DNA from: Nocardia asteroides
Lineage (GTDB): Bacteria; Actinomycetota; Actinomycetes; Mycobacteriales; Mycobacteriaceae
Length of the DNA stretch: 64,000 nucleotides
Direction of reading: 5' to 3'
NCBI RefSeq assembly: GCF_900637185.1
Contig: NZ_LR134352.1
Span: 124,001-188,000 of the forward strand
A program made the position numbers and the translations under genes. Under the pieces are notes generated by a model, which saw only the letters and a list, made by a program, of their open reading frames with translations, was not told where the DNA came from and ran no database searches. Below, one piece after another: positions 1 to 64,000 of the stretch. Numbering within the stretch: position 1 is the stretch's first letter; each line of letters opens with the position of its first letter.

Positions 1-726
1 CAGACTCCCCCACGCCCCCGGGTCGGCCGCCGCACACTGGTGATCGCACTGGCCGTGGTCGCCGCGCTGCTGGTGGCCGCGATCGTGGGCACCGAAGCCT
101 ATGCCCGCCACCGGATCTCGAGCTGCATCAGCAGCTCGTTCGAGCAGCAGATGGGGTCGAGCATCGACGTGAGTTTCGGCCCGAAGCCGATGCTGCTGAC
201 CTATCTGGACGGCAAGGTCGGCTCGGTCACCGTCGACAGCGAGGACAACAAGTTCGGTCCCGCGATCGGCATGGACGTGCACGCGAAGTTCGACGACATC
301 GAGCTCACCGACCGCGGCCGCGGCGGCGGCACCATCGGCGGCTCCTCGGCCGACGTGCGGTGGAACAACGACGGCATCGCCCAGACCCTCGGCGGCATGG
401 TCAGCGGTGTGCAGTCCTCGGCGAGCACCGACACCATCACCCTCGACGTGCTCGGCGGGCTGGCCCAGCTCGAGGTCCAGCCCTCGGTGCGCGACGGCAA
501 TGTGGTGGTGGAGACCAAGTCGGCCCAGCTGCTGGGCTTCGGCCTGCCCACCGACCTGGTGCAGGGCATCGTCGAGACCTTCAGCCAGAGCCTGCAGAGC
601 TACCCGCTGGGTCTGCGCGCGGAGCGCGTCGAGGTCACCGACGACGGTGTGAACGTCCACCTGTCGGGCGGCAGGACCACGCTGGAGCAGTCGCCCGAGG
701 GCCAGCAGGCCGAGATCACCTGCTGA
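1..726 (+). CDS. LmeA-like (DUF2993) membrane-anchored protein, 5' end outside window
   Basis: The frame is open from base 1, so the true start probably lies to the left; the first in-window start is GTG at 40. An Arg-rich stretch is followed by one hydrophobic segment (about residues 14-34), then a long extracytoplasmic domain with the repeated amphipathic strands of the DUF2993/LmeA family. Members bind phospholipid and affect mannan or lipoglycan assembly in mycobacteria. Its position beside deoC matches Rv0479c as I remember it. The fold assignment comes from sequence pattern only, and the substrate is unknown. It is convergent with deoC, with a 5-bp gap. Confidence 0.6.
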   Translation, partial: QTPPRPRVGRRTLVIALAVVAALLVAAIVGTEAYARHRISSCISSSFEQQMGSSIDVSFGPKPMLLTYLDGKVGSVTVDSEDNKFGPAIGMDVHAKFDDIELTDRGRGGGTIGGSSADVRWNNDGIAQTLGGMVSGVQSSASTDTITLDVLGGLAQLEVQPSVRDGNVVVETKSAQLLGFGLPTDLVQGIVETFSQSLQSYPLGLRAERVEVTDDGVNVHLSGGRTTLEQSPEGQQAEITC

Positions 727-731
727 TGGCG

Positions 732-1403
732 CTACTCGGCGAAGCCGTCGAGCACGGCGGCCGACTTCGACAGTCCGAGCCGGGTCGCGCCCGCCGCGAT
801 CATCGCCGCGGCGTCCTCGGCGGTGCGGATACCGCCGCTGGCCTTGACCCCGAGCCTGCCGCCGACGGTCTCGGCCATCAGCCGCACCGCGTGCACACTG
901 GCCCCGCCCGCCGGATGGAAGCCGGTGGAGGTCTTCACGAAGTCGGCGCCGCCCTGTTCGGCGGCCCGGCACGCGCCGACGATGGCCTCGTCGGTGAGCG
1001 CGGCCGACTCGATGATCACCTTGAGCACCGCGCCGCGATCGGTGGTGGCCTCGCGCACGGTGATGATCTCGGTGAGCACCGAGTTGAAGTCGCCCGCCAG
1101 CGCCGCGCCGACATCGATCACCATGTCGACCTCGTCGGCGCCCTGCTCGACGGCCAGCCGCGCCTCGGCGCCCTTGACCAGCGAGTGGTGCTTGCCGGAC
1201 GGGAACCCGGCCACGGTCGCCACGACCAGCCCCGGCGCCCGCACCGGCAGCATCGAGGGCGACACGCAGATCGCGTACACGCCGAGCTGGCGGGCCTCGG
1301 CGACGAGCGCGTCGACCTCGGCGGGTGTCGCCTCGGGGGCGAGCAGGGTGTGATCGATCATCGCGGCCACATCGGCCCGGGTCAGCGGCGTCGAGACGGT
1401 CAT
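732..1403 (-). CDS. deoC: deoxyribose-phosphate aldolase
   Basis: A cytoplasmic class I aldolase that cleaves 2-deoxyribose-5-phosphate to glyceraldehyde-3-phosphate and acetaldehyde in deoxynucleoside salvage. The 223-residue product has the usual family length. The Schiff-base lysine is K157 in VKTSTGF; the proton-relay residues D93 (EVDMVID) and K187 (VKASGGIR) are present. The frame is open upstream to 1451, but ATG at 1403 gives the family-typical N-terminus [17 protein letters not shown], so I chose it. It belongs to the conserved block with hbhA. Confidence 0.95.
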
Positions 1404-1570
1404 GATCCCGAGCATGACACACCGCGAATCGGCGCGGCGCGCCGCAGTCACCGCCGAAACGGCGTTGCGCGCGCGTACCCGAATCCGGGAGACTTGAACC
1501 CGGCGGTTTTCGACCCGGCCACCCCGGCCGAGAACCCGCGGCGCAGGCCGCCGAGGATACGGAGACGAAT

Positions 1571-2098
1571 GTGCTGATCCGTCGCGAGACCCCCGCCGAT
1601 GCCGCGGCCGTGGCCGCCATCCACCGGGCCGCCTTCGCCCCGCACTACGCCGACGATCCGGCGATCACCGAACCACCCGAGGTCGCCCTCGTGGAGACCT
1701 TGCGTTCGGACGAGTCGTGGATGCCGACGCTGTCGCTGGTCGCCCTGGAATACGACACCGTGGTCGGGCACATCTGTCTCACCAGGGCGGGTATCGGCCC
1801 GTTCCCGGTGCTGGCGCTCGGCCCGCTCGGCGTCGACCCCGACCATCAGAAGACCGGCGTGGGCTCGGCACTCACGCACGCGGCCCTGGGCGCCGCCGAC
1901 GCGCTCGACGAATCGGTGGTGGGCCTGGTCGGCAGCCCCGAGTACTACAGCCGGTTCGGCTTCGTCCCCGGCGCGCGCCTCGGCATCGTTCCCGACGAGG
2001 CCGACTGGGCCGAGTACTTCCAGGTGCGCGCGCTCACCGCCTACGACCCGGCCGTCACCGGCGAGTTCCGCTACCCGGCGCCGTTCTACGACCTCTAG
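1571..2098 (+). CDS. GNAT family N-acetyltransferase (YhbS-like)
   Basis: This 175-residue protein has the GNAT fold order: an N-terminal strand beginning [13 protein letters not shown], a central strand [21 protein letters not shown] carrying the acetyl-CoA P-loop (Q-x-x-G-V-G, near residue 95), and a C-terminal [12 protein letters not shown] motif typical of YhbS-type members. It should transfer an acetyl group from acetyl-CoA to an unidentified amine. The start is GTG at 1571, preceded by a purine-rich stretch. It stands alone, converging on purU with a 3-bp gap. Confidence 0.85.
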
Positions 2099-2101
2099 GG
2101 C

Positions 2102-2992
2102 CTACTCGAAGACGACCGTGCGCCTGCCGTGCACGAGCACCCGGCCCTCCAGGTGCCAGCGCAGTCCGCGCGCGAGCACGACCCGCTCGATGTCGCGGCC
2201 CTGCCGCACCATGTCGCGCACGTCGTCGGCGTGGTCGACCCGGATCACGTCCTGTTCGAGGATCGGTCCCGCGTCCAGCTCGGCGGTGACGTAGTGGCAG
2301 GTGGCGCCGATCAGCTTCACGCCGCGCGCGTAGGCCTGGTGGTACGGGCGCGCGCCCACGAACGAGGGCAGGAAGCTGTGGTGGATGTTGATCGCCCGCC
2401 CGGCCCAGTGCTCGCACAGCTCGGCGGGCAGCACCTGCATGAAGCGGGCGAGGACAACGGCGTGCGGGTCGTGCGCGTCGACCAGGTCGCGGACCTGTTC
2501 GAAGGCGGGGCCGCGCTCGGCCGGGTCCTTGGGGAACGGCACGTAGTGGAACTTCACGCCGTGCGCCTCGGTCATCCCGGCCAGGTCGGGGTGATTGCCG
2601 ATGACGGCCTCGATGGTGGCGGGCAGCTCGCCCGCGGCAGCGCGGCCGAGTAGGTCGTGCAGGCAGTGCCCGTCCTTGCTGACCAGCAGCACCGCCCGGC
2701 GCGGGGCGCCGGAGTCGTGCAGCTGCCAGTCGGTCTCCGGCCCGAACTCGGCGGCGACCTCGGCGAAGCGGGCGCGCAGCTCGTCGATGCCGAACGGCAC
2801 GGTCGAGGCCTTGACCGCCTGCCGGGTGAAGAACCAGCCGATGTCACCGTCGGAGTGGTAGCCGGCCTCCACGATCGAGCCGCCGAATTCGGCGATGAAC
2901 GAGGAGATCCGGGCGATGATGCCCGGCCGGTCCGGGCAGCCCAGCGTCAGCACGAACCGGCGGTCATCCGAGGTCACAGGGGCAGAAATCAT
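2102..2992 (-). CDS. purU: formyltetrahydrofolate deformylase
   Basis: It hydrolyses 10-formyl-THF to formate and THF, balancing the one-carbon pool and supplying formate for PurT-type purine synthesis. The 296 residues carry an N-terminal ACT domain (about 10-90, LTLGCPDRPGIIARIS) that in the E. coli enzyme senses methionine and glycine, followed by a formyltransferase-fold domain with NIHHSFLPSFVGARPYHQAY and ELDAGPILEQD, which hold the catalytic Asn-His-Asp set. Start is ATG at 2992. The alpha/beta hydrolase gene lies 20 bp upstream on the same strand, so the two may be cotranscribed. Confidence 0.95.
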   Translation of the reverse strand: MISAPVTSDDRRFVLTLGCPDRPGIIARISSFIAEFGGSIVEAGYHSDGDIGWFFTRQAVKASTVPFGIDELRARFAEVAAEFGPETDWQLHDSGAPRRAVLLVSKDGHCLHDLLGRAAAGELPATIEAVIGNHPDLAGMTEAHGVKFHYVPFPKDPAERGPAFEQVRDLVDAHDPHAVVLARFMQVLPAELCEHWAGRAINIHHSFLPSFVGARPYHQAYARGVKLIGATCHYVTAELDAGPILEQDVIRVDHADDVRDMVRQGRDIERVVLARGLRWHLEGRVLVHGRRTVVFE

Positions 2993-3012
2993 CCGCCCAT
3001 CCTCGCAAACCC

Positions 3013-4065
3013 TCAGGCCAGCGCGCGCGCAGGCTCACGTACGGCGGCGAGCACCCCGCGCAGCTCGGCGTTGAACAGGTCGTAGCGCTCGACATTGCCG
3101 AGGTGGCCGGTGGGCAGCACCTTGAAACCGGCGAGGGTGCCCGCCTTGTCCAGCAGCTCGGCGAGGCGCTCGGCGTGCAGCGCGGGCGTCATGTCGTCGC
3201 GGTCACCGGCGAGGACGGTGGTCGGCACGCAGAAGTTGCTCGCGACGTCGCCCAGGTGCAGCTCGGCGAGCAGCAGGCCGTAGCGCGCGCGGGTCATCAT
3301 CGGGCAGCCGCGGACCACCGAGAGCGCGTAGTTCAGCTTCTCCGGGCTGGTGTCCAGGGTCATCACCTGGCGGGCGAAGATCCAGCGCACCGGCTTGATC
3401 GGCGGGAAGACCACCGGCGTGCCGAGGATGAGCCTGCCCAGCCAGTCCGGCGTCGGCATCTGGCGGCCGCGCAGCAGCCGCAGCGGCTTGTTCAGGCCGG
3501 GCACCATGGTGGAGACCTCCACCAGCGAGTGCGCGCCGGTGTTGGTGAGGACCACGGCGGCGGCCTGTTCGGCGACGCGTTCGGGGTAGCGACCCGCCCA
3601 GGCGATGAGCGTCATGCCGCCCATGCTGTGGCCGACCAGGACCGCGCGCTGACCGGGCAGCAGGACCGCGTCGAGCACGTCGCACAGGTCGTCGGCGAGC
3701 AGGTCGGTGCTGGGGCGGGCGTAGCCGTTGGTGCTCTCGCCGTGGCCGCGCTGGTCGTAGGCGATCACGCGGTACTCGCCGGCGAAGGCGTTGATCTGGG
3801 CGTTCCAGTATTCGATGGAACAGGTCCAGCCGTGCGCGAACACGATGACCGGTGCGTCGACGGGCCCGTAGGCGTGCACCCGCAGGCGGGCGCCGTCGGC
3901 GGTGACCACCGGGATCACCTCGGCGGGCATGCTCGGCGGATCGAACGCGGCGACCCCGTGGGTCCGCGTCCGCAGGTCGGCCCGGTGGGCCGCCAGGGTG
4001 GTCTCGACCACGGTGGACGCGGTGTCGATCCATTTCGCCAGAGCCGTCGGCAACTTTGCACGCAT
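3013..4065 (-). CDS. alpha/beta hydrolase
   Basis: A 350-residue cytoplasmic hydrolase. The oxyanion segment AHGWTCS, the nucleophile elbow GHSMGG (near residue 158), a late Asp in AGDRDDMTP and the terminal His in TGHLGN make a complete Ser-Asp-His triad. The substrate is unknown; esters, epoxides or lipids are possible. The frame extends upstream to 4104, but ATG at 4065 follows a strong AAAGGAG site at 7 nt, which decides the start. A perfect inverted repeat lies immediately upstream of that ribosome site, so a dedicated repressor or activator is likely. The regulator is not adjacent. Confidence 0.85.
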   Translation of the reverse strand: MRAKLPTALAKWIDTASTVVETTLAAHRADLRTRTHGVAAFDPPSMPAEVIPVVTADGARLRVHAYGPVDAPVIVFAHGWTCSIEYWNAQINAFAGEYRVIAYDQRGHGESTNGYARPSTDLLADDLCDVLDAVLLPGQRAVLVGHSMGGMTLIAWAGRYPERVAEQAAAVVLTNTGAHSLVEVSTMVPGLNKPLRLLRGRQMPTPDWLGRLILGTPVVFPPIKPVRWIFARQVMTLDTSPEKLNYALSVVRGCPMMTRARYGLLLAELHLGDVASNFCVPTTVLAGDRDDMTPALHAERLAELLDKAGTLAGFKVLPTGHLGNVERYDLFNAELRGVLAAVREPARALA

Positions 4066-4080
4066 CGGCACACTCCTTTG

Positions 4081-4103
4081 TGTTACTGCTGGATACAGTA
4101 ACA
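4081..4103. promoter_or_regulatory. perfect inverted repeat upstream of the alpha/beta hydrolase (operator candidate)
   Basis: TGTTACTG and CAGTAACA are separated by 7 bp, giving perfect 8-bp arms. The repeat sits 16-38 bp before the ATG at 4065 and abuts the ribosome site. The size and AT-rich arms are typical of TetR-family operators. The cognate protein is not identifiable from the window. Confidence 0.6.
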
Positions 4104-4155
4104 CCGCGTACCACTCAATGCGAGCGTTCGGCGGGGCGAAATTCCCGCGGCGTGG

Positions 4156-4449
4156 CTACCAGCGTGGGCCGCGCTGCACCTCATCGATCTTGGGACGGAC
4201 ATCGGCCAGGTACACACCGGTCGCGATGATCGCGATCAGCGAGGTAAGCATCCCGAACCCGACGACACCCAGCAGCAGGAAGACCAGCGCGCCCGCGAGG
4301 ATCGCGAGCCAGATCGGCTTGGTCATCTTGTCGACGGCGGTGAAGGCGTCCGCGCGCTGACGCACCGCGTGGATGAGCGCGAACACCGTCGCGCCGAGGG
4401 CCGCCACCCACAGGACCAGCATGATCAGCGAGGTCAGACCGTGCACCAT
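4156..4449 (-). CDS. DUF2516 family membrane protein
   Basis: A 97-residue protein with an N-terminal hydrophobic segment (about 5-27), a short polar loop QRADAFTAVDKMTKP, and a hydrophobic pair (about 46-82), ending in a basic tail. This is the DUF2516 layout, and the gene follows hbhA as Rv0476 does in mycobacteria. Function is unknown. Start is ATG at 4449 behind a GGGGGTG site. The longer upstream reading is Arg/Pro-rich antisense of hbhA and I rejected it. Confidence 0.8.
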   Translation of the reverse strand: MVHGLTSLIMLVLWVAALGATVFALIHAVRQRADAFTAVDKMTKPIWLAILAGALVFLLLGVVGFGMLTSLIAIIATGVYLADVRPKIDEVQRGPRW

Positions 4450-4472
4450 GTTCACACCCCCATCATACGAAC

Positions 4473-4507
4473 AGCGGCCCCGCACACCACTGGTGAACGG
4501 GGCCGCT
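4473..4507 (-). terminator. hairpin after hbhA
   Basis: AGCGGCCCCG pairs with CGGGGCCGCT across a 15-nt loop, in the gap between hbhA and the DUF2516 gene. There is no U-run, so it may attenuate rather than fully stop transcription into the DUF2516 gene. Confidence 0.55.
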
Positions 4508-4522
4508 GTGCGCGCTGTGGAA

Positions 4523-5176
4523 TCAGGCCTTCTTCGGCGCGGCCTTCTTCGCGGGAGCCTTCTTGGCCGGCGCCTTCTTGGCGGCGGGCGCCTTGGCGGC
4601 CGGAGCCGGGGCGGGCTCCTCGGTGGTGACGGCGACAACCTCGGCGTCGACGACGGCGGCGGCCTTCGCGGCGACGTTCTCGGCCTCGGCCTTGCCGCGG
4701 CCCAGCAGGTCGTTCACCTTGGCGAGGGCGTCCTCGGCACGCGCGGAGGCGTCCTTGTAGAGGGTCTCGACGCGGCCGATCTGCTCGTCGACGGCCTGGT
4801 TGGCGCGCAGCCGGTCGACGGTCTCCTCACCGCGGACGGCGAGGTCGGCGTAGATGTCGAGGGCCTGGCGGTAGTACTGCTCGGCCAGCTTGCGCAGCTC
4901 CTCGGGGGTGAACTTCTCGCGCAGCTCGGCGAGGTCCTCCGGCAGCTCCGAGGGCAGGCCGGCGAGGCGCTCACGGATGGTGTCGAACTGGGCCTGCACG
5001 TCGGCGGGCACGTTGGCGATGCGCTCACGGGCCTCGTCGACGCGGGCCTGCACGTCGGTGGCGCCGACCCGGCCGCGGACGTCGGCGACGACGTCGTTCA
5101 CGGCGGTGTAGATGGCGTCACCGGCACCGACGGTGGCGAACAGCGGCTTGGTCACGGTAGCGGTCTTCTCGGTCAT
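4523..5176 (-). CDS. hbhA: heparin-binding haemagglutinin homologue
   Basis: A 217-residue protein with the HBHA architecture. A short N-terminal segment is followed by a long alpha-helical coiled-coil region (about 25-165, dense in Glu, Arg, Ala and Leu), then a lysine/proline/alanine tail (about 190-217) built from repeated KKAPA units. In mycobacteria HBHA is surface-exposed, binds heparan sulphate through this tail, is methylated on its lysines, and also localises to lipid inclusions. Its start overlaps the stop of the XRE gene by one base (TGATG), so translation is probably coupled. Adhesin function in this organism is inferred from homology. Confidence 0.9.
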   Translation of the reverse strand: MTEKTATVTKPLFATVGAGDAIYTAVNDVVADVRGRVGATDVQARVDEARERIANVPADVQAQFDTIRERLAGLPSELPEDLAELREKFTPEELRKLAEQYYRQALDIYADLAVRGEETVDRLRANQAVDEQIGRVETLYKDASARAEDALAKVNDLLGRGKAEAENVAAKAAAVVDAEVVAVTTEEPAPAPAAKAPAAKKAPAKKAPAKKAAPKKA

Positions 5177-5622
5177 CAGTCTTCGTTCTCCTGGCGTGGC
5201 GGAGTGTCAGTTGTCGTGAACGAAACGTCGCTGTCCCGTTCGATCCCCCCTGAGCCGGCTTCTTCCCCGTTTTCCCGGCGAAACGACTCATAGATTTCCA
5301 GCAACACCTGTTTCTGCCGCTCGGTCACCGAAGTGTCCGCGAGCAGGGCGTCCCTGACCGGGCTGTGCGGACGCTGTTCGAGATATCCGGCCCGCACATA
5401 CAACACCTCCGAGGACACTCGCAGCGCCTTGGCGATCTGCGCGAGTACTTCGGCGGAGGGGTTGCGCAATCCGCGTTCGATCTGGCTCAGGTACGGATTG
5501 CTCACCCCCGCCAGTGCGGCGAGCTGACGTAAGGACACCTGCGCGGCTTCGCGCTGGGACCTGATGAACCCTCCGATGTCTTGTGCCGCGTGCGCTACAC
5601 GTCCCTCGGGCTGGTCTGCCAT
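5176..5622 (-). CDS. XRE-family helix-turn-helix regulator upstream of hbhA
   Basis: This 148-residue protein has a canonical HTH_3 domain (about 14-72: IRSQREAAQVSLRQLAALAGVSNPYLSQIERGLRNPS). A C-terminal tail without a recognisable effector domain ends in an acidic low-complexity stretch. It corresponds by position to Rv0474. GTG at 5625 and ATG at 5622 are adjacent possible starts behind AAGGTGAG; I use the ATG. It is cotranscribed and translationally coupled with hbhA, and its promoter carries an inverted repeat that it may bind. Confidence 0.88.
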   Translation of the reverse strand: MADQPEGRVAHAAQDIGGFIRSQREAAQVSLRQLAALAGVSNPYLSQIERGLRNPSAEVLAQIAKALRVSSEVLYVRAGYLEQRPHSPVRDALLADTSVTERQKQVLLEIYESFRRENGEEAGSGGIERDSDVSFTTTDTPPRQENED

Positions 5623-5662
5623 CACTCACCTTCTGGCGGTTGTACGGTCAATAATAGGTCAG

Positions 5663-5684
5663 AGTGCTAGCTATTGCAAGCACT
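5663..5684. promoter_or_regulatory. inverted repeat in the XRE-hbhA promoter
   Basis: AGTGCT and AGCACT are separated by 10 bp, about 40 bp upstream of the XRE start. Within it, 5673-5683 reads ATTGCAAGCAC, an 11-mer that recurs in the aceA upstream region (28852-28862). It could be the autoregulatory operator of the XRE protein or a shared metabolic regulator site. Confidence 0.45.
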
Positions 5685-5716
5685 TCTGTTAGCACAGGTC
5701 CGGCAAACGGCCGGGC

Positions 5717-7045
5717 TCAGTGGAACAACAACTGCGAGATGGTGTAGATCGCCAGACCCGCCAGCGCGCCGACGACCGTGCCGTTGATCCTGATGAACTG
5801 CAGATCCCGGCCGACCTGCAGTTCGATCTTCCGGCTCGCCTCGTCGGCGTCCCAGCGCGCGACGGTGTCGGTCACCAGGGTGGTGATCTCGGCCGAGTAG
5901 TTACCGACCAGATAGCGGGCGCCGCGGTCGATCCAGCCGTCCACCTTGCCGCGCATGGCCGGGTCGTCGCGCAAGCGTTCACCGAGCTGCTGCACATTCT
6001 CGGCCACCTTGCGGCGCAGCGTGGAATCGGGGTCTTCGGCCGACTCCAGGATCAGCCGCTTGGCCGCGCGCCAGGTCGCCTCGGCCATGCCGGTGATCTG
6101 CTCGCGGCCCATGATCTCGGCCTTGACCTTCTCCGCCTTGGCGATCATCGCCTCGTCGTGCTGCAGATCGTCGGCGAAATCCTGCAGGAAGCGATCGGCG
6201 GCCTTGCGCAGTTCGTGATCGGGATTCGAGCGCACCTTCCAGGTGAACTCGACCAGCTCCCGGTAGATCCGCTCCGACAGCAGCGTGTTGACGAACTTCG
6301 GCGCCCACTGCGGCGCGTCGCGCAGGACGATCCGGTCGATCGTCTCCTGCGAACCCAGCGCCCACTGATGCGCGCGCTCGGCGAGCAGATCGATCAGCGG
6401 CAGCTGGCGATTGTCGGCGATGAGCTCCGAGAGCACCCGCCCGATCGGCGGACCCCACAGCGGCTCGGCCAGCCGCTTGACGATGGTGTTGTCGATGATC
6501 TGCTCGACGTCCTCGTCGCGCAGCACACCGACCACCGCGGTGAGGATGGTCGCGCTCTCCTGCGCGACCCGCGCCGCGTGGCCGGGGTCGGCCATCCAGC
6601 GCCCGACCCGCAGCGAGATCTGCGCCGACTCCAGCCGCGCCGACACCACGTCGGGCGCGAGGAAGTTGGTGCCGACGAAGGCGCCCAGGCTCGACCCGAG
6701 CTGGTCCTTCTTCTTGCGGATGATCGCGGTGTGCGGGATGGGCAGGCCGAGCGGATGCTTGAACAGCGCGGTCACCGCGAACCAGTCGGCCAGGGCGCCG
6801 ACCATGCCGGCCTCGGAGGCGGCCCGCACGTAGCCGACCCATTCGCCACCGCCGCCGCGTGACTCCAGCCAGCGGCAGAACAGGTACACCACGCTGGCCA
6901 CCAGCAGGAATCCGGTGGCCAGCGCCTTCATCTTGAAGAGGTCACGTCGTTTGCCCGCCTCGTCGGTCATGACCGCGAACCCCGCCGGTTGCGCGGGCTC
7001 GGTGCGCGGCGCGAGAACCGCCGTGTTGCCGGGAGCTTTCTCCAT
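5717..7045 (-). CDS. DUF445 family membrane protein
   Basis: A 442-residue protein. The first transmembrane segment (about 38-60) is followed by the DUF445 signature with SEAGMVGALADWFAVTALFKHPLG and IIRKKKDQLGSSLGAFV, a long helical middle region, and a C-terminal hydrophobic hairpin (about 418-440). The function of this family (YjiN/Rv0473-like) is unknown. Start is taken as ATG at 7045; ATG at 6970 (MTDEAGKRRDLF) would also keep the whole domain. The gene sits between the TetR gene and the XRE-hbhA pair, as in mycobacteria. Confidence 0.85.
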   Translation of the reverse strand: MEKAPGNTAVLAPRTEPAQPAGFAVMTDEAGKRRDLFKMKALATGFLLVASVVYLFCRWLESRGGGGEWVGYVRAASEAGMVGALADWFAVTALFKHPLGLPIPHTAIIRKKKDQLGSSLGAFVGTNFLAPDVVSARLESAQISLRVGRWMADPGHAARVAQESATILTAVVGVLRDEDVEQIIDNTIVKRLAEPLWGPPIGRVLSELIADNRQLPLIDLLAERAHQWALGSQETIDRIVLRDAPQWAPKFVNTLLSERIYRELVEFTWKVRSNPDHELRKAADRFLQDFADDLQHDEAMIAKAEKVKAEIMGREQITGMAEATWRAAKRLILESAEDPDSTLRRKVAENVQQLGERLRDDPAMRGKVDGWIDRGARYLVGNYSAEITTLVTDTVARWDADEASRKIELQVGRDLQFIRINGTVVGALAGLAIYTISQLLFH

Positions 7046-7242
7046 GCCCCCATTCTGCTGTGCCCGTCGCGAGCGCGCCGCCGCCAACCCGCGTGGCGAC
7101 CACAGAACCGCCCGGTTTGTCATACGCGCGGGTAGACCAGCGGTGTGGTAAATGCCGCAACGTCGACCAAACGAGCGCCACCCCACACCGGCGCGCCTAA
7201 GCTGTAGAACCAGGAGACGCCACATCGATTAAGGGGGCTGTT

Positions 7243-7980
7243 CTGTCCACCGAAGACCTTGTCGAGATCGGCGAGCAGACCGGTCGCGCCACCGTACGCG
7301 GCGGCGGTCCTGTCGACGGCCGCAAACGGCGGTGGCGGCAGCACAAGATCGACCGGCGCGAAGAGCTGGTCGACGGCACGCTCAACGCCATCCGCGCGCG
7401 CGGCAGCCAGGCGGGCATGGACGAGATCGCCACCGAGATCGGCGTGTCCAAGACCGTGCTGTACCGCTACTTCGCCGACAAGAACGACCTGGTGCACGCC
7501 ACCATGCAGCGGTTCATCGAGACCACGCTGCTGCCCCGCGTGTACGGCGCGATCAACCTCGACGCCGACGAGTACCAGCTGGTGCGCGCCGCGATGACCG
7601 AGTACGTCGGCACCGTCGACGACGACCCCGAGGTCTACCGGTTCATCATGAGCAACTCCGCAGGCGACAAGTCCTCGCTCGCCGAGTTCGAACGGCTCTT
7701 CGCCGAGGTGGTCACGGCCGTGCTCGTGGACCGGGCAGGCGCCAAGGGCGTGCGCACCGACGGCGCGATGCTGTGGTCCTACGTGCTGGTCGGCGGCATC
7801 CAGCTGGCCACGCACTGGTGGACCACCACCGAGAAGGCCATGCCGCGCCAGGACGTCATCGACTACCTCACGATGATGGCGTGGTCGGCGATCGAGGGTG
7901 TCGCGCGCGCCGGCGGCTCGCCGGAGCTGTTCACCTCGCAGCCGCACGTTCTGCCGGAGATCCCACCGCCAGCGTCCTGA
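7243..7980 (+). CDS. TetR-family regulator with apparent CTG start
   Basis: The HTH reads RREELVDGTLNAIRARGSQAGMDEIATEIGVSKTVLYRYFADKNDL, followed by a TetR ligand domain; the product is about 245 residues. The first ATG in frame (7417) falls inside the HTH, after helix 1, and cannot be the start. Back to the stop at 7198 the frame has no ATG, GTG or TTG. CTG at 7243, five bases after AAGGGGG, gives a natural N-terminus LSTEDLVEIGEQTG. By position it matches Rv0472c. It diverges from the DUF445 gene, with about 200 bp between them. A miscalled first base (GTG to CTG) is the main alternative. Confidence 0.8.
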   Translation: MSTEDLVEIGEQTGRATVRGGGPVDGRKRRWRQHKIDRREELVDGTLNAIRARGSQAGMDEIATEIGVSKTVLYRYFADKNDLVHATMQRFIETTLLPRVYGAINLDADEYQLVRAAMTEYVGTVDDDPEVYRFIMSNSAGDKSSLAEFERLFAEVVTAVLVDRAGAKGVRTDGAMLWSYVLVGGIQLATHWWTTTEKAMPRQDVIDYLTMMAWSAIEGVARAGGSPELFTSQPHVLPEIPPPAS

Positions 7981-8123
7981 CCTGCGTTTTCCGGCCCTCG
8001 GCCGGAGCGGGGCTCGACATTACCGCTCGGTTGGTTACGCTGAACGCGGCGGGATGCTGTGGCATGCATCACCGCAGGCGGTCGCATGCCGCCATGCGCG
8101 TCGGCACCAACGGAGGTACCTCG

Positions 8124-9542
8124 ATGGCGAAAAACGTGCCGACATCCCGGCTTGCCCGCGGGACGAAGCTGGGGGCGGTAGCGGCGAGTTCGATGATCCG
8201 CTCGAAGAAGACCCGACTGTCCATGCGTGGCCGGTCCGAGGCCGTGCGCGCCAGGATGGCCGAGGAGTCGATGATCCGCACCACCGAGCAGGTGGTCATG
8301 GTGCTGGGCACCATGAAGGGCGTGGCGATGAAGCTGGGCCAGATGATGTCGGTGCTCGATCTGGACCTGGTGCCGCCGGATCATCGCGACCGGTTCCAGC
8401 AGCGCCTGGCGGTGCTGCGCAACGCTGCCCCTACGGTGTCGTTCGAGGCCATGCGCGCGGTGGTCGAGGAGGATTTCGGCCGCCCGCTCACCGAGCTGTT
8501 CGCCGAGTTCGACCCCGAGCCGATCGCGGCCGCCTCGATCGGCCAGGTGTACCGGGCTACCCTGCACGACGGCCGCGCGGTCGCGGTGAAGGTCCAGTAC
8601 CCCGGCGTCGACGCCGCCGTGCGCGCCGACCTGAAGAACCTCACCATGTTCCGCCGGGTGCTGGCCTCGGCCATGCCGTGGATCACCCCGGCCGTGCTCG
8701 ACGAGCTGAAACTGAACATGGAGGCCGAGCTCGACTACGTCGCCGAGGCCACCACCCAGTCCGAGATCGCCGCGCTCTACCGCGACCACCCGTTCATCGT
8801 GGTGCCCAACGCGGTGCCGGAGCTGTCGACCACCCGCGTGCTGGTCAGCGAGTTCATCGAGGGCACCGGCTTCGACGAGATCAGGAAGCTGCCCGACGCC
8901 GAACGCGACCGGGTCGGCGAGATCATCTACCGCTTCTACGTGGGCTCGCTGTTCACCTTCAACGAGTTTTGCGGCGACCCGCACCCGGGCAATGTGCTGC
9001 TGGCGCGCGACGGCCGGGTGGCCTTCCTCGACTTCGGCCTGTTCAACCGGATGGACCCGAAACTCGTGCACTTCGAGATCCTGTGCCTGCGGGCGGCCGC
9101 GGAGGACCGCGCCGAAGACCTGCGGCAGCTGATGATCGAGCGCGGCGTGATCGATTCGCCGGAGGAGATCGGCGCCGAGGAGTGTCTCGAGTACGTGCTC
9201 GCGGCCTCGGAATGGTGCCTGGTCGACGAGGAGCTGACGATCACCCCCGAACTCGCCAGCGGCGCGTTCCTGCTGGCCGTCGACCCGAGGGCCAGCGAGT
9301 TCACCGGCATGAAGCAGCAGAACCTGCCGCCGGAGCATTTGTTCTCCCGCCGGGCCGACTTCCTCACCTTCGGCATGCTCGGCCAGCTCGAATGCACCGC
9401 CAACTGGCATGTGATCGCCCGGGAATGGCTCTACGACGAGCCCCCGGTCACCGAACTCGGGCTGGCCCACCGGGACTGGCTCACCACCCATCCGCCGAAG
9501 CCGGCGAAGAAGACGCGTGCTCGCAAGGCGAGCACTCGATGA
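8124..9542 (+). CDS. ABC1/AarF (UbiB-like) atypical kinase
   Basis: A 472-residue ADCK/UbiB-family protein. The family motif KxGQ is in MKLGQMMS (about residue 72). An Ala-rich loop, AAASIGQVY, replaces the usual Gly-rich loop, the lysine is in VAVKVQYPG, and the catalytic Asp and metal-binding region are FCGDPHPGN and FLDFGLFNR. The family supports quinone or lipid metabolism by an ATPase or kinase activity that is not well defined. ATG at 8124 follows GGAGG. The Lys-rich tail is unusual but short. The enoyl-reductase-like gene starts 10 bp downstream, suggesting an operon. Confidence 0.88.
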   Translation: MAKNVPTSRLARGTKLGAVAASSMIRSKKTRLSMRGRSEAVRARMAEESMIRTTEQVVMVLGTMKGVAMKLGQMMSVLDLDLVPPDHRDRFQQRLAVLRNAAPTVSFEAMRAVVEEDFGRPLTELFAEFDPEPIAAASIGQVYRATLHDGRAVAVKVQYPGVDAAVRADLKNLTMFRRVLASAMPWITPAVLDELKLNMEAELDYVAEATTQSEIAALYRDHPFIVVPNAVPELSTTRVLVSEFIEGTGFDEIRKLPDAERDRVGEIIYRFYVGSLFTFNEFCGDPHPGNVLLARDGRVAFLDFGLFNRMDPKLVHFEILCLRAAAEDRAEDLRQLMIERGVIDSPEEIGAEECLEYVLAASEWCLVDEELTITPELASGAFLLAVDPRASEFTGMKQQNLPPEHLFSRRADFLTFGMLGQLECTANWHVIAREWLYDEPPVTELGLAHRDWLTTHPPKPAKKTRARKASTR

Positions 9543-9552
9543 AAGGCGTTTC

Positions 9553-10797
9553 ATGCCGCAGCACCGCGAATTCGATCTGACCCTGTTCGGCGCGACCGGT
9601 TTCGTCGGCAAGCTCACCGCGGAGTACCTGCTCACCGCCGTGCCCGAGGGCGCGCGCGTCGCGCTCGCGGGCCGCTCGGCCGACAAGCTGGCCGCGGTGC
9701 GCGCCGAGCTGGGCCCGGCCGCCGCGGACTGGGCGCTCGTGCTCGCCGACTCCACCGATCCGGCCTCACTGGCCGAGCTGGCCGAGCGCACCAAGGTCGT
9801 GGTCACCACGGTCGGCCCGTACCTGCGCTACGGCATGCCACTGCTGGCCGCGTGCGCGGCGGCGGGCACCCACTACGCCGACCTCACCGGTGAGCCGCTG
9901 TTCATCCACGACGCCATCGAGCAGTACGAGCAGACCGCGGTCGACTCCGGCGCCAAGATCGTGAATTCCTGTGGCTACGACTCGATCCCGTCGGACCTCA
10001 GCGTCTACGAGCTCTACCGCGCCACCGTCGCCGACGACACCGGCGAACTCGAGGACACCACCCTGGTCGCCTACCTCAAGGGTGGAATGAGCGGCGGCAC
10101 CATCGATTCCGGTCGCGCCATGATGGAGGACATCGCCGCCGACTCCTCGCGCTCGCGCATCCTGGCCCACCCGTACTCGCTGAGCCCGGACCGCTCGATG
10201 GAGCCCGACGTGGGCCGCCAGTCCGATCAGGCACTGGCCCGCGCCGACAGCATCGACCCGAGCCTGGACGGCTGGGTCACCACCTTCATCATGGCCTCGC
10301 ACAACACCAAGGTCGTGCGCCGCACCAACGGCCTGCTCGGCTGGGCCTACGGCAAGCAGTTCCGCTACCGCGAGGTGATGAACGCGGGCCGTTCGGCGGC
10401 CGCGCCGCTGGTCGCCGCCGGTATCGCGGGCGGCATCGTGGCCGGGATGGCCTCGGGCGCGGTGCTGTCTCGGGTGTCGTTCGGCCGCAAGCTGCTCGAC
10501 CGGATCCTGCCGAAGCCGGGCACCGGCCCCAGCGAGAAGGCCAGGCTGAGCGGCTGGTTCACCATGAAGACGTTCGCGCGCACCAGTTCCGGCGCCAAGT
10601 ACCAGGCCACCTTCGCCGGCACCGGCGACCCCGGCTACCAGGCCACGGCCGTGCTGCTCGGTCAGGCGGGGCTGTGCCTGGCCTTCGACGAACTGCCGGC
10701 CCGCGCGGGCGTGCTCACGCCCGCATCGGCCATGGGCGAAGCGCTCACCGAGCGGCTGCGCGCCGCGGGCATGACCATCGAGGTCACGCGGCAGTGA
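9553..10797 (+). CDS. saccharopine-dehydrogenase-like protein (trans-acting enoyl reductase family)
   Basis: The 414 residues begin with a Rossmann motif LFGATGFVGKLTAEYLL and contain VVTTVGPYLRYGMPLLAACA and VNSCGYDSIPSDLSVY. These are typical of the mycobacterial family that includes Rv2449c and the trans-acting enoyl reductase Rv2953 of phenolglycolipid and phthiocerol synthesis. A hydrophobic, glycine-rich stretch near residues 290-315 suggests membrane contact. No polyketide synthase is nearby, so the partner here is unknown. ATG at 9553 has AAAGG seven bases ahead. The stop overlaps the methyltransferase start (GTGA). Confidence 0.8.
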   Translation: MPQHREFDLTLFGATGFVGKLTAEYLLTAVPEGARVALAGRSADKLAAVRAELGPAAADWALVLADSTDPASLAELAERTKVVVTTVGPYLRYGMPLLAACAAAGTHYADLTGEPLFIHDAIEQYEQTAVDSGAKIVNSCGYDSIPSDLSVYELYRATVADDTGELEDTTLVAYLKGGMSGGTIDSGRAMMEDIAADSSRSRILAHPYSLSPDRSMEPDVGRQSDQALARADSIDPSLDGWVTTFIMASHNTKVVRRTNGLLGWAYGKQFRYREVMNAGRSAAAPLVAAGIAGGIVAGMASGAVLSRVSFGRKLLDRILPKPGTGPSEKARLSGWFTMKTFARTSSGAKYQATFAGTGDPGYQATAVLLGQAGLCLAFDELPARAGVLTPASAMGEALTERLRAAGMTIEVTRQ

Positions 10798-11426
10798 ATC
10801 TCGCCCGCAAGACGATGAACGCGCCCGCGCTGGCGGCGGTGTACGAGCACGCGTGGCGACCCGCGCTGTTCTACCTCGCCAGCGGGCGCACCACCGGCAG
10901 CGACCGCCGCGAAGCGGTCGACACGCTGCGGCTCGGCGGCGAGAAGAAGGTGCTCGATCTGGCTTGCGGCCCCGGCAATTTCACCCGGTACCTGAGTGAA
11001 TTCCTGTCCGGCGACGGCTTCGTCACCGGCCTGGACTACTCCGAGCCGATGCTGGCCAAGGCCGCCGCCGACAACGCCGGTCCGCGCGTGGGTTACGTGC
11101 GCGGTGACGCGCGCACCCTGCCCTTCGCCGACGGAACCTTCGACGCCGTCTGCTGTTTCGGCGCGCTGTACCTGATCCCGGACCCCATCGCGGCCACCCG
11201 CGAGATGATCCGGGTGCTCGCCCCGGGCGGGCGGATCGCGATCACCACCAGCTACCGCGAGGACAACCTGTTCGGCCGCGCCAGCACCATGGCCGCGGGC
11301 CTGAGCGGGCTGCGCCTGTTCGGCCGCGACACCTTCCCCCGGCTGTTCGCCGAGGCGGGCCTGGTCGAGATCGACCAGCGCGTGCACCGTTTCATGCAGT
11401 ACGTCGACGCCACCCGGCCCGCCTGA
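10794..11426 (+). CDS. class I SAM-dependent methyltransferase
   Basis: A 210-residue protein with SAM motif I VLDLACGPGNFTRYL (about 50-64), motif II GLDYSEPML, motif post-I GDARTLPFADGTFDAV and motif III MIRVLAPGGRIAI, a Methyltransf_11 pattern. Start GTG at 10794 overlaps the preceding stop by four bases, which supports coupled expression with the enoyl-reductase-like protein and suggests both act on one lipid or quinone-like substrate. The acceptor molecule cannot be named from sequence. Confidence 0.85.
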   Translation: MNLARKTMNAPALAAVYEHAWRPALFYLASGRTTGSDRREAVDTLRLGGEKKVLDLACGPGNFTRYLSEFLSGDGFVTGLDYSEPMLAKAAADNAGPRVGYVRGDARTLPFADGTFDAVCCFGALYLIPDPIAATREMIRVLAPGGRIAITTSYREDNLFGRASTMAAGLSGLRLFGRDTFPRLFAEAGLVEIDQRVHRFMQYVDATRPA

Positions 11427-11462
11427 CCGGCCGGGCGATTGCCCGGCGGTAGCCTTCGCCGC

Positions 11463-12920
11463 ATGGACACGCTCAACTCGGTGGTGGTCGATGTCAACGA
11501 CGTGTTCTGGAGCTGGCTGCTCATCCCGCTGGTGATCGGCACCGGGCTGTACTTCACCGTGCGCAGCGGGGTGGTGCAGCTGCGGATGCTGCCGGAGATG
11601 CTGCGGGCGGTCACCGAGAAGGGGCAGGTCGCCGAGGACGGCAAGAAGTCGGTGTCGGCGTTCGGCGCGTTCAGCATCTCGGCGGCGGCGCGGGTGGGTA
11701 CCGGCAATATCGCCGGCGTCGCGACCGCGATCAGCGTCGGCGGGCCGGGCGCGGTGTTCTGGATGTGGGCGATGGCCACGCTGGGCGCCGCCTCGGCGTT
11801 CGTCGAGTCCACTCTGGCCCAGCTCTACAAGCGGCCCGAGCGCGAGCCGGGCACCTTCCGCGGCGGTCCCGCCTACTACATGCAGTACGGGCTGCGGCGC
11901 CGGTGGCAGGGCCTGATCTTCGCGGTGATCATCACGGTGACGTTCGGTTTCGTGTTCAACGCGGTGCAGTCCAACACCATCGTGGCCACCACCAGGGCGT
12001 CGCTGGCGAGCCTGGACGGCGACTGGTTCGCCCCCGCCGTCGGGCTGGGCTTGATCGTGCTGCTCGGGCTGGTGATCTTCGGCGGCGTGCGCCGGATCAG
12101 CCACATCACCGAGGTGCTCGTCCCGATCATGGCGATGGTCTACCTGGTGCTCGGTATCGCGGTCGTCGCGCTGAACCTCACCGATCTGCCGCGGGTGGTC
12201 GCCGATATAGTCGGCGGCGCGTTCGGGGTGCGCGAGGTGGTCGGCGGCGGCATCGGCACCGCCATCGCCCAGGGCATCCGGCGCGGCATGTTCTCCAACG
12301 AGGCCGGGCTCGGTTCCTCGCCCAACGCCGCCGCGGCCGCCGATGTCACGCATCCGGTGAAGCAGGGGCTGGTGCAGTCGCTCGGCGTCTACTTCGACAC
12401 CCTGCTGATCTGCTCGATCACCGCGTTCATCATCCTCACCAGCGATCCCGACCTGTCGGAACGGCGCAGCGCCGACCTCACCCAGAGCGCGCTGCAGGAC
12501 AGCCTCGGCAGCTGGGCCGGACACGTGCTCACCGCCGTGGTGTTCCTGCTGGCGTTCAGCTCGATGATCGGCAACTTCTACTACGGACGCGCCAATATCG
12601 AGTTCATCACCGACCGGCCGCAGGCGCTGACCGCGTTCCGCTGGCTGGTGCTGGTGGCGGTGTTCGCCGGCGCGCTCGGCTCGGTGGGGCTGATCTGGAA
12701 TCTGGCCGACGTGTTCATGGGCGTGATGGCGCTGGTGAACCTCGCCGCGATCCTGCCGCTCGGCGTCGTCGCGTTCCGGCTGCTCGCCGATTACCGCGCC
12801 CAGCGCGCGGCCGGGGCCGACCCGGTCTACGTGCACCGTGCCGAGATCGCCGACCCGGCCGGTGTCGCGTGCTGGCAGGCAACGATTGCGTCGAGCTTGC
12901 CGATCGATCGCTCGATGTAG
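11463..12920 (+). CDS. alanine/glycine:cation symporter (AGCS family)
   Basis: A 485-residue integral membrane protein with about 10-11 hydrophobic segments. The family signatures are SAFGAFSISAAARVGTGNIAGVATAI, FRGGPAYYMQYG and GMFSNEAGLGSSPNAAAAA. It imports alanine or glycine with Na+ or H+. ATG at 11463 comes 36 bp after the methyltransferase stop, so readthrough is possible. The C-terminal roughly 25 residues after the last membrane segment are polar and poorly conserved. Confidence 0.92.
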   Translation: MDTLNSVVVDVNDVFWSWLLIPLVIGTGLYFTVRSGVVQLRMLPEMLRAVTEKGQVAEDGKKSVSAFGAFSISAAARVGTGNIAGVATAISVGGPGAVFWMWAMATLGAASAFVESTLAQLYKRPEREPGTFRGGPAYYMQYGLRRRWQGLIFAVIITVTFGFVFNAVQSNTIVATTRASLASLDGDWFAPAVGLGLIVLLGLVIFGGVRRISHITEVLVPIMAMVYLVLGIAVVALNLTDLPRVVADIVGGAFGVREVVGGGIGTAIAQGIRRGMFSNEAGLGSSPNAAAAADVTHPVKQGLVQSLGVYFDTLLICSITAFIILTSDPDLSERRSADLTQSALQDSLGSWAGHVLTAVVFLLAFSSMIGNFYYGRANIEFITDRPQALTAFRWLVLVAVFAGALGSVGLIWNLADVFMGVMALVNLAAILPLGVVAFRLLADYRAQRAAGADPVYVHRAEIADPAGVACWQATIASSLPIDRSM

Positions 12921-12935
12921 TGGTAGGCATGGGAA

Positions 12936-13781
12936 ATGGCGAAACTCTGGGCCGAACCCGTCACCACCGCGTTGCGGGCCGACGGCCAGCGGATCAACGA
13001 TCTCGACACCTCGGCGACCCCCGGTTTCACCGGTGACAAGAAGGTCGGCAAGGAACTGCTGATCGAACGCGGCCTGGTGCTGTCCGAGCTGCAGGAGAAG
13101 CTGTTCGCCCACGGTCGCACCGGCGGCAAGCACAGTGTGCTGCTGGTCCTGCAGGGCATGGACACCGCGGGCAAGGGCGGCATCGTGCGCCACGTGATCG
13201 GTTCGGTCGACCCGCAGGGTGTCGACCACGCGTCCTTCGGCGTGCCGACGCCGGAGGAATTGCAGCACGACTTCCTGTGGCGCATCCGCAAGCGCCTGCC
13301 CGCGCACGGCCAGCTGGGCGTGTTCGACCGCTCGCACTACGAGGACGTGCTGGTGGTCCGCGTGCACGAACTGGTGCCGCAGGCCGAATGGGAGCAGCGT
13401 TACGAGCTGATCAACGCCTTCGAACGCGAGGTCGCCGACGCGGGCACCACCATCGTGAAGGTGGCCATGTTCGTCTCCCTCGACGAACAGAAGCGCAGAC
13501 TGCGCGAGCGGCTGGAACGCCCGGACAAGTACTGGAAGTTCAATCCGGGCGACATCACCGAACGCGCCTTCTGGCCCGAATACCAAAAGGCCTACCAGGT
13601 CATGCTGGACCGCACGAACACCGACTACGCGCCCTGGTACGTGCTGCCCGCCGACGCCAAGTGGTACGCGCGCCTGGCCGTCACCGAACTGCTGATCGAC
13701 GCGCTGACCGGGCTGAAACTGGACTGGCCTGCCGCCGATTTCGACGTCGCCGAGCAGTTGCGCAGGCTCGACGAGTCCTGA
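12936..13781 (+). CDS. PPK2-family polyphosphate kinase
   Basis: A 281-residue cytosolic enzyme with Walker A in LQGMDTAGKGGIVRHV (about 69-84), Walker B in VFDRSHYEDVLVVR and a lid region KRRLRERLERPDKYWKF, which define the PPK2 fold. It transfers phosphate between polyphosphate and nucleotides. The class (NDP- or NMP-phosphorylating) cannot be decided without alignment, though this one-domain length fits class I or III. Start is ATG at 12936, 15 bp after the symporter stop. The ribosome site is weak. Confidence 0.9.
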   Translation: MAKLWAEPVTTALRADGQRINDLDTSATPGFTGDKKVGKELLIERGLVLSELQEKLFAHGRTGGKHSVLLVLQGMDTAGKGGIVRHVIGSVDPQGVDHASFGVPTPEELQHDFLWRIRKRLPAHGQLGVFDRSHYEDVLVVRVHELVPQAEWEQRYELINAFEREVADAGTTIVKVAMFVSLDEQKRRLRERLERPDKYWKFNPGDITERAFWPEYQKAYQVMLDRTNTDYAPWYVLPADAKWYARLAVTELLIDALTGLKLDWPAADFDVAEQLRRLDES

Positions 13782-13855
13782 TCTCGATCGTTGAAGAAAC
13801 TCTCAGGTTCGGCCCGCATGATGTCCCCGGTGGGGAGACCACGAACGAAAGGCGT

Positions 13856-14608
13856 GTGACGACGGTGAGCACGGGCAAGCAGAACCCGCTGGCGGCGGCC
13901 GAGGCAGCCGACAAGAAGCGCAAGATGGCGATCCAGATCGGCGTCGCGGCGGTCTTGGTGGCCCTGGTCGCGGCGATCGGCATCGGCATCGCGGTCAACC
14001 GCGACGACTCCGGCTCCGGCTCCGGCTCGGCGGCGCAACTGCCCGCGACCGGCGGTTCGGTGACCGAGACCGGCACCGTGCGGATCGGCAATCCGGACGC
14101 CAAGGTGAAGGTCCGCGTGGTCGCCGACCTGCAGTGCCCGGCCTGCAAGCAGTTCGAGGCCGCCAACGGCGCGGCGCTGGCCCAGGCCACCGCCGACGGC
14201 ACCGCGGTCGTCGAGTACCAGATCATCTCGTTCCTCGACAAAGCCTCCACGAACCAGTACTCCTCGCGCGCGGCCAACGCCTCGTTCTGCGTCGCGAAGT
14301 CCGACCCGAGCAAGTACCAGAACTGGCTGCAGACCATGTTCGAGAAGCAGCCCGCCGAGGGCGGCGCGGGCCTGAGCAACGAGGAACTGATCCAGATCGC
14401 CACCGACGCCGGGTACACCGATCCGGCCGTGGCCACCTGCATCACCGACAAGCCGTACGCCGACTACATCACCCAGGTCACCCAGCAGACGCTGAACAGC
14501 GGCGTGAAGTCCACCCCGTCGGTGTTCGTCAACGGCCAGCTCAACCAGACCGACGCGATCTTCACCGAGAACGGCCTGGCGTCCGTGATCGCCGACGCGG
14601 CCAAGTGA
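13856..14608 (+). CDS. membrane-anchored DsbA-like thioredoxin-fold protein
   Basis: A 250-residue protein: a basic N-terminus, one transmembrane segment (about 25-47), a Gly/Ser linker, then a thioredoxin-fold domain with active site C94-P-A-C97 and a cis-proline loop STPSVFVNG near the C-terminus. The exported domain should oxidise cysteines in secreted proteins. Start GTG 13856 is close behind GAAAGG; GTG at 13865 is an alternative. The stop overlaps the VKOR start (GTGA), and VKOR is the expected membrane partner that reoxidises it. Confidence 0.92.
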   Translation: MTTVSTGKQNPLAAAEAADKKRKMAIQIGVAAVLVALVAAIGIGIAVNRDDSGSGSGSAAQLPATGGSVTETGTVRIGNPDAKVKVRVVADLQCPACKQFEAANGAALAQATADGTAVVEYQIISFLDKASTNQYSSRAANASFCVAKSDPSKYQNWLQTMFEKQPAEGGAGLSNEELIQIATDAGYTDPAVATCITDKPYADYITQVTQQTLNSGVKSTPSVFVNGQLNQTDAIFTENGLASVIADAAK

Positions 14609-15171
14609 TCACCGCCCCCGCCCGCTCGGCGTGGCTGCTGCTGATCGCCGGGCTGGCGGGGTGGCTGGCGTCGTTCACGCTCACCGTCGAACGGTTCAAG
14701 CTGTTCGTCGATCCGGACTACGTCACCTCGTGCAGCATCAACTCGGTGCTGTCGTGCGGGTCGATCATGAAGACCGACCAGGCCGCGGTGTTCGGGTTCC
14801 CGAACCCGCTGTTCGGTGTCGTCGGCTTCTCCGTGGTGGTGACCCTCGGCGTCCTGGCGGTGGTCGGCGTCGGCTTCCCCCGCTGGGTCTGGGGCGGCCT
14901 GTGGCTGGGCACCGTGCTCGGCATGGCCGCCATCTGCTGGCTCATCTTCCAGAGCCTCTACCGCATCAACGCCCTCTGCCCGTACTGCATGGTCGTCTGG
15001 GCCGCGACCCCCGTCCTCTTCGCGGTCACCACCCAGGAAACCTGGTCGCGCTCCCGCGGATTCATGTCCATTCTCGCCGAATGGCGCTGGACCCTGGTCG
15101 TCGTCTACTACGCCGTCGTCCTGCTCCTGGTCTTCCTGAAGTTCCAGGACTACTGGCTCTCCCTGGTCTGA
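14605..15171 (+). CDS. vitamin K epoxide reductase family protein (VKOR), DsbA partner
   Basis: A 188-residue polytopic protein with four to five hydrophobic segments. Both redox pairs are present: the loop pair C43 and C51 (TSCSINSVLSCGS) and the active-site pair C125-P-Y-C128. In actinobacteria VKOR replaces DsbB and passes electrons from DsbA to menaquinone. The four-base overlap with the DsbA-like gene and the complete cysteine set make this a functional oxidative-folding unit. No fused thioredoxin domain is present. Confidence 0.94.
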   Translation: MITAPARSAWLLLIAGLAGWLASFTLTVERFKLFVDPDYVTSCSINSVLSCGSIMKTDQAAVFGFPNPLFGVVGFSVVVTLGVLAVVGVGFPRWVWGGLWLGTVLGMAAICWLIFQSLYRINALCPYCMVVWAATPVLFAVTTQETWSRSRGFMSILAEWRWTLVVVYYAVVLLLVFLKFQDYWLSLV

Positions 15172-15241
15172 CCCCCTGGCCCAATTCCGGCCCCCGACAA
15201 ACGAACCGGCCCCGATCGCCGCCGCTATACTCGGCACGCAC

Positions 15242-15274
15242 CGGTGCCTCGCGGTACATCCGCGACCGGCACCG
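15242..15274 (+). promoter_or_regulatory. strong hairpin in the leader of the WXG-like locus
   Basis: CGGTGCC, TCGCGG and a TACAT loop are followed by CCGCGA, a CC bulge and GGCACCG. This is a near-perfect 13-bp stem about 80 bp before the start at 15356. No U-run follows, so it looks more like a leader structure or operator than the terminator of the VKOR gene. Confidence 0.45.
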
Positions 15275-15355
15275 TGTACAACCCGGGGGGTGCCGCGCGT
15301 TCGTCGCGCGAGCAGCGTCCGGTACGGGTGAGCCGGATTTCAGGGAGGGGAAACG

Positions 15356-16786
15356 ATGACCGATCTCAGTGTGGTGACCATCGGCATCAGCGCACTGCGC
15401 GGCTTTCATCCCGAGACCACCACCGGTTCCATTGCCAGGGACATCGACGCTCTGGTCGTCGGCTTCAAGAAGCACATGACCGACATGCACACCAAAGTGG
15501 ACGCCACCCAGGACAATTGGAAAGGCGACGCGTCCAGAGCGGCCAACGAACGAGCGCTGGGCGAGCGCCTGGCGGGCAACAAGCTCGCCGCCGAACTCGA
15601 AGATATCGCGACCGCCTTCCGCACCCACGGCAGCGCCATGGACGGCTACCGGAACGCGGCGGTCAAGGCCGCGGACGACTATCTCTACCAGGGGTTCCTG
15701 GTCGCGGACGACGGCACCGTCACCGTGCCCGCGGGCAAGAAGGATGTGCCCGGCCCGGTGCCCGGCATGACGATCCCGATGACGACGGAACAGCTCAGCA
15801 CCTACGCCACCGACAGCTCCAGCCGCGTCAAGGAGCTGATCGCGCAGTTCGTCGCCGAGGACCAGAAGCTGTCCCAGCTGGTCGGCCAGGAACTCCAGGA
15901 CCTCACGCAGAAGGCCAACGGCGAGGAGGGGCTCGGGCAGCAGCAACACACCATCCCGACCACCGGCGGCCGCAACGATCCCGAACGAGTGCAGACCTCG
16001 GCCGCGGCCTTCCAGCAGATGTTCGGACGACTGCCGACCAGCTCCACGGACTGGGCGACCGCCGAGATCTTGAACCCGACCAGCCAGGATCCGAAGTATC
16101 AGGGCGTCGCTCCCGTCATCAAGGTGGCCAAGATCGAGCCGGTGCCGGGACAGGGTGTCGTGCGGATCGGCGCCTACATCCCGGCCGAGGAGGTGTTCAA
16201 CATCCCGGACAACGACCTCGGCGACAATCGCGCGGAGGATCCGAACTTCGATCCCGAACAGACCCGGGTGGCGACCTACATCGACTACGAGAACGGGCTG
16301 GTCGTCACTCGGCAGAACCCGTCCGTGACCACCTCCGGCGACGTCGCCGTCGGGTCGCCGGACGTGCACGTGCAGCAGCTGCCCAACGGGTCGGTCCGCA
16401 TCCAGTACGACGCGGCCAACGCCTTCGCGCCGCCGGGTTCGTCGCTGTCCGGGCACACGGTCAACGGCGATCTGGTGGTCGCGCCGACCAGCGGAAATCC
16501 CGGTTCCCCCCGGGTGGTCGCGGGCGGGACGATCGGCGACTATCCCTCGATGGAGATCTACCAGGACAACTCCGCGGGCGCGGGCAGGCCCGTCCTGATC
16601 GACGCCGCGGACTCCGGCAGCAAATGGGGACCGCTGACGAATCTGCCGTTCCACCACGAAGTGGGCGGCGGTTCGTCGATGCGCGACCCGTTCGAGGCCG
16701 ACGCGGATATCACCACGCCGGACTACCCGGCCACGAAACTCGGTGATCCGAGCGATCCGCCGACGGTCAACGGGGCTCGGCGATGA
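15356..16786 (+). CDS. WXG-like N-terminal domain protein with unknown C-terminal domain
   Basis: A 476-residue protein with no close match that I recognise. Residues about 20-110 form a helical hairpin with a central W-K-G turn (DNWKGDAS), as in WXG100/ESX-type proteins. A second helical stretch (about 140-190) follows. After a short linker, residues about 205-476 are beta-rich and polar with aromatic NPTSQDPKYQG and TYIDYENGLVV stretches. No signal peptide or transmembrane segment is present. ATG at 15356 follows AGGGAGGGG. The stop overlaps the next gene by four bases. The overall pattern resembles a type VII-exported effector or an LXG-like multidomain toxin, but no catalytic motif is visible. 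Confidence 0.6.
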   Translation: MTDLSVVTIGISALRGFHPETTTGSIARDIDALVVGFKKHMTDMHTKVDATQDNWKGDASRAANERALGERLAGNKLAAELEDIATAFRTHGSAMDGYRNAAVKAADDYLYQGFLVADDGTVTVPAGKKDVPGPVPGMTIPMTTEQLSTYATDSSSRVKELIAQFVAEDQKLSQLVGQELQDLTQKANGEEGLGQQQHTIPTTGGRNDPERVQTSAAAFQQMFGRLPTSSTDWATAEILNPTSQDPKYQGVAPVIKVAKIEPVPGQGVVRIGAYIPAEEVFNIPDNDLGDNRAEDPNFDPEQTRVATYIDYENGLVVTRQNPSVTTSGDVAVGSPDVHVQQLPNGSVRIQYDAANAFAPPGSSLSGHTVNGDLVVAPTSGNPGSPRVVAGGTIGDYPSMEIYQDNSAGAGRPVLIDAADSGSKWGPLTNLPFHHEVGGGSSMRDPFEADADITTPDYPATKLGDPSDPPTVNGARR

Positions 16787-17094
16787 TGGACAGCGTGGAA
16801 TTCACCGAGGCGGATCGCGGGCGGCTGGAGTTCTGGCGGGCGGCGACGCTGGCGGTGGCCGGGGGTGTCGCGCTGGGGGTGACGGTGTTCGGCGGGCTGG
16901 CGGCGGTGGCCGATCGACAGCCGTCCGGGTGGGATCCGAGTGCGTCGGCGGTGGTGTGGATCGTCGTGGCGGTGCTGGGCGGGATCGCGGGGGTGTGTGT
17001 CGCGGTGCGGCGGACACCGCGGATGCTCGGTGTGGCGGCGGGGGTGGTCGCCGCGGCGGTAGTGATCGGCGTCGGCGGGCTGGTGCTGGGATGA
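16783..17094 (+). CDS. small three-helix membrane protein
   Basis: A 103-residue product with hydrophobic segments at about 22-42, 55-75 and 83-102 and a short acidic N-terminus. I do not recognise a family. It starts within the stop of the WXG-like gene (ATGA) and ends within the start of the next gene (ATGA), so it is the middle of a tightly coupled three-gene unit. Its position would fit an immunity or export-accessory role, which is inference only. Confidence 0.6.
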   Translation: MMDSVEFTEADRGRLEFWRAATLAVAGGVALGVTVFGGLAAVADRQPSGWDPSASAVVWIVVAVLGGIAGVCVAVRRTPRMLGVAAGVVAAAVVIGVGGLVLG

Positions 17095-17378
17095 GCGAGC
17101 GGCGGTTCACCGCGTTCGGGCCCGAGAGTTTCGTGGCAGCGCTGGTGGGGTTCGGATGTATCTCGCTGCCGTACCTGGTCAAGGGGTGGCAGAACGCCTG
17201 GTGGCTGATCCTGCTGCCGCCGGTGGTCGGGATCGTCGCGTTCACCTACGGTGACCGCGCCTCGGCGACCGGGGTGTCGATCAAGCGGGCCGGGGCCGGG
17301 CTGCTGGTGGCCTTCGCCGGGTTCGTCCTCGCGGTCGCCGGGTTTCTCGCCGCGATCGGGGTCGCCGCGCTGTTCTAG
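17091..17378 (+). CDS. small membrane protein
   Basis: A 95-residue product with hydrophobic segments at about 13-30, 36-52 and 66-92, and a charged GDRASATG loop between. No family is recognised. It is the last gene of the WXG-like unit; its stop overlaps the stop of the convergent protease gene by four bases, so this locus ends exactly where the next begins. Confidence 0.6.
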   Translation: MSERRFTAFGPESFVAALVGFGCISLPYLVKGWQNAWWLILLPPVVGIVAFTYGDRASATGVSIKRAGAGLLVAFAGFVLAVAGFLAAIGVAALF

Positions 17379-18457
17379 TTCGGGGTGCCCTCGGCGAGGG
17401 TGACCAGGACGGTCCGGGTGGTGCCGTCGGGAGCGGTGAGATCGAGGCGGAGGGTGTCGGCGGGCGCACGCCGGTTCACCGCGGCGCTGAGCGCCCGCGC
17501 GGTGCTGATGGGACTGCCGTCCACGGCGGTGACGACGTCGCCGGTGGTGATGCCCGCGGCGCGCGCGGGCTGACCGTAGAAAGCCCAGGTGACCTGGGCC
17601 CCGGACGGTTTCGCGTCGACGATCTGGACACCGAGCGTGGCGGTCGGGCCCACGTGGACCGTGTCGGTGGGCACGCCGGAACGGATCTGGCCGACGATCC
17701 GCATCGCGGTATCGATCGGCACCGCGTAGCCGGTGGGCGGCCGCTGCCTGGCATCGGGACGGTCACCGGAGGCCGCCGTGATCACGCCGACGACGGCGCC
17801 GCTGCTGTCGGCCAGCGCCCCACCGGACTGCCCGCCCACCACCGGCGCCGCGATCTGCACCATCCCGCGCAACGACTTGCGGGTCAGATCGGCGGAGTTC
17901 ATCGCGACGATGCTCGCATCCAGATCGGTGATCGGCCCGGTGACCGAGGTCGGCGCGCCGCCGTCGCCGCCCGCGTCACCGATGGCCAGCACGTCCTGGC
18001 GGATCCGCAGCTCGGCCGACGACCCGAGCCGGGCGGTCGGCAAATCCGCGGCCCCGGCCAGCGCGAGCAGCGCGATATCGGCGGTGGAGTCGTAGCCGAG
18101 CACGGTCGCCTCGTAGACCAGCCCGTTCCCGATATCGGTCACCGACACCGCGTCGGCGCCTTTGATCACGTGATGGCTGGTGAGGATCTGCCCGTCGGCG
18201 GTGAGCACGATGCCCGAACCGGCGGCGCTGGTCCCGAACAGCGCGGCGTCGACGGAGACGTTCACCAGCGCGGGCTGCACCTGCGCCGCGACCAGCACCG
18301 GATCCAGCGGCGCGGGCGGTGGCCGCTCGGCGACGGCGACGGAGTCCTCCGGCCGCGGCTGCCAGGGAAGGACCAGCTCACCGCGGTAACCGAGGAAGGC
18401 GCACACGCCGATCAGCGCGACGACCAGCGTCACGAACACCCGACCGACAGCGTGCAC
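17375..18457 (-). CDS. trypsin-like serine protease with PDZ domain (HtrA/MarP type)
   Basis: A 360-residue protein with an N-terminal transmembrane segment (about 5-25). The S1C-type protease domain has His in SHHVIKG, Asp in DSTADIALL and Ser in [11 protein letters not shown], and a C-terminal PDZ domain (about 270-355) contains [17 protein letters not shown]. The protease domain should lie outside the membrane and act in envelope quality control or signalling. The frame is open to 18553, but GTG at 18457, behind a GAGAGAGGA-like stretch, puts the membrane segment at the proper N-terminus. Confidence 0.88.
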
Positions 18458-18573
18458 GCGTGCGTCCTCTCTCCCGAGGTGGCCCTTCCATTGTGACCCG
18501 GATTCACACGCAGCCGGTATCGATCCGGGCGCGCCTGTTGGCAAACGAGGCATGCGACGGTAGGCATGTCTTC

Positions 18574-19626
18574 ATGAGCACCGCAGCCGCCTACGCCATC
18601 CCCGCAGCCGACGGGTCCTTCGAGAAGGTCACGATCGAGCGCCGTGAACTCGGCCCCGACGACGTCCTGATCGACATCAAGTACGCGGGCATCTGCCACT
18701 CCGACATCCACACCGCCCGCGACGAGTGGGGCGGCGCGAAATACCCGTGCGTGCCCGGTCACGAGATCGCGGGCATCGTCGCGGCCACCGGTTCGGCGGT
18801 CCGCAAGTACAAGGTGGGCGACCGGGTGGGCGTCGGCTGCCTGGTGAACTCCTGCGGCAAGTGCGTGCCGTGCCTGGCCGGTGAGGAACAGTACTGCGCC
18901 AACGGCGCCACCTGGACCTACAACAACCCGGTCCCCGAGGCGGTCCAGCCCGGCGGCTACACCATGGGCGGCTACGCCACCCAGATCGTGGTCACCGAGG
19001 CCTTCGTCGTCGCCATTCCCGACGGCATCGGCCTCGACGTGGCCGCGCCGCTGCTGTGCGCGGGCATCACCCTGTACTCCCCGCTGCGGCACTGGAACGC
19101 CGGGCCGGGCAAGAAGGTCGCGATCATCGGCATGGGCGGGCTGGGCCACGTCGGGGTGAAGATCGCGGCCGCGCTGGGCGCGGAGGTCACCGTGCTGAGC
19201 CAGTCGCTGCGCAAGCGCGACGACGGCCTGCGCATGGGCGCCGAGCACTACTACGCGACCAGCGAGAAGGACACGTTCCGCACGCTGCGCGGACAGTTCG
19301 ACCTGATCATCAACACCGTCTCGGCCAACCTGCCGATCGACAACTACCTGCGACTGCTCGCCCTCGACGGCACCCTGGTGATCCTGGGCCTGCCCGATCA
19401 GCCGATGAGCGTCACCGGCCGCAACCTGGCCGGCTACCGGCGCTCGCTGGCCGGTTCGATGATCGGCGGCATCGCCCAGACCCAGGAGATGCTGAACTTC
19501 TGCGCGGCGCACGGGATCGGCGCGGAGATCGAGCTGATCTCGGCCGACGAGATCGATTCCGCCTACGACCGGGTGATGGCCAGCGACGTGCAGTACCGCT
19601 TCGTGATCGACACCGCCACGATCTGA
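18574..19626 (+). CDS. adhC: zinc-dependent NAD(P)-linked alcohol dehydrogenase (AdhC/cinnamyl type)
   Basis: A 350-residue MDR enzyme. The catalytic zinc ligands are in [10 protein letters not shown] and GHEIAG, the structural zinc cluster is C-x2-C-x2-C-x7-C in [17 protein letters not shown], and the nucleotide motif is [11 protein letters not shown]. The overall pattern is that of mycobacterial AdhC (Rv3045) and YahK-type NADPH-dependent aldehyde reductases. It reduces aldehydes to alcohols; the physiological substrate is uncertain. Start is ATG at 18574. Confidence 0.9.
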
Positions 19627-19677
19627 CCTCAGCGCGCCAGCGGGCGCGAAACCGGCCGTCCTCGGTACCGTGACCGG

Positions 19678-20877
19678 GTGGCTGCCGACGACGAATCGAC
19701 TCCCGGTCCCGCCGCACCGGCGGCGCACACGCTGCCGGTCGGCTGGGCCGTGCGCACTCCCCCGCGCTGGCTCCCGCGCTCGCTGCTCTACGCGGCGCTG
19801 ACCGTCGCCGGGCTGATCGCCGCGTTCTGGATTCTCGGCAAGTTGCAGGGCCTGCTGACCGTGCTGCTGGTGTCGCTGTTCCTGGCGTTCGCGATCGAGC
19901 CCGCGGTGAACTGGCTCGCCGCCCGCGGCGTCCGACGCGGCGCGGGCACCGGCGCGGTGTTCCTGGTGCTGCTGATCGTGATCGTCGCGTTCGTGTGGAC
20001 GCTGGGCGCGCTGCTGGTCAGCCAGGTGACGATGCTGGTGCAGAACGCGCCCGGCTATGTCCAGGACGTGGTCGACTGGGTCAATTCCACCTTCGACCAG
20101 GACCTGTCCGGCGACGATCTCACCAAGTACGCCTCGGAGTGGAGTTCCACGATCGAGGGCTATCTGGTGGGCTTGGCCGGAAACGTCTGGGGCATCGGCA
20201 CGGTCGCGATCGGCGCGATCTTCCAGCTGCTCGGCGTGCTGCTGTTCACCTTCTACTTCGCCGCCGACGGTCCGCGCTTCCGCACCTGGGTGTGTTCGCT
20301 GCTGCCGCCACGCAAGCAGAAGCACGTGTTGCGGGCCTGGGACATCGCGGTCGAGAAGACCGGCGGCTACATCTATTCGCGCGCGCTGCTGGCGCTGTGC
20401 TCGGCCGTCGCGCACTATGTGGCGCTGCGGGTGCTCGACGTGCCGTCGGCGTTCGCGCTGGCGCTGTGGGTGGGTGTGGTCTCACAGTTCATCCCGACGG
20501 TCGGCACCTATCTGGCCGGTGCGCTGCCGGTGCTGGTCGCGCTGGTGCACGATCCGATCAGCGCGCTGTGGATCCTGCTGTTCATCGTGGCCTACCAGCA
20601 GTTCGAGAACTATGTGCTGCAACCACGGATCACCGCCACCACGCTGGACATGCATCCGGCGGTGGCCTTCGGCGCGGTGATTGCGGGCGCGGCGCTACTC
20701 GGGCCGACCGGTGCGCTGCTGGCGATTCCGGTCACCGCGACGGCGCAGGGGTTCGCCGGCGCGTATGTCCGCCGGTACGAGGTCACCGAGGAGGCGGAGA
20801 TGCCGCCGGGCGGCAAGAAACCACCGGGGTCGAAGAAGAAGCGCAAGGAGCCGCCTGCCGAAGCCGCGGACGAGTAG
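19678..20877 (+). CDS. AI-2E/TqsA-type membrane permease
   Basis: A 399-residue member of the PerM/AI-2E exporter-like family, with about eight hydrophobic segments. The extracytoplasmic helical insert (about 115-165) is typical, and the conserved block FIPTVGTYLAGALPVLVALV is followed by YQQFENYVLQPRI. The C-terminus is a Lys/Pro-rich tail of about 35 residues. The transported solute is not predictable; members have been linked to quorum signals and Na+/H+ exchange. GTG at 19678 is the start. The ZIP gene begins directly after its stop codon. Confidence 0.85.
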   Translation: MAADDESTPGPAAPAAHTLPVGWAVRTPPRWLPRSLLYAALTVAGLIAAFWILGKLQGLLTVLLVSLFLAFAIEPAVNWLAARGVRRGAGTGAVFLVLLIVIVAFVWTLGALLVSQVTMLVQNAPGYVQDVVDWVNSTFDQDLSGDDLTKYASEWSSTIEGYLVGLAGNVWGIGTVAIGAIFQLLGVLLFTFYFAADGPRFRTWVCSLLPPRKQKHVLRAWDIAVEKTGGYIYSRALLALCSAVAHYVALRVLDVPSAFALALWVGVVSQFIPTVGTYLAGALPVLVALVHDPISALWILLFIVAYQQFENYVLQPRITATTLDMHPAVAFGAVIAGAALLGPTGALLAIPVTATAQGFAGAYVRRYEVTEEAEMPPGGKKPPGSKKKRKEPPAEAADE

Positions 20878-21609
20878 ATGGCCATCCTCCTGTCGCTGGT
20901 GTCGATGCTGTCGACCCTGTTCGGCGGTTTCGTCGCCATGCGGATCGGCGACCGCAAGCACCTCGTGCTCGGCCTCGCCGCCGGCGTGATGCTGGGGCTG
21001 GTCGCCTTCGACCTGATCCCCGAGGCGCTCGAGCAGTCGACGGGCGAGGTGTTCGGGGTGCCGACGGTGCTGATCGCCGCGGTGATCGGCTTCCTCAGCA
21101 TCCACATCATCGAGCGCGCGGTCGCCATCCATACCGGCCACGAGGGCGAATTCGGTTCCCACCAGCACGGATTCGAGTCGGTCGGCCTGCTGGCCGCGGC
21201 GGGCCTGATCTTCCACAGCACTCTCGACGGTTTCGGCATCGGCATCGGCTACCAGGCGGGCGCGACGGTGGGCCTGTCGGTGGCGATCGCGGTGATCTGC
21301 CACGACTTCGCCGACGGCTTCAACACCTTCACCATCCCCACGCTCTACGGCAATGCCCGCAAACGCGCCCTGATCCTGCTCGGCCTGGACGCCGTCGCCC
21401 CGGTCGTCGGCGCGGTCCTCGGCACCATCATCCACGTCCCCGACCAGTGGATCGGCCTCTACCTCGGCTATTTCGCCGGCTTCCTGCTCTACCTCGCCAC
21501 CGCCGACATCCTCCCCGAAGCCCACGCCACCCACCCCTCCCGCCTCACCCTCCTGTGCACCGTCACCGGAGTCGGCGCCATGTTCGCCGTCGCCGCCCTC
21601 AGCCACTGA
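20878..21609 (+). CDS. ZIP family divalent metal transporter
   Basis: A 243-residue protein with about eight hydrophobic segments. The metal-site helices are HSTLDGFGIGIGYQ and HDFADGFNTFTIP, where paired His and Asp or Glu residues line the ZIP pathway. A His-containing loop (HTGHEGEFGSHQHG) between helices fits zinc binding. It should import zinc or a related cation. ATG at 20878 abuts the permease stop, and the two genes are almost certainly one transcript. Confidence 0.88.
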   Translation: MAILLSLVSMLSTLFGGFVAMRIGDRKHLVLGLAAGVMLGLVAFDLIPEALEQSTGEVFGVPTVLIAAVIGFLSIHIIERAVAIHTGHEGEFGSHQHGFESVGLLAAAGLIFHSTLDGFGIGIGYQAGATVGLSVAIAVICHDFADGFNTFTIPTLYGNARKRALILLGLDAVAPVVGAVLGTIIHVPDQWIGLYLGYFAGFLLYLATADILPEAHATHPSRLTLLCTVTGVGAMFAVAALSH

Positions 21610-21650
21610 CCAGCCACGGCACTGCCGACCACCGGGGCCGCGTGGGCTGT

Positions 21651-22928
21651 TCAGTGCAGGTCGTGCAGCAGGTCGGTGAGGGTGAGGCGGAGCTTGTCCA
21701 TGCGGGAGCGGCTGTAGACGGCGGTGTCGTATTCGAGCTGGAGGGTGAGGCGGCCCGCGATGGTGAAGGCGGTGAGCTTCGGCGGCATGGCCGGGCCCAT
21801 GGCGAAGATGTCGTCGCGCAGGAAGGCGAGGTCGTCGGGGAACGAATGCGCTTGCAGGCGGCCGATATTGGAGATGGCCAGGGTCGGTGGGGCGGCCAGC
21901 AGGGCGGCGGTGAACTCGTCGGCGACCCGCTGGACGGCGAGCGGGAAGCGGGCGGGTTCGCGACGGTCGAGTCCGGCGCGCAGGCCGTCCTCTACCAGCC
22001 GGGCCAGTGCGAGCGGACCGGCGTCGTCGGCCGCCCGCACGAGGAGGCCGGAGCCCGAGGCGTAGTTGACCATGGTCTCCACCGGCACCGGCGGCCGGAC
22101 CGCACCGCGCACATCGGCCGCGTAACCGAAGAACAGCGGCAGCGGACCCGGCTCCGCGAACCTGCTGCGGACGGCGGCCAGGGCCGCACCACTGAGCACG
22201 CTGTTCACCGAGACCCGCTGCGCGCGAGCGACTGCCACCAGGTGCGCGGTCGCCTCGGCGGTCAGCTCGATGCGCTGCATGGCGAATCGGCCGAGCGGGT
22301 CGGCGCCCGTGCCGTCGCCGTCGCGGGGGAGCACGCGCGGGGCGTCGCCGGGCTCCATCGTCATCGCGCCCGCACGCAGCTCGGCCAGCCACGAGTCCGC
22401 GTCGGCGGCTGACACCACCTCGGCCAATCGGGTATCCATCGCCGCGGGCAGGCGCTGGTCCGGATCCGCCTGCGGCACAGCGCTGCCGGTCACGTGCGCG
22501 GTGTAATGCCGCCACAGCCGGTCCAGCAGCGCGAAACCCGATCTGCCGTCGGAGATCCCGTGGTGGACGACGAGCACGATCTGCTGCCGCACCCCCGCCC
22601 GCAGCAGGTACGCGCGGAACAGTCCGTCGCGCCAGTCCTGCGGGGTATTGAGCAGCGCGAGGTATCCGGCCTCGTCGCCCTCGACGACATCGAAGCGGGG
22701 GCGGAACTCGTCGTCGCGGACGAAACGGCCGTCCACCACCCGGCTGCGCAACAGCGGGTGCGCGGCGGCGAGCTCGTCGAGCACCCGGCGCAGGACCCCG
22801 AGGTCCAGCGCGCCGTAGACGGTAGTGGCGAGGAACAGCGGCATGCCGGCGGTGGGCACGGTGCCGAGCGTGGTGCCGGTGCCGAAGTAGGTGGACTCGA
22901 GGACGGAAATCGGGCGTTGAGCGGTCAT
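21651..22928 (-). CDS. PapA-like acyltransferase (condensation-domain fold)
   Basis: A 425-residue CoA- or carrier-dependent acyltransferase with the HHxxxDG active site in VVHHGISDGRSG (near residue 125) and the PapA5-type latch region near residue 300 (PVETMVNYASGSG). Mycobacterial PapA5 esterifies phthiocerol with mycocerosate; here no PKS is nearby, so the acceptor lipid is unknown. Start is ATG at 22928. It is divergent from a TetR gene across a 96-bp region with paired palindromes, which implies repression by that protein. Confidence 0.82.
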   Translation of the reverse strand: MTAQRPISVLESTYFGTGTTLGTVPTAGMPLFLATTVYGALDLGVLRRVLDELAAAHPLLRSRVVDGRFVRDDEFRPRFDVVEGDEAGYLALLNTPQDWRDGLFRAYLLRAGVRQQIVLVVHHGISDGRSGFALLDRLWRHYTAHVTGSAVPQADPDQRLPAAMDTRLAEVVSAADADSWLAELRAGAMTMEPGDAPRVLPRDGDGTGADPLGRFAMQRIELTAEATAHLVAVARAQRVSVNSVLSGAALAAVRSRFAEPGPLPLFFGYAADVRGAVRPPVPVETMVNYASGSGLLVRAADDAGPLALARLVEDGLRAGLDRREPARFPLAVQRVADEFTAALLAAPPTLAISNIGRLQAHSFPDDLAFLRDDIFAMGPAMPPKLTAFTIAGRLTLQLEYDTAVYSRSRMDKLRLTLTDLLHDLH

Positions 22929-22943
22929 GACGCCAACATACAA

Positions 22944-22982
22944 CCGTTTTAAACACTTGTCACTGACGTTTGTTTGAAACGG
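22944..22982. promoter_or_regulatory. paired GTTTnAAAC palindromes between PapA-like and TetR genes
   Basis: Two facing copies of CCGTTT-Y-AAACA occur at 22944-22956 and, on the other strand, at 22970-22982. Each contains a 9-bp palindrome (GTTTTAAAC, GTTTGAAAC). Lying in the only intergenic gap of a divergent TetR/target pair, they are a strong operator candidate. Confidence 0.65.
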
Positions 22983-23024
22983 ATGTAACAAACAGCCGTA
23001 TGTCCACCTTGCTATCGTGCCCGG

Positions 23025-23564
23025 GTGGGAACCCGAGAAGATCTGCTCGACGCGGCCAAGCGCTGCCTCGCCGAACGCGGCTACGCCCGCACCACCGTGC
23101 GCGACATCGTCGCGGCCTCCGGCACCAACCTGGCGGCCATCAACTACCACTTCGGCACCCGCGACAAGCTGCTGCAACAGGCGATGCTGGAGTCCAGCGC
23201 CGCGGCGGTGCGGCACATCCTGGACTCATTGCCCGACGACGACCCGGCCGACCCATCCGCCCGCCTCGAGCACTTCTGGCAGCGCCTGATCACCTCGTTC
23301 ACCGAGGACCGCGCGCTCTGGCAGGCCAACGCCGAATGCCTCAATCAGGCACTGCACTCCCCCGAACTGCGCGCCGAACTCGGCGCCGCCCAGGAAATGG
23401 CCCGCAGCGGCCTGTCCCAAGCCTTCGGCGCCGACAGCGCTGTCGGCGCGGTCCTGCAGACGATGATCGGCGGCCTGCTCCTGCAATGGCTGATCGACCC
23501 CGACCACGCCCCCACCCCCACCCAGCTCACGGCGGGCGTCCGCGCCCTGCTCCCCCGGACATGA
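23025..23564 (+). CDS. TetR-family regulator (PapA-like gene divergent partner)
   Basis: A 179-residue protein. The N-terminal HTH is LLDAAKRCLAERGYARTTVRDIVAASGTNLAAINYHFGTRDKLL, and the C-terminal region resembles a TetR_C_33-type ligand domain. GTG at 23025 has no ribosome site, and a TATCGT-like box lies about 10 bases upstream, suggesting a leaderless transcript. It probably represses itself and the divergent acyltransferase. It ends inside the arm of a bidirectional terminator. Confidence 0.87.
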   Translation: MGTREDLLDAAKRCLAERGYARTTVRDIVAASGTNLAAINYHFGTRDKLLQQAMLESSAAAVRHILDSLPDDDPADPSARLEHFWQRLITSFTEDRALWQANAECLNQALHSPELRAELGAAQEMARSGLSQAFGADSAVGAVLQTMIGGLLLQWLIDPDHAPTPTQLTAGVRALLPRT

Positions 23565-23597
23565 CGATGGGCGCACCGGATTCCGGTGCGCCCATCG
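23565..23597. terminator. bidirectional terminator between TetR and metE-like genes
   Basis: CGATGGGCGCACCGG and its exact complement flank a 3-nt loop. It starts right after the TetR stop codon and precedes the metE-like stop by 11 bp, so it serves both converging genes. Confidence 0.85.
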
Positions 23598-23607
23598 AGT
23601 CGGGTGG

Positions 23608-25932
23608 TTACTCCGCTGTCGCGGTGGCCGCTTCGGCGGCCAGGGCGCGGCGGCGGATGCGGCGGGCCGCGGCGACCATGTTGCGCAGCGACGGTTCGAG
23701 CTGCCAGTAGTGGCGGGTCTTGAGGCCGCCGTCGGGGTTGGCCCAGAGGCGTTGCGGGGTCACCGCTTCGGCGGCCTTGGTGAGCAGCTCGTCGAGTTCG
23801 TCGATGTCGGGGATGCGGGCCGAGCGGCTCTCGTAGACGCCGGGGCCGACGCCGTGGCTGAGACCGTGGCCGGTGGCGGCGTCCTCGGTGAGCGCCTGCA
23901 TCACCCATTCGATCGAGCGGGTCGCCACGATCGCGGTGACGTCGGCGTCGAGCTGCTCGATCGCGTCGACCACCTCGGTGCGGCCGGAGTAGCCGATGTG
24001 GGTGTGGATCTGGGTGTCGGCGCGGACACCGGAGGTGGCCAGCTTGAAGGCGCCGACCGCCCAGCGCAGGTACTCCTCGCGGCCCTGCGGGCGCGGCGGC
24101 AGCAGCTCGCGGATGGCGGGCTCGTCGACCTGGATGATCGCGATGCCCGCCCGCTCCAGGTCGACGACCTCGTCGCGGATGGCCAGCGCCACCTGGTCGG
24201 CGGTCTCGTAGAGCGGCTGATCCTGGCGCACGAACGAGCGGGCCAGCATCGTCACCGGACCGGTGACCATGCCCTTGACCGGCTTGTCGGTCAGCGACTG
24301 GGCGTAGGTGGTCCAGTCCACCGACATCGGCGCGGGCCGCGACACGTCGCCGTAGATGATCGGCGGGCGCACGCAGCGCGAGCCGTACACCTGCACCCAG
24401 CCGAAGCGGGTGGTGGCGAAACCGTCGAGCTGCTCGGCGAAGAACTGGATCATGTCGTTGCGCTCGTGCTCACCGTGCACGAACACATCGAGGCCGATGT
24501 CCTCCTGGAGCCGGATCGTCGCCTCGATCTCGGCCTCGACCTGCTTGCGGTAGTCCTGCTCGGACAGCCTGCCCTGGGCCACCTCGTGGCGGGCCTGGCG
24601 CAGTTTGCCGCTCTGCGGGAACGAGCCCAGCGTGGTCGCGGGGACCACCGGCAGGTTCAGCCGTTCCTGCTGGGCGGCACGGCGCTGCACGTAGGGTTCG
24701 CGCTCGCGCATGTCCGGGGTGATGGCGTAGACGCGCTGGCGCACGGCGTGCTTCTGCTTGAAGTGCACCTCGGTGGGGCGCTTGCGCCAGTTGTCCGACG
24801 GGCCCTCGGTGAGCGCCTTGGCCAGCGAGACCACCTCGCCCACCTTCTGCTTGGCGAAGGCGAGCCGGTCGGCCACGTTGCCGTCGATGTCGTACTCGGC
24901 GAGCACGTCGTAGGGCACGTGCAGCAGCGTGGTGCCGGTGGACACCACCAGATCCGGGCAGACCTCGGCGATCGAGTTCAGGTAGTTCAGCGTCACGTAA
25001 CGATCCGCGCGCCACACATTGGTACCGCTGATGACGCCGGCGTAGATCCGCTTGCGCTTGATCCCGGGGATCGCGGCGAGCTCCTCGGGCGTCATCCGGT
25101 AGGACGCCAGGTCCAGCCCGATCGCCTCGACATTGCTCGCGGCCAGGATGCGCAGCGCCTCACCGAAGTCGCCGTACTGGCCGGTGACCAGGATGCGCGG
25201 GCGCAGCGGCGCCTTGGCCAGCCGCTGGTAGGCCTTGTCGAAGGCGGCCAGCTCGGTGGCCGAACGCTCACCGGTGAAGCAGGGTTCGTCCAGCTGCACG
25301 CAGGTGGAGCCGCGCTTGGCGAGCAGCTCGAACAGCTGCTCGTAGAACGGCAGCAGCTTGTCGAGCAGGCTCAGCGTGTCGAACTCGGCCTCGCCCGGCA
25401 CGTGCCCGGCCTTGGACAGCAGCAGCAGCGAGACCGGGCCCAGCACCACCGGGCGCAGCTCGATGCCGCGCGCGATGGCCCGGTCCCACTCGTCGAGCAG
25501 AGCCTCGGGGTGCAGCGAGAACGTGGTGTCGGCGTCGAGTTCGGGCTGGCGGTAGTGGTAGTTGGTGCCGAAGAATCGCACCAGCTCCAGCGGCGGCAGG
25601 TCCGGGTTGCCGCGCGCCATCAGGAAGTAGAAGTCCAGGGGGTGCAGACCCTCCTGGTGCTCCTTGAACCGCGACGGCACGGCGCCGAAGAGCAACGCGT
25701 TGTCGAGCACATGGTCGTAGAAGGAGAAGGTGTTGCCGGGAACCTGGGTGAGCCCGGTGGCGGCCAGCTCGTTGAACTGGCGTTCCTGGATGTCGCGGCC
25801 TACGGCGAGGAGTTCCTCGCGCTCGAGCGATCCGCGCCAGTACGCCTCGAGCGCACGCTTGAGCTCGCGGTGCGGACCGATCCTCGGGTATCCGAGAACG
25901 CTCGACCCGAATCCATCGGTGACGTTGACCAT
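23608..25932 (-). CDS. MetE homologue lacking the canonical zinc and catalytic His residues
   Basis: A 774-residue two-domain protein with full MetE length and folding motifs (VLGYPRIGPHRELK, TTLGSFPQSGKLR, YGSRCVRPPIIYGDVSRP, IIQVDEPAIRE). MetE moves methyl from methyl-THF-polyglutamate to homocysteine using a zinc bound by His, Cys, Glu and Cys. Here only the His remains (H645): the others are G647 (HTHIGYS), V669 (IVATRS) and G735 (NPDGGLKTR). The His of the GPGVY-DIHS loop is Arg (GPGVYESRS). The folate-side Asp in VDEPA is kept. A standard methionine synthase activity is therefore doubtful; it may use another acceptor or be a paralogue. I give no gene symbol for that reason. Confidence 0.8.
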   Translation of the reverse strand: MVNVTDGFGSSVLGYPRIGPHRELKRALEAYWRGSLEREELLAVGRDIQERQFNELAATGLTQVPGNTFSFYDHVLDNALLFGAVPSRFKEHQEGLHPLDFYFLMARGNPDLPPLELVRFFGTNYHYRQPELDADTTFSLHPEALLDEWDRAIARGIELRPVVLGPVSLLLLSKAGHVPGEAEFDTLSLLDKLLPFYEQLFELLAKRGSTCVQLDEPCFTGERSATELAAFDKAYQRLAKAPLRPRILVTGQYGDFGEALRILAASNVEAIGLDLASYRMTPEELAAIPGIKRKRIYAGVISGTNVWRADRYVTLNYLNSIAEVCPDLVVSTGTTLLHVPYDVLAEYDIDGNVADRLAFAKQKVGEVVSLAKALTEGPSDNWRKRPTEVHFKQKHAVRQRVYAITPDMREREPYVQRRAAQQERLNLPVVPATTLGSFPQSGKLRQARHEVAQGRLSEQDYRKQVEAEIEATIRLQEDIGLDVFVHGEHERNDMIQFFAEQLDGFATTRFGWVQVYGSRCVRPPIIYGDVSRPAPMSVDWTTYAQSLTDKPVKGMVTGPVTMLARSFVRQDQPLYETADQVALAIRDEVVDLERAGIAIIQVDEPAIRELLPPRPQGREEYLRWAVGAFKLATSGVRADTQIHTHIGYSGRTEVVDAIEQLDADVTAIVATRSIEWVMQALTEDAATGHGLSHGVGPGVYESRSARIPDIDELDELLTKAAEAVTPQRLWANPDGGLKTRHYWQLEPSLRNMVAAARRIRRRALAAEAATATAE

Positions 25933-25969
25933 GACCGGGATACTCCCTTTCGATCACCTGCGCGGTCAC

Positions 25970-26038
25970 CCGGACGCTCGCCGGTCCCCGCGCATTGCTG
26001 CGCTCGACATATCGCCGGGCCGCGGTGCGCGCGTCCGG
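25970..26038 (-). other. leader of the metE-like gene with long-range inverted repeat
   Basis: CCGGACGC (25970-25977) and GCGTCCGG (26031-26038) enclose 53 bases of GC-rich sequence just upstream of the metE-like start. No cobalamin, SAM or SAH riboswitch core is recognisable. The pairing could be chance in GC-rich DNA or an unrecognised leader. Confidence 0.3.
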
Positions 26039-26106
26039 CTACAGCAGCTTAGGCCGCGAGCACGACCCTTCGCCGTTCCCCCTGCAAACACCCCCGAAAT
26101 GGCCGA

Positions 26107-26145
26107 AGGCCACCGTCATCGCGTAGTCGGTGATGACGGTGGCCT
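26107..26145 (-). terminator. terminator after fadB2
   Basis: AGGCCACCGTCATC and GATGACGGTGGCCT form a perfect 14-bp stem with an 11-nt loop, 15 bp past the fadB2 stop. There is no clear U-run, as is common in actinobacteria. Confidence 0.75.
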
Positions 26146-26160
26146 CCGGGGAGCAAACCC

Positions 26161-27030
26161 CTACTTGCCGTACTGGTAGAAACCGGCGCCGGTCTTCTTG
26201 CCCAGCAGGCCCGCCTCGACCATCCGCATCAGCAGCGGCGGAGCCGAGTACAGCGGCTCCTTGAACTCGGCGTACATCGAGTCCGCGATCGACTTCACGG
26301 TGTCGAGGCCGACGAGGTCGGTCAGCGCCAGCGGGCCCATCGGGTGGGCACAGCCGAGCACCATCGCCTTGTCGACGTCTTCCTTGGTGGCGAAGCCCGA
26401 CTCGACCATCCGGATGGCCGAGAGCAGGTACGGCACCAGCAGCGCGTTGACGACGAAGCCGGAGCGGTCGGCCGAGCGGACGACCTGCTTGCCCAGGATG
26501 TCGGCGGCGAACTGCTCGGCGCGCTTGGCGACCGGCTCGCTGGTCTTGAGCGTGGTCACCAGCTCGACCAGCGGCAGCACCGGAACCGGGTTGAAGAAGT
26601 GCAGGCCGACCACGCGCTCGGGGTTCGCCGTGGCGACCGCGATCTTCATGATCGGGATGGAGGAGGTGTTGGAGGCGAGCACGGCGTCCGGGTCGGTGAC
26701 GACCTTGTCCAGCTCGGCGAAGATGGCCGTCTTGACCTCTTCGTTCTCGACAACGGCCTCGACCACCAGCTGCCGGTCGGCGAAGTCGCCGAGGTCGGAG
26801 GTGAAGCGCAGCCGCCAGGCCGCCTGCTCCCGCTCCCGCTCGGTGATCTTGCCGCTGCTCACGCCACGGTCCAGCGAGCGCAGGATCCGAGCGCGGCCCG
26901 CAGCGGCGAGTTCGCGACTGGTCTCGTAGACGAGGACGTCGACGTGCGCGCGTGCGCACACTTCCGCGATGCCCGCGCCCATCTGTCCGGCGCCGATGAT
27001 CCCGACGCGCTGAATCTTCTCGCTGCTCAC
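26161..27030 (-). CDS. fadB2: 3-hydroxybutyryl-CoA dehydrogenase
   Basis: A 289-residue single-function dehydrogenase that interconverts 3-hydroxybutyryl-CoA and acetoacetyl-CoA with NAD(P). The Rossmann motif is GIIGAGQMGAGIA (G13, G15, G18), the active-site His is in GLHFFNPVPVLPLVELV, and the C-terminal domain has GFVVNALLVPYLLSAI. GTG at 27030 follows GGAGCGG; the upstream frame to 27081 is untranslated leader. It is next to aceA as in mycobacteria, consistent with fatty-acid use. The leader carries the element repeated upstream of the L,D-transpeptidase. Confidence 0.93.
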   Translation of the reverse strand: MSSEKIQRVGIIGAGQMGAGIAEVCARAHVDVLVYETSRELAAAGRARILRSLDRGVSSGKITEREREQAAWRLRFTSDLGDFADRQLVVEAVVENEEVKTAIFAELDKVVTDPDAVLASNTSSIPIMKIAVATANPERVVGLHFFNPVPVLPLVELVTTLKTSEPVAKRAEQFAADILGKQVVRSADRSGFVVNALLVPYLLSAIRMVESGFATKEDVDKAMVLGCAHPMGPLALTDLVGLDTVKSIADSMYAEFKEPLYSAPPLLMRMVEAGLLGKKTGAGFYQYGK

Positions 27031-27125
27031 GTCCCGCTCCGTTCCGCCTCCCCGCAAATCTTGCGGGCGGCTAAGTGCCAATAGGGTCAGGCACCCGTGC
27101 CTGCGTGAGGTGCCGAACCAGTTCT

Positions 27126-27164
27126 GGGCGTTCCCGGTGAGTTACCCGGCCCTCACGAAATCAG
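27126..27164 (-). other. conserved leader element, copy 1 (upstream of fadB2)
   Basis: Read on the plus strand: GGGCGT, CCCGG, GAGTTACCC, then ACGAAATCAG, with short variable spacers. Copy 2 is at 63330-63369. Both lie upstream of a minus-strand gene, and in both a CGGGGAGGCGG stretch follows just before the coding start. This suggests a shared promoter or cis-acting RNA. Confidence 0.5.
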
Positions 27165-27219
27165 TTGTCGCCTACCGAAACGTCAACGATAGGCGAATGG
27201 AGACTCATGTTATGGAGTT

Positions 27220-27254
27220 GCCCTCCTCGCCGAGGGCTGTTCGGCGAGGAGGGC
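27220..27254 (-). terminator. terminator after aceA
   Basis: GCCCTCCTCGCCGA and TCGGCGAGGAGGGC make a perfect 14-bp stem around a 7-nt loop, 57 bp past the aceA stop. Confidence 0.85.
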
Positions 27255-27311
27255 GTACACCCCTACCGGAGTAGAGGATTGGTGTTGCTACTCAGAGCAA
27301 CCCCGCGGGGA

Positions 27312-28601
27312 TCAGTGGAACTGACCCTCTTCGGTGGAGCCCTTCAGCGCGGCCGTCGAGGTGTTGGGGTCGACGGTGGTGGCGATGGTGTCGAAGTAAC
27401 CGGCACCCACCTCACGCTGGTGCTTGATGGCGGTGAAGCCACGCTCGGCGGCGGCCTTGAACTCGCGCTCCTGCAGGTCGACGAACGCGGTCATGCCCTC
27501 GCGGGCGTAGCCGTGCGCCAGGTCGAACATGCCGTAGTTCAGCGAGTGGAAGCCGGCCAGGGTGATGAACTGGAACTTGAAGCCCATCGCGCCGAGCTCA
27601 CGCTGGAACTTCGCGATGGTCGCGTCGTCCAGGTGCGCCTTCCAGTTGAACGAAGGCGAGCAGTTGTAGGCCAGCAGCTGGTCCGGGAACTCGCTGCGGA
27701 CGGCCTCGGCGAACTTGCGCGCGACCTCGAGGTCCGGCACACCGGTCTCCATCCAGATGAGGTCGGAGTACGGGGCGTAGGCCTTGGCACGCGCGATGCA
27801 GGGCTCGATGCCGTTCTTCACGCCGAAGAAGCCCTCGGCGGTACGGGTGCCGTCCAGGAACTCACGGTCGCGCTCGTCCACGTCGGTGGTGAGCAGGGTG
27901 GCGGCCTCGGCGTCGGTGCGGGCGATGATCACCGACGGCACGCCGGCGACGTCGGCGGCCAGGCGCGCGGAGGTCAGGGTGCGGATGTGCTGCTGGGTGG
28001 GGATCAGCACCTTGCCACCGAGGTGGCCGCACTTCTTCTCCGAAGCCAGCTGGTCCTCCCAGTGGACACCGGCGGCACCAGCGGCGATCATCGCCTTCTG
28101 CAGCTCGTAGGCGTTCAGCGCGCCACCGAAGCCGGCCTCGGCGTCGGCCACGATCGGGGCCAGCCAGTTGGCGACCGAGGTGTCACCCTCGACCTTGGAG
28201 ATCTCGTCGGCGCGCAGCAGCGCGTTGTTGATGCGACGGACCACCGACGGGACCGAGTTCGCCGGGTACAGCGACTGGTCGGGGTAGGTGTGGCCGGACA
28301 GGTTCGCGTCACCGGCGACCTGCCAACCCGACAGGTAGATGGCCTTCAGGCCGGCGCGGACCTGCTGCACGGCCTGGTTACCGGTGAGGGCACCGAGGGA
28401 GTTGATGTAGTCCTCGTTGTTGACGAGGTCCCACAGGATCTCGGCACCACGACGGGCGAGGGTGTGCTCCTCGACGACGTTGCCCTGCAGGGCGACGACC
28501 TGCTCGGCGGTGTAGTTGCGGGTGATGCCCTTCCAACGGGGGTTGGTGTCCCAGTCGTTCTGGATCTCCGCAGCGGTCTTCGGGGTGCCGACAGTCGACA
28601 T
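27312..28601 (-). CDS. aceA: isocitrate lyase
   Basis: A 429-residue enzyme of the ICL1 class that cleaves isocitrate to glyoxylate and succinate, the first glyoxylate-shunt step during growth on fatty acids or acetate. The signature K189-K-C191-G-H193 holds the catalytic Cys. Other blocks include [13 protein letters not shown] and the [11 protein letters not shown] loop. Start ATG 28601 follows GTGGAGTC. The region upstream holds several TTTGC motifs like those bound by RamB, whose gene is at 48962, and a CRP-type site. Glyoxylate also arises from the ureide cluster 2 kb away. Confidence 0.97.
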
Positions 28602-29108
28602 CTCTGACTCCACTTCCTCGGTGTGGTCGGTGCTCCAGCGGTGCGTGCCGTGAATCAACCGGTGGCTGAACGCTTTCGGTTGCGCGACTCGTACTACTGG
28701 TGCAATTTGCAGGCTTGCTAGGACTAGCCAGTGCCTGAGGGGTGTACTTCCACACGATGGCACACCAGGAAATAGCCGTCTACCTGTTGCTTATGTGAAT
28801 CTCAGCTAGGTTTGCCGCCGCGTTTGCTAACTTTGCGAAATTTGCGGGCTAATTGCAAGCACCCGCCCTACCGACCGGTAGCGCTGACCAGGAGTTTTAG
28901 CATAACGCCCGTACTGTTAGCGCTGCCCGCCCGGGTGCCGCCCGACACGCCCAACTCTTCCACCATGTGACCTGTTTCACACACCACGCCGGGCGGTAAT
29001 GGTGTGCGTGTCGTCACTGGATCGGGCGATCGGCTACCTGTCGTGCCCGCGCACCCCGGACCGCCCGTCGTCCTGGACACTCGTCCGTGTAGACGAGAGG
29101 GTGTGCGC
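28602..29108. promoter_or_regulatory. aceA-lipase divergent intergenic region (507 bp)
   Basis: No gene is visible. On the plus strand it holds TTTGC at 28706-28710, then a cluster of four at 28811, 28823, 28832 and 28841, including the RamB-like AACTTTGCGAAA. The 11-mer ATTGCAAGCAC is at 28852-28862. A perfect TGTGA-N6-TCACA site is at 28966-28981. The antisense reading across the lipase start is not a gene. Confidence 0.6.
28966..28981. promoter_or_regulatory. CRP/GlxR-type binding site
   Basis: TGTGA, CCTGTT, TCACA: a perfect match to the cAMP receptor protein consensus used by GlxR and mycobacterial CRP. It lies 128 bp before the lipase start and 365 bp from the aceA start, so either or both genes could respond. 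Confidence 0.65.
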
Positions 29109-30266
29109 ATGAGGATTTCGAGGATGGCGACCGGGTCGAAGGTCGCGCTGACGGCGATCGTCGCCGCGGCGGCACTGGGGCTGGTCCCCGCGGCGGCGAA
29201 CGCGCAGCCGGGGCAGGCGGGCACCGTCGTCGGCGTGGAGGCGTTGCCTGCGGCGGCGCAGATGCCAGGGGCGGCCCACGGTGAGCGGCTGCTGTACCGC
29301 TCGACCACCGCGGGCGACCAGCCGACCACCACCAGCGCGGCGGTGTACTTCCCGGCGGGCGCGGCGCCCGCGGGCGGCTGGCCGGTGATCGCGTGGGCGC
29401 ACGGCACCGTCGGCCTCGGCGACGACTGCGCCTACAGCGTGGCCGGGCCCGCCGCGGTCGAGCGCGACCAGGCCTACCTCGGCACCTGGCTGAGCCAGGG
29501 CTACGCGGTCGTGGCCGCCGATTACGCCGGCCTGGGCGGCCCGGGCGAGCACCCGTACCTGAACGGCGTGGTCGAGGCCCACAACGTGGTCGACGCGGTC
29601 AAGGCGGCCACCGCGCGGTACCCGTCGCTGTCGCCGAAGTGGGCCGTGGTCGGCCAGTCCCAGGGCGGCGGCGCCGCGGTGTTCACCGCGCGCTACGCCA
29701 CCGAGTTCGGCGGTCCCGAGCTCGACTACCGGGGCGCGGTCGGCACCGGCGTGCCCGCCTACATCGAGGACGTGGCCCAGCTGATCGGTCCCGGCATGCC
29801 GCCGGTCGCGCTGAGCTCGCACCTGTCGGCCTATGTGCTCTACATCCTCAACGGCCTGCGCACCACCTTCCCCGAACTCGGCGTCGACGGCCTGCTCACC
29901 GACACCGGCCGTGCCTGGGTGGAACGCGCGAAGACCGCGTGCATCGGCCCGCTCGGTGACGAACTCGCCGCCGCGAAGCCGAGCGTCGGCAGCATGTTCG
30001 CGCGCCCGCTCGCGTCGATCCCCGACCTGAACGGGCTGCTCACCCGCTACATGGGGCTGCCCGAGTCCGGCTACGACCGTCCGCTGTTCCTGGGCCAGGG
30101 CCTCTACGACACCGATGTCGTCACCCCGGCGACGCTGCGGTTCGCCTCGGTCCTCGAGGCCGGTGGCGAGCCGGTCACCGTGCGCACCTATCCGACCGAC
30201 CACGACGGCGCCGTCAACGCCTCCCTGGTCGACTCCCTGCCGTTCGTCCGCGCCCTCTTCGCCTGA
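29109..30266 (+). CDS. secreted LIP-family lipase/esterase
   Basis: A 385-residue protein with a signal peptide ending near ANA-QP (about residue 32). The mature alpha/beta hydrolase has the nucleophile in GQSQGGG, an oxyanion loop AWAHGTVG, and late YDTDVVTP and DHDGAVN segments for Asp and His. The secretory-lipase family (LIP) hydrolyses triacylglycerols or other esters outside the cell. ATG at 29109 follows GAGAGGGTG; the upstream extension in frame is leader. The product could supply fatty acids used through aceA and fadB2. Confidence 0.88.
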   Translation: MRISRMATGSKVALTAIVAAAALGLVPAAANAQPGQAGTVVGVEALPAAAQMPGAAHGERLLYRSTTAGDQPTTTSAAVYFPAGAAPAGGWPVIAWAHGTVGLGDDCAYSVAGPAAVERDQAYLGTWLSQGYAVVAADYAGLGGPGEHPYLNGVVEAHNVVDAVKAATARYPSLSPKWAVVGQSQGGGAAVFTARYATEFGGPELDYRGAVGTGVPAYIEDVAQLIGPGMPPVALSSHLSAYVLYILNGLRTTFPELGVDGLLTDTGRAWVERAKTACIGPLGDELAAAKPSVGSMFARPLASIPDLNGLLTRYMGLPESGYDRPLFLGQGLYDTDVVTPATLRFASVLEAGGEPVTVRTYPTDHDGAVNASLVDSLPFVRALFA

Positions 30267-30277
30267 GCAGCGGGAAT

Positions 30278-30308
30278 CCGGCCCCGCACCCGTTCGGTGT
30301 GGGGCCGG
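30278..30308. terminator. hairpin between lipase and allantoinase genes
   Basis: CCGGCCCCGCACC pairs with GGTGTGGGGCCGG (one G-T) around CGTTC, 11 bp after the lipase stop and just before the convergent allantoinase stop. It probably serves both. Confidence 0.75.
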
Positions 30309-30313
30309 GCCGC

Positions 30314-31213
30314 TCACAGCAGCGGTGGATGCACCTTGCGCCAGTGTTCGGCGATCTCGATGCGCCGGGCGATCCAGACCCCGTCGTTCGTCTGTACGTG
30401 GTCGAGAAAACGTTCCAGTGCGGCGGTACGCGCCGGTCGACCGGCCAGGCGGCAGTGCAGACCGATCGACAGCATCTTCGGGCTGCCCTCGGCCCCTTCG
30501 CGATACAGCACGTCGAAGGCGTCGCGCAGGTGGGCGAAGAACTCGTCGCCGTTGGCGAAACCGGCCGGGGACGCGTAGCGCATGTCGTTGGTGTCGAGGG
30601 TGTACGGGACGACGAGGTGGTCGTGGCCCTGTACCCGGGTCCAGTACGGCAGGTCGTCGGCGTAGGAGTCCGAGTCGTAGACGAACCCGCCGTGCTCGAC
30701 CACCAGTTCCCTGGTGCTGGGCGAATCCCGGCCGGTGTACCAGCCCAGCGGCGGCGCCCCGGTGAGCTCGGTGAGCACGCGGACCGCCTCGGCCATGTCG
30801 GCGCGCTCGTCCGCGCGCTCGACGAGCTGATACGACTTCCACTGCAACCCGTGGCACGCGATCTCGTGGCCCAGTTCCCGGAAGGCCGCCACCGCTTCGG
30901 GATTGCGCCGCATGGCCCGTGCCACCGCGAAGACGGTGAGCGGCAGGTCGCGCCGCTCGAAGGCCCGCAGCACCCGCCACAGTCCGGCGCGGGACCCGTA
31001 CTCGTACAGCGATTCCATGCTCATGTGCCGATTGGGGAACGCCTCGGCCGGGGTCATCTCGGACAGGAACGTCTCCGAATGCGGCGACCCGTCCAGGACG
31101 TTGTTCTCCCCGCCCTCTTCGTAGTTCAGGACGAACTGCACGGCGATACGGGCCTCGCCGGGCCAGCGCGGGTCCGGCGGGTTGGGCCCGTAGCCGACGA
31201 AGTCGCGCGTCAT
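30314..31213 (-). CDS. puuE: allantoinase, PuuE (polysaccharide-deacetylase-like) type
   Basis: A 299-residue NodB-fold protein of the PuuE family, with FVLNYEEGGENNVLDG, GHEIACHGLQW and TGRDSPSTRELV blocks that mark metal-independent allantoinases. It opens allantoin to allantoate. It is the last gene of the ureide operon, and its ATG overlaps the allantoicase stop by four bases. It is not a classical amidohydrolase-type AllB. Confidence 0.92.
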   Translation of the reverse strand: MTRDFVGYGPNPPDPRWPGEARIAVQFVLNYEEGGENNVLDGSPHSETFLSEMTPAEAFPNRHMSMESLYEYGSRAGLWRVLRAFERRDLPLTVFAVARAMRRNPEAVAAFRELGHEIACHGLQWKSYQLVERADERADMAEAVRVLTELTGAPPLGWYTGRDSPSTRELVVEHGGFVYDSDSYADDLPYWTRVQGHDHLVVPYTLDTNDMRYASPAGFANGDEFFAHLRDAFDVLYREGAEGSPKMLSIGLHCRLAGRPARTAALERFLDHVQTNDGVWIARRIEIAEHWRKVHPPLL

Positions 31214-32187
31214 GCGCCCAGCTCCCCGAACAGCCGCAGCCGGGCGAGCCCCCCGTCGGGATAGATGTCGAGCCGGACCTCCTCCACCGAGGCGGCCGCC
31301 GGTGTCAGCGGGAAGCGGTGCCGGGTGTCGGGCAGCAGATCCGTGCGTGGCAGCAGCTCGACTTCGGTGCCGTCGGTGGTGAATCCGGTGAGCGCGGCCG
31401 CGCCGGGGCTGTTACCCAGGAAGCAGGACGTGTCGATCTCGGCCAGCCGGATAGCGCCGGGACCCGCGAGTTTGATACGCACCCAGTCGTTTCCGTCGTC
31501 GCGACGGCGGGCAGTCTCCCAGCCGTCGCCCATCACCCGGGCCAGGCCGGGATAGAGCAGCTGGTTGGGCGAGGAGTAGAAGCGGTTGGAGCAGTCCAGG
31601 ACCAGGGCGCCGTTCTCCAGCGCGGCCAGGTCGAGCAGGCCCAGGCCGAGCAGCGCGGGATCGGGCCTGCCCTCGCCGTGTACGCGCAGCCGGGCGACGC
31701 CGCCGTCGGGGTGCATGGTGAGTTTGACGTGGGTCCAGCGGTGCTCGCTGTCGACGGTGAACGGATTGCGGCTGTCCCCGCCGACCTTCACCCGGTCGAG
31801 CAGCGTCACCCAGTCGGTGCGGGCCGCGATCTCGTCCGCGGGCGGATAACCCTCGACCGCCAGCGCCGCCAGCGACACCTCCGGCGGATAGTTGCCCTTG
31901 AACCATGCCGTGTCGACCACCACGCCACGAATCACCCCGGCGACGCCGAGCCGCACGATCGCGCTGTCGTCACCCGGCCTGCCGCGATGCCTGCGGGTCT
32001 CCCAGCCGTCGTACACCTGTCCCTTGTGCCCGAACGTGGCCGGCCGATAATCGGCCGGACCCGGGTTGACCAGGTTCTCCTTCTCCGCGAAGAACTCGTC
32101 GTTCGCCCAGATCACCGATCCGCCGAGGGGTCGGACCGCCAGATCGGGCAGCAGGGTGAAGTCCTCGCCGCCGTGCTGTTCGCTCAC
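31210..32187 (-). CDS. alc: allantoicase
   Basis: A 325-residue protein with two repeated beta-jelly-roll allantoicase modules. Each has a GWETRRHR or GWETARRRDDGNDW block, followed by DTAWFKGNYPP or DTSCFLGNSPG, and each ends in a HPDGGVARLR or YPDGGLARLR strand. It hydrolyses allantoate to ureidoglycolate and urea. Start GTG 32187 follows GAGGAG. A 105-bp gap separates it from the DUF6986 gene; its stop overlaps the allantoinase start. Confidence 0.95.
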   Translation of the reverse strand: MSEQHGGEDFTLLPDLAVRPLGGSVIWANDEFFAEKENLVNPGPADYRPATFGHKGQVYDGWETRRHRGRPGDDSAIVRLGVAGVIRGVVVDTAWFKGNYPPEVSLAALAVEGYPPADEIAARTDWVTLLDRVKVGGDSRNPFTVDSEHRWTHVKLTMHPDGGVARLRVHGEGRPDPALLGLGLLDLAALENGALVLDCSNRFYSSPNQLLYPGLARVMGDGWETARRRDDGNDWVRIKLAGPGAIRLAEIDTSCFLGNSPGAAALTGFTTDGTEVELLPRTDLLPDTRHRFPLTPAAASVEEVRLDIYPDGGLARLRLFGELGA

Positions 32188-32292
32188 CGTGTCTCCTCTA
32201 CCTCCGGTGCCGGGGCGGATCGCCCGGCCGGCACCACGTCGTTGTCCTCGGCCGCCGCGGACCCGGGACGACCTGTCTCGTGTGGCCGCCCG

Positions 32293-33525
32293 TCACGGCT
32301 CGTCCGCAGGCAGGGCGCGGCGAGCCGCCAGGGCCGCGAGCACCGGCACCGCCAATTCCGGAGCGCGCGCGACGAGTTCGTCCTCGTCGACCGCGCCGCA
32401 GCGCAACCCGCGCAGGACCGTCGTCGCCAGCGCCTCGGCCGTGGCGGGCTCGTCGACCACACCCTCCGACCGCCGCGCCAGGTAGGCCCGCAGGCGCGGG
32501 ACGGCGACCTCGGTGGCGGCGCGGAAGAAGTCGTAGGTCGCCAGCCAGCGGGTGACGAGGTGGCCTGGGTGCATGTCCCAGCCCTGGTAGTAGCCGCGGC
32601 GCAGGGCCCGCTCGACCAGGCGATGGTGGTTGCGCAGGGCCGCTTCGGGATCGGTGTCCGGGACGATCTGGGTGGAACCGTCGCAGATCCACACCCCGGT
32701 CTGCGCGGCGGCGACCTGCATGACCGCCTTGGCGTGGTCGGCCGCCGGGTGGTCGAGCGCCTGGTCGGTGGCGGCGACGCCGCACGCGGCGGTGTAGTCG
32801 TAGGTGCCGAAATGCAGTGCGCCGCAGCGTCCGCCGGCCAGGGTGATCATCCGGGCGATCGGCGCGGTGCCGTCCGGGGCGATGATCGCCTGCGGGCTCT
32901 CGATCTGCAGTTCGAAGCGCAGCGTGTGATCGGGCAGGCCGTAACCGCTCTCCAGCCCGGAGCAGATGTCGACCAGTGCCGCAACCTGTTCGGCCGCGCG
33001 GATCTTCGGCACCGTGAAGACGAAACCGTCCGGCACGCCGCCCATCGCCTCGATGACCAGGTCGAGGGTGCGCAGCGCGCGCCTGCGTTCGCCGGCCGCC
33101 AGGCCCTTGATCCGCACGCCGAACGAGGTGGGCGCGCCCGGCTGCCCGGCCCAGCTACCGAGGGCCTTGCCCGCGGCGGTCGCGGCGGCGTCCTCCTCGT
33201 CGTCGGCGCGGAAGCCGTAGCCGTCCTCGAAGTCGATGCGCAGGTCCTGCACCGGCCGCTCGGCGAGGCGGCGCCGGACGGCGGGCAGCGCGCCGGTTGC
33301 GTCGAGCCCGACGAGGAAGTCGGCGTGCCGGTGCAGCAGGTCGAGGGCGGCGGCGCCCCAGTCGGCGGGGGTGTCGGCGGTGGCGCGGTCGGCGCCGACG
33401 TAGGCGGTGTGCACCGGCTGGATGCGGTCGCCCGCGCCCGGGTAGCGGGTGCGCAGGGCGGCGTCGACGGTGTCGAGGTTGGCCTCGATACGGGCGCGAA
33501 TGTGTTCGGGCAGATGGGAGCTCAC
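32293..33525 (-). CDS. DUF6986 (HpcH/CitE aldolase-like) protein in ureide operon
   Basis: A 410-residue protein resembling the HpcH/HpaI/CitE TIM-barrel superfamily: DLRIDFEDGYG, FVFTVPKIR and LRFELQIESPQAI contain the Asp and Glu metal-site and CoA-site positions, and WDMHPGHLVTRW lies near the end. The enzyme activity is not established to my knowledge. Its GTG start overlaps the xanthine dehydrogenase stop (GTGA) and allantoicase follows. It is the best candidate in the cluster for the missing ureidoglycolate lyase or for a glyoxylate-consuming malate-synthase-like step. Confidence 0.7.
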   Translation of the reverse strand: MSSHLPEHIRARIEANLDTVDAALRTRYPGAGDRIQPVHTAYVGADRATADTPADWGAAALDLLHRHADFLVGLDATGALPAVRRRLAERPVQDLRIDFEDGYGFRADDEEDAAATAAGKALGSWAGQPGAPTSFGVRIKGLAAGERRRALRTLDLVIEAMGGVPDGFVFTVPKIRAAEQVAALVDICSGLESGYGLPDHTLRFELQIESPQAIIAPDGTAPIARMITLAGGRCGALHFGTYDYTAACGVAATDQALDHPAADHAKAVMQVAAAQTGVWICDGSTQIVPDTDPEAALRNHHRLVERALRRGYYQGWDMHPGHLVTRWLATYDFFRAATEVAVPRLRAYLARRSEGVVDEPATAEALATTVLRGLRCGAVDEDELVARAPELAVPVLAALAARRALPADEP

Positions 33526-36506
33526 CCGGCGGCTCCTTTCTCGATGGCCCGCCACACGCGGTCGGCGGTCATCGGCAGTCGGTCCGGCCGGATACCGACG
33601 GCGTCGCGGATCGCGTTCGCCAGCGCCGGTGCCACCGGGTTGTAGGGGGACTCACTCATCGATTTGGCACCCAGCGGGCCCAGCTCGTCACTGGTTTCGG
33701 CGAAATACACCTCGGTGCGGGGCAGATCCGCGAACTGCGGCACGTGATAGTGCCGCAGGGTCCTGGTGGTCACCACGCCCCGCTCGGTGCGCATCTCCTC
33801 GTAGAGCGCGGTGCCGAGCGCCTGGGCGACGCCGCCTTCCACCTGGCCGCGCAGCTGCACCGGATTGAGGACGGTCCCGGCGTCGGCCACCTGCACCGAT
33901 TGCAGGATCCGCACCGCGCCGGTGGCGGGCCGCACCGCCACCCGGAAGGCGTGCACATTGAAACTCACCGAGCGTGGCGTGCCCGCGTGGGTGCCGTGCG
34001 CGATCAGCTCACCGTCGGCGAGCAGCTGGGCGGCGGTGAGCAGCTCGTCACCGCAGCGCACGCCGTCGGCTTCCAGTACGCACTCGCGTTCGGGATGGCC
34101 GCTGACCTTCGCCGCCCGCGCCAGCAGCATGGCGTGTAGTTCCAGCGCCGCGGCGTAGGCGGCCTTGCCCGCGACCATCGTGCCGGTGGAGCCGAAGGCG
34201 CCGGTGTCGTGGCCGACGACGTCGGTGTCGGACTGGCGGATCCGGATCCGGTCGGCGGTGGTGGCGAGCGCGGTGGCCGTCAGCTGGGCGTGGACCGTGG
34301 TGGTGCCATTGCCGAATTCCGCCGTGCCGACGCCGATTTCGTAGGACCCGTCGGCGCGCAGCCGGGCGGTGGCGTCGGCGTGGTGACCGCGCGGCGGCAC
34401 GGTGGCGATCATCGCCACGGCCATGCCCTCGCCGACCCGCCAGTCCGGGCCCGGCGCGGTGACGCCGTTGCCCCGGCGCAGCGCGTCCTGGGCGGTGTCG
34501 AGGCACTGGTCCAGGCCGTAGCTGCCGAAGGTCAGGTCGCCCTCGTCGACCTCGGCGCCGGTGAATCGGTCGCCCGGGACCACCACATTGCGGCGGCGGA
34601 ACTCGAACGGATCCAGGTCGAGGGCCCGCGCCAGCTCGTCGATCGCCGATTCCACCCCGAAGATCACCTGGCCGAGGCCGTAGCCGCGGAAGGCCCCGGA
34701 GGGCACGTTGTTGGTGTACACCGCCTGCGCGTCGACCCGCTTGTTCGGGCACCGGTACACCGCGACAGATTCGCCGACGGCGTGGAACATCACCCCGCCA
34801 CTGTGATTGCCGTAGGCGCCCGCGTCGACCAGCACGTCCACCGCGAGCGCGGTCAGGAGGCCCGCCGCGTCGGCGGCCGCGGTGACCGCGACCCGCATCG
34901 GGTGGCGGCAGGTGGCGGAGGTGAATTCGTCGGTGCGGGTGAACTCGTACTGCACGGGATGCCCGGTCCGCAGCACGGCCAGCGCGATCAGGTCCTCGGC
35001 CAGCATCTCCTGCTTGGCCCCGAAACCGCCGCCCACCCGGGTGGCGAACACCCGCACGCGATCCCGGTCGAGCCCGAAGACGTGGCACAGTTCGTCGCGC
35101 ACCAGGAACGGCACCTGGGTGCTGGACCGCACCACCAGCCTGCCCGCGTCGTCGAGCCAGCCGACGCCGCCGTGCGTCTCCAGATGCACGTGCTGCACGC
35201 GCGGCGAATGCCACACGCCACTGACGACTTTCGCCGCTCCCGCCATACCCGCCTCGAAATCGCCGACACCGCCGTGGATCTCGGCGACCAGATTGCGGTC
35301 GCGGTCGGCTATGCGCGCCGAATCGGGCTTGTCGCCGTGCAGCTTCGGCGCCTCGGGCGCCAGTGCCGTCTCGGGCTCGAAAACCGCGGGGAGCAGCTCG
35401 TACTCGACCCGCAGCGCCCTGATGCCGGCGCGCGCCGCGGCGAGGGTCTCCCCCACGACGGCGGCCACTCGCTGCCCGGCGAAGCGCACTGTCCGGTCGA
35501 GGACGAAGGTGTCGTCAGGGTCGTCCTCCCGCAGCTCGTGCCGACCGGTCGAGAACGGGGTGGCCGGGGAGTCCTCGGCGGTCAGCACCAGCCGCACCCC
35601 CGGAACAGCCTGCGCCGCAGCGGTATCGATCGCGACGACGCGGGCATGCGGATGCGGGCTGGCGAGCACCGCCAGATGCCACGGCGCCACCGGCGGCATC
35701 CGCTCCCCGGCCCCCGGCACCACATCCAGCGTGAACGCCTCGGCGCCCCGCACGATCCGCCCACCCGCGGGCGCCCGCACCCCGTCCCCCACCTGCCCGG
35801 CCCGGTACTTCCGCCGCATCACCCCACCCACCCGCGCAGCGGCCTCCCGCACCGCTGCCTCGCCCACCTCCGGCCCGGCCGTGGCCCCGGCGGTGGTCCG
35901 CTCCCCTTCCGTAGCGCTCCCCACGTACGACTCCGCGCCGGGACCTTCCGCGACCGGCGCGGAGCCTTCCCGCGCCGCGTCGTCTTCGCGGGGAGCGCTC
36001 GGTAAACCTCCGGTTCGGTCGCTCGGCGGCGCGGCGGATGTCGCGACGTCCTCGCTCTGGGTACTTGTCCACAGTGGTCCACAGGACGCGAGCGCGTCGG
36101 CGATGGCGCGGTATCCCGTGCAGCGGCAGAGATTGCCCTTCATCAGCTCGGCGCCCGACCCATCGTCTCGGGCAGCGGCCAATCCCGATACGGTCACCAC
36201 CATTCCCGCTGTGCAGAAACCACATTGGAACCCTGCGTGCTCGACGAACCCGCGCTGCACCGGGTTCGGCTCGTCGGGGGTGCCGAGCCCGGCGGCGGTG
36301 GTGACCTGGCGATCGGCCGCGCGGTGGGCGGGGATCAGGCAGGAGTGCACGGGCGCGCCGTCGAGCAGGACCGAGCAGGCGCCGCAGTCGCCGGAATCGC
36401 AACCCTTCTTGACCGCGAGCACACCCTGTTCGCGCAGCAGGGTGCGCAGGCATTGCCCGGGGCGCGGGGTCACCTCGCGGGCATCGCCGTCGACGTCGAT
36501 CCTCAT
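33522..36506 (-). CDS. xanthine dehydrogenase, fused [2Fe-2S] and molybdopterin chain
   Basis: A 994-residue fusion. Residues 1-145 are a two-cluster [2Fe-2S] subunit: C36, C41, C44 and C56, then C95, C98, C127 and C129. Residues about 150-225 are a Ser/Ala/Glu/Gly-rich low-complexity linker. From about 226 onward comes the molybdopterin-binding domain with RVGGGFGAKQE, GAFRGYGLGQ and the late NPVAPALANAI segment; the Glu in LGAKSMSE is near the active site. It oxidises hypoxanthine or xanthine to urate together with the separate FAD subunit. ATG at 36506 overlaps the stop of the quinone reductase gene. Confidence 0.9.
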   Translation of the reverse strand: MRIDVDGDAREVTPRPGQCLRTLLREQGVLAVKKGCDSGDCGACSVLLDGAPVHSCLIPAHRAADRQVTTAAGLGTPDEPNPVQRGFVEHAGFQCGFCTAGMVVTVSGLAAARDDGSGAELMKGNLCRCTGYRAIADALASCGPLWTSTQSEDVATSAAPPSDRTGGLPSAPREDDAAREGSAPVAEGPGAESYVGSATEGERTTAGATAGPEVGEAAVREAAARVGGVMRRKYRAGQVGDGVRAPAGGRIVRGAEAFTLDVVPGAGERMPPVAPWHLAVLASPHPHARVVAIDTAAAQAVPGVRLVLTAEDSPATPFSTGRHELREDDPDDTFVLDRTVRFAGQRVAAVVGETLAAARAGIRALRVEYELLPAVFEPETALAPEAPKLHGDKPDSARIADRDRNLVAEIHGGVGDFEAGMAGAAKVVSGVWHSPRVQHVHLETHGGVGWLDDAGRLVVRSSTQVPFLVRDELCHVFGLDRDRVRVFATRVGGGFGAKQEMLAEDLIALAVLRTGHPVQYEFTRTDEFTSATCRHPMRVAVTAAADAAGLLTALAVDVLVDAGAYGNHSGGVMFHAVGESVAVYRCPNKRVDAQAVYTNNVPSGAFRGYGLGQVIFGVESAIDELARALDLDPFEFRRRNVVVPGDRFTGAEVDEGDLTFGSYGLDQCLDTAQDALRRGNGVTAPGPDWRVGEGMAVAMIATVPPRGHHADATARLRADGSYEIGVGTAEFGNGTTTVHAQLTATALATTADRIRIRQSDTDVVGHDTGAFGSTGTMVAGKAAYAAALELHAMLLARAAKVSGHPERECVLEADGVRCGDELLTAAQLLADGELIAHGTHAGTPRSVSFNVHAFRVAVRPATGAVRILQSVQVADAGTVLNPVQLRGQVEGGVAQALGTALYEEMRTERGVVTTRTLRHYHVPQFADLPRTEVYFAETSDELGPLGAKSMSESPYNPVAPALANAIRDAVGIRPDRLPMTADRVWRAIEKGAAG

Positions 36507-37450
36507 GAACCACCTCCTGGTGCCGTGGTCAGCACGAGCCGGCCGCGCAGGCCGCCCTCGGCGAGACGATGGTGAGCGGTGACCGCCTGGTCGAGGGGCA
36601 GGGTGCCTGCCACGCGCAGGGTGAGGTCGTAGCCGGCGAGCGTGGCCAGGGCGGCGCCGTCGGCGCTGATCCAGGTGTGGTGAACGCGGATGCCGCGCAG
36701 GGGAATCGGGTCGGCGCCACTGACGACGGTGACGAACGCGCCGCGATTGCGCACGGCGGCCAGCGCGACGGCGCCGAGGCCCGCGGTGTCGAGCACGGCG
36801 TCCACTCCGCCGGGCACCAGCGCGCGCACCGCCTCGGCCAGATCGGGGATCGTCCGCGACACCACCGCGTCGGCGCCGAGCCCGCGCACGAAACCGGCAT
36901 CGGCGTCCGCCACCTGCGCGATGACCCGCACGCCGCGCCACCGCGCCGCGATCTCCACCGCGAACCCGCCGACCGCCCCGGCGGCGCCGGTGACCAGCAG
37001 CGTGTCGCCCGCGTCGAGATCGAGCTGATCGAGCGCCTGGAACGCGGTGAGCCCGTTCAGCGGCAGCGTGGCCGCCTCGACCGGCGAGCGTCCGGCCGGT
37101 GCCGCCGCCACCGCCGCGGCGTCGAGCACCAGGTAGTCGGCGTAGCTGCCCAGCGAGCGGTCGAGCAGGTCGCGCAGCCCGATCACCCGCTGCCCCACCG
37201 CGAACCCGGTCACCCCGGCGCCGACCGCGTCGACCTCACCCGCCACGTCCCAGCCGATCCCGGTCACCGCGCGCGGCGCCATCAGCCCGGCCTCGACCAG
37301 GAGTCCGGCCCTGGTGACCGCGTCGACCGGATTCACCGCCGCCGCCGCGACCCGGATCCGGACCTGTCCCGGCCCCGGCACGGGGACCGCGACGTCGACG
37401 AGTTCGAGTGCTTCCGGTCCGCCGAAGGTGTGGACGACCACTGCGCGCAT
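36503..37450 (-). CDS. MDR-family NADPH:quinone oxidoreductase-like protein
   Basis: A 315-residue zinc-less medium-chain reductase: an N-terminal GroES-like domain (VNPVDAVTRAG, GWDVAGEVDAVG) and a nucleotide domain with VTGAAGAVGGFAVEIA. Its stop overlaps the xanthine dehydrogenase start (ATGA), so it now feeds into that operon. Its own upstream region carries a perfect inverted repeat next to an HxlR-gene fragment. The usual partner of such genes is a divergent HxlR repressor, so this looks like a redox-stress gene caught within the xdh cluster. Confidence 0.85.
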   Translation of the reverse strand: MRAVVVHTFGGPEALELVDVAVPVPGPGQVRIRVAAAAVNPVDAVTRAGLLVEAGLMAPRAVTGIGWDVAGEVDAVGAGVTGFAVGQRVIGLRDLLDRSLGSYADYLVLDAAAVAAAPAGRSPVEAATLPLNGLTAFQALDQLDLDAGDTLLVTGAAGAVGGFAVEIAARWRGVRVIAQVADADAGFVRGLGADAVVSRTIPDLAEAVRALVPGGVDAVLDTAGLGAVALAAVRNRGAFVTVVSGADPIPLRGIRVHHTWISADGAALATLAGYDLTLRVAGTLPLDQAVTAHHRLAEGGLRGRLVLTTAPGGGS

Positions 37451-37511
37451 GCTGAGTTCTCTCTCTTCCGTAGGTACATCGAACCTAGGGAGAGCTACTC
37501 TCTATCGGGAA

Positions 37512-37533
37512 GTACGCACCCGGAAGTGCGTAC
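37512..37533. promoter_or_regulatory. HxlR-type operator candidate upstream of the MDR gene
   Basis: GTACGCAC and GTGCGTAC are separated by 6 bp, an exact 8-bp inverted repeat with GTAC at both outer ends. Outer GTAC-type half-sites fit HxlR/QorR-like operators as I remember them. It lies between the MDR start (37450) and the HxlR fragment at 37552. Confidence 0.55.
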
Positions 37534-37551
37534 CGCACGCGAGGGAGAGCG

Positions 37552-37587
37552 CTGAGCAAGCGCGCCGACTACGACGCCCGGGTCTGA
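37552..37587 (+). pseudogene. truncated HxlR-family regulator remnant
   Basis: After GAGGGAGAG a frame reads LSKRADYDARV and stops at 37587. This is how HxlR proteins commonly begin (SKRxYD), but the winged-helix domain is absent because the FAD-subunit gene ends 3 bp later on the other strand. It was probably deleted to a 12-codon stub. The short length limits certainty. Confidence 0.45.
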
Positions 37588-37589
37588 GT

Positions 37590-38441
37590 TCACGACAACC
37601 CCCTGAGTTCGGCGGCCACCTCGGCGGCCAGCAGGCCGGTGACATGCGCGCGCCAGTCGGGCGCGCCGTGCGGGTCGTCGAACCACAGTTCCGGTTCGAG
37701 TTCGGCCAGCGCGACGGCGAGGTCGAACTCTGCCGGTGCGCAGTCGAAATCGAGGACGACGGGTCGCACGGTCGACGCGGTGACGGTGATCGCGCACCGG
37801 CCGCCCGGCTCCCGCCTGCCCATCACGACCGCGCCCGATCGCCCGAGCGGCGCCAGCGCGATCTTGCGGAAACTCGTGCGCGACAACAGGCTCGCGGTCG
37901 GCACCAGGAACGAGCGGACCACCGCCCCGGTGGCGAGGATGTTCTCCCCCGGACCGGTCACGAAGTCGCGCAACGGAATCGATCGTTCACCACCGCCGCG
38001 CGGCCAGATCACCACCGTCGCGTCCAGTGCGACCAGCGCGCCGAGCACCGCGCCCGCGGGCAGCGACAGGCACACATTGCCGCCGACGGTGGCGGTACGC
38101 CAGATCTTGTGCGAGGCCAGCAGTGCCCGGCAGGACAGGGCGAACAGGGCGGTGCCCGGCCAGTCCGGCCGCATCGTCGCCATCCCGAGCTCGCGGCCGG
38201 GACCGGCCCCGGCGAATTCGGCCAGGGTGCAGGTGGCGGCGATTTCCAGGCCATCGGGATGCGCGCGCAGCGCGGGCCAGCCGAGGGTGGTGATGTCGAT
38301 CAGCCGGTCCAGCCGGTCCTGCGGCTCGGAGAACAGGAAGGTACCGCCTGCCAGCACCGCCGTACTCGCGCCGACCTGGGCCAGGTCGGCGCGTTCGCGG
38401 GCGAGGACCACCTCCCGGACAGTGTCAAGATCCACGTTCAC
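37590..38441 (-). CDS. xanthine dehydrogenase FAD-binding subunit
   Basis: A 283-residue member of the CoxM/XdhB FAD_binding_5 family: VLAGGTFLF and ATVGGNVCLSLPAGA are the FAD-binding loops, followed by the CO_deh_flav_C domain (RTSFRKIALAP). It passes electrons from the molybdenum and iron-sulphur chain to NAD or another acceptor. Start GTG at 38441 follows GAGG by 8 bases; GTG at 38462 is the upstream alternative. The MDR gene and an HxlR stub separate it from the catalytic chain, an unusual arrangement for one enzyme. Confidence 0.87.
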   Translation of the reverse strand: MNVDLDTVREVVLARERADLAQVGASTAVLAGGTFLFSEPQDRLDRLIDITTLGWPALRAHPDGLEIAATCTLAEFAGAGPGRELGMATMRPDWPGTALFALSCRALLASHKIWRTATVGGNVCLSLPAGAVLGALVALDATVVIWPRGGGERSIPLRDFVTGPGENILATGAVVRSFLVPTASLLSRTSFRKIALAPLGRSGAVVMGRREPGGRCAITVTASTVRPVVLDFDCAPAEFDLAVALAELEPELWFDDPHGAPDWRAHVTGLLAAEVAAELRGLS

Positions 38442-38577
38442 CTCGCTTACCTCACCAGCCACAGTAGGGGCCGGGAGTTGCCACGATGTTGCGCGACACC
38501 CGCCCGAGATTGCGCGGCGGTTAACCGGTGCACGTCCTCCAGTGTGCGCCGAAACGGCAGCTCAGCGCACCCGGCGC

Positions 38578-39957
38578 TCAGGCGCCCGCGAGCAGCGCGG
38601 CCTGGGCGTCGGCGACGTCGGCGCCCGCCTCCGCCTCGTCCACCGTGGTGACCACGCCGTCGCGCACCACCTCACGCCCGTTCACCCACAGCGCGGCCAG
38701 TGGCGGCGCCGACCCGAGCACCAGCGCGACGACCGGGTCCTCGATGCCCGCGTGCGCGGGGGTGTCCAGCCGCCACAGCGCCAGGTCGGCCAGCTTGCCG
38801 GGCTCGATGGAGCCGATCTCGTCGGCCCGGCCGAGCACCCTGGCCCCGCCCATCGTCGCCAGTTCCAGCGCCGCCCGCACGGTCATGGCGCGCGGTCCGC
38901 CGACCGCCCTGGCGTACAGCAGGGCGTTGCGGGGTTCCTCGAGCATCGAGCTGGACTCGTTGCTGGCCGCGCCGTCCACGCCGAGGCCCACGGGCACCCC
39001 GGCGGCCACCAGATCGGCCGTGCGCGCGATCCCTGCCCCGAGCCTGCCGTTGGAGGTGGGACAGTGCGCCACGCCCGTGCCCGTGCGCGCCATCGCGGCG
39101 ATCGCGGGATCGTCGAGGTGTACGGCGTGGGCGTACCAGACGTCCTCGCCCAGCCAGCCCAGCCGCTCCATGTACTGCGCGGGCGTGCAGCCGAAGCTGT
39201 CCAGGCAGAAGTCCTGCTCGTCGACGGTCTCGGCGAGGTGGGTGTGCAGCCGCACCCCGGCCGACCTGGCCAGCGCCGCCGATTCCCGCATCAGGTCGGC
39301 GGTCACCGAGAACGGCGAGCACGGCGCGAGCGCGACCCGCACCATCGCGTCGAACCCGGCATCGTGCCACTGCTCGATCGCCGCGTTGCTCGCGGTCAGG
39401 ATGTCGTCGATCGACTCGACCACCTCGTCGGGCGGCAGCCCGCCCTGGCTCTGCCCGAGGTCCATCGACCCGCGCGCCGGATGGAACCGCAGCCCTACCG
39501 TCGTGGCTGCCCCGATCTCGGCCGCGAGCAGGTCACCGCCGCCGCTGGGGAACACGTAGTGATGGTCGGAGGTGGTGGTGCAGCCGCTGCGGGCCAGCGA
39601 GACGAGCGCGCCGGTCGCCGCCACCCGCACCGACTTCTCGTCGATCCGCGCCCACACGGGGTACAGCGTGGTGAGCCATTCGAACAGCGTGTTGTCGGCG
39701 GCCAGGCCACGGGTGATCCACTGGTACAGGTGGTGGTGGGTGTTCACCAGACCGGGGGTGAGCACGCAGCCGCGCCCGTCGACGCGCGGCACCCCGGGCC
39801 CCAGCGCGGGCGGCCGGCCCGCGCCGAGCGCCTCGATCCGGTTGCCGCGCACCGTGACCCAGCCGTCGCGGTATTCGGTGCCCGCCGCGTCGACGGTCAC
39901 CACCGCGCAGCCCGAGATCAGCAGATCCGGCTCGTCCGCCGGGCTCACGGCTGCCAT
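38578..39957 (-). CDS. 8-oxoguanine deaminase (amidohydrolase)
   Basis: A 459-residue TIM-barrel amidohydrolase: NTHHHLYQW is the first metal site, with HTHLAET, HAVHLDD and GLGVDGAASNE for the remaining His and Asp ligands. The sequence resembles the 8-oxoguanine/guanine deaminase group (Pa0142-like), which would convert 8-oxoguanine to urate and so feed uricase directly. ATG at 39957 has GGCGGGG ahead; GTG at 39948, overlapping the uricase stop by four bases, is the alternative. ATZ/TRZ-type substrates cannot be excluded. Confidence 0.88.
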   Translation of the reverse strand: MAAVSPADEPDLLISGCAVVTVDAAGTEYRDGWVTVRGNRIEALGAGRPPALGPGVPRVDGRGCVLTPGLVNTHHHLYQWITRGLAADNTLFEWLTTLYPVWARIDEKSVRVAATGALVSLARSGCTTTSDHHYVFPSGGGDLLAAEIGAATTVGLRFHPARGSMDLGQSQGGLPPDEVVESIDDILTASNAAIEQWHDAGFDAMVRVALAPCSPFSVTADLMRESAALARSAGVRLHTHLAETVDEQDFCLDSFGCTPAQYMERLGWLGEDVWYAHAVHLDDPAIAAMARTGTGVAHCPTSNGRLGAGIARTADLVAAGVPVGLGVDGAASNESSSMLEEPRNALLYARAVGGPRAMTVRAALELATMGGARVLGRADEIGSIEPGKLADLALWRLDTPAHAGIEDPVVALVLGSAPPLAALWVNGREVVRDGVVTTVDEAEAGADVADAQAALLAGA

Positions 39958-40835
39958 GCGATCCCCGCCTCCGGCGCGTCGGCGCGTTGCAGCGTCGCGT
40001 GGATGGAACCGTAGGGACGGTCGGCGGCCAGGAAGACCTCGCCCTCGTTCGCGATCCCGAACCGGGCCAGGTCGTATTCGAAATGGTGCTTGTTCGGCGC
40101 CGACAGCCGGATCTCGGCGAGCACCGGAAACCGTTCCAGCACCGCCGAACCCATGGCGTACAGCGTCTGCTGCAAGGCCTTGGAGTAGGTGGTCGCGAAG
40201 AGTTCGAGCAGGGTGGCGCGCACACCGGCGTAGACCGCGTCCCAGTCGACCCCGTCGATCTCGGCGAACCGCCACCGCACGATCAGCGAGGTGGCGAGCA
40301 CCCGATCGTCGGTGGGCTCCAGGGTGGTGAACTCGTCGGTGCGGAACCCGGCGAACTCCGAGCCGGTCGACTTGAGCACCACCAGATCCTTGATCCCGCC
40401 GATCACCCAGGTCCGCTCCGCGACCGTGACGGCCACCGTGCGCACCTCCGGCCCCTGCCGCACCCAGGTGTGGTCGTGTTCGGAACCGTTGACCGAAACT
40501 CGCTGCCAGCCAAAGGAATCCACATCGACGCGCGCACTGGTCACCGGTTCCACGGTGTCGGTGAAATGTCGCGCGAGGGCGATCGCGTAATCCTCGAGCG
40601 TATCCAGCCCCGGCTGCCGAGCGAAGGCGAAAGCGGTGTTCTTCTGGGTGTCGGTCGGCAGGACATTGCCCTGCTCGCCCTCGATATAGGCCGCCGCGAA
40701 ATCACCGCGCAGGGTGGTCGAGACATTCACATCGCGAATCTCGTGCCGGGCGCTCTGTTTGCGGAAACGCACGATCCGGTTCTCGGACTTGCCATAGCTG
40801 TTGTCGGTCAACACGATCGGACCACGCAATGCCAT
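39945..40835 (-). CDS. urate oxidase (uricase)
   Basis: A 296-residue cofactor-free uricase with two tunnelling-fold repeats. GNVLPTDTQKNTAFAFA carries the catalytic Thr and Asp region, SGSEFAGFRTDEFTTL-like blocks follow, and SAPNKHHFEYDL is the C-terminal signature. It converts urate to 5-hydroxyisourate and H2O2. ATG at 40835 follows GAGGGAGC; the upstream frame is HIU hydrolase antisense. It sits between HIU hydrolase and 8-oxoguanine deaminase in one operon. Confidence 0.96.
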   Translation of the reverse strand: MALRGPIVLTDNSYGKSENRIVRFRKQSARHEIRDVNVSTTLRGDFAAAYIEGEQGNVLPTDTQKNTAFAFARQPGLDTLEDYAIALARHFTDTVEPVTSARVDVDSFGWQRVSVNGSEHDHTWVRQGPEVRTVAVTVAERTWVIGGIKDLVVLKSTGSEFAGFRTDEFTTLEPTDDRVLATSLIVRWRFAEIDGVDWDAVYAGVRATLLELFATTYSKALQQTLYAMGSAVLERFPVLAEIRLSAPNKHHFEYDLARFGIANEGEVFLAADRPYGSIHATLQRADAPEAGIAWQP

Positions 40836-40843
40836 CTCGGCGC

Positions 40844-41161
40844 TCAGCTCCCTCGATAGGTGGAATAGGCGAACGGCGACAACAGCAGCGGCACATGCAG
40901 ATGCGACTGCCCGGCCACCGTGAAGGCGACACACACCTCGGGATAGAAGGTCTCGACACCCTGGGCGGCGAAATAGCTGCCGGTATCGAAGAACAACCGG
41001 TAATCACCCGGATTCAGGCCTGCGGCAAGCTCTTTCACCCGGCCGTCGGCATCGGTCAGCGCCTCGGTGAGCCGTTGATCCCCACGCGTGAGCCAGACGG
41101 CGACGCCCGCGGCGGGCACGCCGCGCACGGCGTCGAGCACGTGCGTGCTCAGCCCGGTCAC
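40844..41161 (-). CDS. 5-hydroxyisourate hydrolase (transthyretin-like)
   Basis: A 105-residue HIU hydrolase. The N-terminal LSTHVLDAVRGVPA holds the catalytic His, an Arg is in GDYRLFF, and the C-terminal tetrapeptide YRGS is the family signature. It opens 5-hydroxyisourate to OHCU. GTG at 41161 overlaps the stop of the OHCU decarboxylase gene by four bases. Confidence 0.96.
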   Translation of the reverse strand: MTGLSTHVLDAVRGVPAAGVAVWLTRGDQRLTEALTDADGRVKELAAGLNPGDYRLFFDTGSYFAAQGVETFYPEVCVAFTVAGQSHLHVPLLLSPFAYSTYRGS

Positions 41162-41652
41162 GACGACGCCACCAGGCGCGCCAGGCGCAGCCGGTTGATC
41201 TTCGCCAATTCGGTTCGCATGATCTGCCTTTCGGTCGACGGATCGTTGGCCAGGCGCCTCCGCAGGACGGCGAGCAACTCCGCGCCGTCGCGTCCCGCCG
41301 CGCAGACCAGATAGAGATGGCCGAACTTCGCCTCGTAGGCGCGATTACCCTCGGCCAGCGCGGCGGCGATCTCGGCGCCGCGCACCCCGGCCTGCTCGCG
41401 GGCCGAGGCCGCCGAGGTCGGCCGGTCCCCGATCCGCGGGTGACCGGCCAGCGCGTCGTCGAGTTCGGTGTCGTCGAGCCGGGCGAGCATGGCGTCGGCG
41501 GCGGTGAGCAGCGTCTCGACGGTGGGATAGGGGCGCGCGGCGGCGACGGCCCGCGCCCAGCGCGGCACCGCGCAACAGGAGAGCAACGCCGACTCGGCGG
41601 CCCGCTCGGGCAGCGCGTTGAACTCCGCGAGGCCGATCGCTTCGCTCGTCAT
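41158..41652 (-). CDS. OHCU decarboxylase
   Basis: A 164-residue all-helical enzyme giving (S)-allantoin from OHCU. The catalytic HPRIGD motif (near residue 70) is followed by SAASAREQAGV, and the NRAYEAKFGHLYLVCAAGRD block is typical. ATG at 41652 is the first gene of the left-going ureide operon, and I see no permease or regulator gene ahead of it. The divergent MobA-like gene begins 127 bp away. Confidence 0.95.
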   Translation of the reverse strand: MTSEAIGLAEFNALPERAAESALLSCCAVPRWARAVAAARPYPTVETLLTAADAMLARLDDTELDDALAGHPRIGDRPTSAASAREQAGVRGAEIAAALAEGNRAYEAKFGHLYLVCAAGRDGAELLAVLRRRLANDPSTERQIMRTELAKINRLRLARLVASS

Positions 41653-41778
41653 CGATCCAGCATCGCCCCATCGCGGCCGGGCCGCCACCGATGTGCACTC
41701 GGTCACGTCGGCGTGTCGTCGCCCTCGCGCTCCCCGGCCGTAATCGAGCGGCAACATTGCCTCATTACTTTCTGCGGC

Positions 41779-42375
41779 ATGCCCCCGAACGACCCGCCCG
41801 CGCCCACGGCGTGCACGGGCATCGTCCTCGCGGCGGGCGCGGGCAGCCGCTACGGCAAACCCAAGGCACTCGCCGCCGACGGCGCCTGGCTGCGCGCGGC
41901 GATCGCCGCGCTGCGCGAGGGCGGCTGCGATCCGGTGATCGTTCTACTAGGCGCCACCGGACCCGATCCGGCGACCGTCGCACTGCCGCCGGGGACGGCG
42001 TGGCACTGGGTCGCGGACTGGGCCGTCGGCCTGTCGGCCACGGTGCGCGCCGGCCTGCGCGCGGCCGCCGCGGCGGGCACGCGCTATGTCGCGTTCCTGC
42101 CCGTCGACACCCCCGATATCGGCGCCCCGGTCGTCGCTCGGGTTCTCGCGGCGGCCCGGGCGAGCGAGAGCGGACTGGCACGTGGTGTGTTCTCCGACAC
42201 ACCTGGGCATCCCGCTGTGATCGAGAACAAGCACTGGGACGCCATTTTCCGCGAGCTCGAAGGGGATGCGGGAGCTGGTTCCTATTTGGGCGGGAGACAG
42301 GATATGGTGTGCGTCACGTGCGACGACTTGGCGACAGGGGCCGATCGCGATTTCCCGGAAGTCGGCGCACGGTGA
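41779..42375 (+). CDS. MobA-like NTP transferase (molybdenum cofactor cytidylyl/guanylyltransferase type)
   Basis: A 198-residue MobA/MocA-like protein with LAAGAGSRYGKPKAL at the nucleotide-binding start and LPVDTPDIG for the metal site. Beside XdhC and xanthine dehydrogenase it most likely makes the dinucleotide form of molybdopterin (MCD for this enzyme class) needed by the dehydrogenase. Start is ATG at 41779. XdhC follows 14 bp later, so the two form a maturation operon divergent from the catabolic genes. Confidence 0.85.
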   Translation: MPPNDPPAPTACTGIVLAAGAGSRYGKPKALAADGAWLRAAIAALREGGCDPVIVLLGATGPDPATVALPPGTAWHWVADWAVGLSATVRAGLRAAAAAGTRYVAFLPVDTPDIGAPVVARVLAAARASESGLARGVFSDTPGHPAVIENKHWDAIFRELEGDAGAGSYLGGRQDMVCVTCDDLATGADRDFPEVGAR

Positions 42376-42389
42376 TCGGAGTTTGAGAT

Positions 42390-43406
42390 ATGCGCGATAT
42401 CGTCGATGACCTTCTACGAGTGTGGCATTCGGGCCGAACCGGTGGCCTGGCCACCGTGGTCCGCACCATCGGCACCGACGCCATGCAGATCGGGTCGGCA
42501 ATGCTCGTCACCCCCAACGGCGGAGTCTTCGGATCCATCGCGTCCGGACGGCTGGAGGAAACCGTCTACGCCGCCGCGCTGGAAGCCGCGCAGACCGGCA
42601 TTCGGCAACTGCGCCGCTACAGCTTGATCACCGGAATGGAATCGGTCTCCGACGACGGTCAGCTCGTCGATATCTTCGTCGAACCGTTCTCCTGCCGCGA
42701 TTTCCCCGAATTCCCCGCTATCGCCGCCGATATCCAGGCCCATCGCCGGGTCACCGTGTTCACCGTGGTCTGGAATCAGGATCCCGATGTCATCGGCCAG
42801 CATCTGGTCACCGATCGCAAGCACGCCACCGAACTCGTCGCCCTGCCGGAGTCGGATCTGTTCGTCGCTTCCTTCTGCCCGCCGCCGCGGCTGCTGATCT
42901 TCGGCGCCAACGCCTACGCCGCGACGCTGGCCGCGCAGGCGCGGATGATCGGTTATCAGGTCAGCATCTGCGATTCCCGCCCCGAGTTCGCCGATCCGGG
43001 CTCCTTCCCCGGCGCCGAGGTCGTCGTGGACTGGCCGCACCGCTACCTGAACACCCTCTCGGCCGCGGGTGAGATCGACGACACCACCGGCATCGTGGTG
43101 CTGGCCAACGAGCCGCGCTTCGAGATCCCGCTGCTCACCGTCGCGCTGCGGCTCCCGGAGCTGGGCTACCTGGCCGCGCTCGGCTCGCCCGCCGACCAGG
43201 CGCGCCGCCTCGACGACCTGCGGGCGGGTGGCTTCGACGAGCCGACCCTGGCCCGCCTGCACGTGCCCGCCGGGCTCGAATCCGGCCCGCGCACCCCGGC
43301 CGAGACCGCCGTCTTCGTCACCGCCGATTTCCTGGCCTCGCGCGCGGGCATGCGGCTGACCGCCCGCCGCGACTACGGTTCGGCGACGGTCGGCATGGCC
43401 ATTTAG
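42390..43406 (+). CDS. XdhC/CoxF-family molybdenum cofactor insertion chaperone
   Basis: A 338-residue protein with the XdhC_CoxI N-terminal domain (LATVVRTIG, GGVFGSIASGRLE) and a Rossmann C-terminal domain (LLIFGANAYAATLAAQA, ICDSRPEFAD). It holds and sulphurates the molybdenum cofactor and inserts it into xanthine dehydrogenase. The usual ALGSRRT-type loop reads ALGSPADQARR here. Start is ATG at 42390. Confidence 0.9.
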   Translation: MRDIVDDLLRVWHSGRTGGLATVVRTIGTDAMQIGSAMLVTPNGGVFGSIASGRLEETVYAAALEAAQTGIRQLRRYSLITGMESVSDDGQLVDIFVEPFSCRDFPEFPAIAADIQAHRRVTVFTVVWNQDPDVIGQHLVTDRKHATELVALPESDLFVASFCPPPRLLIFGANAYAATLAAQARMIGYQVSICDSRPEFADPGSFPGAEVVVDWPHRYLNTLSAAGEIDDTTGIVVLANEPRFEIPLLTVALRLPELGYLAALGSPADQARRLDDLRAGGFDEPTLARLHVPAGLESGPRTPAETAVFVTADFLASRAGMRLTARRDYGSATVGMAI

Positions 43407-43555
43407 GACATTTACAACAAAACACTCGCTCGCGTTCACCGATAAATCTGAACCAGTAACGATTCTGTCGCAGCGGAGGACATAGAGTGTCGGAGGATCT
43501 GACAGCCCCGCGGCCGTCGAACACCCGATGTTCGGCCAAGGGGGGAAGCACTGCG

Positions 43556-43603
43556 ATGACGAGGCCGACCGTGGCCCGTGGACTGGAACCGACTGTTCGA
43601 TGA
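43556..43603 (+). CDS. 15-residue leader ORF coupled to the antigen-85-like gene
   Basis: ATG at 43556 lies seven bases after AAGGGGGGAAG and encodes MTRPTVARGLEPTVR. Its stop TGA overlaps the ATG of the esterase gene (ATGA). The esterase start itself has no ribosome site at normal spacing, so ribosomes finishing this peptide probably reinitiate there. No amino-acid run suggests attenuation. Confidence 0.55.
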   Translation: MTRPTVARGLEPTVR

Positions 43604-44613
43604 AGCTCTCTGCAACCCGTACCGTGGCCGCACTGCGCACCACCGCGCTGGCCCTGACCGCCGCGCTGTCGGTCGCCGTGATCGCCGGCGGCGCCGCATC
43701 GGCCGAACCCGAGAAGCCCTCGGCCGTGTCGTCCATCGTCAAGGACGGCCGGACCTGGCACCTGAAGGTGTACTCCGCGGCGATGAAGAAGGACATCACC
43801 GTCGACGTGCAGCGTCCGGTCGACGAGTCCAAGCCCGCCCCCAACCTCTACCTGCTCAACGGCCTCGACGCCGGTGAGGGCACCGCCAGCTGGGCCGCGC
43901 AGACCAACGCGCTCGGCTTCCTGGCCGACAAGCAGGTCAATGTCATCCAGCCGATCGGCGGCCGCGGCAGCTACTACGCCGACTGGCAGAAGGAAGACGC
44001 TCGCCTGGGCCTGAACAAGTGGAACACCTTCTTCACCCAGGAGCTGCCCCCGCTGCTCGACAGCACGCTCAACTCCACCGGCCTCAACTCGCTGGCCGGC
44101 CTGTCCACCTCCGGCACCTCGGTGCTGCAGCTGGCCGAGGCCAAGCCGGGCCTGTTCAAGTCCGTCGCCGCCTACTCCGGCTGCGCGCAGATCGCCGACC
44201 CCATGGGCAGGCAGTTCGTCAAGTTCTCCGTGGAGACCTGGGCGGGCGGCGACACCGAGAACATGTACGGCGCTGACAACGACCCGGCCTGGGTCGCCAA
44301 CGACCCGGTCCTCAACGCCGAGAAGCTGCGCGGCACCAACCTCTACATCTCCAGCGGCAGCGGCCTGCCGGTGATGGAGGACGTGCGCTACTACACCGAG
44401 GGCAACGGCCCGATGGGCGTGGTCAACCTCGGCCTCGGCGTCGCGATCGAGGCCGCGACCAACGCGTGCACGCAGAACCTGAAGACCAAGCTGGACTCGC
44501 TGGGCATCCCGGCGACCTACATGTTCAACCCGGTCGGCACCCACTACTGGCCGTACTGGGAGCAGGCGCTGCACGAGTCGTGGCCGATGCTGGCCCAGGG
44601 CATGGGTATCTGA
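43600..44613 (+). CDS. antigen-85-like esterase/mycolyltransferase
   Basis: A 337-residue secreted protein: a signal peptide (about 1-35, ASA-EP), then the Esterase_D/antigen 85 fold with LYLLNGLDAGEG, IGGRGSYYADW, the nucleophile in LSTSGTSVLQ and the catalytic His in NPVGTHYWPYWEQAL. The family transfers mycolates onto trehalose or arabinogalactan. The nucleophile elbow differs slightly from GxSMSG, so activity may be esterase-like. It is preceded by a coupled leader ORF and followed by a strong terminator. Confidence 0.85.
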   Translation: MKLSATRTVAALRTTALALTAALSVAVIAGGAASAEPEKPSAVSSIVKDGRTWHLKVYSAAMKKDITVDVQRPVDESKPAPNLYLLNGLDAGEGTASWAAQTNALGFLADKQVNVIQPIGGRGSYYADWQKEDARLGLNKWNTFFTQELPPLLDSTLNSTGLNSLAGLSTSGTSVLQLAEAKPGLFKSVAAYSGCAQIADPMGRQFVKFSVETWAGGDTENMYGADNDPAWVANDPVLNAEKLRGTNLYISSGSGLPVMEDVRYYTEGNGPMGVVNLGLGVAIEAATNACTQNLKTKLDSLGIPATYMFNPVGTHYWPYWEQALHESWPMLAQGMGI

Positions 44614-44628
44614 TTCTCCGCAGAACCG

Positions 44629-44664
44629 AAAAGGGAGGCGTCCGATCGGACGCCTCCCTTTTTT
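44629..44664. terminator. rho-independent terminator after the antigen-85-like gene
   Basis: AAGGGAGGCGTCCGA and its complement form a perfect 30-bp palindrome (44631-44660) ending in a run of six T. Preceding A residues give a short T-run on the other strand too, so it also serves the convergent TetR gene. Confidence 0.92.
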
Positions 44665-44679
44665 CGTACGCGCGGACCG

Positions 44680-45351
44680 TCAGGTCGGCAATGCCGAGGG
44701 CCGCACCGAGAGCCCGGACCGGATGAAATAGGCGATCTCGTCGCAGATCTCGTCCACCGAGATCGCGTCGCCGGGCACCGTCGCGTGCACCATCTCCTGG
44801 GCCAGCGAATTCACCGCGCCGATCAGGGCGAGCGTGAACAGGTGCACGCTGCGCGATTCCGCCTCACCGCGCGCGGCGGCCCGCTGCGCTTCCCTGGCGA
44901 GCAGTCCCGACACCGAACGCCGCTGCGCGCGCCGCCATTCCTCCACGGCCGGGCTCACCCCCACCACTTCCACATAGAACACTCTGGCCGCGCGCCGGTC
45001 CCGGCAGGTCACCGCTAGAAAAGCGCGGAAACTCTCCACCACCCGCACCACCAGCGGCTGCTCACAGGTGCGTTCCAGCGCTTCGTCCACGCGCACCAGC
45101 GCCGCCGAGTTCAACCGGTCGACCAGGGCGATCAACAGCGCTTCGCGACTGCCGATGTCTTCGTAGAAACTGCGGGTCGACACATTCGCCGTCGCGCACA
45201 ACCGTTCGATCGAGGTCGACGAATATCCCTGGGTACCGAATAGTTCCAATGCCGCGTCGGTCAACCTGCTGCGCCGCATGGCTACTCGCTGCTGGCGCGA
45301 CAATCCACCGTAACTACGACCACTATCGGTTTTGTCCACACGCCGAACCAC
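44680..45351 (-). CDS. TetR-family regulator
   Basis: A 223-residue protein whose HTH is LTDAALELFGTQGYSSTSIERLCATANVSTRSFYEDIGSREALL, followed by a ligand-binding region ending in VDEICDEIAYFIRSGL. The N-terminal 25 residues are Arg-rich. Start at 45351 is the first in frame; ATG further in (residue 25) is possible. It is not divergent from an obvious target, so the regulon is unknown. Confidence 0.85.
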   Translation of the reverse strand: MVRRVDKTDSGRSYGGLSRQQRVAMRRSRLTDAALELFGTQGYSSTSIERLCATANVSTRSFYEDIGSREALLIALVDRLNSAALVRVDEALERTCEQPLVVRVVESFRAFLAVTCRDRRAARVFYVEVVGVSPAVEEWRRAQRRSVSGLLAREAQRAAARGEAESRSVHLFTLALIGAVNSLAQEMVHATVPGDAISVDEICDEIAYFIRSGLSVRPSALPT

Positions 45352-45450
45352 CCGTGCATGCTAGCGCGCGGCCGTCACGCATCCGGGCAAATCGGAAACT
45401 GCCGTTGCCGTCGATTCCATTGGCACAGCGTTATTGTCGCGCGGCGAAAC

Positions 45451-45822
45451 TCAGTCCTGCTCGGCCGCCGGCTCACCGTCGTCGAGCGGCTCGGCCAGCG
45501 GCCAGCCACCGGCGGCCAGGTGCGAGGCCACCCGCGAGACATCGTCGGGCGCGGGCTGCTGCTTGGCGAAATCGGCGATGGCCGCCTCGATCTCGGCCTC
45601 GCTGATGGATTCGCGGTTCGGGTTGGCCTCGATCAGCTTCTCGCCGATCACCACCACCTCGTAGTCGGTGAGATGGCGGTGCAGTACCGCGAACAACGCC
45701 ACATAGTCCGACTGCGGAATGCCCTGCGGATATCCCGCGCGCAGCCAGCCGAGGACCCGGGAGAGCAGATTGCCCCGGACGGGCGGGGTGGGAATCGGAT
45801 CTGTCATCGCGTCCTCGCTCAT
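45451..45822 (-). CDS. DUF3349 family protein
   Basis: A 123-residue small soluble protein with RVLGWLRAGYPQGIPQSDYVALFAVLHRHLTDYEVVVI, the DUF3349 signature. It ends with an acidic tail. In mycobacteria the homologue (Rv0543c) follows a small membrane gene and pitA, as here. Function is unknown. ATG 45822 overlaps the preceding stop (ATGA); ATG 45807 is the alternative. Confidence 0.8.
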   Translation of the reverse strand: MSEDAMTDPIPTPPVRGNLLSRVLGWLRAGYPQGIPQSDYVALFAVLHRHLTDYEVVVIGEKLIEANPNRESISEAEIEAAIADFAKQQPAPDDVSRVASHLAAGGWPLAEPLDDGEPAAEQD

Positions 45823-46100
45823 GCTTGACCGAACAGGTGGATGCCGAACTGGTGGGCGATGAACGCCTTGGCGGTGAACAGGATCGCCGAGATCACCACC
45901 ACCACGATCACGATCACGCACAGCAGCGCCCCCGCCAGCGCGACGTGGTTGCGCTGGACGTTGCCCTCGGCGTCGACAGTCTCGGCCCGGCCCCACCACC
46001 GCACCGCGAAGGCGAACACGGCGGGCACGCCCGCGCCGAAGACCAGGGCGGCGAGCACCACTTCCCACAGGGAACTCAGGTTGGTCATCACTGTGTGCAT
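45819..46100 (-). CDS. small membrane protein of the pit operon
   Basis: A 93-residue protein with two hydrophobic segments (about 12-33 and 54-77), of unknown function. Start ATG 46100 follows GGGGAGCGCGG. It lies 13 bp after the pit stop and overlaps the DUF3349 gene, so the three form one operon, as in Rv0543c-Rv0545c. Confidence 0.78.
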   Translation of the reverse strand: MHTVMTNLSSLWEVVLAALVFGAGVPAVFAFAVRWWGRAETVDAEGNVQRNHVALAGALLCVIVIVVVVISAILFTAKAFIAHQFGIHLFGQA

Positions 46101-46113
46101 TCCGCGCTCCCCG

Positions 46114-47286
46114 CTATCCGGCGTGGTTCTGTTCGACCGACGACGAGGCCGCGTCGCCGGGCCACTCGTTCACGTTGTGCGTGCCGACCGGATCGCGACG
46201 CGACCACAGGTAGATCCCGAGCGCGCCGCCGATCAGGATGCCGAACACCACCAGCACACCGGGCAGGCCGCCGATGAGGTGCGCGATCGCCCAGCAGATC
46301 GCGCCGACGATACCCGCCATCGGCAGGGTCAGCAGCCAGGCCACCGCCATCCGGCCCATCACCCGCCAGCGCACCTCGGCGCCCTTGCCGATGCCGGTGC
46401 CCAGGATGGCACCGGTCGCGGTCTGGGTGGTCGACAGCGGCAGACCGAAGTGCGCGGAGGTGAGGATGATCGCGGCCGAGGTGGACTCGGCGGCCATCCC
46501 CTGCGGCGACTCGATCTCGACCAGGCCCTTACCCAGGGTCCGGATGATCCGCCAGCCGCCGAGATAGGTGCCCAGCGCGATCGCGACGGCACACGAGGCC
46601 ATCACCCACAGCGGCATGTGGTCGTCCTTGTCCAGCGAGCCGTAGGCCACCAGCGCGAGGAAGATGATGCCCATCGTCTTCTGCGCGTCGTTGGTGCCGT
46701 GAGCCAGCGAGACCAGCGAGGCCGAGCCGATCTGGCCCCAGCGGAAGCCCTCGGTCGACTTGTCCTCGTCGACGCCACGGGTGATCCGGTACACCAGGAA
46801 GGTCGCGATGGCCGCCACCAGCGCGGCGATCACCGGGGCCAGCACGGCGGGAATCACGATCTTGATCAGCACGCCCTCGGAGCCCGAGGCCCAGATCACG
46901 CCGTTCCAGCCGAGCGCCGCGATGGTCGAGCCGATCAGGCCGCCGAACAGCGCGTGCGAGGAACTCGACGGCAGCCCGAGCAACCAGGTCAGCAGGTTCC
47001 ACAGAATGCCGCCGACCAGGCCGGCGAAGACGATGACAAGCAGGTCCTGTCCGCCCACGTCGTTCAACTGGACGATGCCCTTGGCCACCGTCGCCGCCAC
47101 CGAGACCGACAGGAACGCGCCGATCAGATTCAGCAGGCCGGAGAGCGCCACTGCCACGCGCGGCTTGAGCGCGCCGGTGGCGATGGAGGTCGCCATGGCG
47201 TTGGCCGTGTCGTGGAAACCGTTGGTGAAGTCGAAAACGAGAGCTGTGACGATGACGATCAACAAGACCATTAGTTCGGCGCTCAC
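46114..47286 (-). CDS. pitA: low-affinity inorganic phosphate transporter (Pit family)
   Basis: A 390-residue protein with about 10 hydrophobic segments and both PHO4 repeats: DFTNGFHDTANAMATSIATG near the N-terminus and SLAHGTNDAQKTMGIIFLAL in the second half. It takes up metal-phosphate complexes with protons. GTG at 47286 is the start. The C-terminal tail is cytoplasmic and acidic. Confidence 0.93.
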   Translation of the reverse strand: MSAELMVLLIVIVTALVFDFTNGFHDTANAMATSIATGALKPRVAVALSGLLNLIGAFLSVSVAATVAKGIVQLNDVGGQDLLVIVFAGLVGGILWNLLTWLLGLPSSSSHALFGGLIGSTIAALGWNGVIWASGSEGVLIKIVIPAVLAPVIAALVAAIATFLVYRITRGVDEDKSTEGFRWGQIGSASLVSLAHGTNDAQKTMGIIFLALVAYGSLDKDDHMPLWVMASCAVAIALGTYLGGWRIIRTLGKGLVEIESPQGMAAESTSAAIILTSAHFGLPLSTTQTATGAILGTGIGKGAEVRWRVMGRMAVAWLLTLPMAGIVGAICWAIAHLIGGLPGVLVVFGILIGGALGIYLWSRRDPVGTHNVNEWPGDAASSSVEQNHAG

Positions 47287-47349
47287 CCGGACAGTGTGTC
47301 GTATGCCGATACCGAATTGCCAAACCGTTGCGGGAAAGTCTTCGCCACC

Positions 47350-48867
47350 TCACCCGGTCACGCCGAGCGCGCGCACGGTATCTATCGTGTCGGCCTGCGC
47401 GGGCTCCTTGTCCGGCCGGTAGCGCAGCACCCGCGCGAATCGCAGCGCGACGCCGCCGGGATACCTGGTGCTGGTCTGTACGCCGTCGAGCGCGATCTCG
47501 ACGACGAGTTCGGGGCGCAGGTACACCGCGTGCCCGTCGCTGTGGGTCTGGTAGCGCGGGAACTCCGCGGTCTGCCAGCGCAGCAGTTCGTCGGTGAGGC
47601 CCTTGAAGGTCTTGCCGACCATCACCGGCTCACCCGTCTCCGGGTCGAGGGCGGCCAGGTGCAGGTTCGACAGGAACCCGGTGCGCCTGCCGTAGCCCCA
47701 TTCGGCGCCGATCACCAGCAGGTCGAGGGTGTGCGCCGGTTTGATCTTCTGCCAGGACTTGCCGCGCCTGCCCGCCGCGTAGGTGGCGTCGAGGGCCTTG
47801 ACCATCAGGCCCTCGTTGCCGACGGCCAGCGCGTCGTCGTAGTACTCGGCGGCGGCCTCGGCGTCGGGGGCGATCAGCGCGGGAATGCTGTGTTCGCCCG
47901 CCACCTGTTCCAGCGCGGTGCGGCGGGTGCGCAGCGGCTCGTCGATCAGGTCGGCGCCGTCCAGGTGCAGGCAGTCGAAGAAGTAGGGGTGCAGCAGCAG
48001 TTCCCTGGTGTCGCCGACGGTGGCGAAGCGGCTCATCGTCTCCTGGAACGGGCGCGGCCTGCCCGCGTCGGTGAGCGCCAGGGTTTCCCCGTCCAGGACC
48101 ACGCTGGCGCAGTCGAGGCCGGCCACCAGCGCGACCAGCTCGGGCACGCTCGCGGTGATGTCGCGCAGGGTGCGGGTGAACACCCACACCCGCTCGCCGT
48201 CGCGGTGCACCTGGATGCGGGCGCCGTCGAGTTTGTGTTCGACACTCACCTGCGGGCCCAGTTCGGCCAGCGCCTCGTCGAGCGAGCCGCCCGGCGAGGC
48301 CAGCATCGGCGCGACCGGCCTGCCGACCTCGAGCCGGAACGCGTTCAGCGCCGCCGCGCCTCCGGTGACCGCGGCGACGGCCGTGGCGGGCAGCTGACCG
48401 GAGAGCATGTGCGCGCGCCGCACCACCTCGACCGGAATTCCGGTGGCCTGCGCCAGCGCCTCGACGACCACCGCGGTGAGCGCGCCCTGACGCAGTTCCC
48501 CGGTGAGCAGGCGGATGAGGAAGGACTGCTCGTCGGCGGTGGCCGCGGTGAACAGTTCCGTCAGCAGTTCGCGCCTGCGCAGGGTCGAGCCGGTTCCGCT
48601 GAGCCCGGTCAGCGCGGTGAAGACGTCGTCGACCTCGCCCACGGTCAATCGCGCCGCGTCGCTGGGCGGTGTCTCCAGCCCGGCGACCGTGCGCCAGCCG
48701 GCGCCGATCCGGCCCTGCGTCAGCTCACCCGACAGCCAGGCCACCACGGTCCCGATCTCCCGCGGGCCCGCGGCCGCGAAGAGTCCGGCCAGCGCGGCGA
48801 TCTTCGCCTTGCGCGACCTGGTGGCCCGTACCGCCGCCGACACCGCGACGACATCGCTGAACAGCAC
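47350..48867 (-). CDS. ligB: ATP-dependent DNA ligase, LigB type
   Basis: A 505-residue ligase. The N-terminal helical domain is followed by the adenylation domain with motif I EHKLDGARIQVH (nucleophile Lys near residue 210), motif III DGETLAL and motif IV GNEGLMVKAL; motif V is KSWQKIKPAHTLDLLVIGAEWGYG. The C-terminal OB domain ends GVALRFARVLRYRPDK. It seals nicks using ATP; LigA (NAD+) is the essential ligase in relatives. GTG at 48867 is the start, divergent from ramB across 94 bp. Confidence 0.92.
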   Translation of the reverse strand: MLFSDVVAVSAAVRATRSRKAKIAALAGLFAAAGPREIGTVVAWLSGELTQGRIGAGWRTVAGLETPPSDAARLTVGEVDDVFTALTGLSGTGSTLRRRELLTELFTAATADEQSFLIRLLTGELRQGALTAVVVEALAQATGIPVEVVRRAHMLSGQLPATAVAAVTGGAAALNAFRLEVGRPVAPMLASPGGSLDEALAELGPQVSVEHKLDGARIQVHRDGERVWVFTRTLRDITASVPELVALVAGLDCASVVLDGETLALTDAGRPRPFQETMSRFATVGDTRELLLHPYFFDCLHLDGADLIDEPLRTRRTALEQVAGEHSIPALIAPDAEAAAEYYDDALAVGNEGLMVKALDATYAAGRRGKSWQKIKPAHTLDLLVIGAEWGYGRRTGFLSNLHLAALDPETGEPVMVGKTFKGLTDELLRWQTAEFPRYQTHSDGHAVYLRPELVVEIALDGVQTSTRYPGGVALRFARVLRYRPDKEPAQADTIDTVRALGVTG

Positions 48868-48961
48868 CCGTCGACCGTAGCGCGCCGGTGTGACACATCC
48901 CTCGCACCCGGTTGTTAAGAATCCGTTGGCAAGCCTGCGAAACCGCCCATAAACTGGACAT

Positions 48962-50368
48962 ATGGCCAAGACCTATGTCGGTGCGCGGCTGCGCCAGCTG
49001 CGTACCGAGCGCGGCCTGAGCCAGGTCTCGCTGGCCCAGAAACTGGAGATCTCGGCCAGCTATCTCAACCAGATCGAGCACGACGTGCGGCCGCTCACGG
49101 TGCCGGTGCTCAAGCGGATCAACGAGGTCTTCGGCGTCGATCCGGCGTTCTTCTCCGCCCACGACGACACCCGGCTCATCGCCGAACTCCAGGAAGTCGT
49201 GATGGACGCCGAGCTCGGCATCGAGGCCGACACCCAGGAGATCGCCGACATGGTCTCGGCGCATCCGAGCATGGCCCGCGCGCTGGTCGCCATGCACAAC
49301 CGGTACCGCAACACCAGCGCCCAGCTGGCCGCCGCCACCGAGGACCGCTTCTCCGACGGTTCGGGCAGCGCCGCGATCAGCAAGCCGCACGAGGAAGTGC
49401 GTGACTACTTCTATCAGCGCCAGAACTACATCGACGAGCTCGACACCGCGGCCGAGGACCTCACCGCGCGCATCCGCTTCCACGGTGGCGACGTGAGCAC
49501 CGAGATCGTCCGGCTGTTGCGCGCGCACGGCGTGCGGATCGTCGAGCGGATCGACCTCGGCGAGGGCGTGCTGCACCATTTCGACCCCGAGACCAACCAG
49601 CTCGAGATCTCCCCGCACCTGTCCGGCGGCCAGCGCACCTTCAAGCTCGCCGCCGAACTGGCCTATCTCGAATGCGGACCACTGCTGGACAAATTGGTGG
49701 AGGAGGGCAATTTCGCCTCCGAGGCCGCGCACAAATTGGCCATGCTCGGGCTGGCCAACTATTTCGCCGCGGCGACGGTGCTGCCCTATACCCATTTCCA
49801 CGAGGTGGCCGAGGATTTCCGTTACGACATCGAGCGGCTCTCGGCGTTCTTCTCGCAGAGCTACGAGACCATCTGCCACCGGCTCTCCACCTTGCAGCGG
49901 CCCAGCCTGCGCGGGGTGCCGTTCTCCTTCGTGCGGGTGGACCGGGCGGGCAACATGTCGAAGCGCCAGTCCGCCACCGGTTTCCACTTCTCCGCCAGCG
50001 GCGGCACCTGCCCGCTCTGGAACGTCTACGAGACCTTCGCCTATCCCGGCAAGATCATGACCCAGATCGCGCAGATGCCCGACGGCCGCAAATACCTCTG
50101 GGTGGCCCGCACCGTCGAACGCCGCGCCACCCGCTACGGCCAGCCCAGCAAGACCTTCGCCATCGGCCTCGGCTGCGAACTCCGCCACGCGGGCCGCGTC
50201 GTCTACGCCGACGGCATCGACCTGGGCGAAGCCTCAGCCACCCCCATCGGCGCGGGCTGCCGAGTCTGCGTCCGCGCCAACTGCCCGCAACGCGCCTTCC
50301 CCCCACTCGGCAAGTCCCTCGACATCAGCGAACACCGCAGCTCCGTCTCCCCCTACCTGATCAAGTAG
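48962..50368 (+). CDS. ramB: RamB-type regulator of acetate and glyoxylate metabolism
   Basis: A 468-residue protein with an N-terminal XRE HTH (about 5-62: LRQLRTERGLSQVSLAQKLEISASYLNQIEHDVRPL), a central ImmA/IrrE-like DUF955 domain (about 150-290) and a C-terminal ScfRs/DUF2083 domain with C-x2-C-x4-C in GCRVCVRANCPQRAF. RamB (Rv0465c in M. tuberculosis) controls isocitrate lyase by binding TTTGC-rich sites; such sites lie upstream of aceA here. ATG at 48962 gives the full HTH. Confidence 0.94.
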   Translation: MAKTYVGARLRQLRTERGLSQVSLAQKLEISASYLNQIEHDVRPLTVPVLKRINEVFGVDPAFFSAHDDTRLIAELQEVVMDAELGIEADTQEIADMVSAHPSMARALVAMHNRYRNTSAQLAAATEDRFSDGSGSAAISKPHEEVRDYFYQRQNYIDELDTAAEDLTARIRFHGGDVSTEIVRLLRAHGVRIVERIDLGEGVLHHFDPETNQLEISPHLSGGQRTFKLAAELAYLECGPLLDKLVEEGNFASEAAHKLAMLGLANYFAAATVLPYTHFHEVAEDFRYDIERLSAFFSQSYETICHRLSTLQRPSLRGVPFSFVRVDRAGNMSKRQSATGFHFSASGGTCPLWNVYETFAYPGKIMTQIAQMPDGRKYLWVARTVERRATRYGQPSKTFAIGLGCELRHAGRVVYADGIDLGEASATPIGAGCRVCVRANCPQRAFPPLGKSLDISEHRSSVSPYLIK

Positions 50369-50371
50369 CGC

Positions 50372-52201
50372 TCAGAAGGCTTCTTCGGGGATGGACATGA
50401 TGTCGGTGTCGAGGGCGGCGAGGATGGATCTGGTGGCGGTGAGTTCGGGCAGGACGTTCTTGGCGAAGAAGGTGGCCGCGGCTACTTTGCCCTGGTAGAA
50501 GGGGCGGTCCTTGGTGGGGGCGTCGCCGGACAGCGCCGCGGCGGCGATGTCGGCCTGGACCAGCAGGCGCCAGGCGATGAGCAGGTCGCCGACCGCCATC
50601 AGGAAGCGGACCGAGCCGAGGCCCACCTTGTAGAGCTCGGTCGGGTCGGTCTGACCCGCCATGGCGTAACCGGTGAGGGTGGCGGCCATGGCGCCGATAT
50701 CGGCCTGGGCGGTGCGCAGCAGCGCGCGCTCGGTGGCGAAGCGGCCGGTGTCGGCGTCCAGGTACGCGCTGATCTGACCGTTCACGTGCGCCAGCGCGGC
50801 GCCCCGATCGCGAATGATCTTGCGGAAGAAGAAGTCCTGCGCCTGGATCGCGGTGGTGCCCTCGTACAGCGAGTCGATCTTCGCGTCGCGGATGTACTGC
50901 TCGATCGGATAGTCCTGCAGATAGCCGGAACCGCCGAAAGTTTGCAGGGACTCGGTGAGCAGCTGATACGCCCGCTCGGACCCGACCCCCTTGACGATCG
51001 GCAGCAGCAGATCGTCCACCCGGTGCGCGGTCTCGGCGTCGGCACCGGAGACCAGTTGCGCCACATCGGCGTTCTGATGCGCGGCGGTATACAGATACAC
51101 CGCCCGCAGCCCCTCCGCGTAGGCCTTCTGCATGGCCAGCGACCGCCGCACATCGGGATGATGGGTGATGGTCACGCGCGGCGCGGCCTTGTCGGCCATC
51201 TGCGTCAGATCCGCGCCCTGCACCCGCGTCTTGGCGTATTCGAGCGCGTTCAGGTACCCGGTCGACAGCGTCCCCGAGGACTTCACACCCACCGTCATCC
51301 GCGCGTTCTCGATCACCTTGAACATCTGCGCGATCCCGTTGTGCACGTCGCCCACCAGCCAGCCCTTGGCAGGCACGTCCGTGCCGCCGAAGGTGAGCTC
51401 GCAGGTCGGCGAGGACTTCAGGCCCATCTTGTGCTCGAGCCCGGTCACGTACACCCCGTTGCGGTCGCCGAGCGCCATCGTCTCGGGGTCGAACAGGAAT
51501 TTCGGCACATAGAACAGCGACAGCCCCTTGGTACCGGGCCCGGCACCCTCCGGCCGGGCGAGCACCAGGTGGAAGACGTTCTCCGCCACCTCGCCCACGT
51601 CGCCACCGGAGATGAACCGCTTGACCCCCTCGATGTGCCACGACCCGTCCGGCTGCGGCACCGCCTTGGTGCGGCCCGCGCCCACATCCGAGCCGGCGTC
51701 GGGTTCGGTGAGCACCATGGTGCCCTGCCAGCCGCGTTCGAATCCGCTACGCGCCCAGCGCTTCTGCTCGTCGGTGCCGATCTCGTGCAGCACCGACCCC
51801 ATCAGCGGGCCCATGTTGAAGAAGCTGGCCGAGGGGTTGGCGCTGATGACCAGTTCGTTGATCGCCCACAGCAGCACGTTCGGGGCCGGCGTGCCGTCCA
51901 TCCCCTCCGGCATGCCCAGGCGGTACCAGCCCGCCTCCTGCACCGCGTCGACCGTCTTGCGCAGCGGCGCGGGGACGCTGATGTCGAAGGTGCCGGGGCG
52001 GAAGACCACCGGGTCGCGGTCGGCGGCGGCGAAGGAGTCGGCGATGGGCCCCTCGGCCAGCCGTCTCACCTCGTCGAGGATCTGTCGCACGGTGTCGAAA
52101 TCCAGGTCGCCGTAGGCGCCGGTATCGAGCAGTTTGTCGAGCTGCAGCACCTCGAACAGGTTGAACTCGAGGTCACGCACGTTCGCCTTGTAGTGCCCCA
52201 C
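50372..52201 (-). CDS. fadE5: acyl-CoA dehydrogenase, FadE5 type
   Basis: A 609-residue long-form acyl-CoA dehydrogenase. From the start [19 protein letters not shown] through [30 protein letters not shown] and [21 protein letters not shown] it closely follows mycobacterial FadE5 (Rv0244c). The catalytic Glu is in the LYEGTTAIQ block. It introduces the alpha,beta double bond in acyl-CoA during beta-oxidation. ATG at 52201. It converges on ramB with a 3-bp gap and diverges from urtA. Confidence 0.92.
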
Positions 52202-52541
52202 CGGGGACCTCCTCGACTGACCACACGCGGCCCGAGCGCCGCGCGATTCGGCTGTTCGACGTCGTACGAATCCGAAGCGTGCCGCACCGCGGCGTCCCTA
52301 CGCAACCGTAGGCACGCCGATCCCCGCGCCCGGCGCTGAGCACTTGTTCACACGGATGAAACAGACGAAACGGACACGTGACCGAGAGATATTCCGGTGC
52401 AACAAGTTCCATCTACTGTTCCGCTCACGAATACAGCCGCTGTATACAACTCGGTGTACATCCAGACACCGGGCAGGCCGCGGTGGTGTTCGTTGTGGCG
52501 CGTGTGGCGCCGCCGTTACACCTGATGAGGAGAACCGCCCC
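52202..52541. promoter_or_regulatory. fadE5-urtA divergent intergenic region (340 bp)
   Basis: No gene is visible. Next to fadE5 lie TTCGG and CCGAA arms around a TTCG-N8-CGAA core (about 52246-52277). On the urtA side are GlnR-like half-sites (52347-52382) and a TGTATACA element near 52440, the probable urtA promoter region. The remaining bases show no further structure. Confidence 0.5.
52347..52382 (+). promoter_or_regulatory. GlnR-like operator upstream of urtA
   Basis: TTCAC-N6-GAAAC (52347-52362) is followed four bases later by GAAAC-N6-GTGAC (52367-52382). GlnR in actinobacteria recognises alternating GTnAC and GAAAC half-sites at 6-bp spacing, and urea uptake genes are typical targets. 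One half-site (TTCAC) deviates. Confidence 0.55.
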
Positions 52542-53792
52542 ATGTCTCAATCCCGTTTGGTCCGGGCACTCACCGTGCCTGCCGCGGTGGCCGTCGCCGG
52601 CCTGTTGCTCACCGGTTGCGGTGCCCGCGACGACGCGTCGTCGGGTTCGACCGCCGCCTCGTGCGTGGACACCACCAAGGACACGATCAAGGTCGGCTCG
52701 CTGCACTCCCTCTCCGGCACCATGGCCATTTCCGAAGTGACCGTGGCCAATTCGACCAAGCTGGCGATCGACCAGATCAACGCCGCGGGCGGGGTGCTCG
52801 GCAAGAAGATCGAGATCGTGCTCGAGGACGGCGCCTCCGACCCGAAGACCTTCGCGGAAAAGGCGGAGAAGCTGATCAGCTCCGACTGTGTCGCCGCGGT
52901 CTTCGGCGGCTGGACCTCGTCGAGCCGCAAGGCCATGAAGCCCAAGTTCGAGAGCCTGAACTCGCTGCTCTACTACCCCGTGCAGTACGAGGGCCTGGAG
53001 GACAGCAAGAACATCTTCTACACCGGCGCCACCACCAACCAGCAGATCATCCCCGCGCTGGACTACCTGAAGCAGAAGGGCATCAAGTCCCTCTACCTGG
53101 TCGGCTCGGACTACGTCTTCCCGCAGACCGCCAACCGCGAGATCAAGGCCTACGCCGCGGCCAACGGCATCGAGATCAAGGGCGAGGACTACACCCCGCT
53201 CGGCTCCACCGATTTCTCCACCATCGTCAACAAGGTGCGAAACGCCAAGGCGGGCGCGGTCTTCAACACCCTCAACGGCGACTCCAACGTCGCGTTCTTC
53301 CGTGAGTACACCAACGCGGGCCTCAAAGCCGCTGACATGCCGGTGGTCTCGGTGTCGATCGCCGAGGAAGAGGTCGCCGGTATCGGCGCGCAGAACATCG
53401 CGGGCCAGCTGACCGCCTGGAACTACTACCAGACCGTCGACACCCCGGTGAACAAGAAGTTCGTCGCCGACTACAAGGCCGCCTTCGGCGCCGACAAGCC
53501 CACCTCCGACCCGATGGAAGCCGCCTACGCCTCGGTCTTCCTGTGGAAGAACACCGTCGAGAAGGCCAAGTCCTTCGCCGTGGCCGACGTGCAGGCGGCC
53601 GCCGACGGCGTGAGCTTCGAGGCGCCCGAGGGCACCGTCACCATCGACGGCTCCAACCACCACATCACCAAGACCGCCCGGATCGGCGAGATTCGCCCGG
53701 ACGGCCTGATCTACACCGTGTGGGACTCCGGCAAGGCGATCACCCCCGACCCGTACCTGAAGTCCTACGACTGGGCCAAGGGCTTGAAGTAG
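52542..53792 (+). CDS. urtA: urea ABC transporter substrate-binding lipoprotein
   Basis: A 416-residue periplasmic-type binding protein. The lipobox LLLTGC26 predicts acylation at C26, and the body has the UrtA blocks [31 protein letters not shown] and [20 protein letters not shown], which distinguish urea from branched amino-acid binding proteins. It captures urea at the cell surface for UrtBCDE. ATG at 52542 follows GAGGAG. Confidence 0.95.
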
Positions 53793-53852
53793 ATGTCGCG
53801 TGGCCGCGACATGTTCGCGGCCACCGAGGCCCACCGATCGCAGGGAACTCAT

Positions 53853-54737
53853 ATGGATGTACTCATCGGCCAACTCTTCACCGGGTTGAGCCTCGGCTCT
53901 ATTCTTCTGCTCGCCGCGCTCGGCCTGTCGCTGACCTTCGGTCAGATGGGCGTCATCAACATGGCGCACGGCGAGTTCATCATGGCCGGCTGCTACACCA
54001 CCTACGTCGTGCAGCAGGTCTTCTCGTCGGCGGGCGTCTCGCTGGTCGTCTCGCTGCTGCTGGGTTTCCTGATCGGCGGGCTGCTCGGCGCCGCACTGGA
54101 AATGGGCCTGATCCGCTACATGTACGACCGCCCGCTGGACACCTTGCTGGTCACCTTCGGTGTCGGGCTGGTGCTGCAGCAGGCCGCGCGTGACATCTTC
54201 GGCGCGCCCGCCAAGAACGTGCTGGTGCCCGAATGGCTCAGTGGCGGAATCACCATCGCGGGCGCGGTGGTGCCCAAGACCCGCATCTTCATCCTGGTGC
54301 TCGCGATCGTCGCGGTGACCGCGCTGGCCGCCGTGCTCAAGGCCACGCCGATGGGCCGCCGTATCCGGGCCGTCGTGCAGAACCGTGGACTCGCCGAGAC
54401 CTCGGGCATCTCTTCGCGTTTCACCGATATCAGCACCTTCTTCATCGGTTCCGGCCTGGCCGGGGTGGCCGGTGTGGCGCTCACGCTGATCGGTTCGACC
54501 AGTCCCACCATCGGCCAGAGCTATCTGATCGACGCGTTCCTGGTGGTGGTGATCGGTGGCCTCGGCCAGATCAAGGGCACCGTGATCGCGGCCTTCGCAC
54601 TCGGCCTGCTCAATTCGTTCATCGAATACTCGACCACCGCGTCCATCGCGAAGGTCATCGTGTTCGTGCTGATCGTCATCTTCCTCCAGGTCCGACCGCA
54701 GGGCCTGTTCACCGTGCGGACAAGGAGTTTGGCATGA
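53853..54737 (+). CDS. urtB: urea ABC transporter permease UrtB
   Basis: A 294-residue permease of the LivH type with about eight hydrophobic segments; GQMGVINMAHGEFIMAGCY, DTLLVTFGVGLVLQQAARDIFGAP and GGLGQIKGTVIAA are the signature stretches. I chose ATG 53853 (preceded by AGGGA) over 53793; the extra 20 residues would be polar. The stop overlaps the urtC start (ATGA). Confidence 0.93.
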   Translation: MDVLIGQLFTGLSLGSILLLAALGLSLTFGQMGVINMAHGEFIMAGCYTTYVVQQVFSSAGVSLVVSLLLGFLIGGLLGAALEMGLIRYMYDRPLDTLLVTFGVGLVLQQAARDIFGAPAKNVLVPEWLSGGITIAGAVVPKTRIFILVLAIVAVTALAAVLKATPMGRRIRAVVQNRGLAETSGISSRFTDISTFFIGSGLAGVAGVALTLIGSTSPTIGQSYLIDAFLVVVIGGLGQIKGTVIAAFALGLLNSFIEYSTTASIAKVIVFVLIVIFLQVRPQGLFTVRTRSLA

Positions 54738-55870
54738 CCGCACTCACCTCACGCCTGCGCGAGTACCCCCGGCTGACCCCCGTCGCGGGCTTCGCCGTCG
54801 CCGCGTTCATCCTGTTCGCGGTGGCGCCGGCGGTGCTCAGCGACTTCCGGCTGAACCTGCTGGCCAAGTTCCTCTGCTTCGCCATCGTGGCCGCGGGCAT
54901 CGGCTTGGCCTGGGGCCGTGGTGGCATGCTCACCCTGGGCCAGGGCGTGTTCTTCGGCATCGGCGCCTACATCATGGCTATGCACATGCAACTCGCCGAC
55001 GCCGCTCGCCTCGGCAACGACGTGCCCGAGTTCATGGAGATCTCCGGCATCAGCGAACTGCCCGCCTTCTGGCAGCCGTTCGCCTCGGCGCCGGTCGCCA
55101 TCCTCGCCATCCTGGTGCTGCCCGGGCTGGTCGCCGCGGTGCTCGGCTTCGGGGTGTTCAAACGCCGGGTCAGGGGCGCCTACTTCGCCATCCTGAGCCA
55201 GGCGCTGGCGGCGGCGCTGGCCATCCTGCTCACCGGTCAGCAGGCCATCGGTGGCTTCACCGGCCTGTCGGATTTCCGCGCGTTCTTCGGCTTCAAGCTG
55301 TCGGACCCGGCCAACCGGCAGATGCTGTTCTTCCTCGCGGCGGGCACTTTGCTGCTGGTCGTCGCGCTGATCCGGCAGCTCAACCGCAGCCGCTACGGCG
55401 AACTGCTGGTCGCGGTGCGCGACGCGGAGGAGCGGGTGCGCTTCCTGGGCTACGACCCGGCCAACATCAAGATCGTCGCCTATGTGGTGGCGGCGTTCCT
55501 GGCCGGCATCGCCGGCGCGCTGTTCACCCCGATCGTCGGCATCATCTCGCCCGCCGACATCGGCGTCGTCCCGTCGATCGCGTTCCTGATCGGTGTCGCG
55601 ATCGGTGGCCGGACCACGCTGCTCGGCCCGGTGCTCGGCGCGATCGGCGTGGCCTGGGCGCAGACCTCGCTGTCGGAGTCGTTCCCGTCGGGCTGGACCT
55701 ACCTGCAGGGTGTGCTGTTCATCGTGGTCGTCGGCTTCATCCCGGCCGGGCTGGCCGGCCTGTGGCCGATGCTCAAAGGCTGGTGGGCGAGCCGGGAGCC
55801 GCGACCGGCCCCCGCGCCGATCGCGCCCGAGCCCGCCGTCGTCACCGAGGAGAAGGTGGAAGCCCGATGA
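54734..55870 (+). CDS. urtC: urea ABC transporter permease UrtC
   Basis: A 378-residue LivM-type permease with GMLTLGQGVFFGIGAYIMAMHM, ALAAALAILLTGQQAIGGFTGL and IGVAIGGRTTLLGPVLGA. Start ATG 54734 overlaps the urtB stop; the stop overlaps urtD. The C-terminal Pro/Ala/Glu-rich tail is cytoplasmic. Confidence 0.93.
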   Translation: MTALTSRLREYPRLTPVAGFAVAAFILFAVAPAVLSDFRLNLLAKFLCFAIVAAGIGLAWGRGGMLTLGQGVFFGIGAYIMAMHMQLADAARLGNDVPEFMEISGISELPAFWQPFASAPVAILAILVLPGLVAAVLGFGVFKRRVRGAYFAILSQALAAALAILLTGQQAIGGFTGLSDFRAFFGFKLSDPANRQMLFFLAAGTLLLVVALIRQLNRSRYGELLVAVRDAEERVRFLGYDPANIKIVAYVVAAFLAGIAGALFTPIVGIISPADIGVVPSIAFLIGVAIGGRTTLLGPVLGAIGVAWAQTSLSESFPSGWTYLQGVLFIVVVGFIPAGLAGLWPMLKGWWASREPRPAPAPIAPEPAVVTEEKVEAR

Positions 55871-56679
55871 CCACGCACGAACCCAAAGCGGGCGGCAACG
55901 CCGGCATGGACAGCGACTACCTCGAAATCCGCGGGCTCTCGGTGAGTTTCGACGGTTTCAAGGCGGTCTCCGAGGTCGATCTCACCGTGCTGCAGGGCGA
56001 CCTGCGGTTTCTGATCGGCCCCAACGGCGCGGGCAAGACCACCCTCATCGACGCCATCACCGGACTGGTCCCGGCGACGGGATCGGCACAGAAGTCGGGC
56101 ACCGAGCTGCTGGGCAAGAAGGTGCACCAGATCGCCCGCCTCGGCGTGGGTCGCACCTTCCAGACCGCGAGCGTGTTCGAGCAGCTCACCGTGTTGCAGA
56201 ATCTCGACATCGCGGCGGGCGCGGGCCGTTCGCCGCTGTCGCTGCTGCGGGCGCGCAAGACGGTGCTGCCCAGCATCGAAGAGGCTTTGGAGACAACGGG
56301 TCTCACCGCGCTGCGGGACAAGCCAGCCGGAGTGCTCGCGCACGGGCAGAAGCAGTGGCTCGAGATCGGCATGCTGCTGGTGCAGAACGCCTCGGTGCTG
56401 CTGCTCGACGAACCCGTCGCCGGGATGAGCGCCGAGGAACGCGAGGAGACCGGAAACCTGTTGCGCCGCATCGGCGGTGACCGCGTGGTCGTGGTCGTGG
56501 AACACGACATGGACTTCATGCGGTCCTTCGCCACCTCGGTCACCGTGCTGGCCGGCGGCCGGGTGCTCAGCGAGGGCAGCGTGGAAGAAGTGCAGGCCGA
56601 CCCGAAGGTGCAGGAGGTCTACCTCGGCACCGCGACCATGGCCGCGGACTCGACGGACAAGGAGTCGGCCGATGCTTGA
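55867..56679 (+). CDS. urtD: urea ABC transporter ATP-binding protein UrtD
   Basis: A 270-residue ATPase: Walker A GPNGAGKTTLID (about 51-62), GVGRTFQTASVFEQLTV Q-loop, a signature-like LAHGQKQWLEIGM and Walker B VLLLDEPVAGM. The signature reads LAHGQKQ rather than LSGGQ, as is usual for UrtD. ATG 55867; the end overlaps urtE by eight bases. Confidence 0.93.
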   Translation: MTTHEPKAGGNAGMDSDYLEIRGLSVSFDGFKAVSEVDLTVLQGDLRFLIGPNGAGKTTLIDAITGLVPATGSAQKSGTELLGKKVHQIARLGVGRTFQTASVFEQLTVLQNLDIAAGAGRSPLSLLRARKTVLPSIEEALETTGLTALRDKPAGVLAHGQKQWLEIGMLLVQNASVLLLDEPVAGMSAEEREETGNLLRRIGGDRVVVVVEHDMDFMRSFATSVTVLAGGRVLSEGSVEEVQADPKVQEVYLGTATMAADSTDKESADA

Positions 56680-57364
56680 ACTACACGAGATCCACTCGGG
56701 ATACGGGCGCACCGAGGTGATCCACGGCGTCACCATGACGGTGCCCGACGACAGCGTGGTCGCCATCATGGGCCACAACGGCGCGGGCAAGACCACGCTG
56801 CTGCGCACCGCTGTCGGCCTGTTGCCCACCAAGTCGGGCACCATCACCTTCGACGGCGAGAAGATCACCAAGCTCTCCCCCTCGCAGCGGGTCAAACGCG
56901 GTATCGCCTACGTGCCGCAGGGGCAGCAGAGCTTCCCCCAGCTCACCACCGCCGAGAACTTGCAGGTCGTGGCCGACGGGCGCAAGCGGGGCAAGGCGCT
57001 GATCGAGGAATCGCTCACGCTGTTCCCGGCCCTGCGTGAGCTGCTCACCCGCAAGGCGGGCCTGCTCTCCGGCGGCCAGCGCCAGCAGCTGGCCATCGCC
57101 CGCGCGCTGATCACCGAGCCCAAGCTGCTCATCCTGGACGAGCCCACCGAGGGCATCCAGCCGTCGGTGGTGGCCGAGATCGAACGCACCATCATCGAGC
57201 TCACCCAGCGTGGCGGGCTCAGCGTGCTGCTGGTGGAACAGCACATCGGCTTCGCGTTGCAGGCCGCGCAGCAGTACTACGTGCTGCACTCGGGGCATCT
57301 CGGGTCGTCCGGGGCGGGCGGCGCGGGCGCGGAATCCGCGGTGCGCGCGGCGATGGCGATCTGA
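56672..57364 (+). CDS. urtE: urea ABC transporter ATP-binding protein UrtE
   Basis: A 230-residue ATPase with Walker A GHNGAGKTTLLR, Q-loop YVPQGQQSFPQLT, canonical signature LLSGGQRQQLAIARAL, Walker B LLILDEPTEGIQP and switch His in LVEQHIG. It pairs with UrtD to power urea import. The tail is Gly/Ala-rich. A GntR gene starts 13 bp downstream. Confidence 0.93.
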   Translation: MLELHEIHSGYGRTEVIHGVTMTVPDDSVVAIMGHNGAGKTTLLRTAVGLLPTKSGTITFDGEKITKLSPSQRVKRGIAYVPQGQQSFPQLTTAENLQVVADGRKRGKALIEESLTLFPALRELLTRKAGLLSGGQRQQLAIARALITEPKLLILDEPTEGIQPSVVAEIERTIIELTQRGGLSVLLVEQHIGFALQAAQQYYVLHSGHLGSSGAGGAGAESAVRAAMAI

Positions 57365-57377
57365 ACGCAGCGGCGAG

Positions 57378-58100
57378 ATGCCACGCGGGGGCACGGGCGG
57401 CGACGAACCGCCCGCGGGCGGTCGGGTGCCGCTGGCCGAGCGCGTCTACGTCGCGCTGCGCGACGACCTGGCCGTCGGGTCCATCTCACCGGCCGAGCGG
57501 TTGCGCGCGGAACGGCTGGCGCGCCGCTACGGCGTCTCGCGCACTCCGGTGCGCGAGGCGCTGGCCCGGCTCCAGGCCGACGGACTGGTCCGGCGTCACC
57601 CGGACGGGCTCTACCTGTACCGGCCGAGCCCGGCCGAGCTGGACGAACTCTACGAACTACGGATCGTGCTGGAAGCCCGTGGTTTTCAGCGCATCGAGGC
57701 CACCGACTCGGTGCATCCGCACCGGCAGGCCGGCCACGACTTTCCCGTGGTGCGCGCCGAACTCGAGCGCTGGCGCGCGTTCCGGGACACGCCACCGGAC
57801 CCCGGCCCCGACCTGGTCGCCGCCGACGAGCGGTTCCACACCGAACTGCTGCGGGCCGCGGGCAACCTCGCCCTGGCCGACGCGCTCACCGCCGTCTACC
57901 TCCGGGTCCGCCCCGTCCGCACGATGGACGCGCCGACCCCGGCCCGGGTCGCGGCGATGACCGCCGACCACATCACCATCGCCGAACACCTCCTCGCGGG
58001 CGAGCCGGAACCGGCTCGGCGCGCCCTCGTCGCCCATATCGCCGCCTCGCGCACCCACCTGCGGGCGCGCGCCGAACCCGGTCACGCCGTGCGGGATTGA
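57378..58100 (+). CDS. GntR-family (FCD) regulator downstream of urt genes
   Basis: A 240-residue protein. Its winged helix has LAERVYVALRDDLAVGSISPAERLRAERLARRYGVSRTPVREALARLQADGLV, and an FCD ligand domain has His-rich metal-site positions (ADERFHTELL, ADHITIAEHL). It is co-oriented with urtE and close behind, so it may be cotranscribed and regulate urea or a related nitrogen source. The ligand is unknown. Confidence 0.85.
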   Translation: MPRGGTGGDEPPAGGRVPLAERVYVALRDDLAVGSISPAERLRAERLARRYGVSRTPVREALARLQADGLVRRHPDGLYLYRPSPAELDELYELRIVLEARGFQRIEATDSVHPHRQAGHDFPVVRAELERWRAFRDTPPDPGPDLVAADERFHTELLRAAGNLALADALTAVYLRVRPVRTMDAPTPARVAAMTADHITIAEHLLAGEPEPARRALVAHIAASRTHLRARAEPGHAVRD

Positions 58101-58105
58101 CTGGT

Positions 58106-58993
58106 TCAGCAGCCGTTCTGGAACGGCCAGCAGGCGGTCGGTCGCTGACTCACCGGAGTCGGCGCCGGCCGCGTGGTCTGCGAGGTCTCCGAACTGGGCC
58201 GGGGCCGTGGCGAGTCGTGGAGCAGGGCCTGCCCGATCACCAGGAACACCACGAAGACACCGAGCAGCGCCGCCGCGAACACGATGAGTCCGGTCTTGCG
58301 GCCGCGCCGGCCCGGCTCCGGCGGGGGCGCCTGGATCGGCTCGGTGAACCGGCGCGGCTGCGGTGGCCGCGGCGCCGGCGCGGGGCGGTTGCCGTCGAAC
58401 CCGTCCTCGGCCAGTTCGGCGCGCGAGGGCGCGAGCTCGGCGAGGCCGAGCGCGGTGCAGGTGGTGCGGACCCGGTCCACGGTCCACGCGCGCGGGCCCG
58501 CGGCGAAGCCGTCGAGGTAGACCCGCAGCTCGTGCGCGTCGACGGTGTTGGCGACGACCACGTCCAGGCCCGGCCGCAATACGGTGCGGGCGGGCCGCAC
58601 CACCACACCCCGGTACGGCACCAGCACTACCGCCCCGCACACCTGGCCGCCGTCCTGCAGCGCCTGTTCCAGCGCCACGCGTACCGCGTGCACGCCGTGT
58701 TCGAGCCGGTCGGTGAACCCCGCCGCGGACTCGGTGTCCAGGTCGAGCGGGCTGTCGCTGATCGTCCACGCGCCCGCCGCCGACACCGCGAGCAGCCCGC
58801 TCTGCCTGCGCCGGAACCCCTTGACCTCGACGACCGTGATCCCCCGCGGTGTCACGATCACCGCCCCCAGCCTGCGATCCCCGACCCGGCAATCGATCAG
58901 CGCGAGCCCCGTACCCGGCGAGGCGCGCAGGCAATCGACGAACTCCCGCTCGGCGCCGGTGAGCTCCGCCTCCGGCCTGATCCGAACCAGCAT
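58106..58993 (-). CDS. NERD-domain membrane protein
   Basis: A 295-residue protein whose N-terminal domain has GAVIVTPRGITVVEVKGF, matching the E57-x-K59 core of NERD/PD-(D/E)xK-like folds. The middle is Pro-rich, and a single transmembrane segment (about 235-258) precedes a short extracytoplasmic tail ending in Cys. NERD proteins are suspected nucleases; here the nuclease-like domain would be cytosolic and membrane-tethered. ATG 58993 follows GGGGAA at 9 bases. It converges on the GntR gene. Confidence 0.7.
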   Translation of the reverse strand: MLVRIRPEAELTGAEREFVDCLRASPGTGLALIDCRVGDRRLGAVIVTPRGITVVEVKGFRRRQSGLLAVSAAGAWTISDSPLDLDTESAAGFTDRLEHGVHAVRVALEQALQDGGQVCGAVVLVPYRGVVVRPARTVLRPGLDVVVANTVDAHELRVYLDGFAAGPRAWTVDRVRTTCTALGLAELAPSRAELAEDGFDGNRPAPAPRPPQPRRFTEPIQAPPPEPGRRGRKTGLIVFAAALLGVFVVFLVIGQALLHDSPRPRPSSETSQTTRPAPTPVSQRPTACWPFQNGC

Positions 58994-59197
58994 GTGCGAT
59001 GTTCCCCTACGAGTCTGAAGCGACCTCACACCGCCGCTGCGCGCTGCGGTGCCCACCGATCATGACGCGCAACTGTTGCGAAAACCACTGGAAAGCAAAG
59101 AAAAACACCCCGCCGCGCACAGTCCGCACCGCAACCCGCTACCGGCGAGTACGCTGCGAACCGGCCGCGCCGACCCGAACAGACAGGTGGAGACGAG

Positions 59198-59743
59198 ATG
59201 GATAAAGCGCCACTACCACGCGTTTCTCCGGGACGTTTCGCCGAACTGGGACCCATCAACTGGGTTGTCTGGCAGGTACTTTCCCGCGCCTCCGGCACCG
59301 ACGACGCGCATCTGTTCAGCACCCTCGGCCGCACCGGCGGGCTGTTCCGCGGGTGGCTGCATTTCTCCGGCAAGCTCATGCCGGGGGGACGGCTGCCGCG
59401 CGCCGAGGCCGAACTGGTGATCCTGCGGGTCGCGCACCTGCGCGCCTGCGACTACGAGACCGACCACCATCGCAGGCTCGGACGCAAAGCGGGACTGAGC
59501 CTGGTCGAGATCGACCGGGTGGCCGCCGGCCCGGACGCCGAGGGCTGGACGCCGCGGCAACGCGCGCTGCTGACCGTCGTCGACCAGCTGGTCACCGACC
59601 GGGACGTGGCCGATGCCGCCTGGACCGAGCTGGCCGCGCACTACGACGAGCGCCGGCTGATCGAGATCGTGCTGCTGATCAACCAGTACGAGGGCCTGGC
59701 CGCCACCATCACCACGCTCCGGATCGATCGCGACACCTTCTGA
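59198..59743 (+). CDS. carboxymuconolactone decarboxylase/AhpD-like protein
   Basis: A 181-residue helical protein with the CMD block LRVAHLRACDYETDHHRRLGRKAG, where a single Cys and the His pair stand at the AhpD-like active site (the usual CxxC is reduced to one Cys). The family includes alkylhydroperoxidases and decarboxylases. ATG 59198 follows AGGTGGAGA. The region 58994-59197 before it is A-rich and holds no gene. Confidence 0.8.
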   Translation: MDKAPLPRVSPGRFAELGPINWVVWQVLSRASGTDDAHLFSTLGRTGGLFRGWLHFSGKLMPGGRLPRAEAELVILRVAHLRACDYETDHHRRLGRKAGLSLVEIDRVAAGPDAEGWTPRQRALLTVVDQLVTDRDVADAAWTELAAHYDERRLIEIVLLINQYEGLAATITTLRIDRDTF

Positions 59744-59792
59744 ACATGTGACGCAGCTCATAGAGCGGAACTCGCGAATGCTCGCCATCGTT

Positions 59793-59805
59793 TAATTCGT
59801 ACAAC
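59793..59805. promoter_or_regulatory. CGTAC-AAC-GTACG inverted repeat before the VOC gene
   Basis: CGTAC and GTACG arms, 3-bp spacer, about 31 bp before the VOC-family start. It is an operator or promoter candidate; the cognate regulator is not evident. Confidence 0.35.
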
Positions 59806-59835
59806 GTACGGAGTTCATCGCATCGAGGAGCACGC

Positions 59836-60213
59836 ATGCAGATCACCAGTTCGGCCATCTCGCTCAATGTCGCCGACCCGCAGGCCTCGGCCCGATTCCT
59901 GATCGACCACCTCGGCTTCACCGAGCAGATGGCGGCCGACGGATTCGTCTCCCTGCAGCGCGCCGACGCCGGGATGAACGTGATCTACCTGCGCACCGGG
60001 CTCGGCACGTTCAAGCCGGCCCGGATCGCGGGCAGCGCGGGTGAGGGCACGCTCGTGGTGTTCGTCGTCGACGACATCGACGCCGAGTACGAGCGGCTGC
60101 GCGGGGCGGGCGTCTCGATCGAGACGCCCATCGAGACCGAGGAGTGGGGCGAGCGCTACTTCCAGATGACCGATCCGAACGGGATCGTCATCCAGCTCGT
60201 GCAGTGGATGTGA
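59836..60213 (+). CDS. VOC-family (glyoxalase/dioxygenase fold) protein
   Basis: A 125-residue protein with two beta-alpha-beta-beta-beta modules, ISLNVADPQASARFLIDHLGF and YFQMTDPNGIVIQLVQWM. This is the single-domain VOC fold used by glyoxalases, bleomycin-binding proteins and dioxygenases. No metal His in the first strand is evident, so a resistance or binding role is as likely as catalysis. ATG 59836 follows GAGGAG. It abuts the convergent DoxX gene with no gap. Confidence 0.85.
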   Translation: MQITSSAISLNVADPQASARFLIDHLGFTEQMAADGFVSLQRADAGMNVIYLRTGLGTFKPARIAGSAGEGTLVVFVVDDIDAEYERLRGAGVSIETPIETEEWGERYFQMTDPNGIVIQLVQWM

Positions 60214-60597
60214 TCAGCGGCGCGCGACCCGCAGCGCCGCCAGGATCATCGGGATCTGCAGCGGCAGCCGGGCCAGCACCCCGGCCTTGAACAGGTTGTT
60301 CGCCTTCGGGTTGCCGACCACGTCGACGGTCATCTGGATGTTCGCCGGGAAGACGCCGACGAACAGCAGGGCGGCCAGCCAGCCACCGAGGCGGCGGGTG
60401 CGCGGCACCGCGAGCGCCGTCGCCACGCCGAGCTCGGCGACTCCGGAGGCGTAGGTGTAGGTGCGCGGGTTGCCGGGCAGCTTCGGCGGCACGATGCCGT
60501 CGAAGGGCTTCGGCGCGACGAAATGCAGGACGCCCATCACGAACAGCAGGCCACTCAGGTACGAGTGCGTGCGCCGACGGGGAGATTCGGTAGCCAC
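60214..60597 (-). CDS. DoxX-family membrane protein
   Basis: A 127-residue protein with four hydrophobic segments and the DoxX pattern (LFVMGVLHFVAPKPFDGIVPP, YASGVAELGVATAL, FPANIQM). The family is linked to thiol and redox homeostasis. GTG 60597 gives the start MATESPRRRTHS; the longer frame to 60633 is possible. The stop abuts that of the VOC gene. Confidence 0.82.
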   Translation of the reverse strand: MATESPRRRTHSYLSGLLFVMGVLHFVAPKPFDGIVPPKLPGNPRTYTYASGVAELGVATALAVPRTRRLGGWLAALLFVGVFPANIQMTVDVVGNPKANNLFKAGVLARLPLQIPMILAALRVARR

Positions 60598-60641
60598 ACC
60601 CGAACTCTGCCACACCGCTCCCCGGCGGCCCACCCCCTCTT

Positions 60642-61490
60642 TCAGGCCAGCAGGGCCCGGAACGCCTCGACCGGCGGCGTGACCGGGCGGCCGATCAGCT
60701 TCGCCAGATCGCCGGTCCGCACCTCGAGCAGGCCACGGCCGATCCCGGTGTCGGCGTCGGCCAGCGCGGCGGCCACCGGCTCGGGCAGCCCGGCCTGGCC
60801 CAGGATCGCCGCATAGTCGGCTTCGGGCAGATCCTGGTAGCGCACCGGCTTGCCCGCGACCTCGCCGATCACCGCGGCGAGCTCGTCACCGGTCAGCGCC
60901 TCGTCGCCACCGAGTTCGTAGACCCGGCCCTCGTGCCCGTCGGTGATGAGTACCGCCGCGGCCGCGGCGGCGTAGTCGGCACGCGGGGCGCCGGAGACCT
61001 TGCCCGCGCCGGAAGCGCCGGCCAGCACGCCGGTCTGCGCGGCGTGCGCGGCGCCCGCCGCGTAGTTCTCCCAGTACCAGCTGTTGCGCAGCAGGACGGT
61101 GGGGATACTCGCGGAGGCGAGCACCTCCTCGGTGCCGCGATGTTCCTGGGCGAGGATCATCGGGTTCTCCGTGGCGGCGGGAATGCTGGTGTAGGCCAGC
61201 AGCCGGACACCGGCGCGCTCGGCCGCGCGCACGACATTGGTGTGCTGGGCGACCCGCGCGCCGAACTCGTTGCCCGAGACGAGCAGCACCCGGTCGACGC
61301 CGGTCAGGGCGGCATCGAGCGCGGCGGGGTCGTCGTAGGAGGCCTGTCGGACCACCGCGCCGCGCTCGGCGAGGTCGGCGACCTTGGCCGGGTCGCGCAC
61401 GATCGCGACGGGCCGCTCGCCCGCCGTCAGCAGGGCCTCGACGACGAGCCTGCCCAGCTGTCCACTCGCACCGGTCACCGCGACAGTCAT
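60642..61490 (-). CDS. NmrA-type NAD(P)H:quinone oxidoreductase (QorB-like)
   Basis: A 282-residue extended short-chain dehydrogenase with Rossmann VTGASGQLGRLV, the NmrA-type AIVRDPAKVADL strand and LRNSWYWENYA. It resembles E. coli QorB (YtfG), which reduces quinones with NADPH. ATG 61490 follows GGAGG. The divergent HxlR gene 98 bp away is the expected QorR-type partner. Confidence 0.88.
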   Translation of the reverse strand: MTVAVTGASGQLGRLVVEALLTAGERPVAIVRDPAKVADLAERGAVVRQASYDDPAALDAALTGVDRVLLVSGNEFGARVAQHTNVVRAAERAGVRLLAYTSIPAATENPMILAQEHRGTEEVLASASIPTVLLRNSWYWENYAAGAAHAAQTGVLAGASGAGKVSGAPRADYAAAAAAVLITDGHEGRVYELGGDEALTGDELAAVIGEVAGKPVRYQDLPEADYAAILGQAGLPEPVAAALADADTGIGRGLLEVRTGDLAKLIGRPVTPPVEAFRALLA

Positions 61491-61525
61491 GTTCTACCTC
61501 CAGAGTTCATACGATTTGTCATGCA

Positions 61526-61540
61526 CTAACTAATAGTAAG
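61526..61540. promoter_or_regulatory. HxlR operator candidate between the qorB-like and HxlR genes
   Basis: CTAACT-AAT-AGTAAG, with one mismatch, sits within the larger imperfect palindrome ATGCA-N20-TGCAT (61520-61550). QorR-type HxlR sites with TACT/AGTA arms are known in actinobacteria. Confidence 0.55.
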
Positions 61541-61588
61541 CACTATGCATTCCGCAGGCACTCTGGTCAAGAGCGGTACTATCGGGCC

Positions 61589-62011
61589 ATGAGCACGCGG
61601 CAACCGCCCCCGGCGGACGAGGATCCGGCCATCGAGGCCGACGTCTTCGCGCGTAACTGCAGCTCACGACCGGTACTGCAGAACGTCGCGAGCCGCTGGG
61701 GCGTGCTCGCGCTGGTGGCTCTGCGGGAGGGGCCCTACCGGTTCAGCGCGCTGCGCAGGCGCGTCGACGGGGTGAGCGAGCGGATGCTCTCGCAGACCCT
61801 GCAGTCGCTGGAACGCGACGGCATGGTGCATCGCGAGGTGCTCGAGGCCATTCCGCCGCGGGTGGAGTACACGCTCACCGAACTCGGGGCGCAGGTGGCC
61901 GAGCGGCTGGAGTCGCTGATCGTGGTGCTGGAGACGAACATCGACACCGTGCACGCGGCGCAGGCGTCCTATCGCCGCGACGACAAGTCCGAGACGGTGG
62001 TGAATTCGTAG
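61589..62011 (+). CDS. HxlR-family transcriptional regulator (QorR-like)
   Basis: A 140-residue winged-helix protein: CSSRPVLQNVASRWGVLALVALREGPYRFSALRRRVDGVSERMLSQTLQSLERDGMV is the HxlR core, and Cys24 in its N-terminus could sense quinones or oxidants. It likely represses the divergent NmrA/QorB-like gene and itself. ATG at 61589. Its last 43 bases overlap the end of the convergent polysaccharide deacetylase gene. Confidence 0.9.
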   Translation: MSTRQPPPADEDPAIEADVFARNCSSRPVLQNVASRWGVLALVALREGPYRFSALRRRVDGVSERMLSQTLQSLERDGMVHREVLEAIPPRVEYTLTELGAQVAERLESLIVVLETNIDTVHAAQASYRRDDKSETVVNS

Positions 62012-62685
62012 CCCTGGGCACGCAGCCCACGCACGATCTCCGGGACCGCGGCCGCGGATTCGCCGCCGTGCATCACGTGCAGCAGGATGATCGAGCCGGG
62101 GCGGGTCCGGGCAAGAGTGTCGGCGACGATGGCGTCGCGGCTCGCGCCGCCGGCCGAGTCGGGTTCGACATCCCAGGTCACGGTGGTGCGGTCGTGCTCG
62201 GCGAGATAGTTCGGCAGGGACCAGAGCTTCTTGCCGTAGGGCGGGCGGAAGGTGATCGGCCCCTGGTAGCCGGTGCGACGGATCTCGGTGTCGGTGCGCT
62301 CGATCTCCGAGCGCACGGTGTCACCGGAGATCAGCACCATGCGCCGGTGGCTGTAGGAGTGATTGCCGATCTCGTGGCCCGCCGCGGCGATCGCGGCGCC
62401 GTATTCGGGATGCGCGGCCAGATCACCGCCGACCAGGTAGAAGGTGGCCGGAACGCGCAATTCGGCCAGCATCCGCAGCACCTCGGGGGTGCGGTGGGTG
62501 GGGCCGTCGTCGAAGGTGAGCGCGACCCACTTCTGGTCGGTCTCGACCCGGGCGACGAGTTCGCCGGTGAGCTGATAGGTCCGCGAATTCATCAGGACGT
62601 ACAGCCCGCCGACAACGGCCAGCACCACCACGAACGCCGCGGCGCCGCCGATCAACCACTTCCGCACACAAGCTGTATACCGCAT
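61969..62685 (-). CDS. membrane-anchored polysaccharide deacetylase
   Basis: A 238-residue NodB-domain enzyme: one N-terminal transmembrane segment (about 11-32), TFDDGPT (57-63), the metal ligands in HSYSH (H109, H113), RPPYGKK and the catalytic His in LLHVMHGG. It should deacetylate N-acetylglucosamine-containing wall polymers outside the cell. ATG 62685 has a poor ribosome site; GTG 62667 is an alternative. The ends of this gene and the HxlR gene overlap by 43 bp. Confidence 0.88.
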   Translation of the reverse strand: MRYTACVRKWLIGGAAAFVVVLAVVGGLYVLMNSRTYQLTGELVARVETDQKWVALTFDDGPTHRTPEVLRMLAELRVPATFYLVGGDLAAHPEYGAAIAAAGHEIGNHSYSHRRMVLISGDTVRSEIERTDTEIRRTGYQGPITFRPPYGKKLWSLPNYLAEHDRTTVTWDVEPDSAGGASRDAIVADTLARTRPGSIILLHVMHGGESAAAVPEIVRGLRAQGYEFTTVSDLSSRR

Positions 62686-62731
62686 GCGCGCACAGCGGGC
62701 CGATCGGCGAACGCCGGGCCGGAACTACCCG

Positions 62732-63226
62732 TTACTCGATGACCTGGGTGATGTCGCCCGGGCGAAGGTAGTCGAAGAAACGATGGGCGCCGTCCTCGGT
62801 CATCCGCACACAGCCGTGCGACTTGGAATTGACCGGGCCCACATGGAATGCCATATCGCCGTTGAAGAACGTGGCCCAGCGCATCGGCGCATTGTGCATG
62901 GTGCTCCAGTGGAATTCCCGCTTGAAGGAAATCCGGGTCACCGCGGGCGGGGTCTCGTAGCCGGCCATACCGTGCGAAATCGGCGTCGGACCGAAGACCA
63001 CCCGGCCGTTGTCCACCAGCCAGGCCTCGTTCGTCGACAGCCGCATGCATGCCCTGGCCTCCACCACCGGGCACGGGGACGCGGTCGGAACGATCGAGGG
63101 AACACCGGGAACGTCGGGGCCACCCGGGAAAAGCGGTTCGGCCATCGCGGGCGCCATGGTGCCGAATCCCGCCACCGCGATCAGTGCCGCCGCACGTGCC
63201 ACCAATCCGAGAATGCGCTTGCTCAT
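62732..63226 (-). CDS. secreted L,D-transpeptidase (YkuD domain)
   Basis: A 164-residue protein with a signal peptide (about 1-29, APAMA-EP) and a short YkuD domain whose catalytic motif S136-H-G-C139-V-R is complete. It would make 3-3 peptidoglycan cross-links or attach proteins to the wall. At 164 residues it is compact and lacks Ig-like or wall-binding modules. Its leader carries copy 2 of the element also upstream of fadB2. Confidence 0.88.
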   Translation of the reverse strand: MSKRILGLVARAAALIAVAGFGTMAPAMAEPLFPGGPDVPGVPSIVPTASPCPVVEARACMRLSTNEAWLVDNGRVVFGPTPISHGMAGYETPPAVTRISFKREFHWSTMHNAPMRWATFFNGDMAFHVGPVNSKSHGCVRMTEDGAHRFFDYLRPGDITQVIE

Positions 63227-63329
63227 CGAGTAGTTGCCTCTCTAGTCCGCCTCCCCGCGCCTTTTGCCGACCGTGGGGAGCGTCGACAGTGCGGTTGCCG
63301 GGCCGGCGGTGACAAGGTGGTCAGCCATT

Positions 63330-63369
63330 GGGCGTGCCCGGCGAGTTACCCATGTACTGACGAAATCAG
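63330..63369 (-). other. conserved leader element, copy 2 (upstream of the L,D-transpeptidase)
   Basis: On the plus strand: GGGCGT, GCCCGG, CGAGTTACCC, a spacer, then ACGAAATCAG. It aligns with 27126-27164 over 39-40 nt with one gap, including the whole GAGTTACCC and ACGAAATCAG blocks. Confidence 0.5.
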
Positions 63370-63492
63370 ATGGAGCTACCAACAGGCGAAGCAGAGAACT
63401 ACACGGATCATCGTGTATGACATGCGGATCCACCAAATCAACGCTCACAACTTTGCCGAAAAGAAATACTCGGAATTCGTGTCGTGGCACGG

Positions 63493-63525
63493 CGAAGGGG
63501 CGGCCGCTACGCGACCGCCCCTTCG
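63493..63525 (-). terminator. terminator after lpd
   Basis: CGAAGGGGCGG and CCGCCCCTTCG form a perfect 11-bp stem with an 11-nt loop, 15 bp past the lpd stop. Confidence 0.85.
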
Positions 63526-63539
63526 GTGTCTTCGCCCGA

Positions 63540-64000
63540 TCAGAAGTTGATCATGTGGCCGGCGAGGCCGTGGATCGCTTCCTGCAGCGCTTCGCTGAGC
63601 GTCGGGTGGGTGTGCACGTTGCGCGCGAGCTCGTTGACCGTGAGGTCCCACTTCTGGGCCAGGGTCAGCTCGGGCAGCAGCTCGGAGACGTCGGGGCCGA
63701 TCAGGTGGCCGCCGATGAGCTCGCCGTGGGTCTTGTCGGCGATCAGCTTCACGAAGCCGGTGGGGTCGGCCAGACCGTGCGCCTTGCCGTTGGCGGTGAA
63801 CGGGAAGGTCGCGACCTTCACGTCGTAGCCCTCGGCGCGGGCCTGCTCCTCGGTGAGACCGAAGCTGGCGACCTGCGGCTGACAGAAGGTGGCGCGCGGC
63901 ATCATCCGGTAGTCGCCCAGCGCCATGGTCTCGGCGCCCGCGATGGTCTCGGCCGCGACCACGCCCTGCGCCTCGGCCACGTGGGCCAGCTGGAGCTTGG
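63540..64000 (-). CDS. lpd: dihydrolipoamide dehydrogenase, C-terminal part (gene continues past the right edge)
   Basis: The frame is open to the window end, giving the last roughly 153 residues. They contain [17 protein letters not shown], the dimerisation domain with [18 protein letters not shown], and the catalytic His-Glu in [19 protein letters not shown]. The sequence closely follows mycobacterial LpdC (Rv0462), the E3 subunit of pyruvate dehydrogenase and peroxynitrite reductase complexes. It marks the right end of the backbone shared with the hbhA region. Confidence 0.95.

What the first reader, a model, noticed from the sequence alone, without database searches (positions are those of the whole stretch)
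23608..25932. MetE-like protein that has lost the zinc ligands and catalytic His
Canonical MetE needs His-Cys-Glu-Cys zinc ligands and a His in the GPGVYDIHS loop. Here these read H645, G647, V669, G735 and an Arg, while the folate-side Asp and overall length (774 residues) are intact and the frame is undamaged. Selective loss of the homocysteine side with retention of the rest suggests a new methyl acceptor or a new activity rather than decay. Family facts are from E. coli MetE; the new function is inference.
Basis: partly seen in the sequence, partly recalled or inferred. Interest (0 to 1): 0.75.

Follow-up and report, generated by a model that had tools for sequence, protein, structure and literature searches.

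The report
Zinc-less MetE paralogue beside isocitrate lyase
Nocardia, Rhodococcus and many of their relatives carry, beside the isocitrate lyase gene, a conserved cousin of the methionine-making enzyme MetE that has lost its zinc site, was not needed for making methionine in the genomes checked, and probably does an unknown second job.

Summary
In detail: complement(23608..25932) encodes an intact 774-residue MetE-like double barrel with three of four zinc ligands and the catalytic His replaced (H645 kept; G647, V669, G735, R703). It is no singleton or decaying gene. All 212 retrieved clade proteins lack the three ligands. A copy at least 81% identical is in 148 of 148 Nocardia genomes, and variants occur in 24 of 31 sampled genera of the family. 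They form one clade (100/100) under purifying selection (median dN/dS 0.14), directly downstream of aceA-fadB2 in 25 of 25 loci read. All 49 genomes checked hold a MetH-type protein and/or canonical MetE. I also infer that the "MetE" reported as 190- to 273-fold induced in Rhodococcus IGTS8 (PMC8557817) is this paralogue (gene order, Cys count). Ethanol came with the sulfur source there, so sulfur limitation and C2 metabolism are confounded. The chemistry is unknown.

The parts
23608..25932 (-). zinc-less MetE paralogue, 774 aa (Meth_synt_1 10-324, Meth_synt_2 431-757)
23998..24000 (-). H645, the only zinc ligand kept (T. maritima His618)
   Evidence: 212 of 212 His; codon checked
23992..23994 (-). 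G647 in place of zinc-ligand Cys (T. maritima Cys620)
   Evidence: G 116, T 43, A 19, P 14, S 10, N 6 and 4 others, never C, of 212; codon checked
23926..23928 (-). V669 in place of zinc-ligand Glu (T. maritima Glu642)
   Evidence: V 209, I 3 of 212; codon checked
23824..23826 (-). R703 in place of the loop His (E. coli His694; number and catalytic role recalled); E701-S702-R703 replaces D-I-H
   Evidence: R 210, H 2 of 212; codon checked
23728..23730 (-). G735 in place of zinc-ligand Cys (T. maritima Cys704)
   Evidence: G 211, F 1 of 212; codon checked
24238..24240 (-). R565 in place of the pterin-stacking Trp (T. maritima Trp539)
   Evidence: R 207, F 3, L 1, G 1 of 212; codon checked
26161..27081 (-). 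fadB2-like 3-hydroxyacyl-CoA dehydrogenase, directly upstream (true start probably further in)
   Evidence: PF02737 + PF00725; same order and strand in 25 of 25 loci
27312..28763 (-). aceA, isocitrate lyase
   Evidence: PF00463; same order and strand in 25 of 25 loci
26105..26147 (-). inverted repeat between fadB2 and the paralogue, terminator-like by eye, so transcription in Nocardia may be separate
   Evidence: sequence read; no Rfam family at gathering score, only weak chance-level hits

Best explanation
A neofunctionalised, metal-free paralogue of MetE. SHOWN: it is a full two-barrel MetE relative, one clade under purifying selection; three zinc ligands and the pterin-stacking Trp are gone in all clade members read, the loop His in nearly all; the contacts to an alpha-amino acid's amino and carboxyl groups and to the folate tail are invariant; it is tied to aceA and fadB2; and the 49 genomes checked do not depend on it for methionine. 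INFERRED: it still binds a polyglutamyl folate and an amino acid in the cleft between the barrels, but does not use a zinc-thiolate. My best guess at the chemistry (about 0.3) is C1 transfer with a substrate that needs no metal activation, for example methyl transfer from a sulfonium amino acid such as S-methylmethionine to tetrahydrofolate, the reverse of MetE's direction, serving cells that live on C2 compounds or fatty acids or are short of sulfur.
Against: No activity, ligand or metal data exist. Loss of the pterin-stacking Trp and of the loop His argues against ordinary methyl-folate chemistry and would suit a non-catalytic binder as well. Position 647 is variable, so the old metal site was not simply rebuilt. 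In Nocardia a terminator-like hairpin separates fadB2 from the paralogue. It is missing beside aceA in all 6 presumed Mycobacterium and both presumed Corynebacterium loci read, and reduced to a remnant in L067, so its job is dispensable in some lineages.
Confidence: 0.68

Rival explanations
1. Catalytically inactive MetE-like pseudoenzyme that binds methyl-folate and/or methionine or homocysteine and acts as a store, sensor or partner protein.
For: Binding contacts kept while three zinc ligands, the loop His and the pterin Trp are lost; if peg5907 is this protein it is very abundant when induced (PMC8557817).
Against: A whole two-barrel protein kept across many genera, with newly fixed residues in the former catalytic loop (E701, S702, R703), suggests selected chemistry. 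27 of 49 genomes have no canonical MetE to partner.
Confidence: 0.2
2. Still a methionine synthase, zinc-free or with another metal, kept as a cysteine-poor, sulfur-sparing isozyme.
For: Homocysteine backbone contacts, H645 and the folate tail groove are kept. PMC8557817 reads the induced protein as the methionine synthase of sulfur-starved cells; the Rhodococcus copies nearest to it have 2 Cys against 4 in canonical MetE.
Against: Three of four ligands and the pterin Trp are lost throughout, the His nearly so. Each of 49 genomes holds MetH or canonical MetE; none relies on this protein alone. This genome's copy has 4 Cys, as many as its canonical MetE, and variants range from 2 to 6, so sulfur sparing is no general property.
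Confidence: 0.1
3. Decaying gene or sequence error.
For: Decay does occur: a 75-aa C-terminal remnant stands in L067, and an unrelated Oceanisphaera record holds a broken MetE fragment.
Against: Same losses in 212 of 212 proteins, dN/dS median 0.14, a copy of at least 81% identity in 148 of 148 Nocardia genomes, one of them partial at a contig edge.
Confidence: 0.02

Closest known systems
Cobalamin-independent methionine synthase MetE (PF08267 + PF01717)
   Same: Two-barrel fold, length, amino-acid contacts, folate-tail groove; 51.6% identical to the genome's own MetE
   Different: No Cys-Glu-Cys of the zinc site, loop His replaced by Arg, no pterin-stacking Trp; below the TIGR01371 cut-off
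Core-MetE (PMC7005905; start of the abstract seen in a listing; a passage search returned nothing)
   Same: Same C-terminal barrel family (recalled)
   Different: Core-MetE is a minimal form using methylcobalamin; this protein has both barrels and no zinc site
Uroporphyrinogen decarboxylase (UROD)
   Different: One barrel, 11-15% identity in the rows shown, no shared residues tested

Membership tests
MetE (cobalamin-independent methionine synthase) | Both MetE barrels, full length | tested here: met
MetE (cobalamin-independent methionine synthase) | His-Cys-Glu-Cys zinc ligands | tested here: not met
   only the His kept, in 212 of 212 clade proteins
MetE (cobalamin-independent methionine synthase) | His of the GPGVYDIHS loop (catalytic role recalled) | tested here: not met
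   Arg in the window's protein; Arg 210, His 2 of 212
MetE (cobalamin-independent methionine synthase) | Contacts to homocysteine amino and carboxyl groups | tested here: met
   S437, E488, D603 in 212 of 212; roles from PMC539065
MetE (cobalamin-independent methionine synthase) | Folate contacts: tail Arg/Lys and pterin-stacking Trp | tested here: inconclusive
   R22, K25, R519, R522 in 212 of 212 proteins (K25 is T in 1 of 23 locus rows); Trp lost in all; E609 kept in 207 of 212
MetE (cobalamin-independent methionine synthase) | Curated equivalog cut-offs | tested here: inconclusive
   NF003556 935 bits against 541 (met); TIGR01371 866.2 against 929.95 (not met)
MetE (cobalamin-independent methionine synthase) | Makes methionine from homocysteine and methyl-folate | not testable with these tools
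   no bench work possible
Core-MetE | Minimal form, taken by me as a single barrel with a zinc site (recalled) | tested here: not met
   two barrels, no zinc ligands
UROD | UROD family profile and active-site residues | tested here: inconclusive
   UROD appears only as a fold match; no UROD profile among the Pfam hits of P0002

The most novel reading that the evidence does not exclude
A new, metal-free folate-dependent enzyme family within MetE: it shuttles a C1 unit between polyglutamyl folate and an amino-acid substrate other than homocysteine (perhaps demethylating a sulfonium amino acid), is switched on with the glyoxylate shunt or by sulfur limitation, and has been mistaken for methionine synthase in annotation and in a proteomics study.
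Probability: 0.35. Interest if true: 0.8.

Novelty: new variant of a known kind. Interest (0 to 1): 0.62.

Why it matters
The source names shown for these proteins (many rows have none) call them homocysteine methyltransferase or methionine synthase, yet they lack the metal site that the reaction needs. That affects metabolic models of Nocardia and Rhodococcus and, if my identification is right, the reading of a published proteome, where strong induction was taken as methionine synthesis. The fixed link to aceA and fadB2 and the retained amino-acid and folate contacts give a short, testable list of ligands. The clade is also a natural case of how a zinc-thiolate methyltransferase can be rebuilt without its metal.

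Tried and rejected
Riboswitch or other RNA leader: no Rfam family at gathering score in the window; only 3 weak hits to plant miRNA and snoRNA-type families at E up to 10; upstream sequences of other genera are not alike by eye. A zinc-sparing isozyme under a Zur-type regulator was considered because a ZIP gene lies nearby; that gene matched in only 1 of the 20 fetched loci; no Zur site was searched. The first dN/dS run is invalid: many loci were read on the wrong strand; one search replaces it, with 29 of 30 loci (L010 dropped, motif not found).

In the phylum sample 4 of 346 genomes matched the pattern: 3 Nocardia, and L115 with only an 11-residue likeness. The pattern misses some true variants (g4, g7, g31), so its counts are lower bounds. 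In one search many rows report one stop; the 29 Nocardia frames read, several of them so marked, run uninterrupted for 767-779 residues, so I take those stops to be the gene ends.

Structure: the AF2 model (mean pLDDT 79.3) is below 50 at 336-357 and 502-524, so it says nothing of R519 and R522. Literature: ten searches (five returned no paper) showed no title or abstract start that describes a zinc-less MetE clade; only open-licence papers were searched, and supplements could not be read.

Full report
WHAT IS THERE. The gene is complement(23608..25932), ATG start, 774 aa. Both MetE Pfam domains are over cut-off. NCBIfam NF003556 is passed (935 against 541 bits), TIGR01371 is not (866.2 against 929.95). 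The window is from a Nocardia: the best named homologues, about 96% identical, are Nocardia. The genome has two further PF01717 proteins: a canonical MetE, L001, with CYSE, SIE, DIHS and NPDCG intact, and a C-terminal-barrel match beside an mnmA-like frame, L003. It also has a MetH-type PF02965 match. Canonical MetE and the paralogue share 51.6% identity over 734 aligned residues.

RESIDUES. Roles come from the T. maritima structures (PMC539065; abstract, outline, section 9 and passages read). The correspondence is by aligned motifs, with a constant offset of 26 from Ser411 to Glu583. The set is 212 clade proteins, P0002 included, from the best 120 rows of each of two searches, so it was chosen by likeness to the variant. 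In these 212: His618 kept in 212; Cys620 never kept; Glu642 is V 209, I 3; Cys704 is G 211, F 1; the loop His is R 210, H 2; Trp539 (stacks on the pterin) is R 207, F 3, L 1, G 1. Kept in 212 of 212: Ser411, Glu462 and Asp577 (carboxyl and amino groups of homocysteine), and Arg15, Lys18, Arg493 and Arg496 (folate tail). Glu583 (pterin 2-NH2 and N3) is kept in 207; Lys104 is R 178, K 34. In 23 sequences taken from loci of 21 genera the picture is the same, with these departures: Lys18 -> T in 1; Lys104 -> A in 1 and P in 1; Glu583 -> T in 4 and Q in 1; loop position 703 H in 1; 735 F in 1; Trp539 position R 17, G 2, F 2, L 2. That output labels the group "loci25", but it has 23 rows, and some repeat database proteins, so the two sets are not independent. 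Between 21 variants and 28 canonical MetEs, 219 columns are conserved alike, 19 are conserved but different, 75 are conserved only in canonical and 86 only in variants (thresholds 0.90-0.96). W676, E701, S702 and R703 are among the switched positions.

DISTRIBUTION AND DESCENT. Each of 148 Nocardia genomes has a row of 81-100% identity, one (G015) a partial copy at a contig edge; the roughly 52% canonical rows follow after these. In the family, the DNA pattern for NPD(non-Cys)GLKT hits 160 of 401 genomes in 21 of 31 genera. Three more genera (g4, g7, g31) carry the variant with a changed motif, making 24 of 31; in 21 of these the protein or its remnant was read, in three (g11, g17, g19) only the pattern. 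None of the 51 genomes of g29, presumably Mycobacterium, matched the pattern (my count). Segniliparus, Rhodococcus, Williamsia, Gordonia, Skermania, Hoyosella and others appear by name. The tree puts 21 variants on one side of a branch with support 100/100 and length 0.59. The 27 MetE loci fetched from the order sample are canonical.

CONSTRAINT. Nei-Gojobori dN/dS in 406 Nocardia pairs (29 of 30 loci) has median 0.141, range 0.027-0.259: clear purifying selection.

NEIGHBOURS. aceA, fadB2 and the paralogue stand in that order on one strand in 25 of 25 loci examined (window, 20 fetched around a pattern hit, 4 found via aceA), with a median gap of 94.5 bases from fadB2 in the 24 with a whole gene. 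One of the 25 (L067) has only a 75-aa remnant. The 20 were fetched because the pattern hit there, so they test adjacency, not presence. In named records fadB2 is directly upstream in 36 of the 36 that hold at least 1.5 kb on that side, of 79 with a match. A protein of one similarity cluster lies near aceA in 12 of 21 loci; its one member scanned is a ScfRs-type regulator, like RamB (name recalled). Of 21 loci read (20 from genomes where the pattern had not hit, plus L067), 14 have aceA-fadB2 without a match to the paralogue, 4 with it, 1 a remnant, and 2 (genus g3, presumably Corynebacterium) no fadB2. In 5 of 6 genomes of g29 the first gene called after fadB2 is a mycolic acid cyclopropane synthase (PF02353), four on the fadB2 strand and one opposite; the sixth has another gene there. 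This recalls icl1-fadB2-umaA of M. tuberculosis (gene order recalled; PMC10714837 passages name the genes only).

METHIONINE SYNTHESIS DOES NOT NEED IT. In 49 genomes (48 with the paralogue, 1 with a remnant; 13 Nocardia were picked because only one MetE-type match had shown), 47 have a PF02965 protein, taken as MetH, and the 2 without have canonical MetE. 22 have canonical MetE (one, G161, as two fragments), 27 have none.

A PUBLISHED PROTEOME PROBABLY SHOWS THIS PROTEIN. PMC8557817 (passages and sections 16, 17 and 25 read) reports "MetE", IGTS8_peg5907, with 2 Cys and 7 Met, at 190- to 273-fold higher levels on dibenzothiophene than on sulfate, and among the top ten in abundance of the sulfur proteome. 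Two lines say it is the zinc-less paralogue. (a) Cys count: in four genomes whose variant is 99.5-100% identical to P0150, which I take (not shown by a call) to be of the erythropolis/qingshengii group, the variant has 2 Cys and 8 Met, and canonical MetE 4 Cys and 7 Met before adding an initiator. None of the 34 canonical MetEs counted has fewer than 3 Cys. Cys fits only the variant; Met does not decide. (b) Position: peg5938 (sulfatase), 5939 (TauD), 5940 (ROK) and 5948 (MshA) follow peg5907. In relative G226 the same order runs variant, sulfatase, TauD, ROK, MshA, with 37 kb between variant and mshA and about 690 kb from canonical MetE to mshA. The spacing is similar in G239 and G262 (37 and 35 kb), where canonical MetE is on another contig. 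My crude caller finds 35 genes between the two in G226; the paper's numbers imply 40. The IGTS8 sequence itself was not seen. Confound: the dibenzothiophene came from a 100 mM stock in ethanol, to 0.5 mM, which by my arithmetic is about 0.5% (v/v) ethanol; the sections read mention no ethanol for the sulfate cultures and call the sulfur source the sole variable. Ethanol would be expected to call for the glyoxylate shunt, so the neighbour of aceA may have been induced by carbon, not sulfur. The main text does not mention isocitrate lyase.

JUDGEMENT. Not decay, not error, very probably not methionine synthase. A new metal-free activity is likelier than a pure binding protein, but the chemistry is inference only.

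Noticed in passing
L003 (G000:C1:5855940-5856902, minus strand): A third PF01717 match of the genome, a C-terminal-type MetE barrel beside an mnmA-like frame, with H-x-C and C motifs that look like zinc ligands (IHSCAS, TPACG).
   Followed up: no
L067 (G377), about 9900-10075: Remnant of the paralogue: about 75 C-terminal residues left downstream of fadB2, a loss in progress in genus g9.
   Followed up: partly
L117, L118, L119, L120, L122: In presumed Mycobacterium genomes a mycolic acid cyclopropane synthase is the first gene called after fadB2, where the paralogue stands in other genera.
   Followed up: partly
window 21651-23576: Downstream of the paralogue in this genome: a 116-aa ORF without any Pfam family and a PapA-type acyltransferase; among the 20 other fetched loci only L084 has a PapA match.
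   Followed up: partly
window 33522-43406: Xanthine dehydrogenase-type cluster with the iron-sulfur and molybdopterin parts fused in one 1139-aa ORF, an FAD subunit, an amidohydrolase and an XdhC-like gene.
   Followed up: no
L228 (Oceanisphaera litoralis record): A broken MetE fragment that happens to read NPDGGLKTR; unrelated decay.
   Followed up: yes
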